From Dehalococcoidia bacterium (lineage in GTDB: Bacteria; Chloroflexota; Dehalococcoidia; Tepidiformales; Tepidiformaceae), in NCBI GenBank assembly GCA_009841435.1, contig VXLW01000069.1, positions 1 to 64,000 on the forward strand: a stretch of DNA of 64,000 bases, read 5' to 3'. Below the pieces are notes generated by a model, which was not told the origin of the DNA, did not search any database, and saw nothing but the letters and a program-made list of their open reading frames with translations. How positions within the stretch are numbered: position 1 is the stretch's first letter; the number at the start of each line of letters is the position of its first letter. Positions 1 to 64,000 of this stretch are shown piece after piece. A program made the translations under genes and the position numbers.

Positions 1-552
1 GGGCACGTGGGGGCGGCGGGACTGTCGGCGGTGCGGCACCTCGACAACTGGGGAGTGCAGGCGGAGCCGCTGCTCGGTGAGGTCGAGAGTCAGATGAGCT
101 TCGTGACGCGCCGGCACCTGCACATCCTGGCGGAGTCGGGCATCGCGGAGCCGCACGACAGCGATACGAGCGAGCACACCGCCGAAGACCACCTGCAGCG
201 CGCCGATCTTGTCGTGGATGCGCTGGTGGGCTACGGCCTTGAGGGTGCGCCGACGGGGCTTGCCGCGGCCGTCACGCAGATCGCGGCAGCGGCGCGCCGG
301 CCGATCCTGGCACTGGACATCCCGACCGGCGTGAACGCGGAGACGGGTGCTGTGAGCAGTCCGGCGGTGACCGCGGCCACAACGCTCGTGTTCGACCTGC
401 CGAAGACGGGGCAGGTGCTGCCCGTCTGCCAGAAGCACGTGGGCGAGCTGTACGCAGCGGACCTCGGCGTTCCGCGCGCCGCCTACGAGCGCCTCGGTAT
501 CAGCACCCGTGGCGTCTTCGCCGAGGGCCACATCGTGCGGCTGCGGCGGTAG
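1..552 (+). CDS. NAD(P)H-hydrate epimerase (YjeF N-terminal domain), 5' truncated by the window
   Basis: The frame is open from base 1, so the gene begins upstream; 183 residues are visible. The first residues (GHVGAAGLSAVRHL) match the position of the glycine-rich nucleotide loop and following helix of YjeF_N proteins (usual form G-x-G-N-N-G-G-D-G), and LALDIPTGVNAETG is the second signature of the family. YjeF_N enzymes epimerise R-NADHX/NADPHX so the dehydratase can repair it. No C-terminal carbohydrate-kinase-like dehydratase domain follows: the gene stops at 552, so this is either a stand-alone epimerase or the dehydratase is separate. The loop reads GHVGAAG rather than GNNGGDG, so the catalytic Asp position looks altered; this should be judged with the upstream sequence. 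Confidence 0.75.
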   Translation, partial: GHVGAAGLSAVRHLDNWGVQAEPLLGEVESQMSFVTRRHLHILAESGIAEPHDSDTSEHTAEDHLQRADLVVDALVGYGLEGAPTGLAAAVTQIAAAARRPILALDIPTGVNAETGAVSSPAVTAATTLVFDLPKTGQVLPVCQKHVGELYAADLGVPRAAYERLGISTRGVFAEGHIVRLRR

Positions 553-555
553 CGG

Positions 556-1122
556 CTAGAACTTGCGCGAGTCCCAGAGCACGTCGCCGTGGCCGCCGAG
601 CTGGTTCTGGAGGCGCGACGCGACGAAGAGCAGGTCGCTGAGGCGGTTCAAGTAGGGGGAGACGTACTCGCCGACATGCTCCTCGCGGCTGAGGGCGAAG
701 GTGAGGCGCTCGGCGCGGCGGCAGATAGTGCGTGCGAGGTGGAGGTGGGCAGCCGTGGCGTCGCCACCGGGAAGGACGAAGCTCGTAAGGGGTTCCAGGT
801 CGTCGTTCCAGTCGTCGATCCAGGACTCGAGCTGCTCGACGTGACGGCTTTCGACGTGGGGGCCGGTAGGCTCCTCACCAGGTTCGCGGGGCGTGGCCAA
901 CTCGGCCCCGAGGTTGAAGAGCACCTGCTGGATGACGCCGAACGGCTCGGCGAGCGGAGCCTCCAGTCCTGCGGCGACGACGATCCCGATGGCGCTGTTG
1001 AGCTCGTCTACGGTGCCGTAGGCCTCAATGCGGAGGCTCTCCTTGGGGACGCGCTGGCCTCCGGCAAGGGCGGTCGTGCCGTCGTCCCCGGCGCGGGTGT
1101 AGACGCGGTTGATGCGAACCAT
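556..1122 (-). CDS. PduO-type cob(I)alamin (corrinoid) adenosyltransferase
   Basis: A 188-residue protein, normal length for the family. It transfers the 5'-deoxyadenosyl group from ATP to reduced cobalamin, giving coenzyme B12. Family signatures are in order: the N-terminal ATP-binding YTRAGDDGTTAL (residues 8-19), EAYGTVDELNSAIG (33-46) and the C-terminal LHLARTICRRAERL helix carrying the conserved arginines. It ends three bases past the stop of the convergent YjeF gene. Adenosylcobalamin is needed by acyl-CoA mutases, which would fit the Ccr gene at 19.9-21.2 kb if an ethylmalonyl- or methylmalonyl-CoA mutase exists elsewhere; that link is inference. Confidence 0.9.
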   Translation of the reverse strand: MVRINRVYTRAGDDGTTALAGGQRVPKESLRIEAYGTVDELNSAIGIVVAAGLEAPLAEPFGVIQQVLFNLGAELATPREPGEEPTGPHVESRHVEQLESWIDDWNDDLEPLTSFVLPGGDATAAHLHLARTICRRAERLTFALSREEHVGEYVSPYLNRLSDLLFVASRLQNQLGGHGDVLWDSRKF

Positions 1123-1212
1123 GAGTCAAGCATGCCGGAGGGCGTGGCCGCGGGCCAGCCGCCCCCCTTTCGCCGGCGCGCCCGGACGCGGAGAATGCGG
1201 GCGGAGGTTTCC

Positions 1213-1446
1213 GTGCCAGAGACGATCCGTTGCGGGCGTTGCCTCATCCCCATCGACGGTGAACCCCACATGATGTCGACGCGCCGCTACTGCTGCGCGA
1301 GCTGCTCCGTGGGCTCTGTGTGCGAACACCAGGGGGTGCGTCGGGGCTCGGCCATCCGCCGTTACGACGGCAACTTCGACCGGTTCCGCGAGGTCGCCCG
1401 ACGCTCGGGGCCGTATGAGCGGGAGCGCACCTCCCGCTCGGGTTGA
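1213..1446 (+). CDS. small cysteine-rich, probably zinc-binding protein
   Basis: A 77-residue product with a CxxC (CGRC), then a CCxxC group (CCASC) and a further Cys-x-His (CEH), a pattern typical of a small treble-clef or zinc-ribbon fold. I chose GTG at 1213 because GGAGG at 1203-1207 lies five bases upstream; an in-frame ATG at 1195 is possible but has a poorer ribosome-binding site. Codon use has the strong G/C third-position bias of the neighbours, supporting a real gene. It is divergent from the adenosyltransferase and followed by another zinc-ribbon gene. I do not recognise a named family. Confidence 0.6.
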   Translation: MPETIRCGRCLIPIDGEPHMMSTRRYCCASCSVGSVCEHQGVRRGSAIRRYDGNFDRFREVARRSGPYERERTSRSG

Positions 1447-1477
1447 CCTAGCGGGCGACCCTCTCCACCATCGCGGC

Positions 1478-1783
1478 ATGGCTCTTTACGAATACCAGTG
1501 TGCCGAGTGCGGCGAGCGCTTCGAAAAGCGCATGCCGATGGGCGACGCCCTGCAGCTCGCGCCGTGCCCGGCGTGCGGCGCGCAGGCAAGGAAGGTCATC
1601 GGGAATTTCGCGGTCGTGGGGCGAGCGGAGGCCGGGGTGGGCGACGGCCCGGCGCCCTGGGAGGACGGCGGTGACGGGGAAGGCGAGGGCGATGCCGCGG
1701 CCGCGGGCGCGGATGACCTCACACACCACGGCCACAGCCACGGCCCCGGCGGGCACTCGCACGGGCACCCCCATCCCCACTAG
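1478..1783 (+). CDS. FmdB-type zinc-ribbon protein with histidine-rich tail
   Basis: A 101-residue protein beginning MALYEYQCAECGERFEKRMP, the classic FmdB/CxxC_CxxC_SSSS start, with a second CPAC knuckle completing a four-cysteine zinc ribbon (residues about 8-38). The middle is acidic and glycine-rich, and the last 20 residues hold eight or more histidines spaced by glycine, serine or proline. FmdB-like proteins are regulatory or accessory and poorly characterised. The His tail is not part of the family core and would suit storage or delivery of zinc, nickel or cobalt; cobalt is of interest next to a cobalamin gene, but that is speculation. Confidence 0.8.
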   Translation: MALYEYQCAECGERFEKRMPMGDALQLAPCPACGAQARKVIGNFAVVGRAEAGVGDGPAPWEDGGDGEGEGDAAAAGADDLTHHGHSHGPGGHSHGHPHPH

Positions 1784-1824
1784 GGCAGCCGGAAGACGGT
1801 GCTTGTAAGTCCTGGAACAATGGT

Positions 1825-1840
1825 ATATGGTTGTCCATAT
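1825..1840. promoter_or_regulatory. palindromic operator over the vapB start, with promoter-like boxes
   Basis: ATATGGTTGTCCATAT is a perfect inverted repeat (six-base arms, four-base centre) that includes the first two bases of the vapB ATG at 1839. TTGTAA (1803-1808) and TATGGT (1826-1831) are 17 bases apart and resemble -35 and -10 boxes. If they are used, transcription would start at or next to the ATG, giving a leaderless message, which agrees with the lack of a Shine-Dalgarno sequence. VapB-type antitoxins normally repress their own operon through such palindromes. Confidence 0.6.
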
Positions 1841-2219
1841 GAAGAAGACGACCATCAACATTGAGGATGCCATCATGGAACGGCTGAAGGAAGAAGCCGC
1901 TCGCCGCAAGACGACCATGACTGCGCTCATTGAGGCCGGGATCCGGCGCATACTCGCGGAAGGCGAGACGCCCGCGCTGGTAGGCGGCGAGCTACCGCCG
2001 CTGCCCATCTACGACATGGGCGAACCCCTTGTGGACGTGGCCGATCGTGACGCCCTCTATGAAGTGCTCGACCGGGAACGGGATGAGCGTCTCTATGGGG
2101 CTGGGGAGAACAGTGCCGGGAGCAGCGGTCTCCGCACCCTGGAAGCGAGGACCGCAGCCGAGGATGTGGCGCCCTACGATGCAGATGGAGAGGCGCGCGA
2201 GCGGACGGGCCACGACTAG
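1839..2219 (+). CDS. vapB: VapB-type ribbon-helix-helix antitoxin
   Basis: A 126-residue antitoxin. Residues 1-10 (MKKTTINIED) form the DNA-binding beta strand, followed by two helices ending in GIRRILAE, the typical ribbon-helix-helix dimer. LPPLPIYDMGEPLVDVADRDALYEVLDRE is the usual toxin-neutralising tail of this DUF2191-like VapB family. About 45 residues follow that tail, an extension beyond the usual 75-85 residues, rich in Glu, Ala and Arg. The stop is immediately followed by the GTG of vapC. An upstream in-frame ATG at 1827 lies inside the palindrome and probable -10 box, so I prefer 1839. Confidence 0.82.
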   Translation: MKKTTINIEDAIMERLKEEAARRKTTMTALIEAGIRRILAEGETPALVGGELPPLPIYDMGEPLVDVADRDALYEVLDRERDERLYGAGENSAGSSGLRTLEARTAAEDVAPYDADGEARERTGHD

Positions 2220-2654
2220 GTGCTGGCGGTCGACACCAATGTGCTGCTGTATGCCGCGAACGCCCGCTCTGAACACCGGGACGTTTGCCGGGAGAAGCTC
2301 GAGGGGTGGCGTCTCGACGCCACCCCCACGTTCCTGACCTGGAGCGTGGTCTACGAGTTTCTACGGGCGAGTACTCATCCCGGTACGTTCCCCTCGCCGC
2401 TGCGAGCCGGCGAAGCCTGGGGCTTCATCCGTGGCCTTCTGGAATCGCCCGGGTTCGAAGTACTGACCGCGACGAGGCGGCACCCCGCCGTACTCGCCCA
2501 GACACTTGCCGAAGTGCCTGATGTACAGGGAAACTTCGCCCACGATGTCCACATCGCGACGGTGCTTCGAGAACACGGCGTCAGCCAGATTTGCACGAAC
2601 GACCGGGACTTCCACCGGTTCCCGTTTCTGACCGTTATCGACCCGCTGGAGTGA
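2220..2654 (+). CDS. vapC: VapC-type PIN-domain toxin ribonuclease
   Basis: A 144-residue PIN-domain protein, normal for VapC. The acidic metal-binding residues are all present: Asp5 (AVDTNVLL), Glu46 (VYEFLR), Asp109 (FAHDVHIA) and Asp128 within TNDRDF. VapC toxins are Mg2+-dependent endoribonucleases, usually cutting tRNA or rRNA, and are held inactive by VapB. The GTG start abuts the vapB TAG with no gap, so the two are translationally coupled. The active site looks intact, so the module is probably functional. Confidence 0.88.
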   Translation: MLAVDTNVLLYAANARSEHRDVCREKLEGWRLDATPTFLTWSVVYEFLRASTHPGTFPSPLRAGEAWGFIRGLLESPGFEVLTATRRHPAVLAQTLAEVPDVQGNFAHDVHIATVLREHGVSQICTNDRDFHRFPFLTVIDPLE

Positions 2655-2660
2655 CACGAA

Positions 2661-2686
2661 GAGGCCCCGCCGATTGGCGGGGCCTC
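2661..2686. terminator. strong bidirectional hairpin between vapC and an acyl-CoA dehydrogenase
   Basis: GAGGCCCCGCC, four bases, GGCGGGGCCTC: a perfect 11-bp stem. It sits seven bases after the vapC stop and 25 bases beyond the end of the convergent acyl-CoA dehydrogenase. There is no T tract on either side, but the position and stability suit a terminator serving both genes. Confidence 0.7.
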
Positions 2687-2711
2687 GCGCCTGTTTGCCA
2701 GAGCCGTCGGG

Positions 2712-3821
2712 CTAGATCTCCAGCATGGCCGCGACCTGCTCGCGGTGGAAGTCGGCGTCGCCCCAGAAGAGCTCGGCACGCTTCTGGCGGCGGAAGTAGA
2801 GCTGGATGATGTAGTCCTTGGTGAACCCGATACCGCCGTGAATCTGCTGGCCGTGGGCAACCACGCGCCGGCTGGCCTCGCTGCACCACGCCTTCGCCAT
2901 GGAGGTGTCCATGTTTTGCGAAGGCTCGTTCTCGCTGGTGGCCCAGGCGGCCTTGTAGGTGATGAAGCGCATGCCGTCGACGTCGGTGACCATGTCGGCG
3001 GCCTTGTGCTGGATCGCCTGGAAGGAGCCGATGGGGCGCCCGAACTGGACGCGCTCCTTGGCGTAGTTGACCGCGATCTCGAAGTCCTTCTGGGCAAGGC
3101 CGACGAGGTAGGCGTTCTCAAGGTTCACGGCGATGTTGCGGCCGCGCATGCTCGTCTCGCTATCGACGGGCATGACGTCCTCGGCGCTCACGCTGACGTT
3201 GTTCAGGACGACCTCGGCCTGCTTGTCGCTGGCGATGGTCTTGAGGAGGTTGACCTCCACGCCGGCCTGGTCGCGGGCGATGATGAAGTTCGCGAGCCTG
3301 CCGTCGGGCGTGTTGGCGATGACGTGCAGGTAGTCGGCCACGTTCGCGTCGGGGACGAACAGCTTGGTGCCGTTGAGCACGTAGCCGTCGCCATCGGCGG
3401 CCGCGGTGAGGGCGTAGCCGCCGCGGTCCCAGCGGCCTGTCTCCTCGGTGACGGCGTAGGTGTGGATGGCGGTGCCGCTGGCGATGCCGGGAAGGTACTT
3501 GGCCTTCTGCGCGTCGCTTCCGGCGATGACGAGCCAGGCGGCGCAGGTGGCGTTGGGGATGAAGGGACCGGGGACGAGGGCGCGGCCGAACTCCTCAACG
3601 AGGACGCAGAGGTCCAGGTAGGAGAAGCCGGAGCCGCCGTGCTCCTCGGGGATCATGAGACCTTGCCAGCCGAGCTCGGCCATCTTCTTCCAGAGGTCGG
3701 GACTGTAACCCGCCTCATCTTCTTCCATGGCCCGCACGTGCTCTTCGGGGCACTCGTTCTCGAGGAAGTCGCGCGCCGACTCGCGTATCAGGGTCTGCTC
3801 TTCGCTGAGGCTCAGATCCAT
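2712..3821 (-). CDS. acyl-CoA dehydrogenase
   Basis: A 369-residue FAD-dependent acyl-CoA dehydrogenase, slightly shorter than the usual 380-400. The N-terminal helical domain contains GWQGLMIPEEHGGSGFSY (residues about 51-68), the middle beta domain holds the flavin-binding TYAVTEETG region, and the C-terminal helical domain contains ERVQFGRPIGSFQAIQHKAADM and QIHGGIGFTKDY. The C-terminal YEGT/AEGT glutamate found in short-chain enzymes is absent: the end reads RAELFWGDADFHRE, as in FadE-type and steroid-side-chain dehydrogenases, so the substrate may be bulky. It stands alone, convergent with vapBC. Confidence 0.88.
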   Translation of the reverse strand: MDLSLSEEQTLIRESARDFLENECPEEHVRAMEEDEAGYSPDLWKKMAELGWQGLMIPEEHGGSGFSYLDLCVLVEEFGRALVPGPFIPNATCAAWLVIAGSDAQKAKYLPGIASGTAIHTYAVTEETGRWDRGGYALTAAADGDGYVLNGTKLFVPDANVADYLHVIANTPDGRLANFIIARDQAGVEVNLLKTIASDKQAEVVLNNVSVSAEDVMPVDSETSMRGRNIAVNLENAYLVGLAQKDFEIAVNYAKERVQFGRPIGSFQAIQHKAADMVTDVDGMRFITYKAAWATSENEPSQNMDTSMAKAWCSEASRRVVAHGQQIHGGIGFTKDYIIQLYFRRQKRAELFWGDADFHREQVAAMLEI

Positions 3822-3921
3822 CGTTGTCCGTCCTTCACCAGGGTCGCGAAAACAGGCGCACGTAAAGGCGCCCCCTTCGCGGGGGTTAGCCGCGCGAGTC
3901 TAGCACGCGCCTTCGTGAGCG

Positions 3922-4278
3922 TCAGGCGAGCTCCACCCAGGAGTCGAAATAGCGCTCCTGGAAGTCGACGGCGGCGACTATTGCGGGGGCGTCCCAGGCG
4001 CCTGTGTCGTCGAGGACGGCCACGAGCTTGTCCTCAACGTCGTCGCGGCGCCGGACGATGGCGATGACCGTTGCCTCGCAGCTGTCGAGGGGCTGGTCGG
4101 CGTCGAGCACGTAGACGTCGATGGGGTGGCCGTCGGGGGCCAGGGTTCCCGGGACGAAGCCGTAGTTGATGGGGTAGACCATGTCCCCCTCCCTCGGGTG
4201 GATGCTGCCGAGGGGGCGGTCAATCTGGACGGTCACGCGCCGGCCGAGCCAGTCGGCGAGGACGAGGTTGGGGTCCAT
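3922..4278 (-). CDS. small inorganic pyrophosphatase-like protein
   Basis: A 118-residue member of the compact inorganic-diphosphatase-like family; classical family I enzymes have about 170. VYPINYGFVPGTLAPDGHPIDVYVLD carries the family I core with the tyrosine-glycine strand and Asp-rich metal loop, and RYFDSWVE matches the end. In the loop the classical D-x-D-P-x-D becomes D-G-H-P-I-D: the middle aspartate is a histidine, so metal binding differs or activity is on another phosphate. It is followed by the aminotransferase on the same strand with nine bases between, consistent with one transcript. Confidence 0.75.
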   Translation of the reverse strand: MDPNLVLADWLGRRVTVQIDRPLGSIHPREGDMVYPINYGFVPGTLAPDGHPIDVYVLDADQPLDSCEATVIAIVRRRDDVEDKLVAVLDDTGAWDAPAIVAAVDFQERYFDSWVELA

Positions 4279-4287
4279 GGGGAGCCC

Positions 4288-5469
4288 CTAGCGGTTGCGC
4301 TGGACGAAGCGGCCGATGCGCTCGAGGGCGCGCTCGATCTGCTCGTAGCCGCTGGCGTAGCAGGCGCGTACGAAGCCCTCGCCACAGGCGCCGAAGGCGG
4401 AGCCGGGGACGACGGCGACGCGCTCCTCGGCGAGGAGGCGCTCGCTAAAGGTGGTGCTGTCCAGGCCCGTGGGGCGGATGTCGGGGAATGCGTAGAAGGC
4501 GCCGCGAGGGCGGAAGGCGGGGAGGCCGACGGCGTGGAGGCCATCGACCATGAGGCGGCGGCGGCGGTCGTACTCCGCCAGCATCTCTTGGACGAAGCTC
4601 TCGCCCTGCCGGAGGGCGGCAAGGGCCGCGTACTGGGCGGCGGTGGGGGCCGACATCATGACGTACTGGTGGACCTTCATGGCGGCTTCGGCGAGGGGGG
4701 CGGGGGCGGCCAGCCAGCCGATGCGCCAGCCGGTCATGGCGTAGGTCTTGCTGAAGCCGCCGATGAGGATGGTGCGGTCGCGCATGCCCTCGATGGAGGA
4801 GAAGCAGGTGTGCTCGCCCTCGTAGGTGAGGCGGGCGTAGAGCTCGTCGCTGATGACGGCGAGGTCGTTGGCGGCGGCCACCTCGGCAACGGCTTCGAGG
4901 CTGGCGCGGTCCATGGTTGCCCCCGTGGGGTTGGCGGGATAGCCGAAGAGGAGGGCCTTGGTTTGCTCGGTGACGCGCTCGGAGACATCGCTGGCGAGGA
5001 GGCGGAACTCGTGCTCGGCGGTGGTGGGGACCGGCCGGAAGCGGCCCTTCGCCATGATGACAGCGGGCTCGTAGGCGACGTAGCTGGGGTCGGGGCAGAG
5101 CACCTCGTCGCCGTCGTCGATGAGTGACCGGAGGGCGATATCAAAGGCCTCACTGGAGCCGCTGGTGACGACGATCTCGGTGGCGGGGTCGTAGGAGACG
5201 CCGTAGAGGGTCTCGATCTCCTCGCTGAGGGCTTCGCGGAGCTCGAGCAGGCCATAGTTCGAGGTGTAGTGGGTTTCGCCCTTCTCGATGCTCTCGAGGG
5301 CGGCGCGGCGGATGGGCTCGGGCGTTACATAATCCGGCTCGCCGACGCCGAGGGAAATGACGTCGTCGATCGTGCTGAGCAGGTCGAAGAACTTGCGGAT
5401 GCCGCTGGCGGGCACGGAGGCGAGGCTCCGCGAGATGAAGCGTTCGGCCCCGGGGGAATCGTTCTCCAC
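4288..5469 (-). CDS. class I/II PLP-dependent aminotransferase
   Basis: A 393-residue fold-type I aminotransferase. The start is GTG at 5469, preceded by GGAAGGAA about eight bases upstream; the frame stays open upstream but only through the hairpin region. SLGVGEPDYVTPEPI opens the substrate-binding arm, YPANPTGA carries the PLP-binding Asn, and GGFSKTYAMTGWRIGW holds the Schiff-base lysine in SKTYAMTG. The final Arg that binds the alpha-carboxylate is in FVRACYASGYE. This pattern fits AspC/PatA-like aspartate or aromatic aminotransferases; the exact amino acid is not readable from sequence. Confidence 0.88.
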   Translation of the reverse strand: MENDSPGAERFISRSLASVPASGIRKFFDLLSTIDDVISLGVGEPDYVTPEPIRRAALESIEKGETHYTSNYGLLELREALSEEIETLYGVSYDPATEIVVTSGSSEAFDIALRSLIDDGDEVLCPDPSYVAYEPAVIMAKGRFRPVPTTAEHEFRLLASDVSERVTEQTKALLFGYPANPTGATMDRASLEAVAEVAAANDLAVISDELYARLTYEGEHTCFSSIEGMRDRTILIGGFSKTYAMTGWRIGWLAAPAPLAEAAMKVHQYVMMSAPTAAQYAALAALRQGESFVQEMLAEYDRRRRLMVDGLHAVGLPAFRPRGAFYAFPDIRPTGLDSTTFSERLLAEERVAVVPGSAFGACGEGFVRACYASGYEQIERALERIGRFVQRNR

Positions 5470-5511
5470 GGCCCCGTTCCTTCCGCCTCCCGCCGGTGGC
5501 GGATACGAAAG

Positions 5512-5530
5512 AGCCGCCCCGCGGGCGGCT
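5512..5530 (-). terminator. hairpin between gatA and the aminotransferase gene
   Basis: AGCCGCCC, three bases, AGCCGCCC's complement GGGCGGCT: a perfect eight-bp stem. Read on the minus strand it lies after gatA and is followed by CTCTTTCG, so it could end the gatCA transcript or act as an attenuator 40 bases before the aminotransferase start. I see no T-box or riboswitch consensus in the 220-base gap. Confidence 0.45.
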
Positions 5531-5689
5531 TCGTGTCCTATGCGTCGTTGAACCGCTCGCATGCTACCTGCGCGCTTGCGCTGCCGCCGCAGCGGCAGTG
5601 GGGAGACACGTGGCAGTGAGCTGACGGTCCACGATTCGGACTCTGGGCATGGGGGCCATTACGGTCAAGGGTTGGGGAGGGGCCGCGGC

Positions 5690-7147
5690 CTAGAGCGGAG
5701 CGAGCCTGTTGGCCTCGTCGAGCGCTCCCTCGAAGGCGTGGCCGATCTGAAGAATCGTGCCCTCGGCGCCCACGTCGCCGATGATCTGGAGGCCGACCGG
5801 CAGGCCCTCGCTGAGGCCACAGGGGAGGCTGAGGGCGGGGAGGCCGGCGACGGCGCTGGGGAGCGTGTAGATGTCGTTCAGGTACATCGCGTAGGGGTCG
5901 TCGAGCTTGTCGCCGACGGGGAAGGCGACGCCGGGGGTGGTGGGGGTCACGAGGGCGTCGTAGCGGGTGAAGGCGTCGCGAAACTCGTTGGTGATAAGGG
6001 TCCGGACCTTCTGCGCCTTCAGGTAGAACTGGTCGTAGTAGCCGGCGCTGAGGGCGTAGACGCCGAGCATGATGCGGCGCTTGACCTCGTCGCCGAAGCC
6101 CTGCTCGCGGGTCTGCTCCATGTTCTCCCACATGCTGCCGCCGCGCTCGCTGAGGCCGTACTTGACTCCGTCGTAGCGTGCCAGGTTGGAGCTCGCCTCG
6201 CTGGGGGCGATGAGGTAGTAGACGGCGAGGGCGTGCTCGGTCATGGGGAGGGAGAGGTCCGTGTCGACTTCGCAGCCGAGCGACTCGAGGTGGCGGAGGG
6301 CTTCGTCGATGCGAGTACGCACGCCGTCGTCCATTCCGTCGACGAAGTACTCGCGGGGCACGCCGATCTTCTTGCCGGCGACGTCGCGGCCGAGGTAGTG
6401 ACGCATGTCGGGTCGGGGAGCAGGGTCGCTGGTGGAGTCGCGGGGGTCGTGGCTGCCAATGCCGTCGAGGATGGTGGCGACGTCTTCGACGTCGCGGCCG
6501 ATGGGCCCAACCTGGTCGAGCGAACTGCCGAAGGCGATGATGCCGAAGCGGCTGACGCGGCCGTAGGTAGGGTCGAGGCCGACCACGCCGCAGAGGGCGG
6601 CGGGCTGGCGGATGCTGCCGCCGGTATCGCTGCCGAGGGCGGCGATGCACTCTCCTGCCGCCACCGCGGCGGCGGAGCCACCGGAGCTGCCTCCGGGCAC
6701 GCGGTCGGTGTCCCAGGGGTTGCGGGTGACGCCATAGGCGGAGTGCTCGGTGCTGGAGCCCATGGCGAACTCATCCATGTTCGCCTTGCCGACCATGACG
6801 GCGCCGGCGCGCTTCAGCTGCTCGTAGACGTGGCTGTCGTAGGGCGGGACGAAGTCGCCGAGCATGCGCGAGCCGGCGGTCGTGCGGACGCCCTTCGTGA
6901 CGATGAGGTCCTTGACGGCGAAGGGGATGCCGGTGAGGGGGGTGGCCGTGCCGGCGGCAAAGCGGCCGTCGGCCTCGCGGGCTTGCTCGCGCGCGACCTC
7001 GTCGGTACGGGTGATATAGGCGTTGACGCGGTCCTCGACGGCATCGACGCGGGCGAGGACCGACTCCGTCAGCTCGACTGAGGAGAATTCCCTCGCGCGG
7101 AGGCCGTCCTGGGCCTCGTGCGCTGTCAACTCCCAGAGCTCGCTCAT
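5690..7147 (-). CDS. gatA: aspartyl/glutamyl-tRNA amidotransferase subunit A
   Basis: A 485-residue amidase-signature enzyme, the usual GatA length. The catalytic triad is visible: Lys in PFAVKDLI, Ser in the glycine-serine block GGSSGGSAAAVAAG and the second Ser in DTGGSIRQPAALCGVVG. GatA releases ammonia from glutamine or asparagine and passes it to GatB, which amidates Glu-tRNA(Gln) or Asp-tRNA(Asn). The ATG overlaps the gatC stop by four bases (ATGA), so the subunits are co-translated. gatB is not adjacent, which is common in Chloroflexota and actinobacteria. Confidence 0.95.
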   Translation of the reverse strand: MSELWELTAHEAQDGLRAREFSSVELTESVLARVDAVEDRVNAYITRTDEVAREQAREADGRFAAGTATPLTGIPFAVKDLIVTKGVRTTAGSRMLGDFVPPYDSHVYEQLKRAGAVMVGKANMDEFAMGSSTEHSAYGVTRNPWDTDRVPGGSSGGSAAAVAAGECIAALGSDTGGSIRQPAALCGVVGLDPTYGRVSRFGIIAFGSSLDQVGPIGRDVEDVATILDGIGSHDPRDSTSDPAPRPDMRHYLGRDVAGKKIGVPREYFVDGMDDGVRTRIDEALRHLESLGCEVDTDLSLPMTEHALAVYYLIAPSEASSNLARYDGVKYGLSERGGSMWENMEQTREQGFGDEVKRRIMLGVYALSAGYYDQFYLKAQKVRTLITNEFRDAFTRYDALVTPTTPGVAFPVGDKLDDPYAMYLNDIYTLPSAVAGLPALSLPCGLSEGLPVGLQIIGDVGAEGTILQIGHAFEGALDEANRLAPL

Positions 7148-7431
7148 TCGAGGACGGCGCGCACGCGAATCAGGCCGTCTTCGACCTCGGGCGCGTTGCT
7201 GAGCGCATCATCACGCGCCAGGGAAGGCGCGACGGAGTCGGTGCGCATGACGTTCTGGAGGGGCAGAGGGTGGGCGGTCGGCTCGACATCGTCGGTTTCG
7301 ACGGCGGCCAGCGCCTCGAAGTGTTCGAGGATGTCGGAGAGCTGAACCGTGAGGCGGTCAATCTCGTCGTCGCTCAGGCCGAGGCGAGCGAGGCGGCCGA
7401 TATGGAGCACCTGGTCGCGGGAGATGGGCAT
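7144..7431 (-). CDS. gatC: aspartyl/glutamyl-tRNA amidotransferase subunit C
   Basis: A 95-residue protein beginning MPISRDQVLHIGRLARLGLS, the standard GatC start, which is why I use the ATG at 7431 rather than frames opening further upstream. The later part, DVEPTAHPLPLQNVMRTD, is the family segment that wraps around GatA. GatC stabilises GatA and its channel. It is directly upstream of and overlaps gatA. The divergent penicillin-binding protein gene starts 133 bases away, so the gap carries promoters for both. Confidence 0.93.
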   Translation of the reverse strand: MPISRDQVLHIGRLARLGLSDDEIDRLTVQLSDILEHFEALAAVETDDVEPTAHPLPLQNVMRTDSVAPSLARDDALSNAPEVEDGLIRVRAVLE

Positions 7432-7564
7432 GGCGCGATCGTACACACGGTCTTCCGCACGTGCCCGCAAGGGGCCGTTTTGCTAGGCTCGATAGTGATG
7501 CGGCACCCCGCCCATCCCTCGCACTTGATCCCGTTCCCTGCCCTGGCCGACTGCGCTTCCGACG

Positions 7565-10500
7565 ATGTCTAGCCGCGTCGTCATCCGCCGCCGGCTGCGA
7601 GCGCGCCGGGCCCAGCAGAAGCGGGGCGGGCTCCCCATCTGGGCGATTCTCGTGCTGGTGGTTGGATTCATCGGTTCGGCCACGCTGGCGGCGGGCGCGG
7701 GCAGCGTTTTCGCGGTCTACCAGCACTACGCCCGGGACTACGTGCCGATCGAGGACCTGCTGATTGAGCGGCAGGTGGGGATCACGCGCATCTTCGACCG
7801 GACGGGCGAGGTGGAGCTGGGGGTGCTGACCAACCCTGCCCAGCAGCTCCTCCATCCCGTGGCGCTGGAAGACATCTCGCAGAGCATGATCGACGCCACC
7901 GTCTCGACGGAAGACAACGCCTTCTGGACGCATCCCGGGGTGAACTACCGGGGCCTTGCGCGCGCGGCCTGGGAGAACTACGTGGGGGGAGGCATCGGCA
8001 CGGGGACGGGCGGTTCCTCGATCACGCAGCAGCTGATCAAGAACGTCTACATCTGCGGGAGCTTTACCGATCCCGATGACCCCTGCGTGGCCGAACGCAC
8101 GGTCGACCGGAAACTGCGCGAGATCGCCTATGCGATCGAGTTGGAGCAGGACTACACGAAGGTGCAGATCCTCACCTGGTACCTGAACCAGATTTCGTAC
8201 GCGGACCGCTACGTGGGGGTGCAAGCGGCGGCGCAGGGGTACTTCCGCAAGGATGCGGCCGACCTGACCCTGGCGGAGTCGGCGATGCTGGCGGGCATCC
8301 CGCAGTTCCCGACGCTGTACCACCCCCGCCTGAACTGTCTGCGGGACGACGAGGACAACTGTGTTCTCGATTCGCTCGGGCGGATGACCGTGGGCGGCCC
8401 GGCGAAGGTCCGCCAGGAGGACGTGATCGACCTGATGGTGACCCACGGCTGGATCACGTTCTCGGAGGCTTCGGACGCGAAGGCGGAGACGCTGTATGTG
8501 TATCCCGCGGCGACGACCGCGGCGCAGGACGCGTCCGCATTCATCGATAACCAGGTGGAGCCGCGGCTGGTGCGCATGTGCGAGGCAGGGCTCCTGCCCA
8601 GGCTGGAGAACGTCGACGACTGCCTCACGAGCGTGCACAGCGCCGGCTGGACGGTTCGGACGACGCTCGACTGGACGGCAACCCAGGATGCGCTGGCGAT
8701 GGCGCGCGAGGCCATCGAGCGGGGGCTGGAGGCGGGGTGCGAGTGCCACAACGCGGCAGTCGTGACCATTGATCCGGAGACGGGTGAGCTGCTGGTCTAC
8801 GCGCCCAACCGCGACCCATCGGTCACAGCGGACCCGAGGGTGGCGGGCAACGTCGACCAGCTCGTGGAGATCAACCAGCCGGGGTCGGCGTTCAAGCCGG
8901 CGGTGTACCTGGCCTGGTTCGAGTACGCGCAGAAGGCGCCGATGAGCATCCTCTGGGATACGAACCCGCTGGAGCTTGAGGGCGAGGAGGTCGAGATCAT
9001 CAATCCCCGCACGGAGCCGCGCACGGAGGGGTTGATCTCGGCGCGGGCGGCACTGGGGGGCTCGCAGAACGTGGCCGCCTATCGGGCGGCGCAGGAGGCG
9101 GGCATCGAGAACGTGATCACGATGGCGAAGCTTCTTGGGATCACGACGATCGACCAGCAGTTCGACCCGACCTTCGTCTCGCACCTCGACATCTACTACG
9201 GCGCCTCGATCGCGACCGGGGGCGCCAACATCCGCGCTGTCGACATGGCCTACATGAACGCCACGATCGCCAACATGGGGGTGATGGTGGGGGTGCCCCA
9301 CCACGCCACGACGGTCGCGCCCGACACACTCAACAACACGGCCTTCGACGAGGGCGTCGACTACGAGAACGCGCTCCAGCAGAAGCTCGACTTCCAGCGC
9401 GGGCACCTGCGGCTGCCGGGGACGCGGCCGCTCGACCCGGTGGTGGTGCTGGAGGTACGCGACATCAACAACCGCGTCATCTTCCAGCACCAGGGGCCGC
9501 AGCGGATCCGCACGGTGGACGCGGGGAGCGTCTGGCTGCTGCACAGCGTCATGTCGGACTGCACGGCTCGCTTCGTCATCTGGAGCTGCGGTGAGAGCAA
9601 CGAGGACATCCGGCTTGATACGTTCGTGAATGGCGAGAAACTCCCGGCCGGGATCAAGACCGGAACGCAGCAGGGGCCGCTGGACGCCGACGACACGCTG
9701 GAAACGTGGATGAACGGCTACTCGCGTCACGCTGCCACGGCGGTGTGGGTCGGCAACGCCACGAACGAGCTCGTGATCGACGGGCGCAGCGGCGAATACG
9801 CCTCGGCCCGGACGACGCTGTGGCTGTTCAAGAACTGGATGGGGGAGTACCACAACTACCTGCTGGACGAAGCGCGGATCGAGGCGATCGCGGACTTCGA
9901 AGAGCTGCAGCCCGACAACGTCGAGCTCCAGGACTTCGCCACGCCGGCGACCGACCGCATTCTTGATGGAGGCTGCGAGCAGGTCGTGGAGGCGTGGGTT
10001 CGCACGGATGTCGAATACGAGGAACCGTGCGAGCCGGCGGTGATCGACACGCGCAACGGGCTTCTCGCCTCGAGCAAGACTCCGCTGCGCTTCCGTGAGG
10101 TCCAGCAGTTCGTGAAGCTTCCAGGGTGGGAACCAGAACTCGCGATCAAGCTGGTGGAGGAACCCCCCGAGGACCTGGACGTGTTCATTCCCCTGATGCC
10201 GGAGGAGGAGAGCACAGGGTTGCGCGCCGTCGAGATCGCCTGGCCGCCCCCCAGTGGTGACGTCGGGCGGGGGACACAGGTGCTGGGCAGCGTGAACGTC
10301 GGGCGCCTGACCGAGTGGCTTCTGGAGATCGGTCCCGGGGCCAATCCCGGGGAAGACGACTGGGTCGTGCTCGCCTCGGGCGAGGAGAACGTGTTGAGCG
10401 AGCTGCTGGGCACCATCGAACTGGAAGAGTTCGCACCGCGGGTGTACACCTTGCGGCTCACGGCGCGTCAGGGGTTACTGGCGCCGCTGCGCTCCACGAT

Positions 10501-10642
10501 CCAGGTGAACGTTAACGACGGACCACCGACGCCTCCCTTCAGGACTGTGAGCTCAGACCCCACATCGCCGAGCATCCCGTTCGACGACGGACCGCCGGAG
10601 CCGCGTGAGCCGGACGAGCCACGAGAGCCCGAGGAGGAGTAA
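7565..10642 (+). CDS. class A penicillin-binding protein (glycosyltransferase 51 + transpeptidase)
   Basis: A 1025-residue bifunctional peptidoglycan synthase, long for the PBP1a family. An Arg-rich cytoplasmic start is followed by one membrane segment (about 24-48). The GT51 domain has Glu116 in the EDNAFWTHPG motif, GGSSITQQLIKN, and RKLRE with the second catalytic Glu. The transpeptidase domain has Ser441-x-x-Lys444 (SAFK), Ser500-Gln-Asn502 and Lys698-Thr-Gly700, all intact. After about residue 780 comes a beta-rich extension and an acidic Pro/Glu tail. Twelve cysteines lie in the extracytoplasmic part, often in close pairs, suggesting disulfides. It would polymerise and cross-link wall outside the membrane. 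Confidence 0.93.
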   Translation: MSSRVVIRRRLRARRAQQKRGGLPIWAILVLVVGFIGSATLAAGAGSVFAVYQHYARDYVPIEDLLIERQVGITRIFDRTGEVELGVLTNPAQQLLHPVALEDISQSMIDATVSTEDNAFWTHPGVNYRGLARAAWENYVGGGIGTGTGGSSITQQLIKNVYICGSFTDPDDPCVAERTVDRKLREIAYAIELEQDYTKVQILTWYLNQISYADRYVGVQAAAQGYFRKDAADLTLAESAMLAGIPQFPTLYHPRLNCLRDDEDNCVLDSLGRMTVGGPAKVRQEDVIDLMVTHGWITFSEASDAKAETLYVYPAATTAAQDASAFIDNQVEPRLVRMCEAGLLPRLENVDDCLTSVHSAGWTVRTTLDWTATQDALAMAREAIERGLEAGCECHNAAVVTIDPETGELLVYAPNRDPSVTADPRVAGNVDQLVEINQPGSAFKPAVYLAWFEYAQKAPMSILWDTNPLELEGEEVEIINPRTEPRTEGLISARAALGGSQNVAAYRAAQEAGIENVITMAKLLGITTIDQQFDPTFVSHLDIYYGASIATGGANIRAVDMAYMNATIANMGVMVGVPHHATTVAPDTLNNTAFDEGVDYENALQQKLDFQRGHLRLPGTRPLDPVVVLEVRDINNRVIFQHQGPQRIRTVDAGSVWLLHSVMSDCTARFVIWSCGESNEDIRLDTFVNGEKLPAGIKTGTQQGPLDADDTLETWMNGYSRHAATAVWVGNATNELVIDGRSGEYASARTTLWLFKNWMGEYHNYLLDEARIEAIADFEELQPDNVELQDFATPATDRILDGGCEQVVEAWVRTDVEYEEPCEPAVIDTRNGLLASSKTPLRFREVQQFVKLPGWEPELAIKLVEEPPEDLDVFIPLMPEEESTGLRAVEIAWPPPSGDVGRGTQVLGSVNVGRLTEWLLEIGPGANPGEDDWVVLASGEENVLSELLGTIELEEFAPRVYTLRLTARQGLLAPLRSTIQVNVNDGPPTPPFRTVSSDPTSPSIPFDDGPPEPREPDEPREPEEE

Positions 10643-10654
10643 GGTCCGGAGGCG

Positions 10655-11572
10655 CTAGCGGAAGCGGGCGCCCACCTTCAACCCGACCTCGGCGGCCCAC
10701 TCGCCGGCGTTCACCTTGCGCGCGCCCTGGGGCTGCACGCGCTTCACGTGGAGGACGCCTCCATTGAGGCGCAGGTCGAGGCCGTCCTTCTCGATGCGGA
10801 GGACAGCGCCGGGCATGCCGGGCTCGTCGCGTAGCGAGAGGCGGCAATCGAAGACGCCGAGCCGCTCGCCGCGGCGTGTGGTCCAGGCTCCGGGCTGAGG
10901 ATTGCAGCCGCGGATCAGGTCGTACACCTGCTGGGCCGGGAGGTGCCAGGGAATACGGGCGTGCTCCCCGTCACAGGGGGGTTCGTAGGTAGAGAGGGCG
11001 TGGTCCTGCTCAATGCGGGGCGCCTCGCGGGAATCGACGAGGGCGACGGCCTCGGCCATGGCGTCGACGCCCATGGGGAAGAGGCGCTCGAAGTAAAGGG
11101 AGCCGAGTGTGTCGTCGGGGCCGATCTCGCAGCTCTTCTGGAGGAGGACGGGGCCGGTATCCATGCCCTTGTCGGGCCAGAAGATGCTGAGGCCCGTCTC
11201 GGTTCTGCCGAAGATGATGGGCCAGTTCATGGCGGAAGACCCACGGTGGAGGGGCAGAAGGCTGGGGTGGTACTGGATCGTGCCGTGTTCGGGGGCGGTG
11301 AGGGCTGCCTCGGGCAGCATCTCGGTGACGAAGGCCATCACCCCGAGCTCGGCCCCCGCGGCCCGCCAGGCGGCGAGCCCCTCCTCCCCCTTGAGAGCGG
11401 CGGTATCCAGGGGGGCAAGGCCGGCTTCCTCGGCGGCGACCCAGAGGGGGTCGGGACGGCCACCGTCGCGCGGTTCGGGGGCAGAGGCGGCGACGATCTC
11501 GACGCCGTCCTCGATCAGGCGCTTCAGCACAGCTTCCCCGAAGGCGGCCTGACCGATGATCGAGACGCGCAT
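10655..11572 (-). CDS. formyltransferase-family protein resembling the 10-formyl-THF dehydrogenase hydrolase domain
   Basis: A 305-residue protein with an N-terminal formyltransferase fold (1-200) and a C-terminal OB-like domain. The folate site motif YHPSLLPLHRG and the aspartate of MDTGP are present. Compared with typical methionyl-tRNA formyltransferase (MGTPEFA start, HPSLLPxYRG), this one starts MRVSIIGQAAFGEAVL and has SIFWPDKGMDTGPVLLQK and PDDT, which follow the vertebrate ALDH1L1 N-terminal hydrolase domain closely. It could be the cell's Fmt or a stand-alone 10-formyl-THF hydrolase/transferase. It is convergent with the PBP gene, 12 bases apart. Confidence 0.78.
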   Translation of the reverse strand: MRVSIIGQAAFGEAVLKRLIEDGVEIVAASAPEPRDGGRPDPLWVAAEEAGLAPLDTAALKGEEGLAAWRAAGAELGVMAFVTEMLPEAALTAPEHGTIQYHPSLLPLHRGSSAMNWPIIFGRTETGLSIFWPDKGMDTGPVLLQKSCEIGPDDTLGSLYFERLFPMGVDAMAEAVALVDSREAPRIEQDHALSTYEPPCDGEHARIPWHLPAQQVYDLIRGCNPQPGAWTTRRGERLGVFDCRLSLRDEPGMPGAVLRIEKDGLDLRLNGGVLHVKRVQPQGARKVNAGEWAAEVGLKVGARFR

Positions 11573-11699
11573 GCGTTCCTCCCCGGGCCCAATCGGCTCA
11601 GCGGGAGCCTACACCAGCACGCAGGGCGAGCGTGTAAGGGCCAAGGGGGCCTACACTCACCCTACGATGCTGCAGCGACCAGTATCCGAAGGAGCCCCT

Positions 11700-11723
11700 C
11701 AGGGCGGCGTTCAAGCCGCCCTG
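11700..11723 (+). promoter_or_regulatory. hairpin in the argA leader
   Basis: CAGGGCGGC, six bases (GTTCAA), GCCGCCCTG: a perfect nine-bp stem in the 229-base gap between the divergent formyltransferase and argA genes, 78 bases before the argA start. No T tract follows. It may be an attenuator or a folded leader; a 30-codon open frame (11667-11759) runs through it but nothing shows it is translated. Confidence 0.35.
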
Positions 11724-11801
11724 GCGCGCGGCGGAGCCGGGGCCGGGCCAAGGGCCTGAGCCTCGCTAGCCGTTCCGTCCCGCGTACCTGGAGGTTTTCC
11801 A

Positions 11802-12278
11802 ATGGTCTGTGTCGAACCGGCCCGCCTGAGCGATGCCGACGCCATCCATGCCCTGATCGATGACTGGGCGCAGCGTGGCGAGATGCTCGAACGCCCGCTC
11901 GGCGAAATTCACGAGGCAATTCGCGACTTCAAGGTCGCCCGAGAGGGGGACGAGGTGGTGGGGTGCGGCTCGCTCCACATCATGGGGAGCGATCTCGCCG
12001 AGATTCGCTCGCTCGCCGTGCGCGAGGACCAGCACGGCAAGGGCGTCGGCGCGATGATCGTGCAGGAGTGCGTCGAGGAGGGCCGGGAGATGGGCATCGA
12101 GCGTGTGTTCGCGCTCACCTATCAGCCCGGCTTCTTCGAGCGGCAGGGGTTCGTTCTCGCGAACGTGATGGACTTTCCGCAGAAGGTCTGGAACGAGTGC
12201 GTGCGCTGCCCGTTCTTCACCGACTGCCGGGAGATCGCGGTCGTACGTGACTTGCGGTCGGATGGCGGAGCGCCCTGA
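11802..12278 (+). CDS. argA: short GNAT-type amino-acid N-acetyltransferase (ArgA-like)
   Basis: A 158-residue acetyltransferase. The GNAT acetyl-CoA loop is VREDQHGKGVGAMIV (residues about 69-83). The C-terminal FPQKVWNECVRCPFFTDCREIAV with three cysteines is the signature of short N-acetylglutamate synthases, where it follows the FFERQGF segment. It would acetylate glutamate as the first step of arginine synthesis, independent of the fused ArgA/ArgB type. The ATG at 11802 is preceded by GGAGG. No other arg gene is in the window. Confidence 0.78.
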   Translation: MVCVEPARLSDADAIHALIDDWAQRGEMLERPLGEIHEAIRDFKVAREGDEVVGCGSLHIMGSDLAEIRSLAVREDQHGKGVGAMIVQECVEEGREMGIERVFALTYQPGFFERQGFVLANVMDFPQKVWNECVRCPFFTDCREIAVVRDLRSDGGAP

Positions 12279-12293
12279 ACAGAGGCGCAAGGA

Positions 12294-12322
12294 TTGTCAT
12301 GGCCATGCTTATCCTGTAGCAT
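12294..12322 (+). promoter_or_regulatory. sigma-70-like promoter upstream of a small membrane protein
   Basis: TTGTCA (12294-12299), a 17-base spacer and TAGCAT (12317-12322) form a good vegetative promoter 22 bases before the start of the next gene. ATGCT (12306-12310 region) and AGCAT (12318-12322) form an inverted repeat across the -10 box that could bind a repressor. Confidence 0.5.
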
Positions 12323-12343
12323 AACTGTGCCGGGAGGATGAGC

Positions 12344-12571
12344 GTGGCGGCTTCGACCTTCGACTCGCGTGAGGCGTACCACCGGCTGCGCGAGGGCGGC
12401 ATGGATGAACCGGCCGCGAACGCGGTCGTGGAGATCCTGAGTCCCTTCGTCACGCAAGACATCCTTCAGGCCGAGCTGGCCAAGTCGCAGCTCAGAATCA
12501 TCAGCTTCGTGGCGGCCCTCAACGTCGGGGTTGCGACCATCGCGGTCGCAGTCGCGGCCCTGGTGACATAG
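12344..12571 (+). CDS. small membrane-anchored protein, CCDC90/DUF1640-like
   Basis: A 75-residue protein. The start is fixed by GGGAGG at 12332-12337, six bases before GTG 12344; the ATG at 12338 touches the same box and is too close to use it. The N-terminal FDSREAYHRLREGGMDEPAANAVVEIL is the alpha-helical opening of CCDC90/DUF1640 proteins, and the end (about 50-75) is one hydrophobic membrane helix. The long coiled coil that normally separates the two is nearly missing. Role unknown; in mitochondria the relatives bind the calcium uniporter. Confidence 0.6.
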   Translation: MAASTFDSREAYHRLREGGMDEPAANAVVEILSPFVTQDILQAELAKSQLRIISFVAALNVGVATIAVAVAALVT

Positions 12572-12625
12572 CAATCAGGCCTTTCGGCTCTCAGAGAGCA
12601 TAGACCCCGTTCCGGCTCTCCGTTC

Positions 12626-14245
12626 CTAAAACTTCGAGATTTCGATTTCCTTCTGGGTGATGAACTCCAGGAGGGCGGGGTTGCCCGCTTCGGTCTGGGC
12701 GATGCCGCGCTTGATCGCGGGCACGATCTCGGCGGCGTCGGTGACGCGCTCCCCGTAGCCGCCGAAGGCCGTGGCCATATCGGCGTAGTTCCCGCTGATA
12801 TCGGTGCTGCGGTACTTCTCGGTGGCGGCCTGCATGATGGGCAGCTCGATGGCCATGGAGAAGTTGTTGAGGAGGATGGAGAGGATGGGGATGCGCTCGC
12901 GGACGGCCGTCTCGAAGTCCATGCCGGTGAAGCCGATGGCAGCGTCGCCCCAGACGTTGATGCAGAGCTGGTCGGGCCGGGCGAGCTTCGCGCCCATGGC
13001 GTAGCCGAGGCCGGTCCCGAGCTGGGTCGTCTTGCCCCAGCCGATGTAGCTGAGGGGTACGCGGCTCTCCCAGAAGGGGGAGAGCTGGTCGCGGGGGCTG
13101 CCGGCGTCGTGCGTGATGATCGTGTTATCTACGTCGACGGTGTGCAGCAGGTCCCAGATCACGCGGTAGGGAGAGAGAGGGGAGGAGTCGTCGGTCAGCT
13201 TCGGCTTCCACTGCTCCAGCCACTCCTCCTTGATGGTGGCGATGCGGTCGGTGACGCCGTCGCGTGAGGCGCTTGCGCCGTCGAGCTCGCAGAGGAGGGC
13301 GTCGAGGGTGAGCCTGGCGTCGCCGATGAGGGCGTGGGCGGAGGCGACGTCCTTGTTGACGTCGGCGGGGTCGAGGGTGGCGTGGATGATCGTCTTCCCC
13401 TTAGGCATGGCGACGCCGAACCCCGTCGCCGCGAAGCTGCAACCGATGCCGAAGATGACGTCCGCGTCCTGGAGGAATTCGTGGACGGCGCGGGGTATTG
13501 AACGGCCTCCCGAACCGAGGGAGAGGGGATGGTTCTCGGGGAAGGCGCTCTTGCCCTGCAGGCTCGTCGTGACGGGAATCTGGAGGCGCTCGGCGAGCTC
13601 ACGAAGCTCGTCCCAGGCCTTCGCGTAGTGCACGCCCTGCCCGGCGTAGATCACGGGCCGCTCGGCGTTGCGGAGCACCTTGGCGACGCTCTTGACGGCC
13701 TCGGGGTCGGGGCCGGAGCGGAGGGCGGGGGCGGGCTCGTAGGCGAAGTCGTCGGGAACGTCCTCCTGGAAGACATCGCCGGGAATCTCGATGAGGACGG
13801 GCCGGGGCCGCCCGTTGCGCACTTGCGTGAAGGCGCGGCGCATCACGTCGGGAACGGTCGAGCCGAGGGTGACCTGCTCGGTCCACTTGGTGACGTGCTG
13901 GAAATTGAGGAAGGAGTTGAAGTTGGGGGCGGTGTTGGTGATGCGGCGGGCATATCCGCCCGGCATCACGAGGATGGGGACTGAGTCACCGTAGGCCTGG
14001 GCGACGCCGCCGAATGCGTTCTCGGCGCCGGGGCCGTGCTGCATGGCGAAGACGCCGATGCGATCGCCCGAGTTCACGCGGCTGAAGGCGTCGGCCATGT
14101 GCAGGCCGACGCGTTCCTGGCGGACGATGATCGTGCGGACGTCGGCGCGGGCGGCCGCCTCGATGATGGGATTGACAGGGTAGGCGACGAGGAACTCGAC
14201 GCCCTCTCGCTTCAGGATCTCGGCTACGGCATCGGCGACCTTCAT
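12626..14245 (-). CDS. acetolactate-synthase-like TPP-dependent enzyme 1
   Basis: A 539-residue protein with the three domains of the acetolactate synthase/oxalyl-CoA decarboxylase superfamily. The catalytic Glu is in VRQERVGLHMADAFSR (domain 1), and the C-terminal GDAAIGFTGMDFETAV...ILLNN is the Mg-TPP loop. The ATG at 14245 has AAGGGGGA upstream. It lacks the usual FAD-domain signatures of ALS and has no small regulatory subunit nearby, so branched-chain amino acid synthesis is unlikely; a 2-keto acid or acyl-CoA decarboxylase/lyase role is more likely. A paralogue lies at 33.7-35.3 kb. It is divergent from the DRTGG gene. Confidence 0.82.
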   Translation of the reverse strand: MKVADAVAEILKREGVEFLVAYPVNPIIEAAARADVRTIIVRQERVGLHMADAFSRVNSGDRIGVFAMQHGPGAENAFGGVAQAYGDSVPILVMPGGYARRITNTAPNFNSFLNFQHVTKWTEQVTLGSTVPDVMRRAFTQVRNGRPRPVLIEIPGDVFQEDVPDDFAYEPAPALRSGPDPEAVKSVAKVLRNAERPVIYAGQGVHYAKAWDELRELAERLQIPVTTSLQGKSAFPENHPLSLGSGGRSIPRAVHEFLQDADVIFGIGCSFAATGFGVAMPKGKTIIHATLDPADVNKDVASAHALIGDARLTLDALLCELDGASASRDGVTDRIATIKEEWLEQWKPKLTDDSSPLSPYRVIWDLLHTVDVDNTIITHDAGSPRDQLSPFWESRVPLSYIGWGKTTQLGTGLGYAMGAKLARPDQLCINVWGDAAIGFTGMDFETAVRERIPILSILLNNFSMAIELPIMQAATEKYRSTDISGNYADMATAFGGYGERVTDAAEIVPAIKRGIAQTEAGNPALLEFITQKEIEISKF

Positions 14246-14351
14246 GGCATCCCCCTTGTGTGCTGCGACAGGGTGTTCGCGGCGGCGCCAGTCTACCGGT
14301 CGGGGGGTCGCGCTTGCCGCAAGCGCAGGGTGGCGCGCACAATTCGGCGCG

Positions 14352-15236
14352 ATGCCCCTGCTCAGCGTGATTTCCGACACACCCGGCGCCGGCAAGACCG
14401 GCGTCGCCGCCAGCGTGGCGCGCGATCTCGCCTACACAGGCAGGCGGGTCTGGCTGGTGCGGGGCGAAGGCCCTGACGACGCCAGCAATGCCGCCGCCGA
14501 CGCGCATTGGTTCTCGACCCTCGAGTTCGCGCCGGGAAGCGCCTCGACGCCCGTGGGGGCGAGCATGATCCCGCCGCCAAGCGGCGACGAGATCGTCGTC
14601 GCGGAGCTCGAGGAGGCGCTGGAGCGATCGGACGCCACGATTCTCGTGACGCGCGGTCTTCCCGACGAAGCACGCGTGGCTGAGGTTGCACCGACCGCGG
14701 TCGTCGCGCTCGACGTCGCCACCTCCGCCCTGGCGGACGCAACTGACGAGGTCGGAGGCGCGCCGCTTGTTGCGGTCGCGGAGGACCGCACGCTGGCCGG
14801 GTTCAGCGTGTCGGAGGCGCAGGCGACCCTGCGCGCAGAGACGCTGGTGGAGGGGGACGGGCTCGACCCGACCTGTGACCACCTCGTGATCGCGCCCATC
14901 GGGTCGGACTCGGGCCAGCCGTACCTTGAGCGCTTCGAGACGAAAGCGGTGGTGGTGCGGTTCGACAAGACGGACCAGCACCTGGCGGCGCTCGCGACGG
15001 AGCCCGCGTGTCTCATCCTCACAGGGGGGCGGCGTCCCAGTGAGTACCTGTTCGACGCCGCCAGCGCACGGGGCGTGCCCGTCATGCTCTCGCGCACGGA
15101 CACGGAGAACACGGTCATCGCGCTCGAGGGCATCTTCGACCGCACGCGCTTCCACGGGGAGCGAAAGCTGGAGCGGATGGCGGAATTGCTGGGGGCCGCG
15201 GGGTTGTCGGAGCGGGTGGCGGCGGCGCTGGGCTAG
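14352..15236 (+). CDS. P-loop NTPase with DRTGG domain
   Basis: A 294-residue protein. Residues 8-16 (DTPGAGKTG) form a deviant P-loop like those of BioD/MinD-type ATPases. The C-terminal part, CLILTGGRRPSEYLFDAA...DTENTVIALEGIF, is a DRTGG domain. The same pair of domains makes up the N-terminus of long phosphotransacetylases, where it senses nucleotides or metabolites; here no acyltransferase domain follows. Likely a regulatory or sensor ATPase. The ATG at 14352 is the family-like start, 106 bases from the divergent TPP gene. Its TAG shares CTAG with the convergent next gene. Confidence 0.72.
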   Translation: MPLLSVISDTPGAGKTGVAASVARDLAYTGRRVWLVRGEGPDDASNAAADAHWFSTLEFAPGSASTPVGASMIPPPSGDEIVVAELEEALERSDATILVTRGLPDEARVAEVAPTAVVALDVATSALADATDEVGGAPLVAVAEDRTLAGFSVSEAQATLRAETLVEGDGLDPTCDHLVIAPIGSDSGQPYLERFETKAVVVRFDKTDQHLAALATEPACLILTGGRRPSEYLFDAASARGVPVMLSRTDTENTVIALEGIFDRTRFHGERKLERMAELLGAAGLSERVAAALG

Positions 15237-15784
15237 CTGTCGCGGCGGCGGACGAGCGAGGTTGAGCGGCGGACGAGTCCGCCGAGGGGGCGGCGGCCGG
15301 GTTCCTCTTCGATGTGGTTGGCGGCGGGACCGGGGGCGGCGGCGGGCGCCTTCTCGTGGCCGCAGTAGGGACAGGCGAGCCAGCCGAAGTCGAGGGGTTT
15401 GTCGCAGGCTTCGCAGCGTTCCTTGAGGTCGACCAGGCAGAACGGACAGACGAGGTAGTCGTCGCGCACGCGGCGGCGGCAGGCGGGGCAGGCCTTCTGG
15501 TCGTCGAGGTCCTGGAGGATGGCCTCCTCCTCCAGGGAGCGCTCGTAGAGCTCGGTGAGGGTCTGGCGGGGGCGAAGGATGAGGTAGACCCAGTGTCCGG
15601 GAAGGAAGAAGGCGAGGACGAGCAGGATCGAGATGAGCTGCATGATGGGGTCGCGGGTGCGCTGCCGGATGTCGCGGAACACCCAGAAGATAAGGGCGAC
15701 CCAGATGACGGCGCCGTAGATCGAGAGGACCGTGAGGACGAGCCGAACGGTGTCCTGCCAGGAGCCGCCGGGCCAATCGAACAT
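15233..15784 (-). CDS. two-helix membrane protein with double zinc ribbon
   Basis: A 183-residue protein. Two membrane helices (about 12-35 and 47-68) are followed by a short helix and two zinc ribbons: CPAC...CPFC (about 99-117) and CEAC...CPYC (124-143), matching the DZR/zinc-ribbon 7 type. The tail is disordered and Arg-rich. The ribbons face the cytoplasm if the N-terminus is outside. Function unknown; proteins of this build are common in Chloroflexota and actinobacteria, often near cell-envelope genes. Its stop overlaps that of the convergent DRTGG gene by four bases. Confidence 0.75.
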   Translation of the reverse strand: MFDWPGGSWQDTVRLVLTVLSIYGAVIWVALIFWVFRDIRQRTRDPIMQLISILLVLAFFLPGHWVYLILRPRQTLTELYERSLEEEAILQDLDDQKACPACRRRVRDDYLVCPFCLVDLKERCEACDKPLDFGWLACPYCGHEKAPAAAPGPAANHIEEEPGRRPLGGLVRRSTSLVRRRDS

Positions 15785-15944
15785 CGAGAATTCCTTACCT
15801 TCGGGCCACGCACTCGACGCGCCGCGCGCTCACCGTGCCGCCACAATCTGAGGGTACAGCATCGCCCCGTAAGCGCGCGACGAAACTGTTCAGTCGGCTG
15901 ATCACACTCGGGCGCGGGAGGTCGGGAGCCGATACGATAGGCGC

Positions 15945-18164
15945 GTGCCCGCTGCCCAGAATCCGTCCCCTGCCGTCGAGGGTCTGAACCCGGCGCAGCG
16001 CGCGGCTGTCGAGCACGGCGAGGGCGCGCAACTCATCCTGGCGGGGCCGGGCAGCGGCAAGACGCGCGTCATCACGAACCGGATCGCCTGGCTGGTGGGG
16101 GAGCAGCGGATCGCGCCCTGGCGCATCCTGGCGGTGACGTTCACGAACAAGGCGGCTCGGGAGATGCGGGCCCGGGCGCAGGGCCTCCTCGGCGAGGACG
16201 CGGCCAAGCTGCATCTCGGGACGTTCCACTCGATGTGCGCGCGCTGGCTGCGCATCCACGGCCAGGACATCGGGCTCTCGCCGGACTACGTCATCTACGA
16301 CGACGCCGACCAGACGGCGTTGATGAAGCGCGTGCTGACGTCGCTGCACGTCGATTCACGACAGTTCACGCCGCGGTCGGTGCTCTCGGCTATCTCCAGC
16401 GCGAAGAGCGAGATGCGTGGCGCGGACCACTTCAAGCGGCAGAGCGAGAGCTACTTCCAGGAGATCGTGGCGAGGGCCTACGAGGGGTACCAGCAGGGCC
16501 TGCGAGAGGCCTCGGCGCTCGACTTCGACGACCTGCTGACGGAGACGGTACGGCTATTCCGGGAGTCGGAGGAGGCGCTGGAGCGGCGGGCGGGGCAGTA
16601 CCTGCACGTCCTCGTCGACGAGTTCCAGGACACGAATCCGGCGCAGTACGCGCTCTCACGACAGCTGGCCTCGATGCACGGGAACATCTGCGTGGTCGGC
16701 GACCCTGACCAAAGCATCTATTCGTGGCGGGCGGCCGACTCGCGTAACACGCAGTACTTCCTGCGCGACTTTCCCGATGCGACGACCTACCTGCTGGAGC
16801 AGAACTACCGCTCGACGCAGCCGATCCTGGACGCGGCCAACGCGGTCATCGAGAACAACCGCAGCCACATCGAGCGTGCCCTCTGGACGGAGCGCAAGGA
16901 CGGGCAGGCGCTTACCCAATACGAGGCCTACAACGACGAGGAGGAGGGCGAGTTCGTGGCGCGGGAGGTGGAGCGGCTGGCGACGACGGACACACCCCTC
17001 GGGTCGATCGCGGTGCTGTATCGCACGAATGCGCAGTCGCGGCCCATCGAGGATGCGCTCGTACGGCACCGCATCCCCTACCGGCTGATCGGCGGCGTGC
17101 GCTTCTACCAGCGGCGCGAGATCAAGGACCTGGTCGCCTACCTTCGGCTCGTCCACAACCGCCTCGATGAGGCGAGCCTGCTGCGCATCATCAACGTTCC
17201 CGCGCGGGGGATCGGCGACACGACGCTGGCGCGCCTCTCGGAGTACGCCGGCTCGACCGGGCTGGCGGTGTGGGACGCCTGCGAAGCGGTCTCGCGGGGC
17301 GAGCCGGTCCCCGGAATCGCCGCGCGTGCGGCGACCGCCATCCGGCGCTTCGTTCACGCCGTCGAGGCGATGCGGGGGCAGCGCGAACGTCCCCTGGCGG
17401 AGCTGCTCGACTACGTGCTCGAAGAGAGCGGGTACGTGGAATACCTGCGGGACCGGGAAGAGGGCGGCGAGGAGCGGCTCGAGAACGTGTTGCAGCTGCG
17501 CACGGTGATGGCGCAGTACGAGGACACGACCGGCGGGGAGGCGGCCGACCTTGCCAGCTTCCTGCAGGACGTGGCGCTGGTGGCGGACGTGGACGAGTTG
17601 GAGGGGGCGGTCGAGGCGATCACGCTGATAACGCTGCACGCGGCGAAGGGGCTGGAGTTCCCGATCGTGTTCCTGGTGGGCATGGAGGAGGGGGTGCTGC
17701 CGCATATCCGCTCGTTCGACGACCCCCGGCAGCTGGAGGAAGAGCGGCGGCTGGCCTACGTGGGGATCACTCGCGCAGAGACCTCGGTGTACCTGACTCG
17801 CGCCTACCGGCGCTATCTGGGCGGGCGGCCGCTCACGAACCCGCCCTCACGGTTCCTCGGGGAGATCCCGGAGCACCTGCTCCAGCCTTTCCGAAGCGGC
17901 GACAAGCGCCAGGTGCAGGAACGGGTCGCCCCCGTGGCCGCGCCGCCACGTCCCGCTTCGGCGCCCTCGGCAGCGGCGCAAGCAGCGGCCGCCGAGCCGC
18001 AGTGGCAGGCCGGCGAGCGCGTGCGTCACGCGCACTTCGGGGAGGGGATAGTGGTGAGCTGCCAGGAACGTCGCGGGGACGTGGAGGTGGTGGTGGCGTT
18101 CGACGACGAAGCGGCGGGGGTCAAGCGGTTGCTGCAGAGCCTGGCGCCTCTTGAGCGGGTATAG
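15945..18164 (+). CDS. pcrA: UvrD/PcrA-type DNA helicase
   Basis: A 739-residue superfamily 1A 3'-5' helicase. All motifs are present: Walker A AGPGSGKTRVITNRI (about 29-43), motif II VDEFQDTN, motif III GDPDQSIYSWR, motif IV QNYRSTQ, motif V TLHAAKGLEFPIVF and motif VI YVGITRAE. The C-terminal WQAGERVRHAHFGEGIVVS is the PcrA tudor-like domain that contacts RNA polymerase, so PcrA fits better than Rep. It unwinds DNA in excision repair and removes RecA and stalled polymerase. The start is GTG at 15945; no clear Shine-Dalgarno is present. Confidence 0.94.
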   Translation: MPAAQNPSPAVEGLNPAQRAAVEHGEGAQLILAGPGSGKTRVITNRIAWLVGEQRIAPWRILAVTFTNKAAREMRARAQGLLGEDAAKLHLGTFHSMCARWLRIHGQDIGLSPDYVIYDDADQTALMKRVLTSLHVDSRQFTPRSVLSAISSAKSEMRGADHFKRQSESYFQEIVARAYEGYQQGLREASALDFDDLLTETVRLFRESEEALERRAGQYLHVLVDEFQDTNPAQYALSRQLASMHGNICVVGDPDQSIYSWRAADSRNTQYFLRDFPDATTYLLEQNYRSTQPILDAANAVIENNRSHIERALWTERKDGQALTQYEAYNDEEEGEFVAREVERLATTDTPLGSIAVLYRTNAQSRPIEDALVRHRIPYRLIGGVRFYQRREIKDLVAYLRLVHNRLDEASLLRIINVPARGIGDTTLARLSEYAGSTGLAVWDACEAVSRGEPVPGIAARAATAIRRFVHAVEAMRGQRERPLAELLDYVLEESGYVEYLRDREEGGEERLENVLQLRTVMAQYEDTTGGEAADLASFLQDVALVADVDELEGAVEAITLITLHAAKGLEFPIVFLVGMEEGVLPHIRSFDDPRQLEEERRLAYVGITRAETSVYLTRAYRRYLGGRPLTNPPSRFLGEIPEHLLQPFRSGDKRQVQERVAPVAAPPRPASAPSAAAQAAAAEPQWQAGERVRHAHFGEGIVVSCQERRGDVEVVVAFDDEAAGVKRLLQSLAPLERV

Positions 18165-18167
18165 CGG

Positions 18168-18650
18168 CTACTCGCCCGCGTCTCGCCTGGGGACCATCAC
18201 CTTGCGCGTGAAGGTGAGGACGGTCTCGCCGCGCTGGTTGTAGCCGCGCGTGTCGACGGTGACGATGCCGCGGTCGTTGCGTGAGCGGGACTCGACCTTG
18301 TCGGTCACGGTGGTCTCGGCGTAGACGGTGTCGCCGTGGAAGGTGGGGGCGGTGTGCTTGAGTGACTCGACCTCGAGGTTGGCGATGGCCTTCCCCGAAA
18401 TCTCGGTGACGGTCATGCCGAAGATGATCGAGTAGACGAGGGTGCCCACGACCACGTTCTTGCCGAACTGGGTCTCCTCCTCGGCGTAGCGCGCGTCGAT
18501 GTGGAGGGGGTGGTGGTTCATGGTCTGCATGCAGTGGAGGACGTCGTCGTACTCGGTGATGGTGCGTCCGGGCCAGTGCTTGAAGACGTCGCCGACCTCG
18601 AACTCCTCGTAGTAGCGACCGAACTCTTCGCGCCCGTCGTGGACAGTCAT
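18168..18650 (-). CDS. MaoC-family (hotdog) acyl-CoA hydratase
   Basis: A 160-residue single-hotdog protein. The helix that normally carries the catalytic G-D-x-N-P-x-H of R-specific enoyl-CoA hydratases reads TMNHHPLHIDARYA: the His is kept but Asn replaces the catalytic Asp, a variant seen in one MaoC subgroup. It adds water to a trans-2-enoyl-CoA or related branched enoyl-CoA if active. It is first in coordinates of a minus-strand group with an acyl-CoA dehydrogenase (45 bases upstream) and Ccr, so the three probably act on the same C4-C5 acyl-CoA intermediates. Confidence 0.83.
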   Translation of the reverse strand: MTVHDGREEFGRYYEEFEVGDVFKHWPGRTITEYDDVLHCMQTMNHHPLHIDARYAEEETQFGKNVVVGTLVYSIIFGMTVTEISGKAIANLEVESLKHTAPTFHGDTVYAETTVTDKVESRSRNDRGIVTVDTRGYNQRGETVLTFTRKVMVPRRDAGE

Positions 18651-18695
18651 TGAATGGCTCCTGGGTGCTGGCTGTTGGCCCCCGCCCCGGCGCGA

Positions 18696-19871
18696 CTAGT
18701 CGATGGCGTAGTCGCGAAGGAGGTTGCGGGCGATGACGATCTTCTGGATGTCGCTGGTGCCCTCGGCGATGACCATGACGGGAGCGTCGCGGTAGTAGCG
18801 CTCGAGGGGAAGCTCCTTGCTGTAGCCGACGCCGCCGTGGAGGCGCAGGGCCTCGAGTACGACCTCCTGGCAGACCTCGGTGGCGAACAGCTTGGCCATG
18901 CCCGCATCGAGGTCGGAGCGGGCGCCGCTGTCCTTGCGGCGAGCGGCGTCGAAGGTGAGGAGGCGGGCGGCGCGGATCTTGGTCGCCATCTCGGCGAGGC
19001 GGATCTGCTGGGCCTGGTGCTGGGCGATGGGCTTGCCGAAGGCGTGGCGTTGCTGGGCGTAGGCGATGGCATCGTCGAAGGCGGCCTGGGCGACGCCGAC
19101 GCCGCGGGCGGCCACGTTGATACGGCCAACCTCGAGGGCGCTCATGACGTGCTGGAAGCCGCGGCCTTCGTCGCCGCTGAGGAGGTTGCCGGCGGGAACG
19201 CGGGCGTTGTCGAAGGCGAGCTCGGTGGTCTCGACGCCCTTGTAGCCGAGCTTCTCGAGCTTGCGTCCGACGAAGAAACCCTCCATGCCGGGCTCGACGA
19301 GGAAGGCGCTGATGCCGCGGTGGGCCGGCTGGGCTTCCATGTCGGTCTTGGTGAGGACGAGGTAGACGCCGGCGCGCTGGCCGTTGGTGACCCACATCTT
19401 CTGGCCATTGATGACGTAGTCGTCGCCGTCGCGGGTGGCCTGCGTCTTGATCGCCTGTGCGTCGGAGCCGGCGTCGGGCTCGGTGATGCTGAGGGCGGCG
19501 CGGATCTCGGGGTCGATCATGCGGGGGAGGAAGCTCTGCTTCTGCTGTTCGGTGCCGTAGGTCGAGATGGCGTAGCCGACGAGGACGTGGGTGTTGAGCA
19601 CGCCCGCAAGGCTCATCCAGCCGCGGGCGAGCTCGACACAGACGCCGGCGTAACACTCGAAGCTGAGGTCGAGTCCGCCGTATTCCTCGGGAACCTTGAT
19701 GGCGAAGAGGCCCATCTCGGCCATGCCGGCCACGAGGGGCTCGGGGTACTCGTCCGCGTGCTCGTACTCGCTGGCGACGGGCCTGACCTCGCGGTCCACC
19801 CAGACGCCGACGTTGGAGACGATCTCCTGGGCGATGGGATCGAGGATGTCGGCTGCGAAGTCACGCGCCAT
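18696..19871 (-). CDS. acyl-CoA dehydrogenase (short-chain type)
   Basis: A 391-residue FAD enzyme of standard length. ALSITEPDAGSDAQAIKTQA is the flavin/substrate loop, HAFGKPIAQHQAQQIRLAEM the FAD-binding helix, and VIAEGTSDIQKIVIARNLL carries the catalytic Glu in AEGT, as in butyryl-CoA and short-branched-chain dehydrogenases. It would make 2-enoyl-CoAs for the neighbouring MaoC hydratase. Its ATG is 48 bases from the end of ccr, in the same orientation. Confidence 0.92.
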   Translation of the reverse strand: MARDFAADILDPIAQEIVSNVGVWVDREVRPVASEYEHADEYPEPLVAGMAEMGLFAIKVPEEYGGLDLSFECYAGVCVELARGWMSLAGVLNTHVLVGYAISTYGTEQQKQSFLPRMIDPEIRAALSITEPDAGSDAQAIKTQATRDGDDYVINGQKMWVTNGQRAGVYLVLTKTDMEAQPAHRGISAFLVEPGMEGFFVGRKLEKLGYKGVETTELAFDNARVPAGNLLSGDEGRGFQHVMSALEVGRINVAARGVGVAQAAFDDAIAYAQQRHAFGKPIAQHQAQQIRLAEMATKIRAARLLTFDAARRKDSGARSDLDAGMAKLFATEVCQEVVLEALRLHGGVGYSKELPLERYYRDAPVMVIAEGTSDIQKIVIARNLLRDYAID

Positions 19872-19919
19872 CAGGGGGCTCCTCCTGGTGTTGGGTGATG
19901 CGGCCGCCCGTTCGCGGTC

Positions 19920-21173
19920 CTAGCTTCGCCCCTGTCCCTCTTCGGTGGCGCCGACGAGGATAGCCATATTGCCGTCGGGGTGGCGGTTTTCGAACATGAG
20001 CTGGTGGCAGGCGCCCGTCTCGTCGAAGCGGAAGACGCGGGAGAGGCAGGGGTCGATCTTGCCCTGGATGACGAGGTCGTTGAAGGCGGTCGCCTGCTCG
20101 TCGTTGGCGAAGTGGGAACCCTGAAAGCGCTTCTGGCGCATCCAGAGGTAGCGCAGGTCGACATCGGCGTTGTAGCCGGTGGTGCCGGCGCAGATGACGA
20201 CCATGCCGCCGGTGTCGCAGACGAACATGGAGGTGGGGAGGGTGTCCTCACCGGGGTGCTCGAAGACGATGCGGGGGCTGCGGCGCTCACCGAGCACGTC
20301 CCAGATCGCCTTGCCGAACGCACGAGCACCCTTCTGGAACTCGCCCATACCGCCTGCGTCTTCCCAGTTCGGGAGGCGGCCCCAGTGGTCGAAGTTCTTG
20401 CGATTGATGTAGCCGACGGCTCCGAGCTGTTTGCAGAACTCGCCCTTCTCCTCGCTGGAGACAACGGCGATCGGCTTCGCGCCCTGGAGGGCGGCGAGCT
20501 GGATGGCCATCGTGCCGAGGCCGCCGGCTCCGCCCCAGATGAGGACGACATCGTCCTCGCGGACGTCGTGCGGGGGCCAGGAGAAGAGCATGCGATAGGC
20601 GGTTGCGCCCACGAGGGTGGGGGCAGCCGCCTCCTCCCAGGTGAGGTGGGGCGCCTTGGGCAGGCACTGGTGGGCCTGCACGCGCGTGAACTGCGAGAAC
20701 GATCCCCAGTTCGTTTCGTACCCCCAGATACGGTAGGAGGGGTCGTACATCGGGTCGTTACCGGCGGTGACCCAGGGCGCGTGAATGTTCCAGATGCCGC
20801 AGTGGATGATGACTTCGTCGCCGACCTTGACGTTGGTGACGTTCTCACCGACGGCGTAGACGATGCCGGAAGCATCGGAGCCGCCGATGTGGAAGTCCTC
20901 GACTTCGCCGGCCTTCTGGCGGGCGGCGATGACGTCGATGGGGACGCCGCGGCCGGCCCAGACGTTGTTGTAGTTGACGCCGGCGGCCATGACGTAGACG
21001 AGGGCATCGTCGGGGCCCACGGGGGGGATGTCGACGACCTCTGGGGCAAACGCCTGGGTGGGCTCCCCGAAGCGGGACTCGCGGATGAGCTGGGCGTGCA
21101 TGCGCTTGGGGACTTCGCCCAATGGAGGCGCTTCGCCGAGCGGATACAGATCGCTGCCCGTGCCGGAGGTCAT
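19920..21173 (-). CDS. ccr: crotonyl-CoA carboxylase/reductase
   Basis: A 417-residue medium-chain reductase of the Ccr family. The diagnostic run [20 protein letters not shown] and [15 protein letters not shown] sits near the N-terminus, [15 protein letters not shown] is the NADPH Rossmann loop, and [16 protein letters not shown] and [13 protein letters not shown] near the C-terminus are also Ccr-like. Ccr carries out reductive carboxylation of crotonyl-CoA to ethylmalonyl-CoA with NADPH and CO2. ATG 21173 has AGGGG six bases upstream. Next to MaoC and acyl-CoA dehydrogenase genes it suggests an ethylmalonyl-CoA route or a crotonyl/butyryl-CoA branch connected to PHA metabolism. Confidence 0.9.
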
Positions 21174-21336
21174 GCGGCCCCTGATCAGGAAGGTGGCCGA
21201 AATGTTACCCCCACGAGTCGCACGGGCAAATGGGGGTCGGTGTGGGAGCTTGAGGAGATGTCGGGATGGGCGTGATGCCACGATCGTGGCGGTCCCATTG
21301 ACGCCCCACCGAACCGCCCCTACGGTGCCATACGTC

Positions 21337-21364
21337 CACGCACGCGTTTGTCGACGCGTGCGTG
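21337..21364. promoter_or_regulatory. perfect 10-bp inverted repeat between ccr and the lysyl-oxidase-like gene
   Basis: CACGCACGCG, eight bases, CGCGTGCGTG. It lies in the 240-base divergent gap, 50 bases before the plus-strand start and 164 before ccr. It could be an operator or a structured leader; there is no T tract to make it a terminator. Confidence 0.45.
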
Positions 21365-21413
21365 CGGCAGGGGGGACTCGTCCCGGCCCCTGGAGGCGCG
21401 GCGAGGCAGTTCG

Positions 21414-23003
21414 ATGGCAACTGACCGCTCGGGGTGGAGGTCGCCGAGCCCGGCGAAGCTTGTAGCGCTGGCAGTCCTGACCGCGCTGGTCGTGGGCGGC
21501 TTTCTCGTGGCCTCGTGGGGCGACGGGGCTGGTGAGGTGAGCGATGCGTCGGAGAACCCGGTCCGAGCGGCGACCAATGCGAACACCGGCTCCCAAACGG
21601 AGTCCACGTCCACTCCCGAGGCCACGGATGGAGGCGAGTCCACCAAGAAAGGGGTGACCTCCGCGGATGAGGATGGACCGGACGAACCGGCGCCAACGGC
21701 AGCTGCGACGGAACCCGCGGAGGTGTCCATCGTCGCGGCCTCGCGACTGGTCACGGAGGCAGCGCCGGCGATGTTCACGCTGGCGCGTACGGGTGAGACG
21801 GGACTGGCACTGACGGTGGCGGTTGGCATAGCGGAAAGCGGCGCGATGCTTGCAGGCGACGGGCGGGAGACGGTGACGTTCGAGGCCGGGGAGCGCACGA
21901 CGACGCTGTCGGTGGCATTGGCGGACGACAGCGTTGTCGAGGAGACGAGCAGGGTCTCGGCGACGGTCATCGCGGGGGCCGGCTACGTGGCTTCCGCGCA
22001 TGCGGGCTCGGCCGACGTGTACGTCGCCGACAACGACCGCGTCTTCCTGCTTCCCGACCTGGTGGCCGATCCTCCCGTTCCCGCCGGTGGGCCGGAGGTG
22101 GTCTGGTGGAACGGGGAGGAGATGCTGGTTCTGCGCTTCGAGGGGTATGTCACCAACCTCGGCGAAGGCCCCCTGGACATCTCGGGGAATCCCCAGCTAA
22201 CGGATCCGAACGACCCGACCAGTCATGACGTGTGGCAGCGGGTCCGGACCACAACCGGAGACTGGGTGAAGCTGACCAGGCCCCCGGTACGGTTCGAGAC
22301 CGACGATGGACACAACCACTTCCACCTCATGGAGATCGTGGCGTACTCGCTGTGGGACGAGGCTGGCACGACCCAGATCCTGCCAGGGGCGAAGGTCGGC
22401 TTCTGCATGCTGGATGTGGAGAGCCTGCCCGACCGGCACTCCAATCCGGGCGAGCAGGCCTACGAGAAGTCCAACGTCGAAAACTGTCGCGCCGATGAAC
22501 CGGACGCGGACTTCCTGCGTATGGGGGTCACGGAGGGGTGGCGGGACGTGTACAAGAGCGACGTCACGTTCCAGTGGGTGGATGTCTCCGATCTGAGCCC
22601 GGGGCACTACCGGCTGGCGGCCGAGTCCGATCCCTACGACATCGTGGTCGAGAGCGACGAGACGAATAACGGTGTCGCCATGGCAGATGAACTCAGCGTT
22701 GTGCCGGGCTACGTCGCGCAGCCGCTGGTGGTGGAGACGGAACCCGGCACGGCGGTCCAGATCGGGCTGGAGGCCACGGTCTTCGGTAGCCCGGGCGCGC
22801 GCGTCTTCCGCGTCGTGACACCGCCGGCCAACGGAACCCTCGACGTGGCTGCTGGCCTGACGCTGTGGGGGACGCTCCTGTGGTACACGCCGGACGAGGG
22901 GTTCTCCGGCGTCGACACGTTCGAGTACGAGGCCTTCGACTGGAGCAGCGCCTACCCGCGCACCGACCCACGGGCGACAGTCACGGTTCAGGTAGGCGAG
23001 TAG
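21414..23003 (+). CDS. membrane-anchored lysyl-oxidase-like protein with Calx-beta-like and Ig-like domains
   Basis: A 529-residue export protein. A single hydrophobic segment (about 17-36) follows a short basic start, then a Ser/Thr/Glu-rich linker. Residues about 105-205 resemble a Calx-beta repeat ([18 protein letters not shown]). The central domain carries the copper-type [16 protein letters not shown] cluster, GFCMLD and a C-terminal [12 protein letters not shown], together the bacterial lysyl-oxidase-like fold. The end ([19 protein letters not shown]) is a bacterial Ig/cadherin-like repeat. Lysyl oxidases oxidise amines using copper and a tyrosine-derived quinone. ATG 21414 is favoured by GAGG upstream and by the signal-anchor position. 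Confidence 0.72.
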
Positions 23004-23173
23004 GGCGTTGTGCCGCCGAAGTCGAACGGCGCGGAGCCTCCCACGAGGTGGTTGCGGGCGCAGGCAGTGGTCCCTGTGACGGGGATGACGACCGTGTCCT
23101 AAGCGTTCTTCGCCGGGTGGTGGAAGGGGTCCTGCGAGGGGTCGTTGTTTGGTCTCCGAAGGGGCGTCCGTGC

Positions 23174-23179
23174 TATAGT
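23174..23179 (+). promoter_or_regulatory. -10 box of the nuo operon promoter
   Basis: TATAGT stands out in the 216-base gap before nuoA and would start transcription about 35 bases before GTG 23220. The -35 region at the normal spacing (GGTCTC) is poor. The position argues against a nuoA start upstream of it. Confidence 0.4.
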
Positions 23180-23219
23180 GCCGCGGGTCTTCGCGAGAGA
23201 TTTCACAAACGGCTGGGAC

Positions 23220-23594
23220 GTGCTCCACGAATACGGCCACATCGCCATTCTTGTCATCATCGCGCTCATCTTTCCGGCGGGCGCGATCGTCCAGTCGTGG
23301 GCGTTCAAGTTCGTCAACATCCGTCCCGAAGTACCCTCCGACCCGGTCAAGGAAGACACGTACGAGTGCGGCATGGTCACTCGCGGATCGGCGCTGACGC
23401 AGTTCAATTTCCGCTTCTACTACGTGGCCCTCCTGTTCCTGCTGTTCGACGTCGAGATCGTGTTCCTGTTCCCCTGGGCGGTCGTGTTCGAGGACGCGGG
23501 GCTGGTGGGGCTGGGGAAGATCGCGATCTTCGTGGGGACGTTCGTCGTGGGTGGCCTCTACGCCTGGCGCAAGCGCGCGCTGGAGTACGCCTGA
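23220..23594 (+). CDS. nuoA: NADH-quinone oxidoreductase subunit A
   Basis: A 124-residue membrane protein with three hydrophobic helices. YECGMVTRGSALTQFNFRFYY is the NuoA cysteine loop, and LFLLFDVEIVFLFPWAV is the second helix with the conserved Asp-Glu pair. I use GTG 23220 because MLHEYGHIAIL matches the usual NuoA start; TTG 23145 and GTG 23178 lie at or upstream of the probable -10 box. NuoA helps form the quinone-site loop at the junction of the membrane and peripheral arms. Its TGA overlaps the nuoC ATG (TGATG), so nuoB is not in its usual place. Confidence 0.88.
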   Translation: MLHEYGHIAILVIIALIFPAGAIVQSWAFKFVNIRPEVPSDPVKEDTYECGMVTRGSALTQFNFRFYYVALLFLLFDVEIVFLFPWAVVFEDAGLVGLGKIAIFVGTFVVGGLYAWRKRALEYA

Positions 23595-24118
23595 TGACGC
23601 GCTGGTGGACGGGCGAGGAGCTCGGGGAGGCCGCTGAGCGGCTGGTTCCCGGTTCGGTCTCGCACACGACCGAGACGGCCTGCGTGCTAAAGGCCGAGCA
23701 GGCGGTGGAGACGCTGCGCGCGCTGCGGGACGACCCCGAGACGAACTTCGTCCACCTCTCGAACCTGTGCGGCGTGGACCAGTGGGACCGCTTCGAGGTG
23801 GTCTACCACCTGCAGTCGCTGGAACGGAACCAGATGGCGTGCGCGAAGGTGGAGGCGCACGACCGCGAGAACGCGACTGTCGCGAGCGTGGTCGATGTCT
23901 GGCAGGGGGCGTGGATCCAGGAGTCGGAGACGTACGACCTGTTCGGCATCAACTTCGAGGGGCACCCCAACCTGCAGCGCATCCTGCTCTGGGACGGCTA
24001 CCCCGGGCACCCGCTGCGCAAGGATTTCCTGGCGATGCCGGGCGGATTGCAGCCCGGCCTCAACGAATTCGCAGGCACCTCGGCCAAGCCCGAGCCGCCG
24101 GTACGGCCGGTCACATGA
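23594..24118 (+). CDS. nuoC: NADH-quinone oxidoreductase subunit C
   Basis: A 174-residue peripheral-arm subunit (30 kDa subunit homologue). FVHLSNLCGVDQWDRFEVVYHL (residues about 51-72) and the closing ESETYDLFGINFEGHPNLQRILL...GHPLRKDF are the family signatures. It sits beside NuoD in the connecting module. The start overlaps the nuoA stop by one base and the stop overlaps the nuoD start in ATGA. The Pro-rich last 20 residues are a minor extension. Confidence 0.93.
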   Translation: MTRWWTGEELGEAAERLVPGSVSHTTETACVLKAEQAVETLRALRDDPETNFVHLSNLCGVDQWDRFEVVYHLQSLERNQMACAKVEAHDRENATVASVVDVWQGAWIQESETYDLFGINFEGHPNLQRILLWDGYPGHPLRKDFLAMPGGLQPGLNEFAGTSAKPEPPVRPVT

Positions 24119-25224
24119 GCGAGATCGTCCAGTCCGAGCCGTTCGTCATGAACATCGGGCCGCAGCACCCGTCGACGCACGGCGTGTTCCGGGTGAAGGC
24201 GACGGTCGACGGGGAGCGGGTGGTCGATGCGGAGATGGTCATCGGCTACCTGCACCGCTCGATGGAGAAGCTGGCGGAGGAGCGCACCTACACCCAGAAC
24301 ATCCCCTTCACCGATCGCACGGACTACCTGAGCAGCATGTCGAACAACCTGGGCTACTGCCTGGCGGTGGAGAAGCTGGCGGGCATCGAGGTGCCCCCGC
24401 GAGGGCAGGCCATCCGCGTGATCATGGCGGAGCTGCAGCGCCTCGCGAGCCACTGCATGGGCGCCGGCGCCTTCGCGAACGACACAGGCGCGTGGCAGAC
24501 GCCGATCATGTGGTTCATGCGCGAACGCGAGAAGATTCTCGACATCTTCGAGATGACGAGCGGCGCTCGGCTGACGTGCAACTACATGCGCATCGGCGGG
24601 GTCGCGTTCGAGCTGCCGGACGGGTTCGAGGAGATGGTGCGGGACCTGATCGGGCCCCTGCGCCAGACGATCGCCGACGGCGAAGGGCTGCTCTCCGGGA
24701 ACGAGATCTTCCTGGCGCGGGCGCGGAACGTGGCGGTGATTCCGCCGGACATGGCGATCAACGCTTCGCTGAGCGGGCCGATGCTCCGCGGCAGCGGGAT
24801 CGCCTGGGACATCCGCAAGGCGGACCCGTACTGCGGCTACGAGCAGTACGACTTCGACATCCCCATCGGCTACCAGGGCGATGCGTACGACCGCTTCATC
24901 ATTCGGCTCGAGGAGATGCGCCAGAGCCTGCGCATCGTCGAGCAGGCGCTGGACGGGCTGCCGGGCGGTCCGCACAGCACGGAGGTGCCCTTGGCGCTGC
25001 GCCCGCCCGCGGGCGAGGCCTACGCGCGCATCGAAAGCCCGCGCGGCGAGTTGGGCTACTACCTCGTCAGCGACGAGGGGCCCTCGCCCTACCGCTTCCA
25101 CATCCGCCCGCCCTCGCTCATCAACCTCAGCGTGCTGAAGGAGATGACTGTGGGCGGCTCCATCGCCGACGCCATCGTGGCGCTCGGCTCGATCGACATC
25201 GTCGTCGGCGAGATTGACCGCTGA
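24115..25224 (+). CDS. nuoD: NADH-quinone oxidoreductase subunit D
   Basis: A 369-residue 49-kDa subunit homologue. NIGPQHPSTHGVFR near the start includes the quinone-headgroup His, and RTDYLSSMSNN includes the partner Tyr, so the quinone site is intact on this side. The ending DIVVGEIDR is the normal NuoD C-terminus. NuoD binds quinone together with NuoB, which carries cluster N2; nuoB is missing here. Overlaps nuoC by four bases and nuoH by one. Confidence 0.95.
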   Translation: MSEIVQSEPFVMNIGPQHPSTHGVFRVKATVDGERVVDAEMVIGYLHRSMEKLAEERTYTQNIPFTDRTDYLSSMSNNLGYCLAVEKLAGIEVPPRGQAIRVIMAELQRLASHCMGAGAFANDTGAWQTPIMWFMREREKILDIFEMTSGARLTCNYMRIGGVAFELPDGFEEMVRDLIGPLRQTIADGEGLLSGNEIFLARARNVAVIPPDMAINASLSGPMLRGSGIAWDIRKADPYCGYEQYDFDIPIGYQGDAYDRFIIRLEEMRQSLRIVEQALDGLPGGPHSTEVPLALRPPAGEAYARIESPRGELGYYLVSDEGPSPYRFHIRPPSLINLSVLKEMTVGGSIADAIVALGSIDIVVGEIDR

Positions 25225-26489
25225 TGGAGATGCTCGCGACGGACCACTGGTACGACTTCCGCGACCTTTCGAACCTGTCGCGCGTCATCCTCGAGGGGAT
25301 CGACAAGGTGGCGCCGTACGAGCTGGCGTACATCGTGGCGCCGATCATCGGGTTCGTGGCGGCCTTCGTGATCTTCGTGCTGCCCTCGCAGCTGTTCGTG
25401 GGCGTCTACGGCGAGCGGCGGATCATCGGGCGCATCCAGTCGCGCAAGGGACCGAACCGGGTGGGTCCGTTCGGTCTGCTGCAGCCGGTGGCGGACGCGC
25501 TCAAGCTGCTGCAGAAGGAAGCGCTTACGCCAACGGCCGCCGACAAGACGCTCATGTGGGCGGCGCCGGTCTTCTTCGTGGCGCCGGCGGTGCTGCTGTT
25601 CGCGGTCATCCCGTTCGGCCCGCGGATGGTGTTCGCGGACGTTCCCGCGGGGCTCATCTTCTTCATCGCGGTGTCGGGCCTGCCGGTGCTGGCGGCGTTC
25701 ATCGCGGGCTGGAGCTCGAACAACAAGTACAGCCTCTACGGGGCGATGCGGATCGTGGCGATGTCGGTCAGCTACGAAGTCCCGCTCGTGCTGATGCTGC
25801 TCTGTGTCGTGGTGTTCACGAACACGATGAGCCTGCCGGGGATCGTCTGGTTCCAGAAGGACGTCGACCTGTGGCTCATCTTCATGCAGCCGCTGGCGTT
25901 CGTCGTGTACTTCATCGCGGTGAGCGCCGAGCTGAACCGCACGCCCACCGACATCGCCGAGGCGGAGTCGGAGATCGTGGCGGGCTACCTGACCGAGTAC
26001 AGCGGCATGAAGTGGGGCCTCTTCTACGGGATGGACATCGGCTACGCGCTGGCGGCCTCCGCCTTCGCGGCGACGATCTTCCTGGGCGGCTGGTCGATGT
26101 GGGGGCTGGAGCAGTGGGTACCGCCGTGGGTCATCTTCATCGCCAAGACGCACCTCTTCTACATGGTCTTCATCTGGACGCGGGGCACACTGCCGCGGCT
26201 GCGAATCGACCAGCTCATGGGCTTCGCCTGGAAGTTCCTGTTGCCGCTGGCGGTCGTGAACCTGTTCCTGGTCTCGCTTGAGCGGCTGTGGTGGTCAGAA
26301 AGCGACCTCGGCGGCGGCATCGTGTTCGTGATTGCGGCGGTCAACATCCCCGTGTCGGCGGTGGCGGTGTACCTGTGGGCGCGATTCCTCGGGTACAAGC
26401 CGGAGCGCGTCCCCACGCGGCCGCGGCTCGTGCAGGACGCGGGCGGCTACGTGCCGGTCGAGGATCCGGCGACGGGAGGGGGCAAGTAG
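25224..26489 (+). CDS. nuoH: NADH-quinone oxidoreductase subunit H
   Basis: A 421-residue membrane subunit with about nine helices. The loop GERRIIGRIQSRKGPNRVGPFGLLQPVADALKL and the later AESEIVAGYLTEYSGMKW are the NuoH hallmarks that contact the quinone chamber, and FIWTRGTLPRLRIDQLMGFAWK closes the family block. The C-terminal 50 residues are a hydrophilic tail. The stop is directly followed by the nuoJ ATG; nuoI, normally between H and J, is absent. Confidence 0.95.
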   Translation: MEMLATDHWYDFRDLSNLSRVILEGIDKVAPYELAYIVAPIIGFVAAFVIFVLPSQLFVGVYGERRIIGRIQSRKGPNRVGPFGLLQPVADALKLLQKEALTPTAADKTLMWAAPVFFVAPAVLLFAVIPFGPRMVFADVPAGLIFFIAVSGLPVLAAFIAGWSSNNKYSLYGAMRIVAMSVSYEVPLVLMLLCVVVFTNTMSLPGIVWFQKDVDLWLIFMQPLAFVVYFIAVSAELNRTPTDIAEAESEIVAGYLTEYSGMKWGLFYGMDIGYALAASAFAATIFLGGWSMWGLEQWVPPWVIFIAKTHLFYMVFIWTRGTLPRLRIDQLMGFAWKFLLPLAVVNLFLVSLERLWWSESDLGGGIVFVIAAVNIPVSAVAVYLWARFLGYKPERVPTRPRLVQDAGGYVPVEDPATGGGK

Positions 26490-27014
26490 ATGGAAGGCGC
26501 CGGCGTGCACATCGCGTTCTACGTGCTCTCCATCCTCACGCTAGTGGCGGCGGGGGGCGTGATGGTGTCGCGCAACCTGCTGCACGCGGTCCTGTTCCTG
26601 ATCGTCGCCTTCATCGGGGTGGCGGGCTTCTTCGTGCTGCTCTCGGCGGAGTTCATCGCGATGGCGCAGATCGTCATCTACGTGGGCGCGATCGCCGTGC
26701 TCATCCTGTTCGCGATCGTGCTGACGCCGCGGTCGGTGCGTGACAACTCAGAGACGGCGATGGTGGGGCCAGCGATCCTGCTGGGCGTGGCGCTGGCGAC
26801 GGTGTTCCTGTTCGTCATCCACGACACCGGCTGGATGACCGGCGCCGGGGACCCGGGGCTCTCAGTCAGCGACCTGGGGCGGGCGCTGCTCTCGACGTGG
26901 GTGCTGCCCTTCGAAATCGCCTCCGTGCTCCTGACCGCCGCCCTGGTGGGCGCAATCATGCTCGTTCGTTCCGAGGCCGAGGAAAGCGAGGACGTGCCCG
27001 ATGCTGACGCTTGA
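26490..27014 (+). CDS. nuoJ: NADH-quinone oxidoreductase subunit J
   Basis: A 174-residue membrane subunit with five hydrophobic helices. SRNLLHAVLFLIVAFIGVAGFFVLLSAEFIAMAQIVIYVGAIAVL spans helices 2 and 3, including the conserved pi-bulge helix (AQIVIYVGAIAVL) that moves during turnover. It overlaps nuoK by 14 bases in another frame. Confidence 0.93.
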   Translation: MEGAGVHIAFYVLSILTLVAAGGVMVSRNLLHAVLFLIVAFIGVAGFFVLLSAEFIAMAQIVIYVGAIAVLILFAIVLTPRSVRDNSETAMVGPAILLGVALATVFLFVIHDTGWMTGAGDPGLSVSDLGRALLSTWVLPFEIASVLLTAALVGAIMLVRSEAEESEDVPDADA

Positions 27015-27312
27015 GCACTTCCTCACCGTCGGCGCCCTGCTGTTCTGCCTTGGGCTGGTGATCGCCCTGAGCAAGCGGAACGCGATCGGGGTGCTGATGG
27101 GCATCGAGCTGATGCTGAATTCGGTCAACCTGACGCTGATCGCGTTCTCGCGGTTCAGCGATGGGCCCGCGGAGATCGCGGGACACGCCTTCGTGGCGTT
27201 CATCATCACCGTCGCCGCTGCTGAGGCGGCCGTCGCGCTTGCGCTCGCGGTGGCCGTCTACCGGAGCCGCCAAACCGTCGAGGTCGACCAGCTCGACCTC
27301 CTGAAGTTGTAG
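27001..27312 (+). CDS. nuoK: NADH-quinone oxidoreductase subunit K
   Basis: A 103-residue, three-helix proton-channel subunit. The two conserved buried glutamates are present in MGIELMLNSVNLTLIAF and in VAAAEAAVALALAVAVYR. It begins 14 bases before the nuoJ stop and is followed four bases after its own stop by a small non-Nuo gene. Confidence 0.94.
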   Translation: MLTLEHFLTVGALLFCLGLVIALSKRNAIGVLMGIELMLNSVNLTLIAFSRFSDGPAEIAGHAFVAFIITVAAAEAAVALALAVAVYRSRQTVEVDQLDLLKL

Positions 27313-27316
27313 CACC

Positions 27317-27514
27317 ATGTGGGTTGAATTCATGAGCGTGGCAAACGGGTACGTCGCTGAGACGTGGCGTGAGCTGTTCGCGGCGGAGGGGCTGCGGATC
27401 GTGATCATGCCGCCCGTAGGCCGCGGCGAAGACGCCTCCATGCGCGACGAACGCACCATCTACGTCCCCACGGGTAAGGCGCACGTGGCGCGCGAAATCC
27501 TGAGGAAGATCTGA
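27317..27514 (+). CDS. small DUF2007-like protein inside the nuo operon
   Basis: A 65-residue soluble protein between nuoK and nuoL, four bases from each neighbour. The layout (strand, helix with AETWRELFAAEGLRIVIM, strand TIYVPTGKAHVAREIL) resembles DUF2007 'putative signal-transducing' proteins, whose short ferredoxin-like fold often ends in VPxxxAxxAxxIL. No cysteines or cofactor motif. ATG 27317 fits the gap; an in-frame ATG at 27332 is possible. Its fixed place suggests an assembly or regulatory role for the complex; the function is unknown. Confidence 0.62.
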   Translation: MWVEFMSVANGYVAETWRELFAAEGLRIVIMPPVGRGEDASMRDERTIYVPTGKAHVAREILRKI

Positions 27515-27518
27515 GCCG

Positions 27519-29471
27519 ATGATCCAACTCTTCGCAGCGGCGACGGGCGAGGTTCCCGGCATCAGCGAGGTCGTGCTGTGGGCGATCATCCTCTGCCCGC
27601 TGGCGGCCTTCGCCGCAATCACGCTGTACGTGCGGCACCTGCCGAAGATCGCGGGCTACCTGAGCATCCTCGCGATCGGCGTCTCCTTCGTGCTCTCGTT
27701 GATTGCGCTGGTCGACGTCCTGGGGGCGGGCGGCGGCATCGCCATCTATTCGCACGACTGGTTCCGGGCAGGGCCGCTCGAGCTGGCCCTCGGGGTGCGC
27801 ATCGACGGCCTGACGGCGGTGATGCTGGTGGTGGTGTCGAGCGTCTCGCTGCTCGTGCAGGTGTACTCGCAGGGGTACATGGAGGGCGACCCCGGCTACG
27901 GCCGCTACTACGCGTACATGAGCCTCTTCATCACGGCGATGCTGGGGCTGGTCCTGGCCGACAACCTGTTCATGCTCTTCATCTTCTGGGAGCTGGTGGG
28001 CCTTTCCAGCTACCTGCTCATCGGCTTCTGGTTCCACAAGCCGAGCGCAGCCTCGGCCGCCAAGAAAGCGTTCATCGTGACGCGCATCGGCGACCTCGGC
28101 CTGCTGGCGGCGATCCTGCTCATCTGGACGCGTCACGACACGCTCGCCATCCACGAGATCCACGACCTGGCACTCACCGGAGCGCTCGCCGGGACGACGC
28201 TGACGCTGTTCGGGCTGGGGCTCTTCGCGGGGGCGGTCGGGAAGAGCGCGCAGTTCCCCCTGCACGTGTGGCTTCCGGACGCGATGGAGGGCCCGACGCC
28301 GGTCTCGGCGCTCATCCACGCGGCCACGATGGTCGCTGCCGGCGTCTACCTGATGGCGCGCTTCTTCCCGGTCATCGAAGCGTCACCGGACGCCCTGAAC
28401 GTAGTGGGCTGGATCGGGGCGGCGACGGTGGCGGTGGGGGCCTCGCTGGCGCTCGTGCAGACCGATCTGAAGCGGGTGCTCGCCTACTCAACGATCAGCC
28501 AGCTCGGCTACATGATGCTGGCGCTGGGCGTGTTCGGGTACGCGGTGGCGGTCTTCCACCTCTTCACGCACGCCTTCTTCAAGGCGCTGCTGTTCCTCGG
28601 CAGCGGCTCGGTGAACCACGCGACCAACACGTTCGACATGCGGCTGATGGGCGGCCTGCGCACGGTGATGCCGATCACGTTCTGGACGTTCCTGATCGGC
28701 ACGCTCAGCCTCTCGGGCATCTTCCCGCTGGCCGGGTTCTGGTCGAAGGACGAAATCCTGCTGGAGGCCTGGGTGAACAACAAGGGCCTCTACGCGGTGG
28801 CGGCGATGGCCTCGTTCGTGACCGCGCTCTACATGTTCCGCGCGATCTTCCTGACGTTCTTCGGGACGTACAAGGGCGGCGAAGCGGTCGACCACGAGGA
28901 CGAGGACTCGCATTTCCACGGCGATCCGGCGCACCCGCACGAGTCGAGCTGGGTGATGACCGTGCCGCTGCTCATCCTGACGGCGGGCGCGATCGCGGCG
29001 GGCTGGTGGGCCTGGGGCAAGGAGTTCCACCACTTCGTGGAGGCGGCGGTGCCGGGTGGACTCCACAAGGCGCCCGACTTCAGCTACGGGATCGCGATCA
29101 CGTCCTCGCTCATCGCGGTGGCGGGCATCGGGACGGCGTGGGCCATCTACCACCGGGGGCTCGTCTCCCCGGCGGAGATTCGCAAGGTCGCGTTCCCGCT
29201 GGTCGCGCTCCTCGAGAACAAGTTCTTCCTGGATGACCTCTACGAACGCGCCTTCGCCGTGCAGGCGTTCCAGCGGGGCTGGAACCGCCTGGTGGAGGTG
29301 TTCGATACGACCGCCGTGGACGGCGCCGTGAACGGCGTGGGCTGGGTGGGGACGCAGTCGAGCCGCGTGCTGCGCCACGCCCAGACCGGCCAGGTGCAGC
29401 TCTACGGCGTGGGCATCGCCGCCGGCGTCTTCATCGTCGCCATCATCGTGTTCATCGCGAATCCGCTGTAG
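27519..29471 (+). CDS. nuoL: NADH-quinone oxidoreductase subunit L
   Basis: A 650-residue antiporter-like subunit with about 16 helices. FIFWELVGLSSYLLIGFW contains the conserved proton-path Glu, FPLHVWLPDAMEGPTPVSALIHAATMVAAGVYL the discontinuous helix, and TDLKRVLAYSTISQLGYM the central Lys region. A His/Asp/Glu-rich loop (about 462-480) precedes the lateral helix and final membrane anchor, which are present. The longest of the three antiporter-like subunits, as usual. Confidence 0.95.
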   Translation: MIQLFAAATGEVPGISEVVLWAIILCPLAAFAAITLYVRHLPKIAGYLSILAIGVSFVLSLIALVDVLGAGGGIAIYSHDWFRAGPLELALGVRIDGLTAVMLVVVSSVSLLVQVYSQGYMEGDPGYGRYYAYMSLFITAMLGLVLADNLFMLFIFWELVGLSSYLLIGFWFHKPSAASAAKKAFIVTRIGDLGLLAAILLIWTRHDTLAIHEIHDLALTGALAGTTLTLFGLGLFAGAVGKSAQFPLHVWLPDAMEGPTPVSALIHAATMVAAGVYLMARFFPVIEASPDALNVVGWIGAATVAVGASLALVQTDLKRVLAYSTISQLGYMMLALGVFGYAVAVFHLFTHAFFKALLFLGSGSVNHATNTFDMRLMGGLRTVMPITFWTFLIGTLSLSGIFPLAGFWSKDEILLEAWVNNKGLYAVAAMASFVTALYMFRAIFLTFFGTYKGGEAVDHEDEDSHFHGDPAHPHESSWVMTVPLLILTAGAIAAGWWAWGKEFHHFVEAAVPGGLHKAPDFSYGIAITSSLIAVAGIGTAWAIYHRGLVSPAEIRKVAFPLVALLENKFFLDDLYERAFAVQAFQRGWNRLVEVFDTTAVDGAVNGVGWVGTQSSRVLRHAQTGQVQLYGVGIAAGVFIVAIIVFIANPL

Positions 29472-29480
29472 GAGGGTGGA

Positions 29481-30941
29481 ATGCTGCTGACGTTGCTCGT
29501 GTTCCTGCCCGCCTTCGCGGGGCTGCTGATCCTGCTGCTCCCGGCGGACCGCGCCGGCTATTCCCGCTGGCTGGCGCTGCTGGGGTCGCTCGTGGCTCTC
29601 GCCATCTCAATCGGGATGTTCTTCGACTTCCAGACGGGCGGGGGCTTCCAGTTCGTCGACCGGGCCTCGTGGATCGACGTGGGCTCGTTCGAGATCCAGT
29701 ACTTCCTGGCGGTCGACGGGCTGAGCATGCCGCTGGTCGTCCTGACGACGTTCCTGACGGTAGCGGCGGTGCTGGTCTCGTTCAGCATCGAGCACCGGCC
29801 GCGCGCCTACTTCGCCTGCCTGATGGTGCTCTCGACGGCCGTGCTGGGCGTGTTCACGGCGATGGACTTCCTGCTCTTCTTCCTGTTCTGGGAGTTGGAG
29901 CTGTTCCCGATGTACCTGCTCATCTCGGTCTGGGGATCGGGGCGGCGCGAGTACTCGGCGATGAAGTTCGTGCTGTACACGGTGGCGGGCTCCGCCTTCA
30001 TGCTCGTGGCGATCCTCGCGCTGGCGTTCAGCGCGGGCACGTTCGACATGGAGGTGCTGGGCACCTCGACCATCACAACCGCGGTGCTGCCGCTGGGCTG
30101 GGTGTTCCTGTTCCTCTTCATCGGGTTCGCGGTGAAGCTGCCGATCGTGCCCCTGCACACCTGGCTGCCGGACGCGCACAGCGACGCGCCCACAGCCGTC
30201 TCGGTGATGCTGGCGGGCGTGCTGCTGAAGATGGGCGGCTACGCCATCATCCGCACCTGCGTCACGATTCTGCCCGACCAGGCGAACGACTACGGCATCT
30301 GGCTGGCCGCCATCGGCTCGATCAGCGTGCTGTACGGCGCCTTCGTCACCTTCAGACAGACCGACGTGAAACGGCTGATCGCGTACTCGTCGGTGAGCCA
30401 CATGGGCCTCGTGCTGCTCGGCATCGGGGCGTTGGGCACGACGGCGATGGTGGGCGCGGCCTACCAGATGCTGGCGCACGGCTTGATCACGGGAATGCTT
30501 TTCGTGGTGGTGGGCCTGATGTACGAGCGCACGCACACGCGTGAAATTGGGCGACTGGGCGGGCTCGCGCGGCAGATGCCACTGATCGCGACGGGGCTTG
30601 TATTCGCGGGCTTCGCGAGCGTGGGGTTGCCGTCGCTGGCCGGGTTCATCGCGGAGATCACCGTCTTCCTGGGCGCCTTCCAGAAGCACGAGTGGGCGGT
30701 GATCATGGCCATCTTCGGCGTGGTCCTGTCCGCGGGGTACATCCTCTGGACGCTTCAACGGGTGGTGTTCGGGCCGGTTCGGCACGAGTGGGACGAGGCG
30801 GACGACCAGAAGCACTGGTGGGAGCACGCGAGCGTTATCGGGTTGGCCGCGCTGGTAATCCTGCTGGGCGTCTATCCGAGCCTGATCATGGACATGCTTG
30901 ATCCCGCCATCGGGGTCGTGAGCGCGAGGGTGGCAGGGTGA
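29481..30941 (+). CDS. nuoM: NADH-quinone oxidoreductase subunit M
   Basis: A 486-residue antiporter-like subunit with 14 helices. FLFWELELFPMYLLISVWG carries the key Glu, KLPIVPLHTWLPDAHSDAPTAVSVMLAGVLLKMGGY the discontinuous helix, and TDVKRLIAYSSVSHMGLVLLG the Lys helix. Nine bases after nuoL, with AGGAGG just before the ATG. The stop overlaps the nuoN GTG in GTGA. Confidence 0.95.
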   Translation: MLLTLLVFLPAFAGLLILLLPADRAGYSRWLALLGSLVALAISIGMFFDFQTGGGFQFVDRASWIDVGSFEIQYFLAVDGLSMPLVVLTTFLTVAAVLVSFSIEHRPRAYFACLMVLSTAVLGVFTAMDFLLFFLFWELELFPMYLLISVWGSGRREYSAMKFVLYTVAGSAFMLVAILALAFSAGTFDMEVLGTSTITTAVLPLGWVFLFLFIGFAVKLPIVPLHTWLPDAHSDAPTAVSVMLAGVLLKMGGYAIIRTCVTILPDQANDYGIWLAAIGSISVLYGAFVTFRQTDVKRLIAYSSVSHMGLVLLGIGALGTTAMVGAAYQMLAHGLITGMLFVVVGLMYERTHTREIGRLGGLARQMPLIATGLVFAGFASVGLPSLAGFIAEITVFLGAFQKHEWAVIMAIFGVVLSAGYILWTLQRVVFGPVRHEWDEADDQKHWWEHASVIGLAALVILLGVYPSLIMDMLDPAIGVVSARVAG

Positions 30942-32398
30942 GCGAACTCGACATCGTCGGACCCCAGCTCGCGATCCTGCTCGCCGCCGGCGCCGTGCTC
31001 GTGTGGGACGCGCTCCTGCCGAGCCAGCGCAAGGCGCTGCCCTACATCGCGCTGGCGGGCATCCTCGGGGCGGCCATCTGGACTTCGACGTGGGTCATAC
31101 GGGGCGACTTCCAGACCGCGTTCGACGGCACCTTCGCGATCGACCAGTACGCGGTGTTCTTCCAGTACGTGTTCGCCGGGATCACGGCGATCGTCGTCAT
31201 CGCCTCGATCGACTGGGTGGACCGGGTGGGGCGGCGGCAGTCGGAGTACTTCGCGCTCGTCCTGACGGCCTCGGCGGGCTTGATGTTCCTGGCGGGCGCG
31301 CGCGACCTGATCACGATCTTCCTGGCGCTCGAGCTCTCCTCCATCCCGCAATACATCCTCGCCGGGTGGGGGAAGGACCAGCGTTCGAGCGAAGCGGGCA
31401 TGAAGTACCTGCTGCTCGGGGCCATCGCCTCGGCGCTGCTGCTGTACGGCATGGCGCTGCTCTACGGCTTCGCCGGCTCGACGCTCCTGACCGATATCTC
31501 CGCCGCCATCAGCGAGCACGGCGCTGACAACCGCTCGCTGCTCGTGGTTGCAAGCGTGCTGCTGATCGCCGGGTTCGGCTTCAAGATGGCGGTCGTCCCC
31601 TTCCAGATGTGGGTCCCGGACGTGTACCAGGGGGCGCCCACTCCCGTGGCCGCGTTCCTCTCGGTGGGGTCGAAGGCGGCGGCGTTCGCGGTCGTCATGC
31701 GGCTCTTCTTCGAGGGGCTGGGCGAGCAGTTCTTGAGCAACGACTGGGCGATGATCTTTGCGGTTATCGCGGCTGTCTCGATGACGCTGGGGAACGTGTT
31801 CGCGATCGTCCAACGCGACATCAAGCGGATGCTGGGGTACTCCTCGATCGCGCAGGCGGGCAATTTCATGATCGGGCTCGCGGCCATCTCGATCGCGGGC
31901 GAGCACTTCGTCCAGGGCGCGAGCGGCGTGCTGCTGTTCGTGGCGGCGTACGCCTTCACGAACCTGGGCGCGTTCATCGCCGTCATCGGCATCTCGCAGC
32001 GTATTGGCAGCGACGACATCGCCGACTACGCGGGCATGTGGCGGCGGGCGCCGCTGCTGGCGCTGGCGCTCGCGTTCTGCCTCATCTCGCTGGCCGGCAT
32101 CCCGCCGACGGCCGGATTCTGGGCGAAGCTGTACGTGTTCAACGCGGGCATCCAGGCCGACCTCGTCTGGCTCGTCATCATCGGTGTGCTGAACTCGGTC
32201 GTGTCGGCCTACTACTACCTGGCCGTCGTGCGGCAGATGTTCATGGGCGAGGCGGAGGAGGAGCAGCGGCTGGCCATCTCGCCCACGGTGGGAGTGGCGC
32301 TGGGGGTGGCGACGGTGGGCGTGATCGTGTTCGGCATCATCCCGACGCCGCTGGTCGACGCGGCCCGCGAAGCGGCCGCCATCTTCGCCGTCAGCTAG
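30938..32398 (+). CDS. nuoN: NADH-quinone oxidoreductase subunit N
   Basis: A 486-residue antiporter-like subunit. LELSSIPQYILAGW, PFQMWVPDVYQGAPTPVAAFLSVGSKAAAF and RDIKRMLGYSSIAQAGNFMIGL are the NuoN forms of the shared helices; NuoN has Lys in place of the Glu found in L and M. Last nuo gene of the operon; the next gene, ybeY, begins seven bases after the stop and is probably read through. Confidence 0.95.
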   Translation: MSELDIVGPQLAILLAAGAVLVWDALLPSQRKALPYIALAGILGAAIWTSTWVIRGDFQTAFDGTFAIDQYAVFFQYVFAGITAIVVIASIDWVDRVGRRQSEYFALVLTASAGLMFLAGARDLITIFLALELSSIPQYILAGWGKDQRSSEAGMKYLLLGAIASALLLYGMALLYGFAGSTLLTDISAAISEHGADNRSLLVVASVLLIAGFGFKMAVVPFQMWVPDVYQGAPTPVAAFLSVGSKAAAFAVVMRLFFEGLGEQFLSNDWAMIFAVIAAVSMTLGNVFAIVQRDIKRMLGYSSIAQAGNFMIGLAAISIAGEHFVQGASGVLLFVAAYAFTNLGAFIAVIGISQRIGSDDIADYAGMWRRAPLLALALAFCLISLAGIPPTAGFWAKLYVFNAGIQADLVWLVIIGVLNSVVSAYYYLAVVRQMFMGEAEEEQRLAISPTVGVALGVATVGVIVFGIIPTPLVDAAREAAAIFAVS

Positions 32399-32405
32399 CT
32401 GCGCC

Positions 32406-32873
32406 GTGGCCCACACCATCGACTTCGTGGTCGAGATCGAGCCTGAGGGCGTCGACATCGACACCCTCGAGGAGCTTGCCGGGCGGGTGCTGGCAGGGGA
32501 GGGCGTGGCGGACGGGGTCGCGCTGACGGTGCTCACGACGGACGACGAGACGCTCCAGGACCTGAACAACCGCTTCCTCGGCATTGATGCGCCTACGGAT
32601 GTGCTCGCGTTCCCGGAGGCGGCTGAGGCGCCGCTGGGGGAGGGGGAACGGCCGAGCCTGGGTGAGATCGCGATCAGCGTCCCGACGGCGGTGCGGCAGG
32701 CTTCCGAGCTGGGCCACTCAATCGCGGACGAGCTGGCGCACCTGCTGACGCACGGCATCCTGCATCTCTGCGGCTATGAGCACGAGGGTGGGGGGGAGGA
32801 GGCGGCGCGGATGAGGTCACGCGAGGAGCAGTATCTAGGCGACATAAGAGGACATGGCGTTCAAGGGCACTAG
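32406..32873 (+). CDS. ybeY: YbeY endoribonuclease / rRNA maturation factor
   Basis: A 155-residue zinc-dependent UPF0054 protein. The metal site reads HGILHLCGYEHEGGGEEAARM: two His in HGxLH and a third in GYEH, with Glu in place of the usual Asp of GYDH. PTDVLAFP and GEIAISVP are the other conserved strands. YbeY processes the 3' end of 16S rRNA and takes part in ribosome quality control. The GTG start at 32406 follows nuoN by seven bases. The C-terminal dozen residues are Gly/His-rich. Confidence 0.88.
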   Translation: MAHTIDFVVEIEPEGVDIDTLEELAGRVLAGEGVADGVALTVLTTDDETLQDLNNRFLGIDAPTDVLAFPEAAEAPLGEGERPSLGEIAISVPTAVRQASELGHSIADELAHLLTHGILHLCGYEHEGGGEEAARMRSREEQYLGDIRGHGVQGH

Positions 32874-32923
32874 GGCTGCTCCCGCGTAGGATGAGCCGCC
32901 GCACACTCCCAAGGAGGCAACCG

Positions 32924-33685
32924 ATGGCGACACTGAACCGGAACGGCGTGAACCTGTACTACGAGGTCGAGGGGGAAGGGCCGGCGATCCTGTTGACGCA
33001 CGGCTTCGGGGCCAGCTCGAGCATGTGGCGCGGGCAGATGGACGCGTTCCAGGATCGCTACCGGATCATCGCCTGGGACATGCGGGGGCACGGCAATACC
33101 GACAGTCCCGAGGATCCCGCCGACTATTCCGAGCCGGCGACGCTGGCCGACATCGCCGCGATTCTCGATGCCTGTGGGGTGGAGAGCGCGATCGTGGGAG
33201 GGCTGTCGCTGGGCGGGTACATGTCGCTGGCGTTCAATCTGGCGCACCCGGAACGGACACGGGCCCTGATGCTGTTTGACACGGGTCCGGGGTACAACAA
33301 CCCCAAGGGGCGCGAGGGATGGAACCAGTTCGCCATCAGGCGCGCGGAGGCGTTCGAGACGCGGGGGCTCGCCTCGCTCGGTGAGTCGGCGGAGGTGAAG
33401 GCGGCGCGTCACCGGTCGGCGGATGGGCTGGCGAAGGCGGCGCGCGGGATGTTGACGCAGCGCGACGCGAGGGTCATCCAGTCGTTGACCTCGATCGACA
33501 AGCCGACGCTGGTCGTGACCGGGGCGGACGACAAGAACTTCCTGGCCGCGCACGGCTACATGAGCGAGAACATCCCGGGCGCCATGAGCTTCATGATCGA
33601 CGACGCCGGACACGCGGCGAACATCGACCAGCCGGAAGCGTTCAACGCGGCTGTCGAGGCGTTCCTCACCTCGCTCGACGGCTAG
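32924..33685 (+). CDS. alpha/beta-fold hydrolase
   Basis: A 253-residue hydrolase. LLTHGFGASSSMW forms the oxyanion region, GGLSLGGYMS the nucleophile elbow with Ser, VTGADDKNF the acid and DDAGHAANIDQPEAF the His. This resembles 3-oxoadipate enol-lactonase, haloperoxidase-like and C-C hydrolases. ATG 32924 has AAGGAGG six bases upstream. Its stop shares CTAG with the convergent TPP enzyme gene. Substrate not readable. Confidence 0.87.
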   Translation: MATLNRNGVNLYYEVEGEGPAILLTHGFGASSSMWRGQMDAFQDRYRIIAWDMRGHGNTDSPEDPADYSEPATLADIAAILDACGVESAIVGGLSLGGYMSLAFNLAHPERTRALMLFDTGPGYNNPKGREGWNQFAIRRAEAFETRGLASLGESAEVKAARHRSADGLAKAARGMLTQRDARVIQSLTSIDKPTLVVTGADDKNFLAAHGYMSENIPGAMSFMIDDAGHAANIDQPEAFNAAVEAFLTSLDG

Positions 33686-35313
33686 AAGCGCGACTTCTTC
33701 GATTCGTAGTTCGATTGCACGTCGATGAGGACGGTGTGGCCCTCATCGTTGAGCGTGCGTGCGGTTCGGATGGCGTCGCCGAGGTCGTCGGGCTGGGTGA
33801 CGGTGATGCCGGTTGCGCCGAGGCCCTCGGCGATGGCGGCGTAATTCCCGGTCATGTGTGAGACGCCGAACTGGGTGCGGGCGGTGGGGAAGCCGCCGGG
33901 GTAGGTAGCCATGCCGCCGTTGTTCAGTAGGACGGTGGTGATGGGGAGGCCAGCGCGGACGGAGGTCTCGAGGTCGAGCCCGGACATGCCGAAGGCGCCG
34001 TCGCCCATGAAGTTGAGGCAGAAACGGTCGGGGCGGGCGAGCTTGGCGCCGATCATGAGGGGGATGCCGAAGCCGAGGTGGGTGGTCTTACCCCAGCCGA
34101 TGTAGCTGTGGGGGGAGGTGGCGGTGAAGAAGGGCACCATCGAGTCGCGGGGGGCACCCGCATCGTGGGTGACGGTGGAGTTCTCGTGGTCGACGTTCGT
34201 GTTGATCTCGTGGATGACGCGGTAGGTGTTGAGGGGCGCCTCGTCGGAGGTGAGGAAGGGGGTCCACTCCGCCATCCACTCGCGCTGCCTCTCGGCGAGG
34301 CGGGCGGCGGCATCGGAGGTGCGGCCCTGGCCGTCGGTCTGGGCCTTCGCCTCGTCGATGAGGGCCTTGATGGTGATGCGCGCGTCGCCGACGAGGGCGA
34401 TGGCGCAGGCGGTGTCCTTGTTCACGTCCTCGGGGGCGTTGGTGTTGTGGATGACGGTCTTGCCGGAGGGGACGATCTGGGTGTAGCCGTTGTGCGTGAG
34501 GCTCGCGCCGAGCGCGAGGATCGTGTCCGACTCGACGATCCAGGCGTGGGCGGCGCCGGTGGTGGCGCGGCTGCCGGCGCCGAGCGAGAGGGGGTGGCGC
34601 TCGTCGAAGGCGGACTTGCCCTCCATCGTCGTGAAGACGGGGATATCGAGCAGCTCCGCGAGCTCACGCAGGGCTTCGGTGGCGTCGGCGGTGAGGATGC
34701 CCGAGCCGGCCCAGATCATGGGGCGCTCGGCGGCGAGCAGGGCCGTCACGGCCTCACGAATGTCGCCGTTCGAGGGGCTCTGGCGGACCTTCCCAGGGGA
34801 GTCGTAGCGCTGGTCGGCCTCGGGGACGTCTTGGGCACAGACGTCGGACGTGAGCTCGACGACGACGGGTCCGCCGCGGCCGCTGCGGAGGGCGTGGAAG
34901 GCGCGGCGCATGGCCGGGGCGATCTGGGCGGGCGTGTCGATGGACTCGACCGACTTGACGATGCCGCGGTAGTTCTCGACAGCGGAGAAGTTGGGGCGCA
35001 CCTGGCGCTCGATGAGGGGGTAGCCGCCGGGCAGGACGAGGATGGGGACGTTGTCGCCGAAGGCCTGGGCGATGCCGCCCATGGCGTTCTCGGCGCCGGC
35101 GGCGTTCTGGGTGGCGACGACGCCGAAGCGTTCGCCGTCGCTTATGCGGCTGTAGCCGTCAGCGGCCATGACGGCGCCGCGCTCGTGCCGGAACATGATG
35201 GGCCGGATGCCGAGCTTCGCCACCTCCTCGATGAGGGGGTTGTTGGGGAAGCAGGTCATCTCGGCGACTCCCTCTTCCTTGAGGATGCGGGCGACGAGCT
35301 CGTTACCGTTCAT
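33682..35313 (-). CDS. acetolactate-synthase-like TPP-dependent enzyme 2
   Basis: A 543-residue paralogue of the enzyme at 12.6-14.2 kb: same start logic (ELVARILKEEGV), catalytic Glu in FRHERGAVMAADGYSR, Mg-TPP loop GDGAFGMSGLDLETSV...VLLNN, and shared blocks such as GWGKTTHLG and THDAGAPRD. The differences are concentrated around the active site and the C-terminus, so the two likely use different 2-keto acids or acyl-CoAs. It lies between an alpha/beta hydrolase and yaaA, with no ilvN or CoA-transferase beside it. ATG 35313 is followed by MNGNELV, matching the paralogue start. Confidence 0.83.
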   Translation of the reverse strand: MNGNELVARILKEEGVAEMTCFPNNPLIEEVAKLGIRPIMFRHERGAVMAADGYSRISDGERFGVVATQNAAGAENAMGGIAQAFGDNVPILVLPGGYPLIERQVRPNFSAVENYRGIVKSVESIDTPAQIAPAMRRAFHALRSGRGGPVVVELTSDVCAQDVPEADQRYDSPGKVRQSPSNGDIREAVTALLAAERPMIWAGSGILTADATEALRELAELLDIPVFTTMEGKSAFDERHPLSLGAGSRATTGAAHAWIVESDTILALGASLTHNGYTQIVPSGKTVIHNTNAPEDVNKDTACAIALVGDARITIKALIDEAKAQTDGQGRTSDAAARLAERQREWMAEWTPFLTSDEAPLNTYRVIHEINTNVDHENSTVTHDAGAPRDSMVPFFTATSPHSYIGWGKTTHLGFGIPLMIGAKLARPDRFCLNFMGDGAFGMSGLDLETSVRAGLPITTVLLNNGGMATYPGGFPTARTQFGVSHMTGNYAAIAEGLGATGITVTQPDDLGDAIRTARTLNDEGHTVLIDVQSNYESKKSRF

Positions 35314-35457
35314 GGCGTACTCCGTGCGCTCCGGCCCGTCGGGCGGGTCGTGCGGCGGGACGATCTCAGCGCACGGGAGCGGGAGGGGCAAGGGCGGCGG
35401 GCGGGGCGTCTGGTACGATTTTCGGCAGATACCGCGCTCCATCCGGGAGGAACGCCC

Positions 35458-36228
35458 GTGCTCACGATCATTTCGCCTGCCAAGGCACTCGACTTTTCGC
35501 CAGTTGCGAACGGGCTCGACGCAACGCAGCCGCGGTTCGTCGACGACACCGCCTCGCTCTTGCAGACCTGCAAGACGCTCGAAGCGAGCGACCTGCGCAA
35601 GCTCATGTCGCTCAGCGACTCATTGGCGCAGCTGAACCACGCGCGCTTCCAGGAGATGAGCCTGCCGCTGACGGAGGATAACGCGAAGCCGTGCGTGCTG
35701 GCGTTCCAGGGGGACGTCTACAAGGGGCTGGATGCGTCCAGCCTGGAGTCGAGGGATCTTGAATGGGCGCAGAATCGCCTGCGCATCCTCTCGGGACTCT
35801 ACGGGCTGCTGCGGCCGCTCGACCTGATCCAGCCGTACCGGCTCGAGATGGGCACGAGGCTCACGAACGCGCGTGGGGCGAACCTGTACGAGTTCTGGGG
35901 CGACCGGCTCGCAAACGCGCTCGACGCCGAGGATGCCGATCCCGAGGCGCCGGTGCTCAACCTCGCGTCGCAGGAGTATGCGAAGGCGGTCCCCAGGAAG
36001 AGCCTGAAGCGTCCGGTCGTGGTCGCCGACTTCAAGGAAGAGCGGAACGGCGAGCTGAAGACGATCGGGCTGGTGGCGAAGCGCGCCCGCGGGCTGATGG
36101 CCCGCTACGTGATCCGCAATCGCATCGAGAACGCCGAGGACCTGAAGGATTTCGACGACGAGGGATACGGGTTCCGGCCGGAGCTCTCGAGCGAGGACAA
36201 ACTCGTCTTCAGCCGCGCGAAGGCGTAG
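35458..36228 (+). CDS. yaaA: YaaA family peroxide-stress protein
   Basis: A 256-residue DUF328/YaaA protein. The start MLTIISPAKALDF and the later FQGDVYKGLDA, LSGLYGLLRPLDLIQPYRLEMGT and ASQEYAKAV are all diagnostic. YaaA limits intracellular iron and oxidative DNA damage under peroxide stress and binds DNA. The start is GTG 35458 with GGGAGG upstream. TACGAT (35414-35419) is a possible -10 box in the gap shared with the divergent TPP enzyme. Confidence 0.92.
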   Translation: MLTIISPAKALDFSPVANGLDATQPRFVDDTASLLQTCKTLEASDLRKLMSLSDSLAQLNHARFQEMSLPLTEDNAKPCVLAFQGDVYKGLDASSLESRDLEWAQNRLRILSGLYGLLRPLDLIQPYRLEMGTRLTNARGANLYEFWGDRLANALDAEDADPEAPVLNLASQEYAKAVPRKSLKRPVVVADFKEERNGELKTIGLVAKRARGLMARYVIRNRIENAEDLKDFDDEGYGFRPELSSEDKLVFSRAKA

Positions 36229-36243
36229 GCCGAAGCCCCTTTC

Positions 36244-37980
36244 CTAGCCCTCTTCGATGGTCACGGTGCCGGTGGAGCCGTCGATGCTGAGCATGGTGCC
36301 GGTGGCGATGAAGTCGGTCGCGCCGCGGATTCCGGTGACGGCGGGGATGCCGTACTCGCGGGCGACGGTGGCGGCATGGCTGAGGAGGCCGCCGGTCTCG
36401 ACGACGACGCCGGCAGCGGGGAGGAAGAGCGGGGTCCAGGGGGCGTCGGTGACCGGGGCGACGAGGATCTCGCCGGGGAGGATGGTGGCCTCCGAGGCGC
36501 CGTCGGCGCTGAGAACGACGCGCGCACGGCCCCGCGTCTGACCGGGACTGACGCCGATGCCCTGGAACGAGGTCTCGCCCCCGGCGTCGGCGGTCTGGCG
36601 GGGGGTGGCCTCAACCGGGCGCTGGAAGATGATGGGCAGCTCGTAGTCGTGGAGCATCTCGTAGCGGGTGCGGCGCTCGTCGACGACGTCCTGAATCTCG
36701 GCGGCGGAGAGGCCGCCGTCGAGGGCCTCGGGGAGCTCGGCGAGCCGCAGGAACCAGACATCCCCGGCGTCGTCGAGTTCGCCCCGCTCGGCCAGGCGCC
36801 TGCCCATTTCGAGGACGGGCTGACGGTAGGTCCGGCAGAGCCGGGTCCAGCTAGCCTTTGTGGTTTCGCGCTTCCCGTTCATGACCTGCACGAGGTCCAG
36901 CAGGCGGCGGAACTCGGCGCGCTGATCCTCGGGGAGGGCCGCCTCGACCTCTGCCTCGAGGGCGACGCGCTCAGCGGCGGAGCGCGCTTCGCGCACGTAG
37001 GGGCTGTGTTCCTCGTCCAGGGCAAGGTCGGCCTGGAGGCTGCTAAGGACGAACTGGGGTGATTCGTTCCAGGTGAGGCACGAAGGGTCGGTCTCTCGCT
37101 GGCCACGGAAGCCGAGATCGGCGATGAACGGGGCGTACTGGCCGGCGAAGGCGGTCCAGTCGTCGTTGGGGGGCGAGTCGAGCCGAGCCTGGAAGTCATC
37201 CACGGAGATGCCGACCATCTCCTCGGCGAGGGCGGGGCGCTCGAGGACGAAGCGGCTCAGGTCCCAGATGGCCTTGGACGGGCGGGCGCTCTCGACATCC
37301 GTGAGGCCGCTCGTGAGCCCCGTCATCCATCCTGCCGGATGGTCGGGGACGTGCTCGGCCAGGAGCCCGTCGAGAAGGGTGGTCTGGAGGCCGCCCCCGC
37401 TGCTGCACCAGTAGTGCGTGTAGAAGATGTCGCCGATGTGGTCGGTCGTCTCATCGATCGCGGCGAGCAGGCCGGCGTCGTCGACGGCGGTCCAGTCGCG
37501 GGCGAGGGTGGCCGCGTAGTGCGCCTTCGCACGATCGGCGTCGGCGTTGACGAGCTCGCGAGCGCGCACGAAGTTGGCCATGAGGCGCTCCTGGACGGCC
37601 TCCGCGCGGGAGGTGTCCTGGGCGACCTCGGCGGTAATCTCCTCCTCGCCCTCGAAGAACTGCTTGAGGTAGTCGGCGCTGCCGCCGGTCTCGAAGGACG
37701 AGGTGAGGGCATTGACGACACTGATGTTCACGCAGAAGCGGCCACCAACGACGGGGAGCATGGTCGTGCCCGGCTTGTCCGGGATGGGCACCAGATCCTC
37801 GATCTGGAGCTCACGGGTGCCGACGACGAGCCACTGGTAGTTCCACTCTCGGATGAGGTCGGCGGGTAGCGGCCTCGTGATGCCGGGGAGGACCTCGTCG
37901 GTGTTCCCGGTGGTGTAGTCGTTGTAGCGCTCGTCGATGGTGCTGTCCCAGCTGCACAGGGGCTCCTGCAGGTTCGCCAT
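36244..37980 (-). CDS. PEP-utilizing-enzyme-like protein without ATP-grasp domain
   Basis: A 578-residue protein. The C-terminal 95 residues are a PEP-utilizing swivel domain with GEILVAPVTDAPWTPLFLPAAG and the phospho-accepting His in TGGLLSHAATVARE. The region before it resembles the linker/substrate domain of rifampicin phosphotransferase and PEP synthase. No N-terminal ATP-grasp domain exists: the protein starts MANLQEPLCSW with AGAAGGA upstream. On its own it would need a partner kinase domain or would have a different activity. It is divergent from a DHA2 drug exporter, 123 bases away. Confidence 0.75.
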   Translation of the reverse strand: MANLQEPLCSWDSTIDERYNDYTTGNTDEVLPGITRPLPADLIREWNYQWLVVGTRELQIEDLVPIPDKPGTTMLPVVGGRFCVNISVVNALTSSFETGGSADYLKQFFEGEEEITAEVAQDTSRAEAVQERLMANFVRARELVNADADRAKAHYAATLARDWTAVDDAGLLAAIDETTDHIGDIFYTHYWCSSGGGLQTTLLDGLLAEHVPDHPAGWMTGLTSGLTDVESARPSKAIWDLSRFVLERPALAEEMVGISVDDFQARLDSPPNDDWTAFAGQYAPFIADLGFRGQRETDPSCLTWNESPQFVLSSLQADLALDEEHSPYVREARSAAERVALEAEVEAALPEDQRAEFRRLLDLVQVMNGKRETTKASWTRLCRTYRQPVLEMGRRLAERGELDDAGDVWFLRLAELPEALDGGLSAAEIQDVVDERRTRYEMLHDYELPIIFQRPVEATPRQTADAGGETSFQGIGVSPGQTRGRARVVLSADGASEATILPGEILVAPVTDAPWTPLFLPAAGVVVETGGLLSHAATVAREYGIPAVTGIRGATDFIATGTMLSIDGSTGTVTIEEG

Positions 37981-38103
37981 GTTCCTTCTCCCGCGCCGGC
38001 TGCGCGCACGATCGCGGACTCTACCGCGAGCGCCGGTTAGGGGCTGAAGCGTCGAGGCTGCTAGGATTTCGGCGGCCCCGCAGCGGCCCGGGCGAGGTAG
38101 GCG

Positions 38104-39750
38104 TTGACCACATCCGTTTCGTCCGAGCCCGTGCTGGGCGTCCTCTTGAGCGAACGCGAGAAGATGCTGCTGCTCCTCGCGCTGGGCATGTGCATGTTCC
38201 TCAGCTCGCTCGACGGGTCCATCCTGGCGACGGCGCTGCCGACGATCTCGTCGGACCTCGACGGGTTCAAGCTGCTCCCGTGGGTGCTGACGCTGTACAT
38301 GCTCACCTCGACGGTGGTGGTGCCGATCGTGGGCAAGCTCTCGGACATGTTCGGGCGCCGGCCGTTCGTCATCTCCGGGGTGGTCATCTTCCTCATCGGA
38401 TCGCTGGGGGCGGGGCTGGCGCCCACGATGCTGACGCTCATCGCAGCCAGGGGCGTTCAGGGGATCGGGGGCGGCTTCATCCTCGCCTGCGTGCTGGTGG
38501 TGATGGCGGACATGTACACCCCCATCGAGCGAGCGAAGTACGTGGCCTACATCCTCGCGATCATCACAGCCGGGACGCTGCTCGGGCCTCCAGTGGGAGG
38601 CTTCTTCGCAGACGGCCCCGGCTGGCGCTGGTGCTTCTTCATCAACATCCCCATCGGCGCGATCGCGCTGGCCACGATCTGGACCACCCTTCCGAACACA
38701 CGCCAGGGGGGACGGATCTCCGACATCGACTTCCTGGGGGCGGCCGTGCTGACGACCGCAACGGTGGCGGGGCTGCTGGCCGCGGGGTGGGCTTACGAGG
38801 CGTATGGGTGGGGCTCGGCGATCACGGTGGGGCTGCTGGTTGCGGCAGGCGTGTTGCTCGTGGGGTTCATCGCCATCGAGATCCGGCACCCGAACGCCAT
38901 CATCCCCATGGAGCTCTTCCGCAACCGGATGTACGTGCTCACCGGGGTGATCGCGGTCCTGTCGAGCGCGGTCCTCTTCTCGGTGCCCATCTACCTGCCG
39001 ACGTTCATCCAGACGTCGCTTGGCGCCTCGGCGCAGATGTCCGGGTTGTTGATCATGCCGCAGGCAATAGCGCTGGTCGTGATGAGCTTTATCGCGGGGC
39101 GCGTCGTCGAACGGACGGGGCGCTTCAAGCAGCTTGTGGTGGTGGGATGCGCGCTTTCCGGGCTGGCGGCCTTCCTGCTGCAGACGATGGGGGTGGGCGA
39201 CCCGCTGTGGCACGTGGTCATCTACATGGTGATCTTCGGCATGGGGTCGGGGCTGGTGACGCCGCTCATCAACGTGATCGTGCAGGCTTGCGTTCGGCAG
39301 GAGGACACCGGCGTCGCCACGAGCAGCCAGATGTACTTCCGCCAGATCGCGGGCGTCATCGGGGTGGCGCTCTTCGGGGTGCTGCTCACGACCACGTACA
39401 GCTCCTCGTTCACCGAGAACCTGGACGAGGAGGTGCAGGAGGCCATGCCGGTGGCGGTCTTCGAGGAGCTCAGGGACGATGCCACGCTCAGCATCGATGC
39501 CGAGCGGATCGCGGAGGTGCGGACCACGTTCTTGCAGGCGGGAGGCACGGAGGCGCTCTTCGAGGAGGCGCTGGGGGCGCAGCAGGAAGCGGCGGCAACG
39601 GCGAACCAGCGGTTGTTCTTCATCTCGGCGATCGGCGGGTTGGTCCTGGTCGTGCTGGCGCTCGCGTTCACGGAAATCCCCCTGAGGGGGAGGACGCCGG
39701 CGCCCAAGGAGGGGGAGGAACAACCGGCGGCGGCGTCAGCTTCCCGCTAG
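38104..39750 (+). CDS. DHA2 (EmrB/QacA) family MFS drug exporter
   Basis: A 548-residue, 14-helix transporter. SSLDGSILATALPTISSDL is motif D1 of the DHA2 family, GKLSDMFGRRPF motif A, and LGPPVGGFF motif C, together indicating a drug:H+ antiporter. A soluble loop (about 440-500) precedes the last helix. The start is TTG 38104, preceded by GAGG; ATG 38164 would remove part of helix 1. Next to the PEP-utilizing-like protein it suggests a modify-and-expel pair against a small toxic molecule. Confidence 0.9.
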   Translation: MTTSVSSEPVLGVLLSEREKMLLLLALGMCMFLSSLDGSILATALPTISSDLDGFKLLPWVLTLYMLTSTVVVPIVGKLSDMFGRRPFVISGVVIFLIGSLGAGLAPTMLTLIAARGVQGIGGGFILACVLVVMADMYTPIERAKYVAYILAIITAGTLLGPPVGGFFADGPGWRWCFFINIPIGAIALATIWTTLPNTRQGGRISDIDFLGAAVLTTATVAGLLAAGWAYEAYGWGSAITVGLLVAAGVLLVGFIAIEIRHPNAIIPMELFRNRMYVLTGVIAVLSSAVLFSVPIYLPTFIQTSLGASAQMSGLLIMPQAIALVVMSFIAGRVVERTGRFKQLVVVGCALSGLAAFLLQTMGVGDPLWHVVIYMVIFGMGSGLVTPLINVIVQACVRQEDTGVATSSQMYFRQIAGVIGVALFGVLLTTTYSSSFTENLDEEVQEAMPVAVFEELRDDATLSIDAERIAEVRTTFLQAGGTEALFEEALGAQQEAAATANQRLFFISAIGGLVLVVLALAFTEIPLRGRTPAPKEGEEQPAAASASR

Positions 39751-39835
39751 CGGCACAGGGCCGGTAGGCTTCCGGGGACACGGGAAGGCGCCGGGAGCGC
39801 TTTGCCGCTTCGGTTAGGCTTTCGGGAGAGACAGC

Positions 39836-40723
39836 ATGGAGTTCTGCCCCAATTTCATCAGCGTCGACGACGACCCCGCGCAGTGGGCGCGAGAGCGCGA
39901 GGCAGAGGGCTACCCGATCATCTCGGTGGCCGACCACATCTCCTCGCCGCAGCCCCATCCGCACGTGTGGGTGACGGCGACGACGTTCGCGCTCGCGACG
40001 GAGCGCATCCGCGTGATGATCGCCTTCTCGAACAACCTCTTCCGCTCGCCGGTGGAGTTCGCGGCGGCGGCGCTGGCGCTGCACCGGGTGAGCGGGGGGC
40101 GGTGCGAGGCGGGGCTGGGCGCGGGCTGGGCGGAGAACGAGATCACGGGCATGGGCTGGGATTTCCCCTCGGCGCGGGACCGGGTGGGGCGGTACGTGGA
40201 GGCGTTGCAGATTTCGCGCGAGCTGCTGCACACGGGGTCGTGCAGTTTCCACGGGGAGTACTACGACATCGAGATTCCGCTGATCGGGCCGCTGCCGAAG
40301 CCGGCGCCGCTGCTGATGGCCTCGTCGGCGGGACCGCGGACGCTGCGGGAGTGTGCGCCCCACGTCGACCGCATGGAGCTGATGGGGTTCCCGGTGAGCG
40401 ACGTGGGCGATCCGATGGAGTTCGCCGGCAGGGTGGCCTCCTTCGACGAAGACGCTCTGCGCAAGCGGGTGGAGATGGCGCGCGAGCTGCGTCCAGACAT
40501 GCCGCTCGGGTTCCTCGCGCTTGTGGGGGCGGGGGACGACCCGGAGCTGCGGGAGCGTGGCAAGGCCATGGGCGACCGCATCTTCGGCGGCATGCTGGGC
40601 GAGCCGGAGCGGGTTGCGACGAACCTTCGGCGGCTCGGCGAGTTGGGCATCGACCGCGTGCAGATGGCACCCTCGACGCCGGACACGCTCACGCTGCTGG
40701 CGCCCTACCTGAACGAGGGCTAG
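39836..40723 (+). CDS. LLM-family (F420-dependent type) oxidoreductase
   Basis: A 295-residue luciferase-like TIM-barrel protein. SVADHISSP (coenzyme end of the barrel), LALHRVSGGRCEAGLGAGWAENE (the F420/FMN phosphate segment) and DRVGRYVEAL are typical of F420-dependent enzymes in the LLM class. It uses F420 or FMN to oxidise or reduce an unknown substrate. Family members are much expanded in Chloroflexota and actinobacteria. Its end is 14 bases from the convergent Rieske oxygenase gene. Confidence 0.87.
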   Translation: MEFCPNFISVDDDPAQWAREREAEGYPIISVADHISSPQPHPHVWVTATTFALATERIRVMIAFSNNLFRSPVEFAAAALALHRVSGGRCEAGLGAGWAENEITGMGWDFPSARDRVGRYVEALQISRELLHTGSCSFHGEYYDIEIPLIGPLPKPAPLLMASSAGPRTLRECAPHVDRMELMGFPVSDVGDPMEFAGRVASFDEDALRKRVEMARELRPDMPLGFLALVGAGDDPELRERGKAMGDRIFGGMLGEPERVATNLRRLGELGIDRVQMAPSTPDTLTLLAPYLNEG

Positions 40724-40736
40724 CAGAGATCCGGCG

Positions 40737-42437
40737 CTACCACTCCCGCTCGAGGTAGGTCTCGAGCACCGCGTAGAAGTGGCGCAGCTTCATCTCGTTG
40801 TAGTCGGCGAGCTGAAGCGTGCCGCCCTCAAGCGAGTGCACGCCTTTCTGGACCCAGGGCATGTTGCCCGTGTCCTGGTCCATGACCATGGCGAGGCCGC
40901 CGATCTCAGGAGCGAGGGTCCAGCTGTCGTCGACATCGAGCTCGTGGACGGGGGGCGCCGGCGGAGGCTCGGTGCCCTCGGGCGTGGGGGCGACGCAGAT
41001 CGCCTCCATGACGCACTCCTCCGGGTTGTTGCCGTTGGGGCGGAAGCGGAACCAGATGGCGAGTGGCCCCCATGCGCTCGCGGGCATGAGGTTGGGGAAC
41101 AGGTTGAAGTAGATGTTCCCCGTCAGCTCCGTGTCGGAGACCTTGTCCATGAGGTCGCCGAGGAGGGGGCGCATGGCCTCTCGCATGTCGTTGGCGGCCT
41201 TGGCCCGGACGGCCGCTGTCGCACGAATGCGGTCCTCGCGGGTCTGGGGCTCGGCGGGGGCGGCTGGCTCGTCGTCCTCGATCTGGGCATAGAGCTCGGA
41301 GCCGTCGGGCGTGACGCCGTTCTCTGAGGGCGATGAACCGTTGTCGTCGAGGCGACCGCCGGTGCTGTTGGGGTCGAGGTCCTCGGGAACGGCCATCTTG
41401 AGGTGGTCGGCTACCTGCTCGCCGCCAACCCACTGGCAGAGGTGCAGGTCGGCATGGCCGAGGTCGCCCTCGACCCAGACGGCCTGGCGCGTGAAGACGC
41501 CGCTTCGCCCATCGGGCATGGTGACATCGACATTGCCGTCAGGGCGGCGCTCGTAGATGGCGCCGGTGAAGGCGTGGCGCTCGCGGGGAACGCCGTCGGT
41601 GGAGGGCGGGAGCGGAGTCCACTCGATGCCCTCAAGGTGGGGGCTGGGGGCGCCGGCGGGGTTGTGCTGGCGCGAGTAGTTCTTGAAGGCGTCGAACTGG
41701 GCGTTGCAGTCGCCGAAGCCCCAGACGACCTGGGGGTGGGTCGAGAAGACGTGCCAGGACTCGGCGAAGGCGTCCTGGGCGACCTTCCAGTTGGCGCGGA
41801 TGACCTTGCGCACCTCGGCGACCTTGTGGCGCTTCTCGTAGGGGAGGAGCTGGAAGTTATCGGGGAAGTCGTCGAGGAACTCCTCGAAGGGCTCACAGTC
41901 GGGATCGGGGTTGATGAAGAGGAAGCGTCCCCAGCGCCCAACGGGCACCTCGGGGAGGTTCTGCTCTTCCTTGACGACGTAGGGGAAGTCCCACTGGCAG
42001 GGGATCTCCTTGATGGAGCCGTCGAGGTGCCAGGCCCAGGCGTGGAAGGGGCAGCGCAGCTCGTGGGTCTTCTTGCCGGCGCGCTCCTTGAGGCGGCGGC
42101 CACGATGGAGGCAGGCGTTGCGGAAGGCCTTGAACTCGTCCTCTGCGGTGTGAACGATGAGGAAGCTGAGCTCGCCGATCTCATACGGCATGTAGTCGCC
42201 GACGTTGGGAATGTCGTCCTCGTGGCAGGCCATCTGCCAGACGTGCTTCCAGAGCTGCTCCATCTCCCTCTCGTGGTGCTCGCGCGAGTAGTAGAACTCG
42301 GCCGGGACGAGGGTGGGGCCGGGAGGCATGGCCGACTCGCGGCTGAGGTATTCAGGCACCTCGTGCGTGTCGTACTTGATCAGCTCCTGGACGGAGAGTC
42401 CGGCAGAGCGGTTGGTGCCAGTCAGGGTTTCAACCAT
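40737..42437 (-). CDS. Rieske non-heme iron ring-hydroxylating oxygenase, alpha subunit
   Basis: A 566-residue oxygenase, longer than the usual 430-460. The Rieske [2Fe-2S] site is C109-x-H111 ... C129-x2-H132. The catalytic iron ligands lie in AFAESWHVFSTHPQ (two His; the C-terminal Asp is expected near EDRIRATAAV or later). Between about residues 330 and 415 there is a low-complexity, acidic Ser/Pro/Ala/Glu insert inside the catalytic domain. No beta subunit or reductase is adjacent. The N-terminal MVETLTGTNRS start agrees with the gap before tRNA-Lys. Confidence 0.87.
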   Translation of the reverse strand: MVETLTGTNRSAGLSVQELIKYDTHEVPEYLSRESAMPPGPTLVPAEFYYSREHHEREMEQLWKHVWQMACHEDDIPNVGDYMPYEIGELSFLIVHTAEDEFKAFRNACLHRGRRLKERAGKKTHELRCPFHAWAWHLDGSIKEIPCQWDFPYVVKEEQNLPEVPVGRWGRFLFINPDPDCEPFEEFLDDFPDNFQLLPYEKRHKVAEVRKVIRANWKVAQDAFAESWHVFSTHPQVVWGFGDCNAQFDAFKNYSRQHNPAGAPSPHLEGIEWTPLPPSTDGVPRERHAFTGAIYERRPDGNVDVTMPDGRSGVFTRQAVWVEGDLGHADLHLCQWVGGEQVADHLKMAVPEDLDPNSTGGRLDDNGSSPSENGVTPDGSELYAQIEDDEPAAPAEPQTREDRIRATAAVRAKAANDMREAMRPLLGDLMDKVSDTELTGNIYFNLFPNLMPASAWGPLAIWFRFRPNGNNPEECVMEAICVAPTPEGTEPPPAPPVHELDVDDSWTLAPEIGGLAMVMDQDTGNMPWVQKGVHSLEGGTLQLADYNEMKLRHFYAVLETYLEREW

Positions 42438-42539
42438 GGATGTGCCTCACTTGGAGCGAGAGTTTACCGGAGGGTCGTTGTGATGGTCACCACGTGTCGG
42501 GGTGGGGCTCGTGGCGACGGTCGGGGCTACGATAGATGC

Positions 42540-42612
42540 GGGCCCGTAGCTCAGATGGAAGAGCAGTGGACTTTTAATCCATTGGTCGGGAGTTCGAGTC
42601 TCCCCGGGCCTA
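42540..42612 (+). tRNA. tRNA-Lys (anticodon TTT)
   Basis: A complete 73-base cloverleaf. Acceptor GGGCCCG pairs with CGGGCCT (one G-T), D stem GCTC/GAGC, anticodon stem GTGGA/TCCAT with loop CTTTTAA giving anticodon TTT at 42573-42575, and T stem GGGAG/CTCCC with loop TTCGAGT. The discriminator is A and CCA is not encoded. It marks the left edge of the accessory region. Confidence 0.95.
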
Positions 42613-43027
42613 CATGCACGCACGGAGGCTCCAAGGTCGGCAGAAGCATGGATCGCCTGGGTACTCATCACCACTGGCTTGCCCCAACGATTACGATGCT
42701 GGAACAAGCCGCCAAGAGCGGAGCTTTCTCTGCTCACGGGGGAGAGGAACGTGCAGGCTTCCCTTCGACCTCCTTGGCCTCCTTCAGGGATCATCGCGGG
42801 CCCCTTCGTGAGCTGCCGGCTTGAGCTGACTGCAGCGCTCCGAGGTCTCTGGTCATGGCCGGGCAGGGCGGAGCGCTTGCTTTCAGTAAGGCGTTCGACT
42901 GCTGCGATAGCGAGCAAGAGGAGTCACGGCTCATGGTCGCCACTCGGGCCACTCGGCACGGCCCTGGGTCAGCCGGTCCAGGGTCGCAGTCGCCACGTGC
43001 CCGATGTGGCCGGGAGTGAGGCGTGAA
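42613..43027. other. gene-free stretch after tRNA-Lys
   Basis: No convincing coding sequence, RNA or long repeat is visible in these 415 bases. Open frames here are short or lack codon bias. I looked for a second copy of the tRNA 3' end, as expected for an integrase site, and did not find one here or near 55.8-56.6 kb. It may be eroded mobile-element DNA. Confidence 0.4.
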
Positions 43028-43702
43028 TTGTCCGTAGTGGTAGAAACAAGTCTGACGGTCCGACCGATAGGCATCATGAATCGCTTCGTTGAGACGTATG
43101 CGAGTGACGTGTTGCCTCTCCATGCGAAGCACGGGTTTGACCTGCTCGGTGGGTGGAGTCGGGCCGGGGGGACCGGCCAGCAGGTGGTGCACCTCCACCG
43201 ATTTGACGATCTCGCCGCGTATGAGCGGGCTCGAGCGTCCATCGCTGGGGACGCCGCTGTGGCCGCCATGGTCGAGGACCACGCTCGGGAGATGTCTGTG
43301 ACCGAGTCGATCGTGCTTGGCGAAACCACGGCCTACGCCACCGACGCGCGGCTCAGGCAGGGGCGAGTCCGCGAGGGCGACGCGCCCTTGACGTACATCC
43401 AGAGGGTCTCGCGAGCCCGCTTCCCCCATCGCCCGGAGGTCGCCCGGCTTCTTGCGAGGATCGTAGATGCCGTGGAGGCCTCGAACGCGATCTCCCTCGT
43501 GACCGCTTACCAAGCGGTCACGGGACCAACGAGCGATGTGACAGACCTATTCGTCCTGCCGAAGGGTGAGGGGGCCTTGCCCGAAGCGAACGCCGCCGAG
43601 CGAGCGCTCGAGGGCGGGGTGGTGGCGGAGAGATTCCACGCCCTTCTCGAAGACGAGATCGTTTACCGACTGCGGCCGCTCCCATACTCGCCCCTGCAGT
43701 AG
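43028..43702 (+). CDS. NIPSNAP-family protein, copy 1
   Basis: A 224-residue protein made of two ferredoxin-like halves. HAKHGFDLLGGWSRAGGTGQQVVHLHRFDDLAAYERARASI is the NIPSNAP (dimeric alpha-beta barrel) core. TTG 43028 is chosen because alignment with the second copy at 52.7 kb starts exactly there and both are then 224 residues; GTGAGG lies nine bases upstream. Both end LPYSPxQ. NIPSNAP proteins bind small molecules or act as oxygenase-like enzymes in some catabolic clusters; here the reaction is unknown. It leads the ABC permease genes by 393 bases. Confidence 0.75.
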   Translation: MSVVVETSLTVRPIGIMNRFVETYASDVLPLHAKHGFDLLGGWSRAGGTGQQVVHLHRFDDLAAYERARASIAGDAAVAAMVEDHAREMSVTESIVLGETTAYATDARLRQGRVREGDAPLTYIQRVSRARFPHRPEVARLLARIVDAVEASNAISLVTAYQAVTGPTSDVTDLFVLPKGEGALPEANAAERALEGGVVAERFHALLEDEIVYRLRPLPYSPLQ

Positions 43703-44095
43703 CACGCGCGGCCCAGCCGCGAAAAGGCAGACCCGAGGCGTCGAGTCGGCCGGCGGTGTGGCAACCCGCCAGGATCAGTCGTGGGAGCCGATAACCCCTC
43801 GTTGTGTGTCTCGAGGCGGTGGCCCCGTCGACGCGAGCGAGGTCAACCGCCGTTCGGCGAGTGACAAGAACGATGAGTTCCCTGCTACAGTGGCACCCCT
43901 CGTAACGGAGCGCTCGCTCGTTGCGGCGACGTGCTTGAGTGTCCGAGGGGAGGAGCCGGCCCAACGGAACACACACCGTTCCGAGGGAGAGCACCCCAAG
44001 GGGTGATACCCCGGCGCTTCGGCGCCTGTGCGTCGGCACGCGCACGCCGCCTCCTGGCGAAAGACCGCCCTCGACGCTCCGGACGGACGTGAGCC
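43703..44095. other. gap before the ABC permease genes
   Basis: No gene is supported in these 393 bases. CGGAAC (43965-43970) and GTTCCG (43978-43983) form a short hairpin. GTGACA (43861-43866) with TACAGT (43886-43891) is a weak promoter candidate for the permease operon, with a 19-base spacer. Confidence 0.35.
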
Positions 44096-45082
44096 ATGCG
44101 AGGCTACATCGTCCGCCGCTTGCTCCTGAACCTGGTGGTGGTGTGGATCGTCGCGACGCTGGTGTTCCTGGCGCTACGTGTTCTACCGGGCGACTACGCC
44201 GCCGAGCAGGTGGCCTTGCGCTTTTTCACGGGCGTGGGCGATGGCCGCTCGGCAGACGAAGCGCTCGCCGACGCCCGCGCCGAGCTTGGCCTCGATAAGT
44301 CCATCCCCGAGCAGTATGTCCGCTACATCTCAGATCTGCTCAGCGGCGATCTTGGGAAGTCTTTTGTGACCCGTCGATCGACGGTCGACGAGGTCGGCCG
44401 GGCGCTACCCTACAGCCTCCAGCTGGGCGTGATGACGGCCGTGATCGCCGTGCTCATCTCGTTACCCGTGGGGGTGATCTCTGCGGTTAGACCCGGATCG
44501 CTCGTCGATCACCTCTTGCGCTTCGTCGCAATCATCGGGCTCGCCGCGCCATCGTTCTGGATAGCAACGATGTTCACCCTCCTCGTTCTGCGTTTCGACT
44601 TCTGGAGGATCGATGTGGTGGGCACCCCGGGCATCTGGGCCGAACCCCTCAGGAGCCTGGAGCTCTTTGTGATCCCAGCCGTTGCCGGCGGCCTAGCGAG
44701 CGGCGCCATCCTCATGCGCTACATCAGATCGCAGTTACTCGAAGTTCTCGGTCATGACTACATCCGAACGGCGCGCTCGAAGGGCTTGCGGGAGCGCACG
44801 GTGATACTGAGGCACGCAGTGAAGAACGCGCTCATCCCGGCGATCACGGTTCTCGGGTTCGTGATTCTCGCGGTTGTCAACGGGTCGGTGATTCTCGAAG
44901 CGATGTTCAACATCCCGGGGATGGGCCGAGCCATCGTGGGCGCTGTGCAATCGCGGGACTTCCCGATGGTGCAGACCCTGGTCGTCGCGATAGCGGTAGG
45001 CGTCGTGACGATTAACCTCCTCATCGACATGTGCTACTTCTATATCGACCCCCGAGTGAGCGTGAGCGGCTCCAGTGCGTGA
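44096..45082 (+). CDS. ABC transporter permease, DppB/OppB type
   Basis: A 328-residue inner-membrane permease. The start MRGYIVRRLLLNLVVVWIVATLVF, the periplasmic loop with LGLDKSIPEQYVRYISDLLSGDLGKSF, and the EAA loop DYIRTARSKGLRERTVILRHAVKNALIP mark the peptide/nickel-type (DppB) permeases with six helices. It pairs with the DppC-type gene next door; GTGA at its end overlaps the probable start of that gene. Substrates of such importers include peptides, sugars and nickel chelates; the binding protein at 48.1 kb is the likely partner. Confidence 0.92.
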   Translation: MRGYIVRRLLLNLVVVWIVATLVFLALRVLPGDYAAEQVALRFFTGVGDGRSADEALADARAELGLDKSIPEQYVRYISDLLSGDLGKSFVTRRSTVDEVGRALPYSLQLGVMTAVIAVLISLPVGVISAVRPGSLVDHLLRFVAIIGLAAPSFWIATMFTLLVLRFDFWRIDVVGTPGIWAEPLRSLELFVIPAVAGGLASGAILMRYIRSQLLEVLGHDYIRTARSKGLRERTVILRHAVKNALIPAITVLGFVILAVVNGSVILEAMFNIPGMGRAIVGAVQSRDFPMVQTLVVAIAVGVVTINLLIDMCYFYIDPRVSVSGSSA

Positions 45083-46104
45083 CCCGGTGGGCGCTCGAAG
45101 CGAAACGGGTTGGGGCCGAGCCGATGCATAGGACGCCGCCCTCAAGGACTCCGAGCTCGAGACAGGGTGGTTCAGCGATCCCTGATACCTGGGACTTGGG
45201 CTTGCGTGACGAGCGCATGGCCTGGGTCGCAGGCCTGCGATCGATTCCGCGACGCGTTGGTCTGCTGGGCATGATCGGTGCTGCGCTCGTGGTACTGGTG
45301 GGGCTCGTCGCTCTTCTCGGCCCCGGGTTGTCTCCTTATGGCAAGGACGATGTCGTCTGGGTCGACGTCGAGTCCCCGGATAGCGACTCGCCAAGCGCGG
45401 CTCGGCGGTTGGCCATCCTCGCTGGTCCCTCGCTCTCACACCCACTTGGGACTGACAACCTCAGTCGTGATCTCATGACCCGCGTGATCCACGGCTCGCG
45501 TATCGCGCTGATTGTTGGCTTCGGCGCGGCGTTAATGGGCACGGCGGTCGGCGTCCTCATCGGCATCGTCTCAGGGTATTTCGGTGGAATCGTCGACATC
45601 GCGATGCAGCGCGTTGTGGACTCGATCATCGCAATGCCAGGCATCGTCATCCTGCTGCTGTTCACGCAGATCGGTGAACGTAGTCTCACGCTTACGGTGA
45701 CAGCGCTCGGATTCCTGGGAACGGTAAGCGCCGCGAGAGTGGTGCGCGCAGCAACGCTCTCGGTGAGAGGAGAGGTCTACATGGAGGCAGCGCGATCGAC
45801 CGGTGCCAGCGACCTCCGGATGATGGTGCGACACATTCTTCCGAACATCGTTGCGCCCATCGTCATCATTTTCTCGATCGCGGTCGGAACGAACATCCTT
45901 GCGGAGTCGGGACTGGCCTTCCTCAATCTCGGTGTCCCTGGCCCGAGCTGGGGGAACATGGTCAGCGAGGGCCGCGCGTTTTTGGATAGCAAGCCAATGA
46001 TGAGCTTGGCTGCCGGCGGCGCCATCACCATGACCGTGTTGGGCTTCAACCTCGTGGGCGATGGCATCCGCGATGGCTTTGACCCCACGCGCCGCTCGGG
46101 TTAG
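45079..46104 (+). CDS. ABC transporter permease, DppC/OppC type
   Basis: A 341-residue permease with a long hydrophilic start. HPLGTDNLSRDLMTRVIHGSRIALIVG and the EAA loop VYMEAARSTGASDLRMMVRHILPNIVAPI are the DppC signatures; PSWGNMVSEGRAFL precedes the final helix. I place the start at GTG 45079, which overlaps the dppB stop in GTGA; ATG 45124 is the other choice and would drop 15 residues. No ATPase gene (DppD/DppF) follows; the next gene is an amidohydrolase. Confidence 0.88.
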   Translation: MTRWALEAKRVGAEPMHRTPPSRTPSSRQGGSAIPDTWDLGLRDERMAWVAGLRSIPRRVGLLGMIGAALVVLVGLVALLGPGLSPYGKDDVVWVDVESPDSDSPSAARRLAILAGPSLSHPLGTDNLSRDLMTRVIHGSRIALIVGFGAALMGTAVGVLIGIVSGYFGGIVDIAMQRVVDSIIAMPGIVILLLFTQIGERSLTLTVTALGFLGTVSAARVVRAATLSVRGEVYMEAARSTGASDLRMMVRHILPNIVAPIVIIFSIAVGTNILAESGLAFLNLGVPGPSWGNMVSEGRAFLDSKPMMSLAAGGAITMTVLGFNLVGDGIRDGFDPTRRSG

Positions 46105-46249
46105 CGAAGCCAAGCCAGAGCACTAGTCCAGACTCTGATTCGCAGTGAGCACCGCAGAGCCCGAACTTGACGACCTGACGTATACTCGCCAACGCAACTT
46201 GTCATTCCTCGCACCATACGAGCAGGGGACTGACGGAGGTCACCAGGCC

Positions 46250-47983
46250 ATGCCGGAGTTTGACACTGTTATCAAGGGGGGGACCGTCATCGACGGCCTC
46301 AGGACTCCCCGCTTCACCGGTGACGTCGGTATCAAAGACGGGAACGTCGCCTACATTGGTCGCATTTCCAGCCATGAAGGAGCGAGGGTGCTTGACGCCA
46401 GCGGTCTGATCGTGGCACCGGGCTTCGTTGATCTGCACACGCACTACGACTCCCAGGTCTATTGGGACCCCTGGTGCACCATTTCCGGGTGGCACGGTGT
46501 GACGTCGGCGGTGATCGGGAACTGCGGCTTCGGCTTCGCGCCGGTGAAGCCAGAGGACCGGGACCGAGCCATGCTCACCATGACGAGGAACGAGGCTGTT
46601 CCGCTGGCCAGCATGAAGGCGGGCATGCCCTGGGACTGGGAGTCGTACCCGGAGTTCCTCGACAGCATCGATCGCACGCCCAAGGGCATCAATCTTCTTA
46701 GCTACGTGGGGCTGAATCCCCTTCTGATGTACGTGATGGGGCTCGAGGAGGCGAAGAATCGCCCCGCAACCGACGCTGAGCGCGCAGAGATGTGCAAGCT
46801 CCTCGAGGAGGCTATCGAGGCCGGTGGCTGCGGCCTTTCTACCCAACTCGCGGGCGAGGACAGCAACCAGCGGGACTACGACGGGACGCCCATGGCGACC
46901 GACACGATGTCCGAGGACGACCTGGTCGCCCTTGCCTCGGTTCTGGGCAAGGTCCGCAAGGGATTCATCCAGGTCTCCGGCGCCCGGGCGACATCGGAGC
47001 TGGTCAATCGGCTCGCCGAGGCGAGTGGGCGTCCCATTGTCTATAACGCCCTCGCCGCGCTCACCGATCAGCACGGTGTTGCGCTCCCCGGCTACAAGGA
47101 GACCAAGGCGTGGATCGAGGACGCGAATAAGCGGGGCAACCGCGTGTTCGCGCAGGCGATCACCACGGCGATCGCCTTCGAGTTCCAGCTCGAAGAGTGG
47201 AGCCTCTTCGACAATGTCCCCTCTTGGCGCGAGGCCCTGTTCGGAACAAGAGAGGAGAAGATCGAAAACCTTAACGACCCCGAGCGCCGAGCGCTCTTCA
47301 GAGCCGAGTACGACGCCGGGAAGGGGCCCGTCACCGGCGCGGGAACCGAGGACAAGGGCATCATCTCAGGCAGCGGGATTGCGGAACTCAGGGTCGAGAT
47401 CGTGGAAGAACCATCCCTGCAGCAGTACGAGGGGTTCACGATCCGCGAGATCGCCGAGCGCGAAGGCAAGCACATTGTCGACGCCTTCCTGGACATCGGC
47501 GTGGCGGACAAACTGCGGTCGACCTTCGGCTCGCCGCCCGCACGGATGGATATGAAGGCGATGAAGGAGATCGCGAACTCGCCGTTCGCCCTTCCGGGCC
47601 TCTCGGACGGTGGCGCCCACACAAAGTTCATCACGATGGGCGCATACCCGACGGAGTACATCGAGGTTCTGGTGCGCGAGAACGAACTCATGGACCTGGA
47701 GGAAGCGCACTGGCGGCTGAGCACCTATCCCGCCATGGCTGCGGGGTTCAAAGATCGGGGCTGGATCAAGGAGGGCTCACCGGCAGACATCATCGTCTAC
47801 GACTTCGAGAAGCTGCGGCGGACGGAGACGAGGCGAGCCTACGACTTCCCCGCCAACGAGTGGCGCCTCGTGCGTGAAGCCGAGGGCTACCGATGGATCA
47901 TGGTGAACGGCAAGACGACGTTCGAGGATGGCAAGTGCACCGGGCTCACCCCCGGGAAGCTCATCCGCCACGGTCAGGGCTAA
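46250..47983 (+). CDS. amidohydrolase, D-aminoacylase-like family, copy 1
   Basis: A 577-residue metal-dependent hydrolase of the N-acyl-D-amino-acid deacylase/amidohydrolase 3 type. GFVDLHTHYDSQV holds the HxH metal ligands, VIGNCGFGFAP the Cys ligand and LPGLSDGGAHTKF the catalytic Asp. ATG 46250 has GGAGGT upstream and gives exactly the length of copy 2. Unlike copies 2 and 3, two histidines are replaced: Ala245 in QVSGAR and Tyr265 in IVYNAL. Substrate range therefore probably differs. It follows dppBC by 145 bases and precedes the binding protein. Confidence 0.85.
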   Translation: MPEFDTVIKGGTVIDGLRTPRFTGDVGIKDGNVAYIGRISSHEGARVLDASGLIVAPGFVDLHTHYDSQVYWDPWCTISGWHGVTSAVIGNCGFGFAPVKPEDRDRAMLTMTRNEAVPLASMKAGMPWDWESYPEFLDSIDRTPKGINLLSYVGLNPLLMYVMGLEEAKNRPATDAERAEMCKLLEEAIEAGGCGLSTQLAGEDSNQRDYDGTPMATDTMSEDDLVALASVLGKVRKGFIQVSGARATSELVNRLAEASGRPIVYNALAALTDQHGVALPGYKETKAWIEDANKRGNRVFAQAITTAIAFEFQLEEWSLFDNVPSWREALFGTREEKIENLNDPERRALFRAEYDAGKGPVTGAGTEDKGIISGSGIAELRVEIVEEPSLQQYEGFTIREIAEREGKHIVDAFLDIGVADKLRSTFGSPPARMDMKAMKEIANSPFALPGLSDGGAHTKFITMGAYPTEYIEVLVRENELMDLEEAHWRLSTYPAMAAGFKDRGWIKEGSPADIIVYDFEKLRRTETRRAYDFPANEWRLVREAEGYRWIMVNGKTTFEDGKCTGLTPGKLIRHGQG

Positions 47984-48142
47984 GGGCGCTGGCTAGGACA
48001 CGACGAGTTACGCAGCGAGACCGCGGAGGGCTCGTGCGGCAGCAGGCCTTGGGGCTCTATGCAGCGTCCCGGGCCTGCAAGGGGCCTCGCGAGCCATCAC
48101 CGGCACATGTTGAGGAAACCGGCCTGATCCAGGAGGGACCCA

Positions 48143-50059
48143 ATGGCGAGTGATTACTGGGATCGATACTTTCGGCGAGCGCGGCGTGTGCGCACCAGTA
48201 GGCGGCGGTTCCTTCAAGGAGCCGCGACAGCCGGGATCGGAGCCGCCGGCTTAGGTCTCGTCGGTTGCGGCGACGACGATGTAGAGGAGCCTACGGCCAC
48301 AAGCGAGCCAGGCGAGACGCCGGATCCAACGGCCACAAGCGAGCCAGGCGAGACGCCGGATCCAACAGCCACAGCGCGGCCAGGAGAGACACCACAGCCC
48401 ACAGCCACAGCCGCAGCGACGGAAGCGCCACCGGATACCTCCGCCGTCCCCACCGATGGGAGCTACTACAGCCAGGTGGGCGAACCATTCGTTGGGATCA
48501 CCCTCGACATCCATCGCGGCGTATCTGGGATCGCTGGCGGCGTCGAAGGGAGCGCGTACAGCGGGCTCATCCGCTTCGACGACATCCCAGCGCCAACCTT
48601 CAGAGGCGACCTCGCGCGTGGCCTTCCTGAGCAACCCGACGCTGTCACCTACATCTTCGAACTGCGTGACGATGTGGTCTGGCACGACAAGGCCCCGACC
48701 AACGGGCGGTCCTTCACGATGGACGACGTGCGCTGGAACCTGGATAGGCAGCTGACTCGGACACTTGCGGACGGCACTGTGGCCGACGATTTCACGCTTA
48801 CGAACACCGTCTTCACCCACATCGACAGCCTCGACTACGTCAACGACGAGACCATCTCGTTTACGCTGAAACAACCTCGAGGCACGTGGCTCGAGTCTCT
48901 AGCGTTTGCCGGTTTTATGGACCAAGGCGTCGCTGAGCAGATCGAGAGCGACCCTGACGTCATCTCCGCCGACCGCATCGTTGGCACCGGCGGTTACATG
49001 TTCACCGAGTTCGTGCCAGACGGCCGTCGAATAGCTGAGCGCCATCCCAATTGGCACCTTAGGCAAGCGGGCGAGGAAGTGCAGTACTTCGACGCCTTGG
49101 CCCTGCTCGACGTCGGTGCTGACGTGAATGCTGTGCGGATCGCGCTTGAGCAGAAGCAGGTTGACTGGATCGGTGGGCGATTCCAACGGCAGGCCTACGC
49201 GCCGGAGTTCATGCAGGCGATCCAGGACGCGAACTCCGACATCGAACGGCTGGACGTCCCCGCGCTGAACGCGAATAGGGCACTCATCTACAGCTGGGAG
49301 ATTGGCCCGTTCAGCAACCCGATGATCCGGCAGGCTTTCTACCTCGCCCTCGACAGGCAGCTTGTCCTACAGCAGGACTTCGCCGGGGAAGGAAGGATCA
49401 CGGGGCCTCTGCCGTGGGCGTTCACCGACTGGGCGCTCTCTGAAGAAGAGATCCTTCAGCAGCCCGGGTACGCGCTCAACAAGGACGACGAGCTTCAGGA
49501 GGCGCGGCAGCTCTGGGAGGCTGGCGGCGGGGAGGATCTCGAAGACAACATCGAGCTTGTCGCGAACGAACCGGACGCCGTGAGGCTCTCCGAGTGGTTC
49601 ACCGCGATGATGAACCGGAACCTGGGGACTGACAAGATCGAGGTGAAGGGCATTCCCGGGGGGAGCATCCTGCCCTATCTCACGGGGGAGGACCCGATAG
49701 CCTTCCTCACGCCTGTATCTGCGTGGACGAGCCCCGACCCTCGGCAGCGACTCGCGCGTTCGTATACAACGGCAGGCTCTATCAACTTCGGGAAATACAG
49801 CAACCCGGATATGGACGACCTCTTCGATCAGGCGGCAGCCACACTTGATCGGGATGAGGCGATCAGCGCGATGAAGGACATCCAGCGCTTGGCCATGACG
49901 GAGTCGGGGGCAGGCACCATTCTCATGGCGGCTGCGACGGGCCGGTTCCTCAAGTGGCCCTACCTCAAGATGGAATTCAACCCATGGAGGCTGCCTGTGG
50001 ACGAACGCTCGTGGATCGATCAGTCCGACCCGACGTTCAGCGGTCGGCCCAGCCTCTAA
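48143..50059 (+). CDS. ABC transporter substrate-binding lipoprotein (SBP_bac_5), Tat-exported
   Basis: A 638-residue binding protein. The N-terminus has a twin-arginine signal (SRRRFLQG) and a lipobox (LGLVGC), so it is Tat-exported and lipid-anchored. Residues about 49-95 form a Pro/Thr/Glu linker built on a 12-residue repeat (TATSEPGETPDP). The rest is a family 5 solute-binding domain, with FELRDDVVWHDKAP, SFTMDDVRWNLDR and SNPMIRQAFYLALDRQLV. It very likely feeds the DppBC-type permeases, although the amidohydrolase gene separates them. ATG 48143 has GGAGG upstream. Confidence 0.9.
   Translation: MASDYWDRYFRRARRVRTSRRRFLQGAATAGIGAAGLGLVGCGDDDVEEPTATSEPGETPDPTATSEPGETPDPTATARPGETPQPTATAAATEAPPDTSAVPTDGSYYSQVGEPFVGITLDIHRGVSGIAGGVEGSAYSGLIRFDDIPAPTFRGDLARGLPEQPDAVTYIFELRDDVVWHDKAPTNGRSFTMDDVRWNLDRQLTRTLADGTVADDFTLTNTVFTHIDSLDYVNDETISFTLKQPRGTWLESLAFAGFMDQGVAEQIESDPDVISADRIVGTGGYMFTEFVPDGRRIAERHPNWHLRQAGEEVQYFDALALLDVGADVNAVRIALEQKQVDWIGGRFQRQAYAPEFMQAIQDANSDIERLDVPALNANRALIYSWEIGPFSNPMIRQAFYLALDRQLVLQQDFAGEGRITGPLPWAFTDWALSEEEILQQPGYALNKDDELQEARQLWEAGGGEDLEDNIELVANEPDAVRLSEWFTAMMNRNLGTDKIEVKGIPGGSILPYLTGEDPIAFLTPVSAWTSPDPRQRLARSYTTAGSINFGKYSNPDMDDLFDQAAATLDRDEAISAMKDIQRLAMTESGAGTILMAAATGRFLKWPYLKMEFNPWRLPVDERSWIDQSDPTFSGRPSL
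48293..48364 (+). repeat. two exact 36-bp direct repeats in the lipoprotein linker
   Basis: 48293-48328 and 48329-48364 are identical 36-base units, in frame, each encoding TATSEPGETPDP; a third, degenerate unit follows. Exact identity at DNA level in a fast-changing linker indicates recent slippage or duplication, with copy number likely to vary between strains. Confidence 0.9.
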
Positions 50060-50072
50060 GTCCATCGAGTGC

Positions 50073-50099
50073 AGGATGACGCACCTGGTGCGTCATCCT
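50073..50099 (+). terminator. terminator-like hairpin after the binding-protein gene
   Basis: AGGATGACGCA, five bases, TGCGTCATCCT: a perfect 11-bp stem, extendable to 13 bp, 13 bases past the stop codon. No T run follows. It separates the transporter unit from the VOC/amidohydrolase unit. Confidence 0.65.
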
Positions 50100-50244
50100 A
50101 CGTCGACCAAAAGGACGATCCACTGCACCGCATCAGTCTCAGGCGGGAGGGCAGGGAGAGCCAAACGCGCCGGTTGTCCGAGGGCGGTTCGAGCGCACCT
50201 CGGTGAGTCGGTGAGCAGGGCTACGGCCAAAGGACGGACGGTTG

Positions 50245-50685
50245 ATGATCGAGGCGGTCGGAGCAACGTCGATCAGCGTCAGCAATCTTGATCAGGCGAT
50301 CGATTTCTACACACGCCTCCTGGGATTCGAGGAGTACCGGGAGAGGCTCCACATCCGAGGGCCCGCCATCGAGAAGATATTCGGGATTCCGACCGCTGAG
50401 GGGGACGTCGCTTTCGTACGCCTGGGTGGATTCGATCTCGAGCTGTTCGCCTTCGAGGCGCCTGACGGATTCAAGAAGAACCCGTTGCGCTTCAGCGACA
50501 CCGGTGGCTTCTCTATGTCCCTTCGCTCGGGCTCGTTCGACGACGAGTATCGCCGTCTCAAGCGCGAGGGTGTGAGCTTCAAGTCCGAGCCTGTCGAGTA
50601 CGAGGGGCGGATTAAGGTCGCGGTGATGTGCGATCCGGATGGGAACTGCATGCAGCTCACATCCTGGCCGGCGGAGGAGGCCTAG
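50245..50685 (+). CDS. VOC-superfamily (glyoxalase/dioxygenase fold) protein
   Basis: A 146-residue protein with two beta-alpha-beta-beta-beta units. The start ATSISVSNLDQAIDFYTRLLGFEEY and end VMCDPDGNCMQLTSW are typical VOC strands; likely metal ligands are Glu in FDLELFAFE and the Gln/Glu near CMQLT, but the usual first-strand His is Ser, so a standard His-His-Glu site is incomplete. It may bind or isomerise a small molecule without metal. ATG 50245 is preceded by AGGACGG; an overlapping TTG at 50242 is possible. Confidence 0.78.
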   Translation: MIEAVGATSISVSNLDQAIDFYTRLLGFEEYRERLHIRGPAIEKIFGIPTAEGDVAFVRLGGFDLELFAFEAPDGFKKNPLRFSDTGGFSMSLRSGSFDDEYRRLKREGVSFKSEPVEYEGRIKVAVMCDPDGNCMQLTSWPAEEA

Positions 50686-50862
50686 CATTGGGCGGGGTGA
50701 GGCGCGGCCGGCGCGAAGCCGAGCAGCGAAGATCGCCATCGAGCCCCGCCCCGGGGAGCGCGAGCAAGGCCGCGCACCACGGACGACAGAATGGAATAAT
50801 CGGGACAACGACCCTCGACAGCTAACGAGCCCCGGGCAAGCCCCGAGTGAAGGAGAGAGGCA

Positions 50863-52596
50863 ATGGCAGAATTCGACACTGTGATCCGAGGCGGCGCCAT
50901 AATCGACGGTTTGCGCACGCCGCGCTACACCGGTGACATCGGCATTAAGGACGGCCGCATCGCCTACATGGGCCGACTGAGCGCGAGCGACGGCGACAAC
51001 GTGATCGACGCTGATGGTTTCATCGTCGCCCCCGGCTTCGTGGACATGCACACCCACTACGACGGACAGGTGTTCTGGGATCCCTACTGCACGATGTCGG
51101 CCTGGCACGGCATCACCTCCGTGGTGGTGGGGAACTGCGGATTCAGCTTCGCGCCCGTCGAGCCGGAGATGCGCGACCGGGCGATGCTGATGCTCTCGCG
51201 GACCGAGGCAATCGAGCTCGAGGCCCTCCAGGCCGGCATGCCCTGGGACTGGGTGACCTTCCCCGAGTACATGGACAGTCTCGAGGGCAAACCGAAGGGT
51301 GTGAACGTCGCCAGCTACTGCGGCGTCTCGCCGCTCATGATGTCGACCATGGGGCTGGAGGCAGGCAAGAGCCGCACGGCTTCGGCGGATGAGATCACGA
51401 AGATGTGCGCGTTGTTCGATGAGGCCCTGGACGCCGGCGCGGTCGGTTGGTCAGCGCAGTGGGCTGGCCAGGATAGCGGCCAGCGCGATTACGACGGGAC
51501 GGCCATGCTGTCCGACCTGATGTCCGTTGAACAGGCGCACGCACTGTGCGAAGTCCTTGCCCGGCGAGGGCAGGGCATGACTCAGATCAACGGACACGGC
51601 GCCGGTGAGTCATACGCTGATGTGTGGGCTCGACACGAGAAGCTCGCCGAGATCAGCGGCAGGCCGGTGATCCACAACGTCATCGAGTTCTTCACCGGCG
51701 TCGACGGCAAGGCGCACGGCAACTACGTGGACACGATCGAATGGCTGGCTGCCGCGAACGCACGCGGCAATCGAGTCTTCGGGCAGGCCGTGACCGCCCC
51801 GGTCGCCCCCGACTTCACGTTCGAGGACTTCAACCTGTTCGACCGCAGCCCCATCTGGCGAGAGGCGACGCTCGGCACCGTTCCGGAGCGCACGGCCAAG
51901 CTGGCCGATCCCGAGCGCCGCGCGGCTCTGAAGGCGGAGTTCGACGCTGGCGATGCGCCCGCCGTCACGTTCTCCGGGACGATGGACGACCTCGTCATCG
52001 CCGAAGTCGAGAACCCTTCGCTCAAACACTACGAGGGGATGAGTGTCCGCGAGATCACGGAACTCGATGGGAAGCATACGATCGACGCGATGCTCGACAT
52101 CACCGTCGCTGATCAGCTCAAATCGCTCTTCCACACTCCCGTCGCAGATCCGGACGCGGAGGCAGCGAAGCTCGTGCTCCGCTCGCCCTTCGCGATACCG
52201 GGTGTATCCGACGGCGGGGCTCATACGAAGTTCCTCACCCTCGGGTCGTACCCCACCTACCTCATCGCTCGGCTGGCGCGTGACAACGACGTCATGGACC
52301 TCGAGGAGGCGCACTGGCGCCTCAGCGCGTACCCCGCCCAGGTTCTCGGCTTCAAAGACCGCGGCTGGCTGCGCGAAGGGGCCGCTGCGGACATCGTGAT
52401 CTATGACCTCGACAACCTCAGCATCAGGAAGCGGGAGCGGCTCGACGACCAACCCGCGGGTGCGTGGCGTCGCGTCCAGAAGGCTGACGGGTACAAATGG
52501 ATCCTCGTCAACGGCGAGGTCACGTTCCAGGATGGGGAGTGCACGGGTGCGACGCCCGGGGGCCTTCTCCGAAATGGGGAGGTTCGCTCGGCATAG
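50863..52596 (+). CDS. amidohydrolase, D-aminoacylase-like family, copy 2
   Basis: A 577-residue enzyme of the same family and length as copy 1. Metal ligands are in DMHTHYDGQV, VVGNCGFSFAP and IPGVSDGGAHTKF. His245 (QINGHG) and His271 (VIHNVIEFF) are present, as in copy 3 and D-aminoacylases, so this copy looks fully catalytic. GAAGGAGAG lies before the ATG. It shares nearly all N-terminal motifs with copy 3 (54.9 kb), from which it seems more recently duplicated than from copy 1. Confidence 0.88.
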   Translation: MAEFDTVIRGGAIIDGLRTPRYTGDIGIKDGRIAYMGRLSASDGDNVIDADGFIVAPGFVDMHTHYDGQVFWDPYCTMSAWHGITSVVVGNCGFSFAPVEPEMRDRAMLMLSRTEAIELEALQAGMPWDWVTFPEYMDSLEGKPKGVNVASYCGVSPLMMSTMGLEAGKSRTASADEITKMCALFDEALDAGAVGWSAQWAGQDSGQRDYDGTAMLSDLMSVEQAHALCEVLARRGQGMTQINGHGAGESYADVWARHEKLAEISGRPVIHNVIEFFTGVDGKAHGNYVDTIEWLAAANARGNRVFGQAVTAPVAPDFTFEDFNLFDRSPIWREATLGTVPERTAKLADPERRAALKAEFDAGDAPAVTFSGTMDDLVIAEVENPSLKHYEGMSVREITELDGKHTIDAMLDITVADQLKSLFHTPVADPDAEAAKLVLRSPFAIPGVSDGGAHTKFLTLGSYPTYLIARLARDNDVMDLEEAHWRLSAYPAQVLGFKDRGWLREGAAADIVIYDLDNLSIRKRERLDDQPAGAWRRVQKADGYKWILVNGEVTFQDGECTGATPGGLLRNGEVRSA

Positions 52597-52709
52597 AGTC
52601 GCACCCACCGCCGACGCTACCCGCCGCGAGGCGGCGCTCTTCGGGCACTCCCCCTGCGAATTGCCTGAAGCCGTCGCTGTAGCCAACCAGGCCGAGCCAG
52701 GAGGTCGCC

Positions 52710-53384
52710 GTGAGCATCATCGTCGAGACCCTCGTCACCCTCCGACCCCCCGCGGTGATGCCCGTGTTCATCGAGGTGATGGCGGAGAAGGCCATGCCGC
52801 TCCTGAAGCGGCACGGCCTCGATCCGTTCGCTGCCTGGTCCCAAGCCGGTGGACCGGCGCAGCAGGTGATGCACCTCAGTCGCTTCGACAGTCTCGCCTC
52901 GTACGAACGGGCGCGAGCATCCATCGAGAAGGAGTCATCCCGGGGCACTTGGATCGTCGAGGCGCTGCAGGGCGTCGACGTCACGGAGGTCATCAGTGTT
53001 GGCGAGCCTTCGCCTTACTCGCCTGACGAACGGATCGATCGAGCGCTCGCGGAATCTGGCGCCTCTCCGAGGAAGTGTTTCCAGCGGATTGCGCGCATGC
53101 GCCTCGGCATGGAGGAGGAGGCGAAGGCGCATCTCGCCGTCATCATTCGTGAGGTCGAGAAGAACAGCGGCGCGATCCAGCTCATCACGGGCGTCCAATC
53201 GATTCTGGGTCGACGTGACGAGCTCAAGGACACATTCATCCTCCCCAAGGGTCAGGATGCGCTGGCCGAGGCACGAGCAGCAGAGGCCGCTATCGAGGGC
53301 GACACCGTCGATCGCTGGCACGCCTGCCTTAAGGAAGAGGAGACGCTCTTTCTGAACCCACTCCCCTACTCACCGATTCAGTAG
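52710..53384 (+). CDS. NIPSNAP-family protein, copy 2
   Basis: A 224-residue paralogue of the gene at 43.0 kb; blocks such as WSQAGGPAQQVMHLSRFDS, SYERARASI and the ending LPYSPIQ line up without gaps of note. GTG 52710 follows AGGAGGTCGCC, a strong ribosome site. It directly follows amidohydrolase 2, which suggests that the two act in one pathway; copy 1 is paired with the transporter and amidohydrolase 1. Confidence 0.8.
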   Translation: MSIIVETLVTLRPPAVMPVFIEVMAEKAMPLLKRHGLDPFAAWSQAGGPAQQVMHLSRFDSLASYERARASIEKESSRGTWIVEALQGVDVTEVISVGEPSPYSPDERIDRALAESGASPRKCFQRIARMRLGMEEEAKAHLAVIIREVEKNSGAIQLITGVQSILGRRDELKDTFILPKGQDALAEARAAEAAIEGDTVDRWHACLKEEETLFLNPLPYSPIQ

Positions 53385-53613
53385 CGCTGTGGGCGGACCC
53401 CCGTTGGCCGGGGGAGTCAGGTTGTCGCGGGGACCTCAGCGGCTCAGCGTGAAGCCCCCGTGGCCGTTCGCTGCAGCCCTTCGAGTTGCTGAGGATCCGG
53501 GAGAGCTGATGCCAGCGAGCGGCTCGACCACCAGGCGGTCAGGAGATCGTCTCGCTCCGCGTCCTTCGCACGCTGGGTTCCAGAACCCGCGCTCCGTCAG
53601 CTAACCAGGAGAG

Positions 53614-54474
53614 TCAGGTTTGGTCATCCGACCTCTGATGTACCCAGGAGCGCAGTGCTTCGCGGGCCTTGGGCCACCGGAGGATGCCGTGATCGCCGCC
53701 CGGCACGAGGACGAGCTCGGCGCCGGGAATCCCCTCCGCCAGCTCGACTCCGTGCTCAGTCGGAACGATGCTGTCGCTATCGCCGTGTATGACCAGAACG
53801 CGATGTTCGGCGAGGGGGCCGAGGTCCTCACTCGTGTCGAAGGTGAGGTGTGCGCGCCAGTTGCACAGCTCTCCCAAGGCGAACGCCTTTAGCTCTTCCT
53901 CGGGTGTCTCACGGATAACCTTGAACTGGGCGTCGACACGCGCATGCATCTCGCCGCGATCGGCCTCGATCGCACCCGGGTGGCGCACGCTCGGCAACTG
54001 AATGTTGTAGATGCTCTCCCGGCGGCGCTCGAAGACCGCATCGCTGCCCTCACGCGAAGCGAGCTCTACCATCTCGGCGAGGGGCGCATAGAAGGGAGCG
54101 TCCTTCATGTGGGCGCTGGTGTTGACCAGGGCGAGGGCGGCAATTCGCCCCGGATGACGAAGCGCTAGGGTCTGGGCGATCGTCCCGCCCATCGAACTGC
54201 CGACGATGACCGCCTCGTCGACGCCGAGATACGCGAGGAGCGCGGCCGCTTCGTCACCGAGGTCGTCCTGGGTGTAGACCTCGTCGCGAATCTCGCTTCG
54301 GCCGCAGTTGCGCCGGTCGTACTCAATCAAGCGGACCTGGTCGACGGCCTCCCGGATGGGCGGGGCGAGAGCTACGGAGGTACCACCGAAGCCACCGTGG
54401 ATGAAGAGCACGGGATAACCGGAGCCGGTGTCCGTGTAGTTGATCTGCCAGCCGCCGATGTCGGCCGTGGGCAT
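53614..54474 (-). CDS. alpha/beta-fold hydrolase
   Basis: A 286-residue serine hydrolase. VLFIHGGFGGTS is the oxyanion loop, VGSSMGGTIAQ the nucleophile elbow, HGDSDSIVPTEHG the acid region and PGGDHGILRW the His. It resembles lactonases and proline-iminopeptidase-like hydrolases. It is the only minus-strand intact gene in the island and faces amidohydrolase copy 3 divergently, so the 437-base gap carries both promoters. Confidence 0.87.
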   Translation of the reverse strand: MPTADIGGWQINYTDTGSGYPVLFIHGGFGGTSVALAPPIREAVDQVRLIEYDRRNCGRSEIRDEVYTQDDLGDEAAALLAYLGVDEAVIVGSSMGGTIAQTLALRHPGRIAALALVNTSAHMKDAPFYAPLAEMVELASREGSDAVFERRRESIYNIQLPSVRHPGAIEADRGEMHARVDAQFKVIRETPEEELKAFALGELCNWRAHLTFDTSEDLGPLAEHRVLVIHGDSDSIVPTEHGVELAEGIPGAELVLVPGGDHGILRWPKAREALRSWVHQRSDDQT

Positions 54475-54911
54475 CGTTTGGGCCTCCTTGCGCCAAGAGC
54501 GCTGGCGATGATAGCCCTCGTAGGCATCTTGCCTAGCGGATACACAGTGACTTGTGCCGATCGCGACGATCGAAGCAGCCGCCGCGCATCTGGGGGGCGG
54601 TCTCCTACTGAGCGTCGAAAGAGGAAAAGGATCGTCACCTCGGCGCTGGTAGCTTCTGCTCTAAGGGACGAGCCAGGACTATCCCTTCTCTCCTTGCTCG
54701 GTGTCCAACGTGTGCTGTCTGAGAAACCCATCCGCGCTGAGCTACCACGTTCTGAGACACCCCCCGGGAGGCTCGATCTCGGCGTCGCATACGGATTCTG
54801 CTTAGTGCTCAACGCATGGTGCTATGCTGCGCCCAACGGCCCGCTCAGAATCGAAGTCGATGCGCGCCGAGGGCTTGGGCTGCGGACACGGCGCTGAAGT
54901 GAGGGAGTGCC
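54475..54911. other. divergent promoter gap
   Basis: No gene is supported here. TGCTATGCT (54820-54828) is an extended -10-like element about 84 bases before amidohydrolase copy 3; its -35 region is weak. Base composition is noticeably less G+C-rich than the chromosome on either side. Confidence 0.35.
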
Positions 54912-55802
54912 ATGGCAGAGTTCGAAACCGTCATCATCGGCGGTACCATCATCGACGGCCTCCGCACACCGCGATTCACCGCAGACATAGGGATCAAGGG
55001 TGGTCGGGTAGCGTACATCGGCCGGCTGCAGCCCCATGAGGGTGACGAGGTGATCGACGCCAGCGGGCTAATCGTCGCCCCCGGCTTCGTGGACGTGCAC
55101 ACCCACTACGACGGCCAGATCTTCTGGGATCCCTACTGCACGATGTCGGGCTGGCACGGCATCACCTCAGTCGTGGTGGGGAACTGTGGCTTCAGCTTTG
55201 CGCCGGTGAGGCCCGAGATGCGCGACCGGGCAATGCTCATGCTCTCCCGAACGGAGGCCATCGAGCTCGAGGCCCTCCAAGCGGGGATGCCGTGGGACTG
55301 GGTCACCTTCCCCGAATACCTCGACAGCCTCGATCGACAGGCGAAGGGCGTGAACGTCACGAGCTACTGCGGCGTTTCGCCGCTCATGATGTGGGTCATG
55401 GGACTGGAGGCCGGGAAAGGGCGAACGGCGACGGACGACGAGATCGAGCAGATGTGCGTCCTTCTCGACGAGGCACTGGAGGCGGGAGCCTGCGGCTGGT
55501 CTGCACAGTGGGCAGGGAATGACAGCGGTCAGCGCGACTACGACGGCACATCAATGCTCTCCGACCTCATGTCGGTGGAGCAAGCTCATGGCTTCTCGGA
55601 GGTGCTAGCAAGGCGCCGCACGGGGTTGACGCAGATCAACGGCCACGGGGCGAACCGCCCATTTACGGAGACTTGGGCGAGGCACGAAAAGCTCGCTGAG
55701 ATCAGCGGACGGCCCGTGCTCCACAACGTGGTCGAGTTCTTTACGGACCAGCAGGGCAACGCGGTGGGGAACTACCGGGAGACGATCGAGTGGCTCAACG
55801 CA
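54912..55802 (+). pseudogene. amidohydrolase copy 3, truncated at residue 295
   Basis: The first 295 residues align residue for residue with copy 2, including DVHTHYDGQI, VVGNCGFSFAP, QINGHG and VLHNVVEFF. Homology stops after IEWLN; in copy 2 the protein continues for another 282 residues with the metal-binding Asp (SDGGAH). The frame runs on to 56021 over unrelated DNA. The start and ribosome site (GAGGGAG) are intact, so a half protein could be made, but it should be inactive. Confidence 0.85.
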
Positions 55803-56509
55803 TGCAAGCGCTCGAGTTCTGTGTCGACGCTAGCGATGGTGTCCGCCAAGTCCCTCTCTTCGGGGGTGAACCAGTCCGACGGTTGGCTTAGTCGAGGCGG
55901 CGGGACCGGTACCGACGCCGGGTCATTCTCGTGGACGTCAGCGAGGAAGGCCCTAAACCAGGCCGCGAGGTCAACCGTCTGTGGCAGAAGCAGTGCTGTG
56001 GGAGTTCCTGGTTCTCTGTAACCCGATCTCACAACGTCTGGCAGTGGCAATCGAAGCGCCACAGCGTGGCCGGAGGTTGTCTGAACTAAGGTGTTGGCTT
56101 CCTGGCGCGATGTACCGGCAACAGGGGGTGGGTTTTCTGCAACGCACAGCTGCCTGTTCAGGTCAAGGGCAAGTGGCTCATACCCCTTCGCGCAGTCGGG
56201 AGGCACTGTCAGTTCGCGCTCCGTGTTGCCGATGTTCGTTCTGGAGTAGTGCCGACTAGAACTGTATGGGCGCAAGTCCGGCCAGTTCATGGACATCGGC
56301 CCCACGGTCAATAAGTTGACCTCCTCACTGATACGAGCCTGATCGAGGGCGCGGGCGACAACAATGTCCGTCTCCGTCCAACTGAAGGCTCGGAGGTAGC
56401 CAGCTACCGAGCCGGCGCTCCTTAGCTCACCACACAGTAGAGCAATCGACTGAATCTGGGTTTCGTCCAATCCAATCGCGGCCACCCTTGGTCGCTTGCT
56501 GCTGGGCAT
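55803..56509 (-). pseudogene. unknown protein gene, 3' end lost at the island scar
   Basis: About 235 residues are readable from ATG 56509 (MPSSKRPRVAAIGLDETQ). An alternating strand/helix start (VAAIGLDETQIQSIALL...ETDIVVARAL) suggests a receiver-like or Rossmann-type N-terminal domain; later come a Pro-rich stretch and a predicted coiled helix (ERDLADTIASVDTELERL). The last ten codons before the stop at 55772 are simply the reverse of the amidohydrolase fragment, so the true C-terminus is gone. No family recognised. Codon bias is weaker than in neighbouring genes, which fits transfer. Confidence 0.55.
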
Positions 56510-56635
56510 ACTCTGACTCCGCTTCTATGCGTTCTAAGCATCCGGCCTACTGTGACTACGCACCCTGATCTTACTTCGCCTTTGTTTCGCCCCCCACCTT
56601 GTCTGCATGCCCCCCGGCTGGCCACCTGCTGTCCC

Positions 56636-56641
56636 TATAAT
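56636..56641 (+). promoter_or_regulatory. consensus -10 box before the PhyH gene
   Basis: TATAAT occurs 31 bases upstream of the PhyH start at 56673. No good -35 box is at the standard distance, so an activator or an alternative spacing may be used. Its presence excludes the in-frame ATG at 56640 as the start. Confidence 0.5.
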
Positions 56642-56672
56642 GGCGACGCCAGCGGGCGCCAGGAGCAGCGAG

Positions 56673-57560
56673 ATGACTACAGACACTGTCGCGGCGAGCT
56701 ATGACCTTGACCCTGCCGATCCGGTCGCGGGGATCACGGATGAGGTGATTGCGCGCTGGGAGAAGGATGGCGTGGTCATGCTGCGCGGGGCGCTTGGTCC
56801 CGAGTGGATGATGCTGCTCGCGATGGGGCTGGGACGGGTGCTCGCCGACACGGGCATGCACAAGGCCAAGTTCTACGAGGGTACGAGCGGGGAGTTCGAG
56901 GAGACTGTTCGGAACTTCGACCGCTCGTTCGAGATCAGGCGCCTGCTGTACGACTCGCCAATCAAGAAGATCCTGGGGCGGTTCATCAGGTCGGAGAACG
57001 TCTGGTACTACTCGGACGAGTTCTTCCTGAAGCACGAGGGCGGGGCGGAGCGCACGCCGTGGCACCAGGACACGCCGTACTACCCGATCGGCGGGTCGCA
57101 GTTCGCCTCGATGTGGATCTCGCTGGACGAGCTCAAGCGGGAAGAGTGCCTGGAGTTCGTCGCGGGGAGCCACCTGGGGACGATGTACGACGGATTCAAC
57201 CCGTCGAAGCCCGAGGACCCGTCGAGCGGGTTCTACGGCGAGGAGCTGCCGATCCTGCCGGACATCCAGGCGGACCGGGACAGCTTCCCGATCGTCGGCT
57301 GGGAGGTGAACCCCGGCGACGTGATCGTGTCCAACCCGCACATCATCCACGGCGGCGGTCCGACGAACCTCGACAGCCAGCGCCGCGCCCTTGCGGTGCG
57401 GATGTTCGGCGACGACGTCGTGTTCGCGGAGCGGCCGGCGTCGCGACCGACGGTGCCGATGACGCCGGGGCTGGGCATCCACCTGAAGCCGGGGGAGCCG
57501 CTGCGCAGCCCCTGGTATCCGCAGCTCGACCCGCCGCCCCCGTCGGAGAGTTACGGCTAG
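56673..57560 (+). CDS. phytanoyl-CoA dioxygenase (PhyH) family protein
   Basis: A 295-residue Fe(II)/2-oxoglutarate oxygenase. TPWHQDTPYYPI gives the His-x-Asp pair and NPHIIHGGGPTNLDSQRRALAVR the distal His and the 2-oxoglutarate-binding Arg. ATG 56673 has AGGAG eight bases upstream and lies downstream of TATAAT, so it is preferred over earlier ATGs. The substrate could be an acyl-CoA, a fatty acid or another small molecule. The P450 gene follows after 74 bases in the same direction, suggesting two oxidations in one pathway. Confidence 0.88.
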   Translation: MTTDTVAASYDLDPADPVAGITDEVIARWEKDGVVMLRGALGPEWMMLLAMGLGRVLADTGMHKAKFYEGTSGEFEETVRNFDRSFEIRRLLYDSPIKKILGRFIRSENVWYYSDEFFLKHEGGAERTPWHQDTPYYPIGGSQFASMWISLDELKREECLEFVAGSHLGTMYDGFNPSKPEDPSSGFYGEELPILPDIQADRDSFPIVGWEVNPGDVIVSNPHIIHGGGPTNLDSQRRALAVRMFGDDVVFAERPASRPTVPMTPGLGIHLKPGEPLRSPWYPQLDPPPPSESYG

Positions 57561-57634
57561 GACGCAGGGATCCGAACCCCGGACTTACCGGGCAATGCAC
57601 TAAGCTGAAGGCGACCCCCGCGAAGGAGGTTCGC

Positions 57635-58960
57635 ATGGCGCTTCGCGACACGTTCCGTTCCGCCATCGCGCCCCTGTACATCCGCGGGCGGCTGCTGCAG
57701 GAACGCATGGAGTCGGGGGTGGCATGGTTCCCGCTGGACCCTGGGTACATCGCCGACCCCTACCCCACCTACCGGAAGCTGCGAGAGCGCGATCCGTACC
57801 ACGAGAGCCGGCTCACGGGGATGCTCATCGTTTCCCGCTATGAGGACGTGGACGCAATCCTTCGCGACCACAGGCGGTTCCGGAACAGCGACCGCGACTG
57901 GGGCGGAGACAACCTCGTGAACACGAGCATCCGGCGGGGTCTGACGCCCTCACTGCTCTCCCTCGACCCACCCGACCACACGCGCCTGCGCGGGCTCGTG
58001 AATCGGGCGTTCACGCCGCGGGTGATGGCGCGGATGGAGGACCACGTCCGCGCGACGGCGCATGCGCTGCTGGACGAGGTCGGGGACAGCAACGAGTTCG
58101 ACCTGATGTCGAACCTGGCGACGCTGCTGCCGATGGTGGTGATCGCGGAGATGATCGGCGTGCCCACGAACGACCGCGAGCGGTTCAAGACGTGGTCGGA
58201 CCGGTTCGCGCGGGTGCTCGAACCGAACCTGACGGCAGAGGAAGGACGTCTGGTGCTGGAAACGGCGGACGAGTTCGAGCGGTACTTCGCCCCCACCATC
58301 GAGGAGCGCCGGCGGGAGCCGAGGGAAGACCTCGTGTCGCGACTGGCGCAGGCGGAGGAGGATGGCCAGAAGCTGACGAACGAGGAGACGCAGGTGACGC
58401 TGCGCCTTCTGCTGGTCGCGGGGAACGAGACGACCACGAACCTCATCGGGAACGGGCTTCGCGCCCTTCTCCAGCATCCCGAGCAGCTGCAGCTCCTGCG
58501 GGAGCAGCCGGAGCTGATCCCGAACGCGATCGAGGAGCTCCTGCGGTACGACGCGCCCGTGCAGCTCGACGGCCGGTACCTGGCGGAGGATGTCGAGATC
58601 GGCGGAAAGATCGCGAAGAAGAACTCGCGGATAGGGCTGACCATCGGCGGGGCGAACCGCGACCCGGAGCAGTTCAGCGACCCAGACAGGCTCGACCTGA
58701 CGCGGGAGGAGACGGTCAACATCTCCTTCGGGCGAGGCATCCACCACTGCCTCGGGGCGCCGCTGGCGAGGCTCGAGGGACGCATCGCCTTCGAGGTGCT
58801 GCTGGAGCGTTTCGACGAGATCGAGTTCGGGTCACAGGAGCCGGTCTACAAGCCGAACATCGTCCTGCGAGGTCTGAGGCAGTTCCCCATCCGGGTGCGC
58901 CACCGGGGTGGCCGCAGCCTCGCGGGGGCGGAGCCGGAGCCGACGGCGGCAGCGGGATAG
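57635..58960 (+). CDS. cytochrome P450
   Basis: A 441-residue soluble bacterial P450. The I-helix oxygen site is LLVAGNETTTN, the K-helix ExxR is EELLR, and the heme loop FGRGIHHCLG gives Cys372 as thiolate ligand. SLDPPDHTRLRGLVNRAFTPR is the C-helix region. AAGGAGG precedes ATG 57635. The tail after RHRGG is disordered. No ferredoxin gene is next to it, so an electron donor must come from elsewhere. Confidence 0.94.
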   Translation: MALRDTFRSAIAPLYIRGRLLQERMESGVAWFPLDPGYIADPYPTYRKLRERDPYHESRLTGMLIVSRYEDVDAILRDHRRFRNSDRDWGGDNLVNTSIRRGLTPSLLSLDPPDHTRLRGLVNRAFTPRVMARMEDHVRATAHALLDEVGDSNEFDLMSNLATLLPMVVIAEMIGVPTNDRERFKTWSDRFARVLEPNLTAEEGRLVLETADEFERYFAPTIEERRREPREDLVSRLAQAEEDGQKLTNEETQVTLRLLLVAGNETTTNLIGNGLRALLQHPEQLQLLREQPELIPNAIEELLRYDAPVQLDGRYLAEDVEIGGKIAKKNSRIGLTIGGANRDPEQFSDPDRLDLTREETVNISFGRGIHHCLGAPLARLEGRIAFEVLLERFDEIEFGSQEPVYKPNIVLRGLRQFPIRVRHRGGRSLAGAEPEPTAAAG

Positions 58961-59167
58961 ACGGCCTCCCTCCAACGTCTCCTCCTACGCAGTCCGCTGT
59001 GCTTCTTTTCACGAACTGGACCGGTGATTCTTTTCACATATTGCAGGACTAGTTGTGCGAATTGCATCCTCGAATTCGTGCGCTGTAGTGCCTTGACGAG
59101 CCGCGTACGATTGCGGAACACTCGATCTGAAGGGACCGAATACACACCGTGCGAAAGGGGGGTTGAG

Positions 59168-59641
59168 ATGGTGACAGAGAGTCGAGAACACCCAGCAGAC
59201 ACCGGGGATGGCGAGCGGCTCCGCGGCCCGGAGGCGCTGCAACACGCGCGGGAGCGGATGGATACCGCCATCGTCGCGTCGGCGGAGGACGCAATGGGCT
59301 GGGCCGGCGGCCTGCACGACGCGCTCGATGAGCTGGCCGACGTCCTTCGCCGGCACCGGGATGCGTCGGAGCGGCCCGGAGGCAGCCTCGACGAGATGGA
59401 GAGGATGGAGCCGCGGCTCAGCGGGCGCATCGAGCAGTCGCGGGCCGAGCACCAGCCCCTTATCGACCGTACGGAGGAGCTCCGGGATACGGTGGCGCAG
59501 CAGATGGAGGGGGGCAGAGTGGAGGTCAACCACCTTCGCGGCATTGCGGGACGGCTGGAGAGCGATTTCCGCCACCACATCGCGGCTGGGATCGAGCTCA
59601 CCTACGAAGCCTTCGAACGCGACATGGGCGGGGAAGGCTAG
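59168..59641 (+). CDS. helical protein of unknown function upstream of dodecin
   Basis: A 157-residue, almost wholly alpha-helical, acidic protein with several spaced His and Glu (LHDALDELADVLRRHRD, SRAEHQPLI, DFRHHIAAG). A four-helix, hemerythrin-like bundle is conceivable but not shown. The ATG has AAAGGGGGG upstream. The 207-base gap before it contains two TTGC half-sites (59041-59044, 59063-59066) like those of the PadR-gene palindrome at 61.3 kb. It may be one transcript with dodecin, 45 bases downstream. Confidence 0.6.
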   Translation: MVTESREHPADTGDGERLRGPEALQHARERMDTAIVASAEDAMGWAGGLHDALDELADVLRRHRDASERPGGSLDEMERMEPRLSGRIEQSRAEHQPLIDRTEELRDTVAQQMEGGRVEVNHLRGIAGRLESDFRHHIAAGIELTYEAFERDMGGEG

Positions 59642-59686
59642 GCCCGGATCCAGGGACAACGCGGAAACGCGGGAAGGAACGATTCC

Positions 59687-59920
59687 ATGGACGAGCCACA
59701 CACCTACAAGATCGTCGAACTCGTTGGCTCCTCGCCGGACGGCGTGGATGCGGCCATCGCCAACGCGCTGGAGCGCGCCAGCCGGACGCTGCGCAACCTC
59801 GACTGGTTCGAGGTACGGCAGATCCGGGGCGCGATCAGCGATGGGCAGGCGGCGGCGACGCAGGTCACGCTGGGCGTCGGCTTCCGAATCCTCAGTCCTG
59901 AGGATCTTCACCGGGAGTGA
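59687..59920 (+). CDS. dodecin (flavin-binding)
   Basis: A 77-residue dodecin: YKIVELVGSSPDGVDAAIANAL, RASRTLRNLDWFEVRQIRG and VTLGVGFRI match the family throughout. Twelve copies form a hollow sphere that stores flavins or coenzyme A; the Trp of LDWFEV stacks on the ligand. It may buffer FMN/FAD for the flavoenzymes in this genome. Upstream is the helical gene; downstream, after 81 bases, the lipase-like hydrolase. Confidence 0.92.
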   Translation: MDEPHTYKIVELVGSSPDGVDAAIANALERASRTLRNLDWFEVRQIRGAISDGQAAATQVTLGVGFRILSPEDLHRE

Positions 59921-60001
59921 CGCCTGAAATGCGGGCGGCATGCCGGTACATGCTGTAAACTGCACATAGCTGGAAATCAGCGCGAGGAGCACCTTTCCGG
60001 C

Positions 60002-60790
60002 ATGCCGCCCGAGGGCGCCGCGGCGCCGTTCACCGACCGCTACCAGGACGATCACTCGGTACAGCCGATCCTCACTCCCATCGGGAATGAGATCGGCTGC
60101 TATCGCGAGTGGATGCGGCTGCGCCTCTCGCCCGTCTACTACGGGCGCGGCGTTCCCCACGGGAACGGGGAGCCAGTGGTGGTGGTGCCCGGGTTCATGG
60201 GGACCGACCTCTCGCTCATGGAGGTGTTCTGGTGGCTGGGGCGGATCGGGTACCGGCCGTACTACTCGGGGCTGGGGCTGAACGTCGACTGTCCGAATGC
60301 TTCAAGCGACCTCGTGCTGGGCACGGTGCGACGCGCTGCGGAGGAGACGGGTCAGCGCGTACACCTCATTGGACATAGCCTGGGAGCGCTGATCGCACGG
60401 AGCGCGGCGTTCGAGCATCCGGAGTCGGTGGACCTGCTGATCTCGCTGGCGGCGCCGTTCAACGAGGTGGCGTACGTTCACCCGGCGCTGATCGAGGCGA
60501 TGGCGGCGGTGCGCAGGGGGGCGGGCTCACACCTGACCTGGAATGTGTCCCCTGCTTGCTACAGCGGGCACTGCACGTGCCGCTTCACGGCCAACATCAT
60601 GCGGCCGCGCCGGCCGACGTTCCGCCGGCGGGCGCTCTACGCGGAGCAAGACGGGTTGGTCAGCCCGGAGAGCTGCATCGAGGACGAGCCCGAGTACAAC
60701 ATCGGGATCGCGACGAGCCACTACGGAATCATCTACAGCAGCGAGGCCTACCGGACGGTGGCCGAGCTGCTGGCGGAAGCGAGCGGCTAG
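60002..60790 (+). CDS. lipase/esterase-like alpha/beta hydrolase
   Basis: A 262-residue hydrolase of the triacylglycerol-lipase/PGAP1-like group. VVVVPGFMGTDLSLMEVFWWLG is the oxyanion strand, HLIGHSLGALIARS the nucleophile elbow, AEQDGLVSP the acid and ATSHYGIIYS the His. Two close cysteines in YSGHCTCRF are unusual. Position in the PHA locus suggests work on acyl esters or PHA-granule lipids; that is inference. Its TAG shares CTAG with the convergent phasin gene. Confidence 0.83.
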   Translation: MPPEGAAAPFTDRYQDDHSVQPILTPIGNEIGCYREWMRLRLSPVYYGRGVPHGNGEPVVVVPGFMGTDLSLMEVFWWLGRIGYRPYYSGLGLNVDCPNASSDLVLGTVRRAAEETGQRVHLIGHSLGALIARSAAFEHPESVDLLISLAAPFNEVAYVHPALIEAMAAVRRGAGSHLTWNVSPACYSGHCTCRFTANIMRPRRPTFRRRALYAEQDGLVSPESCIEDEPEYNIGIATSHYGIIYSSEAYRTVAELLAEASG

Positions 60791-61272
60791 ACCTTCGCCC
60801 CGGTCTTCGCGTTCTGCTTCGCGGGGGTCCCGCTGGTGGCGGCGGTGAAGCTGTCGAGGCCCTTCTGGAAGAGGTCGGCCCAGGGGTTCGAGGCCTGCCA
60901 CTCGCGGGAGAGGTCGAGGGCGGCTTCGGCAGCGGTGCGGCTGGCGTTGAGGAGGCTGTCGAGCGCCTCGCGGGCCTCGCCGCTGGCGGCGACGGCTTCC
61001 TTGTAGGCGGTCTGGGTGAAGTCGAGAGCCTGGCTCTGGGCGGCGACGGCCGACTCCATGATGGCCGAGTAGGCGGCCGCCATGTCGGAAGGGTCGGCGG
61101 CGACGCGCTTCGCGAGGTCGAGGGTCTGGCGCTGGGCGGCGGTCACCTCGGCGAGGAGCTGGCGGGAGAGGCCGAGTCCGCGCTCGTTGGCCTGCTCGAT
61201 GGCGCGGGTGAGGGCGTCGTAGCTCTCGAGGAGGGCGTTGAAGTACTGCTCGGTCTGGGAATTGGCGCTCAT
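60787..61272 (-). CDS. phasin-family protein
   Basis: A 161-residue, Ala/Gln-rich helical protein: EQYFNALLESYDALTRAIEQANERG, QRQTLDLAKRVA and the later QALDFTQTAYKEAVAASGEAREAL fit the phasin (granule-associated) family. It would coat PHA granules. It is divergent from a PadR repressor, with 105 bases between carrying a clear palindrome, which suggests direct repression when no polymer is present. Confidence 0.78.
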   Translation of the reverse strand: MSANSQTEQYFNALLESYDALTRAIEQANERGLGLSRQLLAEVTAAQRQTLDLAKRVAADPSDMAAAYSAIMESAVAAQSQALDFTQTAYKEAVAASGEAREALDSLLNASRTAAEAALDLSREWQASNPWADLFQKGLDSFTAATSGTPAKQNAKTGAKV

Positions 61273-61325
61273 GGTGTGGCTCCGCTGGTGGTTTGTGATG
61301 AAAGAAGGTTAGGGCCGGCGGCAGC

Positions 61326-61351
61326 TACATGCAAATTGCATATTGCGTGTA
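61326..61351. promoter_or_regulatory. nested palindromic operator between phasin and PadR genes
   Basis: ATGCAAATTGCAT (61329-61341) is a perfect palindrome (six-base arms, one-base centre). It is nested in a wider repeat TACATGCAA (61326-61334) ... TTGCGTGTA (61343-61351) with one mismatch. PadR dimers bind such long inverted repeats, so this is probably the autoregulatory site controlling both divergent genes. Confidence 0.65.
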
Positions 61352-61377
61352 TCGGCACCTAGCAACAGAATGTCCTC

Positions 61378-61776
61378 ATGGCCGAGAACACGGGACGCAA
61401 GCGCACGACCTCGGAGCCGCGGCTCCACGGGGAAATGCTGGCCACGAGCCTGCTCGCCTTCCTGAAGGGCTGTAACGCGTACGGCTACCAGCTCAGCCAG
61501 CAGCTGAGCGACTCGGGGCTTCCCCAGTCGGACAGCGGCACGGTGTACCGGGCCCTGCGGCAGCTGGAGAACAGCGGCTTCGTCTCCTCGTTCTGGGACA
61601 CCTCCGACCAGGGACCGGCGCGGCGTATGTACTCGCTGACGGCGGCGGGCGAACTGTTCCTGCGGACCTGGATCGACGCCCTGAACCGGTACCAGGAGGT
61701 GCTCACGGGCGCGCTAGCGGGCTTCGACGTTCCTGCTGCGACCGAGGGCGAGAGTACCGAAGAGGAAGTGACATGA
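61378..61776 (+). CDS. PadR-family transcriptional regulator, PhaQ-like
   Basis: A 132-residue winged-helix repressor. LLAFLKGCNAYGYQLSQQL and SDSGTVYRALRQLENSGFV form the recognition helix and wing typical of PadR; GPARRMYSLTAAGELFL closes the wing. The C-terminal helix is short, as in PhaQ, the PHB-responsive repressor. Its gene partners (phasin, PhaE-like, PhaC) support the PhaQ assignment by context. The stop overlaps the next ATG in ATGA. Confidence 0.82.
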   Translation: MAENTGRKRTTSEPRLHGEMLATSLLAFLKGCNAYGYQLSQQLSDSGLPQSDSGTVYRALRQLENSGFVSSFWDTSDQGPARRMYSLTAAGELFLRTWIDALNRYQEVLTGALAGFDVPAATEGESTEEEVT

Positions 61777-62171
61777 GCACGAACGAGACCGCGACGCCCG
61801 ATTTCTCCGAGGCGTGGCGAGAGTGGGCCACACAGTCCGAGCGGCAGTGGAACGAGTTCTTCAACCAGATGATGGGGACTGAGGAGTTCAGCCAGAGCCT
61901 GGGGCGGAACCTCGACGTGTTCCTCCATTTTCAGAAGACGATGAACGAGGCGATGGGTTCGTTCTTCACGGCGATGAACGTTCCCACGCGGACGGACGTG
62001 CTGGCGCTGGGCGACCGCATGCTGGCGATCGAGAACCGGCTGGCGGCGTTGGAAGCGCAGCTCTCGGCGGCGCTGGCCGCTGTTCCCTCAACCGATACGA
62101 AGGCCAAGCCTGCGCGGCCGAAGCGGACCAAGCGTCCCCCGGCAGCGGCGAAGGAAGCGCCCGCGAATTAA
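61773..62171 (+). CDS. PhaE/PhaR-like PHA synthase subunit
   Basis: A 132-residue protein. The N-terminal helix carries WREWATQSERQWNEFFNQMM, the C-terminal part NVPTRTDVLALGDRMLAIENRLAALEAQL is the coiled coil characteristic of PhaE/PhaR subunits, and the end is a basic Lys/Pro/Ala tail. Class III/IV PHA synthases require such a partner for activity. It overlaps the PadR gene by four bases and precedes phaC by 80 bases, as expected of a synthase operon. Confidence 0.8.
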   Translation: MSTNETATPDFSEAWREWATQSERQWNEFFNQMMGTEEFSQSLGRNLDVFLHFQKTMNEAMGSFFTAMNVPTRTDVLALGDRMLAIENRLAALEAQLSAALAAVPSTDTKAKPARPKRTKRPPAAAKEAPAN

Positions 62172-62251
62172 CGCTGCGGTAACCCGCCTATTCAATCCCT
62201 GACCGAGAATCAATTGTGTGTTGCGGGTCGCGCCCGCACCGTGGATAGACT

Positions 62252-63328
62252 GTGACGACTGCCTCCGCCTCGCCCGATGTTGCCAACCAGGTCCAGACGA
62301 CTGTGGACACGATCCTGCGTCGCGGGCTGGTCGGGCTCGAGTACATCTCGCTGGAAGACCCGCAGGTCGGCTCTACGCCGAAGGACACGATCCACACCGA
62401 CGGGTCGATGAAGCTGTACCACTACCGCGCGCAGACCGAGGAGGTCTACCGCGTTCCGCTGCTGGTCGTGACCTCGCTCGTGAGCAAGCCGTACATCCTG
62501 GACCTGACGCCGGGCCAGAGCATGATGGAGTACCTCGTGCAGCAGGGGTACGACGTGTACCTGATCGACTGGGGCGTGCCCCGCAACGAGGACAGCAGCC
62601 TGCGGCTCGAGGACTACGCCCTCTCCCGCATCCCGGAGTGCGTCGACCGCGTGCTCGAGGATTCGGGCGAGGAGGAGCTGAACCTGCTGGGGTACTGCGT
62701 GGGCGGATCGCTCGCGCTGATGTACATGGGTACGCATCCGGACGCGCCGGTGGAGAACATGGTCTGCCTGACGACGCCCGTGAACTTCAAGGGAATGGGG
62801 CTCTTCAGCCAGTGGACGGACGAGCGCTACTTCGATGTCGACCGCATCGTGGACACCCTGGGGAACGTTCCCGGTGAGATCCTGCTGTCGGCCTTCGACA
62901 TGCTGCGTCCCACGGGCCGCCTCACGAGTCCGATCCAGGTGCTCGACCGGATTCGTGACGACAAGTACGTGAAGTCGTTCATGATGGTCGACCGCTGGGC
63001 AGCCGATCAGATCCCGTTCCCGGGCGAGGCCTTCCGCCAGATGGTGAAGGAGCTCTACTGGAAGAACGCGATGCTTGAGGGGTCGCTGGAGCTGGACGGC
63101 CGGCGCGTGGACCTTTCGACAATCGACGTGCCGATGATTCACGCGATGGCGCAACACGACCACATCGTGCCGTATGAGGCGGCAAAGCCCGCGCTCGAAC
63201 GGGTGGGGTCGGAAGACACGGAAGAGGTCGTCCTGCGCGGCGGCCACGCAAGTCTCGTAGCCGGGGGGAACGCCATGTATCGTCTCTGGCCAAAGTTGGA
63301 CCAATGGCTTTCGGTACGTTCGATCTGA
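62252..63328 (+). CDS. phaC: class III-type poly(3-hydroxyalkanoate) synthase PhaC
   Basis: A 358-residue alpha/beta-fold polymerase, the class III/IV length (class I/II have about 560-600). The lipase-like box GYCVGG places the catalytic Cys at 149; AQHDHIVPYEAAK holds the Asp and LRGGHASLVAGG the His. It polymerises (R)-3-hydroxyacyl-CoA at the granule surface, with the PhaE/PhaR-like subunit upstream. GTG 62252 is the start. It overlaps the following GNAT gene by 25 bases. Confidence 0.93.
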   Translation: MTTASASPDVANQVQTTVDTILRRGLVGLEYISLEDPQVGSTPKDTIHTDGSMKLYHYRAQTEEVYRVPLLVVTSLVSKPYILDLTPGQSMMEYLVQQGYDVYLIDWGVPRNEDSSLRLEDYALSRIPECVDRVLEDSGEEELNLLGYCVGGSLALMYMGTHPDAPVENMVCLTTPVNFKGMGLFSQWTDERYFDVDRIVDTLGNVPGEILLSAFDMLRPTGRLTSPIQVLDRIRDDKYVKSFMMVDRWAADQIPFPGEAFRQMVKELYWKNAMLEGSLELDGRRVDLSTIDVPMIHAMAQHDHIVPYEAAKPALERVGSEDTEEVVLRGGHASLVAGGNAMYRLWPKLDQWLSVRSI

Positions 63329-63939
63329 CCTCGACCACCAGCGACTCGCGTTATCCGGCGGCCGGCGCGGTCGGCGGGCAGCGCGTGACGCTCCGGCTCA
63401 TGGACTCGCGGGACGGCGACGGGATACTCGCCTTTGCGCGCGGTTTGCCCGAGCACGACCTGCTCTTCCTCCGCCGCGACATTACGCAGGCGGACCAAGT
63501 CGAGACGTGGGTGCAGCGCATCGAGGCGGGGGTGACCACCTCCCTGCTCGTGCTCGATCAGGACGACAGCATTGCCGGTTACGCGACCGTGGACGGGAGC
63601 GACCTGCCCTGGTCGCAGCATGTGGCGGAGCTGCGCGTGCTCGTGGGTCCCACGCTGCGGGGCCGGGGCATCGGGCGGCTCCTGACGGAGGAAGCGTTCC
63701 GCATCGCCCTGGGTATGGGCGTCGACAAGATCATCGGGCAGATGACGGTCGACCAGCACGAGGCGATCGCGGTCTTCCGCTCGCTCGGCTTCCAGCCGGA
63801 GGCGCTGCTGCGGGACCACGTGAAGGATCGCGAGGGCGAGAAGCACGACCTCGTCATCCTCAGCCACGACGTGGCGGCGGCCCAGCGGACGATGGCTGCC
63901 GTGGGCGTGCTCGACGCCGTGAGCGAGAACCAGGGCTAG
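63304..63939 (+). CDS. GNAT-family N-acetyltransferase
   Basis: A 211-residue acetyltransferase. ELRVLVGPTLRGRGIGRLLTEEAFRIA is the acetyl-CoA binding motif A and AIAVFRSLGFQPEALLRDHV motif B. It begins inside phaC, 25 bases before the phaC stop, so the two are translationally coupled. The acceptor (small molecule or protein) cannot be inferred; regulation of the PHA machinery or the acetyl-CoA pool is a possibility. Confidence 0.85.
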   Translation: MAFGTFDLTSTTSDSRYPAAGAVGGQRVTLRLMDSRDGDGILAFARGLPEHDLLFLRRDITQADQVETWVQRIEAGVTTSLLVLDQDDSIAGYATVDGSDLPWSQHVAELRVLVGPTLRGRGIGRLLTEEAFRIALGMGVDKIIGQMTVDQHEAIAVFRSLGFQPEALLRDHVKDREGEKHDLVILSHDVAAAQRTMAAVGVLDAVSENQG

Positions 63940-63942
63940 TCC

Positions 63943-64000
63943 TTGGACGACATAACCGCCCGCATCATCGAGTTCTACGCGACTCCGCCGCCGCCGGACC
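63943..64000 (+). CDS. start of a further gene, cut by the window
   Basis: An open frame from TTG 63943, three bases after the GNAT stop, reads MDDITARIIEFYATPPPPD and leaves the window. Tight spacing suggests operon membership. Too little is visible to name a family. Confidence 0.35.
   Translation, partial: MDDITARIIEFYATPPPPD

Follow-up and report, generated by a model that had tools for sequence, protein, structure and literature searches.

A 14-kb accessory island of uptake and degradation genes beside a tRNA-Lys gene in an uncultured Dehalococcoidia lineage

Gene content of the island

The window analysed here is a stretch of 64,000 nucleotides on an 88.9-kb contig of a metagenome-assembled genome (MAG), and the island described below is known from this one MAG. 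Table 1 lists the features of the locus. Starting from the tRNA-Lys gene the order is NIPSNAP 1, DppB, DppC, the amidohydrolase AH1, a family-5 substrate-binding protein (SBP), a VOC protein, the amidohydrolase AH2, NIPSNAP 2, an alpha/beta hydrolase, the 5' half of a third amidohydrolase (AH3) and a truncated open reading frame (ORFx), the alpha/beta hydrolase and ORFx being on the reverse strand. Every gene named in an earlier note on this DNA was confirmed by Pfam. A gap of 393 bp separates NIPSNAP 1 from DppB.

Table 1. Features at the tRNA-Lys locus, with positions in the window
Feature	Position	Strand	Basis
tRNA-Lys (ttt)	42540..42613	+	ARAGORN; the left island edge is at its last base
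Accessory island	42614..56630	.	No DNA homology to the congeners' syntenic gap except the ORFx remnant; GC
NIPSNAP 1, two-domain, 224 aa	43028..43702	+	Pfam PF07978, E 6e-13; 44% identical to NIPSNAP 2
DppB-type permease	44096..45082	+	PF00528 and PF19300; best NCBIfam match Opp2B, below cut-off
DppC-type permease; true start probably within the ORF	45031..46104	+	PF00528
AH1, amidohydrolase, Amidohydro_3, D-aminoacylase-like, lacking the second-site His ligands	46250..47983	+	Pfam; alignment
Family-5 substrate-binding protein (SBP_bac_5) with twin-arginine/lipoprotein leader	48143..50059	+	PF00496, E 3e-34; leader RRFLQG...LVGCG
VOC (glyoxalase-fold) protein	50242..50685	+	PF00903; usual metal-ligand positions are S, E, S, Q (by eye)
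AH2, amidohydrolase, Amidohydro_3	50863..52596	+	Pfam; best match of predicted fold is D-aminoacylase 1m7j
NIPSNAP 2, two-domain, C-terminal NPLPYSxxQ motif	52710..53384	+	Pfam; model pLDDT 91.5, two fused ferredoxin-like domains
Alpha/beta hydrolase with nucleophile Ser (motif GSSMGG) and a His (in GGDHGI)	53614..54474	-	PF00561, E 9e-28; motifs from sequence
AH3, amidohydrolase, 5' half only (partial Amidohydro_3)	54912..55805	+	79% identical to AH2
ORFx remnant, first ~240 residues of a protein found at this hot spot	55806..56509	-	Intact in congener G033 (429 aa, 53% identical)
Right edge: congener homology resumes; PhyH-type dioxygenase gene (starts 56670), outside the island	56631..57560	+	Orthologues in 8/8 congeners

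The earlier note had recognised two units that share amidohydrolase and NIPSNAP genes. AH1 and AH2 are 56% identical and the two NIPSNAPs 44%, which rules out a recent duplication of the whole unit, whereas AH2 and AH3 are 79% identical. By these values neither unit is a recent copy of the other, and AH2 and AH3 form the only young duplication.

Edges of the island and variability of the locus

We compared the locus with the genomes of eight congeners. Orthologues of both flanking genes, a Rieske gene (40737-42437) to the left of the tRNA and the PhyH gene to the right, are present in all eight, and in seven of them the two lie side by side. The spacing between Rieske and PhyH is 14.2 kb here compared to 0.2-3.5 kb in these seven. 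For six of the seven syntenic congeners DNA homology ends precisely with the final base of the tRNA-Lys gene (42613) and returns at 56631-56632; for the most distant one it ends at 42617 and returns at 56659. The gap between the two genes is filled with other, unrelated cargo in the congeners, for example RCC1-repeat-like proteins, and the locus varies in all seven syntenic congeners. The GC content of the island is 63-65%, against 67-69% on the left side. However, the stretch from 56 to 58 kb, outside the island, also shows 64%, so that GC content alone is little proof of an island.

This 14-kb block, with its genes for uptake and degradation, is thus a true accessory island beside tRNA-Lys, at a variable locus in one species of an uncultured genus of Chloroflexota (Dehalococcoidia). 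The earlier note had proposed an accessory block and was right in this; the edges found here, 42614 and 56630, are sharper than those it gave. As in other tRNA-associated genomic islands there is a sharp edge at the tRNA 3' end, the cargo varies between relatives and the GC content is lower. Unlike those islands, this copy has no integrase among its annotated genes, and a sequence search detected no exact direct repeat of the tRNA end (attR-like) within the island or at its right edge. Integrases leave behind copies of the tRNA end, and in the congener G029 a stretch of 29 nt that lies 2.3 kb downstream of the tRNA repeats its 3' end without a mismatch. As an island the block is ordinary; as a gene set it is a new combination made of known parts.

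A junction that truncates two genes

The earlier note had described the third amidohydrolase as broken, and the alignments bear this out. The homology to AH2 ends at ~55803, and from ~55807 onwards we found homology to the 429-aa protein of congener G033. AH3 keeps the first ~0.9 kb of the gene (the 79% identity to AH2 extends over 300 residues), and ORFx matches the first 240 residues of the intact protein that G033 encodes at this hot spot. AH3 and ORFx point towards each other and are fused at ~55805. Each is without its 3' end, and one deletion or recombination join is enough to account for the two truncations. Alternatively, this junction may be a mis-assembly.

An assembly or binning artefact of the MAG as the source of the whole block is highly improbable. 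The assembly is fragmented (2.7 Mb in 127 contigs, completeness 89.8%), and at 55805 two genes are interrupted by a single abrupt join. However, both flanks lie on the single 88.9-kb contig and match the congeners, the left edge coincides with the tRNA 3' end, where real islands sit, and the spot is variable in every syntenic congener. Moreover the amidohydrolases fall within the genus's own clade; AH1 and AH2 are old paralogues with separate tree positions. The island is an example of how an uncultured Dehalococcoidia lineage acquires genes for degradation at a variable site bordered by a tRNA gene.

Active sites and relatives of the amidohydrolases

In both the sequence and the fold searches the nearest relatives of the island amidohydrolases were D-aminoacylase and N-acyl-D-glutamate deacylase (PDB 1m7j and 3gip; best fold match with a TM to target of 0.78 and E 9e-36). 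The HTH, NCG and SDG motifs of these enzymes are kept. The island enzymes are longer, with 577 aa compared to ~480. In the alignment with canonical plasmid D-aminoacylases the island amidohydrolases keep the ligands H63 and H65 (HxH), C92 and D450 (numbered as in AH2). The histidines of the THMRD and SHHK motifs are missing in AH1 and in the genus paralogues, where Tyr, Trp or Ser is found instead, and AH2 and AH3 have one His at most, near the second motif position. Three of the canonical sequences (L139, L140 and L145) carry both motifs in full and a fourth (L141) has THVRS and SHLQ. In D-aminoacylase the catalytic zinc is bound by these two histidines and the Cys. Amide cleavage by the D-aminoacylase mechanism should therefore not be assumed for the island enzymes.

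The genomic company of this type of amidohydrolase also differs from that of D-aminoacylase and consists of oxygenases rather than amino-acid genes. Full-length relatives with 32-42% identity are encoded on sphingomonad plasmids (Novosphingobium pABRDHK22 and pNL2, Sphingobium pTomTYG65b) beside P450, EthD, Rieske, VOC and CoA-ligase genes. Unlike the island, these plasmid loci have TonB-type uptake or no transporter nearby, and no NIPSNAP. Within the genus, one amidohydrolase orthologue group adjoins two P450 genes. Together these neighbourhoods suggest that oxygenated compounds, and not peptides, are the likely object of catabolism.

This bears on the reading of the earlier note, in which an amide, N-acyl amino acid or hydantoin-like compound would be imported and then hydrolysed; the amidohydrolases would then act as a D-aminoacylase or hydantoinase does. 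Import followed by hydrolysis fits the importer and the hydrolase-fold enzymes found in the accessory block. The amide or hydantoin substrate had been guessed from the family name, and the amidohydrolases lack the second-site histidines that are usual in D-aminoacylase. We consider such a substrate unlikely. It agrees with the nearest fold and sequence matches, with an importer of the peptide class and with the plasmid-borne canonical D-aminoacylases, which adjoin ABC permeases, RidA and alanine racemase genes, but not with the altered catalytic metal site or with the oxygenase clusters in which the closer relatives sit. Amide action by these amidohydrolases is one of two tempting inferences that are corrected here; the other, that NIPSNAP belongs with them, is addressed below.

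The link between amidohydrolases and importer genes

The congeners have 2-6 amidohydrolases each, of this subfamily or of its 33-35% identical relatives. We read the flanks of 25 amidohydrolase loci of the genus outside the island and counted by hand. DppB/DppC genes lie within 8 kb of the amidohydrolase in 14 of these 25 loci, which are orthologues and not independent events, and nearly all of the 14 also have an SBP gene. They belong to three orthologue groups with differing gene orders. As the host genome (2.7 Mb) contains only 13 DppB-type genes, we would expect ~7% per locus. One orthologue group has the AH-DppB-DppC-SBP block in G033 (L104), whereas in G000 (L052) the same amidohydrolase and P450 have no such block between them; this suggests that the module can be gained and lost. 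The link between amidohydrolase and importer recurs in the genus and is the sound part of the idea put forward in the earlier note. As in Opp/Dpp ABC importers, the island has two permeases and a family-5 binding protein; unlike in those systems, no ATPase gene is found among its annotated genes.

The NIPSNAP family and its neighbours

The earlier note had named a search for co-occurrence as the check on its pairing of NIPSNAP with amidohydrolase. We scanned 84,980 species genomes and found 21 other two-domain NIPSNAP relatives, all ~26-36% identical to those of the island. None of the 21 loci has an adjacent amidohydrolase, and all eight congeners lack a two-domain NIPSNAP. For 20 of the loci there is no amidohydrolase of this subfamily in the flanks (up to 10 kb on each side), and the remaining one (L069) has an amidohydrolase fragment at a distance of 8.3 kb. 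Two candidate pairs were rejected. The first is this fragment and its NIPSNAP gene, on a contig of G008: the genes that separate them are unrelated, are found on both strands and were named by eye as toxin-like, LLM, beta-lactamase-like and AAA genes. In genus g36 (G254, G354 and G422) close amidohydrolases and NIPSNAP co-occur at the genome level, but these genomes represent a single lineage and the two families are not linked in them, the amidohydrolases forming a tandem pair on a different contig from the NIPSNAP gene. By the test that the earlier note itself had set, the pairing is not supported, as it is not conserved in other genomes. A literature search yielded no described gene cluster with NIPSNAP and amidohydrolase, in agreement with the earlier note, which knew of no described pathway with this combination, and a search for Tepidiforma or SAR202 with amidohydrolase returned nothing relevant.

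These results raise the question of a chance heap, in which the hot spot took up the transporter-amidohydrolase module and the VOC-amidohydrolase-NIPSNAP piece at different times and the two share no pathway. The pairing is not found elsewhere, AH1 and AH2 diverged long ago, and the congeners' locus holds unrelated cargo, all of which would fit. On the other hand the same rare combination of families occurs in both halves, and the island NIPSNAPs are each other's closest known relatives, with 43-44% identity compared to at most 36% to any other genome. Two independent captures are therefore less likely, and we regard the chance heap as rather unlikely.

The recurrent partner of the two-domain NIPSNAP is a different one. 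In 17 of the 21 loci a TIGR03564-like F420-dependent LLM oxidoreductase gene ends 14-124 bp upstream of the NIPSNAP gene on the same strand (the family name was assigned on two of the loci). A CoA-transferase-like gene is also near most of these 17 loci. At one NIPSNAP locus (L055) a DppC gene adjoins the LLM gene. The island NIPSNAPs belong to the same family as those in the F420-LLM pairs of Dehalococcoidia and share the NPLPYS C-terminus; they differ in their low identity and in having no adjacent LLM gene.

The AlphaFold2 model of NIPSNAP 2 is a confident two-domain alpha/beta barrel, which comes closest to chlorite dismutase-like folds and to a marine protein that is uncharacterised. We considered a role in heme binding, as the fold matches chlorite dismutase and coproheme decarboxylase, but rejected it because the alignment has no invariant His that could bind heme. 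A sequence search among solved structures gave no match, no relatives of NIPSNAP 2 were found on viral contigs, and plasmid sequences contained only a 51-residue match. Our best guess for this family is that it assists an oxidoreductase without a cofactor of its own.

Proposed pathway

We read the island as an acquired uptake-plus-hydrolysis cassette, a predicted pathway for a small and probably oxygenated molecule, with a probability of about 0.6. The substrate and every catalytic step given below are predictions built onto the observed edges, gene content and recurrence of amidohydrolases with permeases. The family-5 SBP, a putative Tat-exported lipoprotein, would capture the organic compound and DppB and DppC would import it. 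As the island has no ATPase, the permeases would have to use one encoded elsewhere. AH1 and AH2, metal enzymes of the D-aminoacylase fold that keep only the HxH/Cys/Asp site, may then cleave the compound, or a product of it, by hydrolysis. The NIPSNAPs, cofactor-less barrels whose relatives are operon partners of F420-LLM enzymes, might handle an oxidised or reduced intermediate, and the VOC protein and the alpha/beta hydrolase could contribute accessory binding and esterase steps.

A bolder version of the cassette is speculative and, in our view, distinctly unlikely. Here AH1 and AH2 would represent a family with the D-aminoacylase fold in which the site has been rebuilt around a single metal and which hydrolyses an oxygenated ring or ester product and not an amide, NIPSNAP would partner the amidohydrolase in the same substrate-handling role that it has beside the F420 oxidoreductase elsewhere, and the island would be a new mobile degradation pathway. 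Two links recur, that of the amidohydrolase with the Dpp importer and that of the two-domain NIPSNAP with the F420-LLM oxidoreductase, and each offers a testable lead to an enzyme family that has no assigned function.

Neighbours of the NIPSNAP and amidohydrolase genes

A gene for a TIGR03564-like F420-dependent LLM oxidoreductase and a two-domain NIPSNAP gene form a conserved pair in 17 Chloroflexota/Dehalococcoidia genomes (counted at loci L055-L068, L070, L073 and L075), often with a CoA-transferase-like gene upstream, and we found no published description of this pair. LLM-class oxidoreductases gave 41 matches across the whole 2.7 Mb genome of the window, a strong expansion of paralogues. 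At the amidohydrolase-P450 locus of the congener G033 (L104) a DppB-DppC-binding protein block lies between the two genes, while the orthologous place in the window's genome (L052), that of a different species, is without it.

The tRNA-Lys hot spot and a toxin-antitoxin-like pair

In the congener G029 the 3' end of tRNA-Lys is present twice, and an RCC1-repeat-like protein gene sits between the copies; the second resembles an attachment-site scar. The C-terminus of the intact 429-aa hot-spot protein is possibly nuclease-like, as judged by eye, and its truncated relative in the window had no match in Pfam or NCBIfam. Two further window ORFs, also read by eye, are likely a VapBC toxin-antitoxin pair.

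Positions of the individual features
Feature	Location	Remarks
Small DNA-binding-like ORF, then PIN-domain-like ORF	window 1827-2654	
Intact 429-aa protein	L116 2768-4057	tRNA-Lys hot spot, adjoins PhyH
Second tRNA-Lys 3'-end copy	L115 4869-4897 (within G029:C158:5500-13000)	+ orientation; perfect 29-nt match, downstream of tRNA
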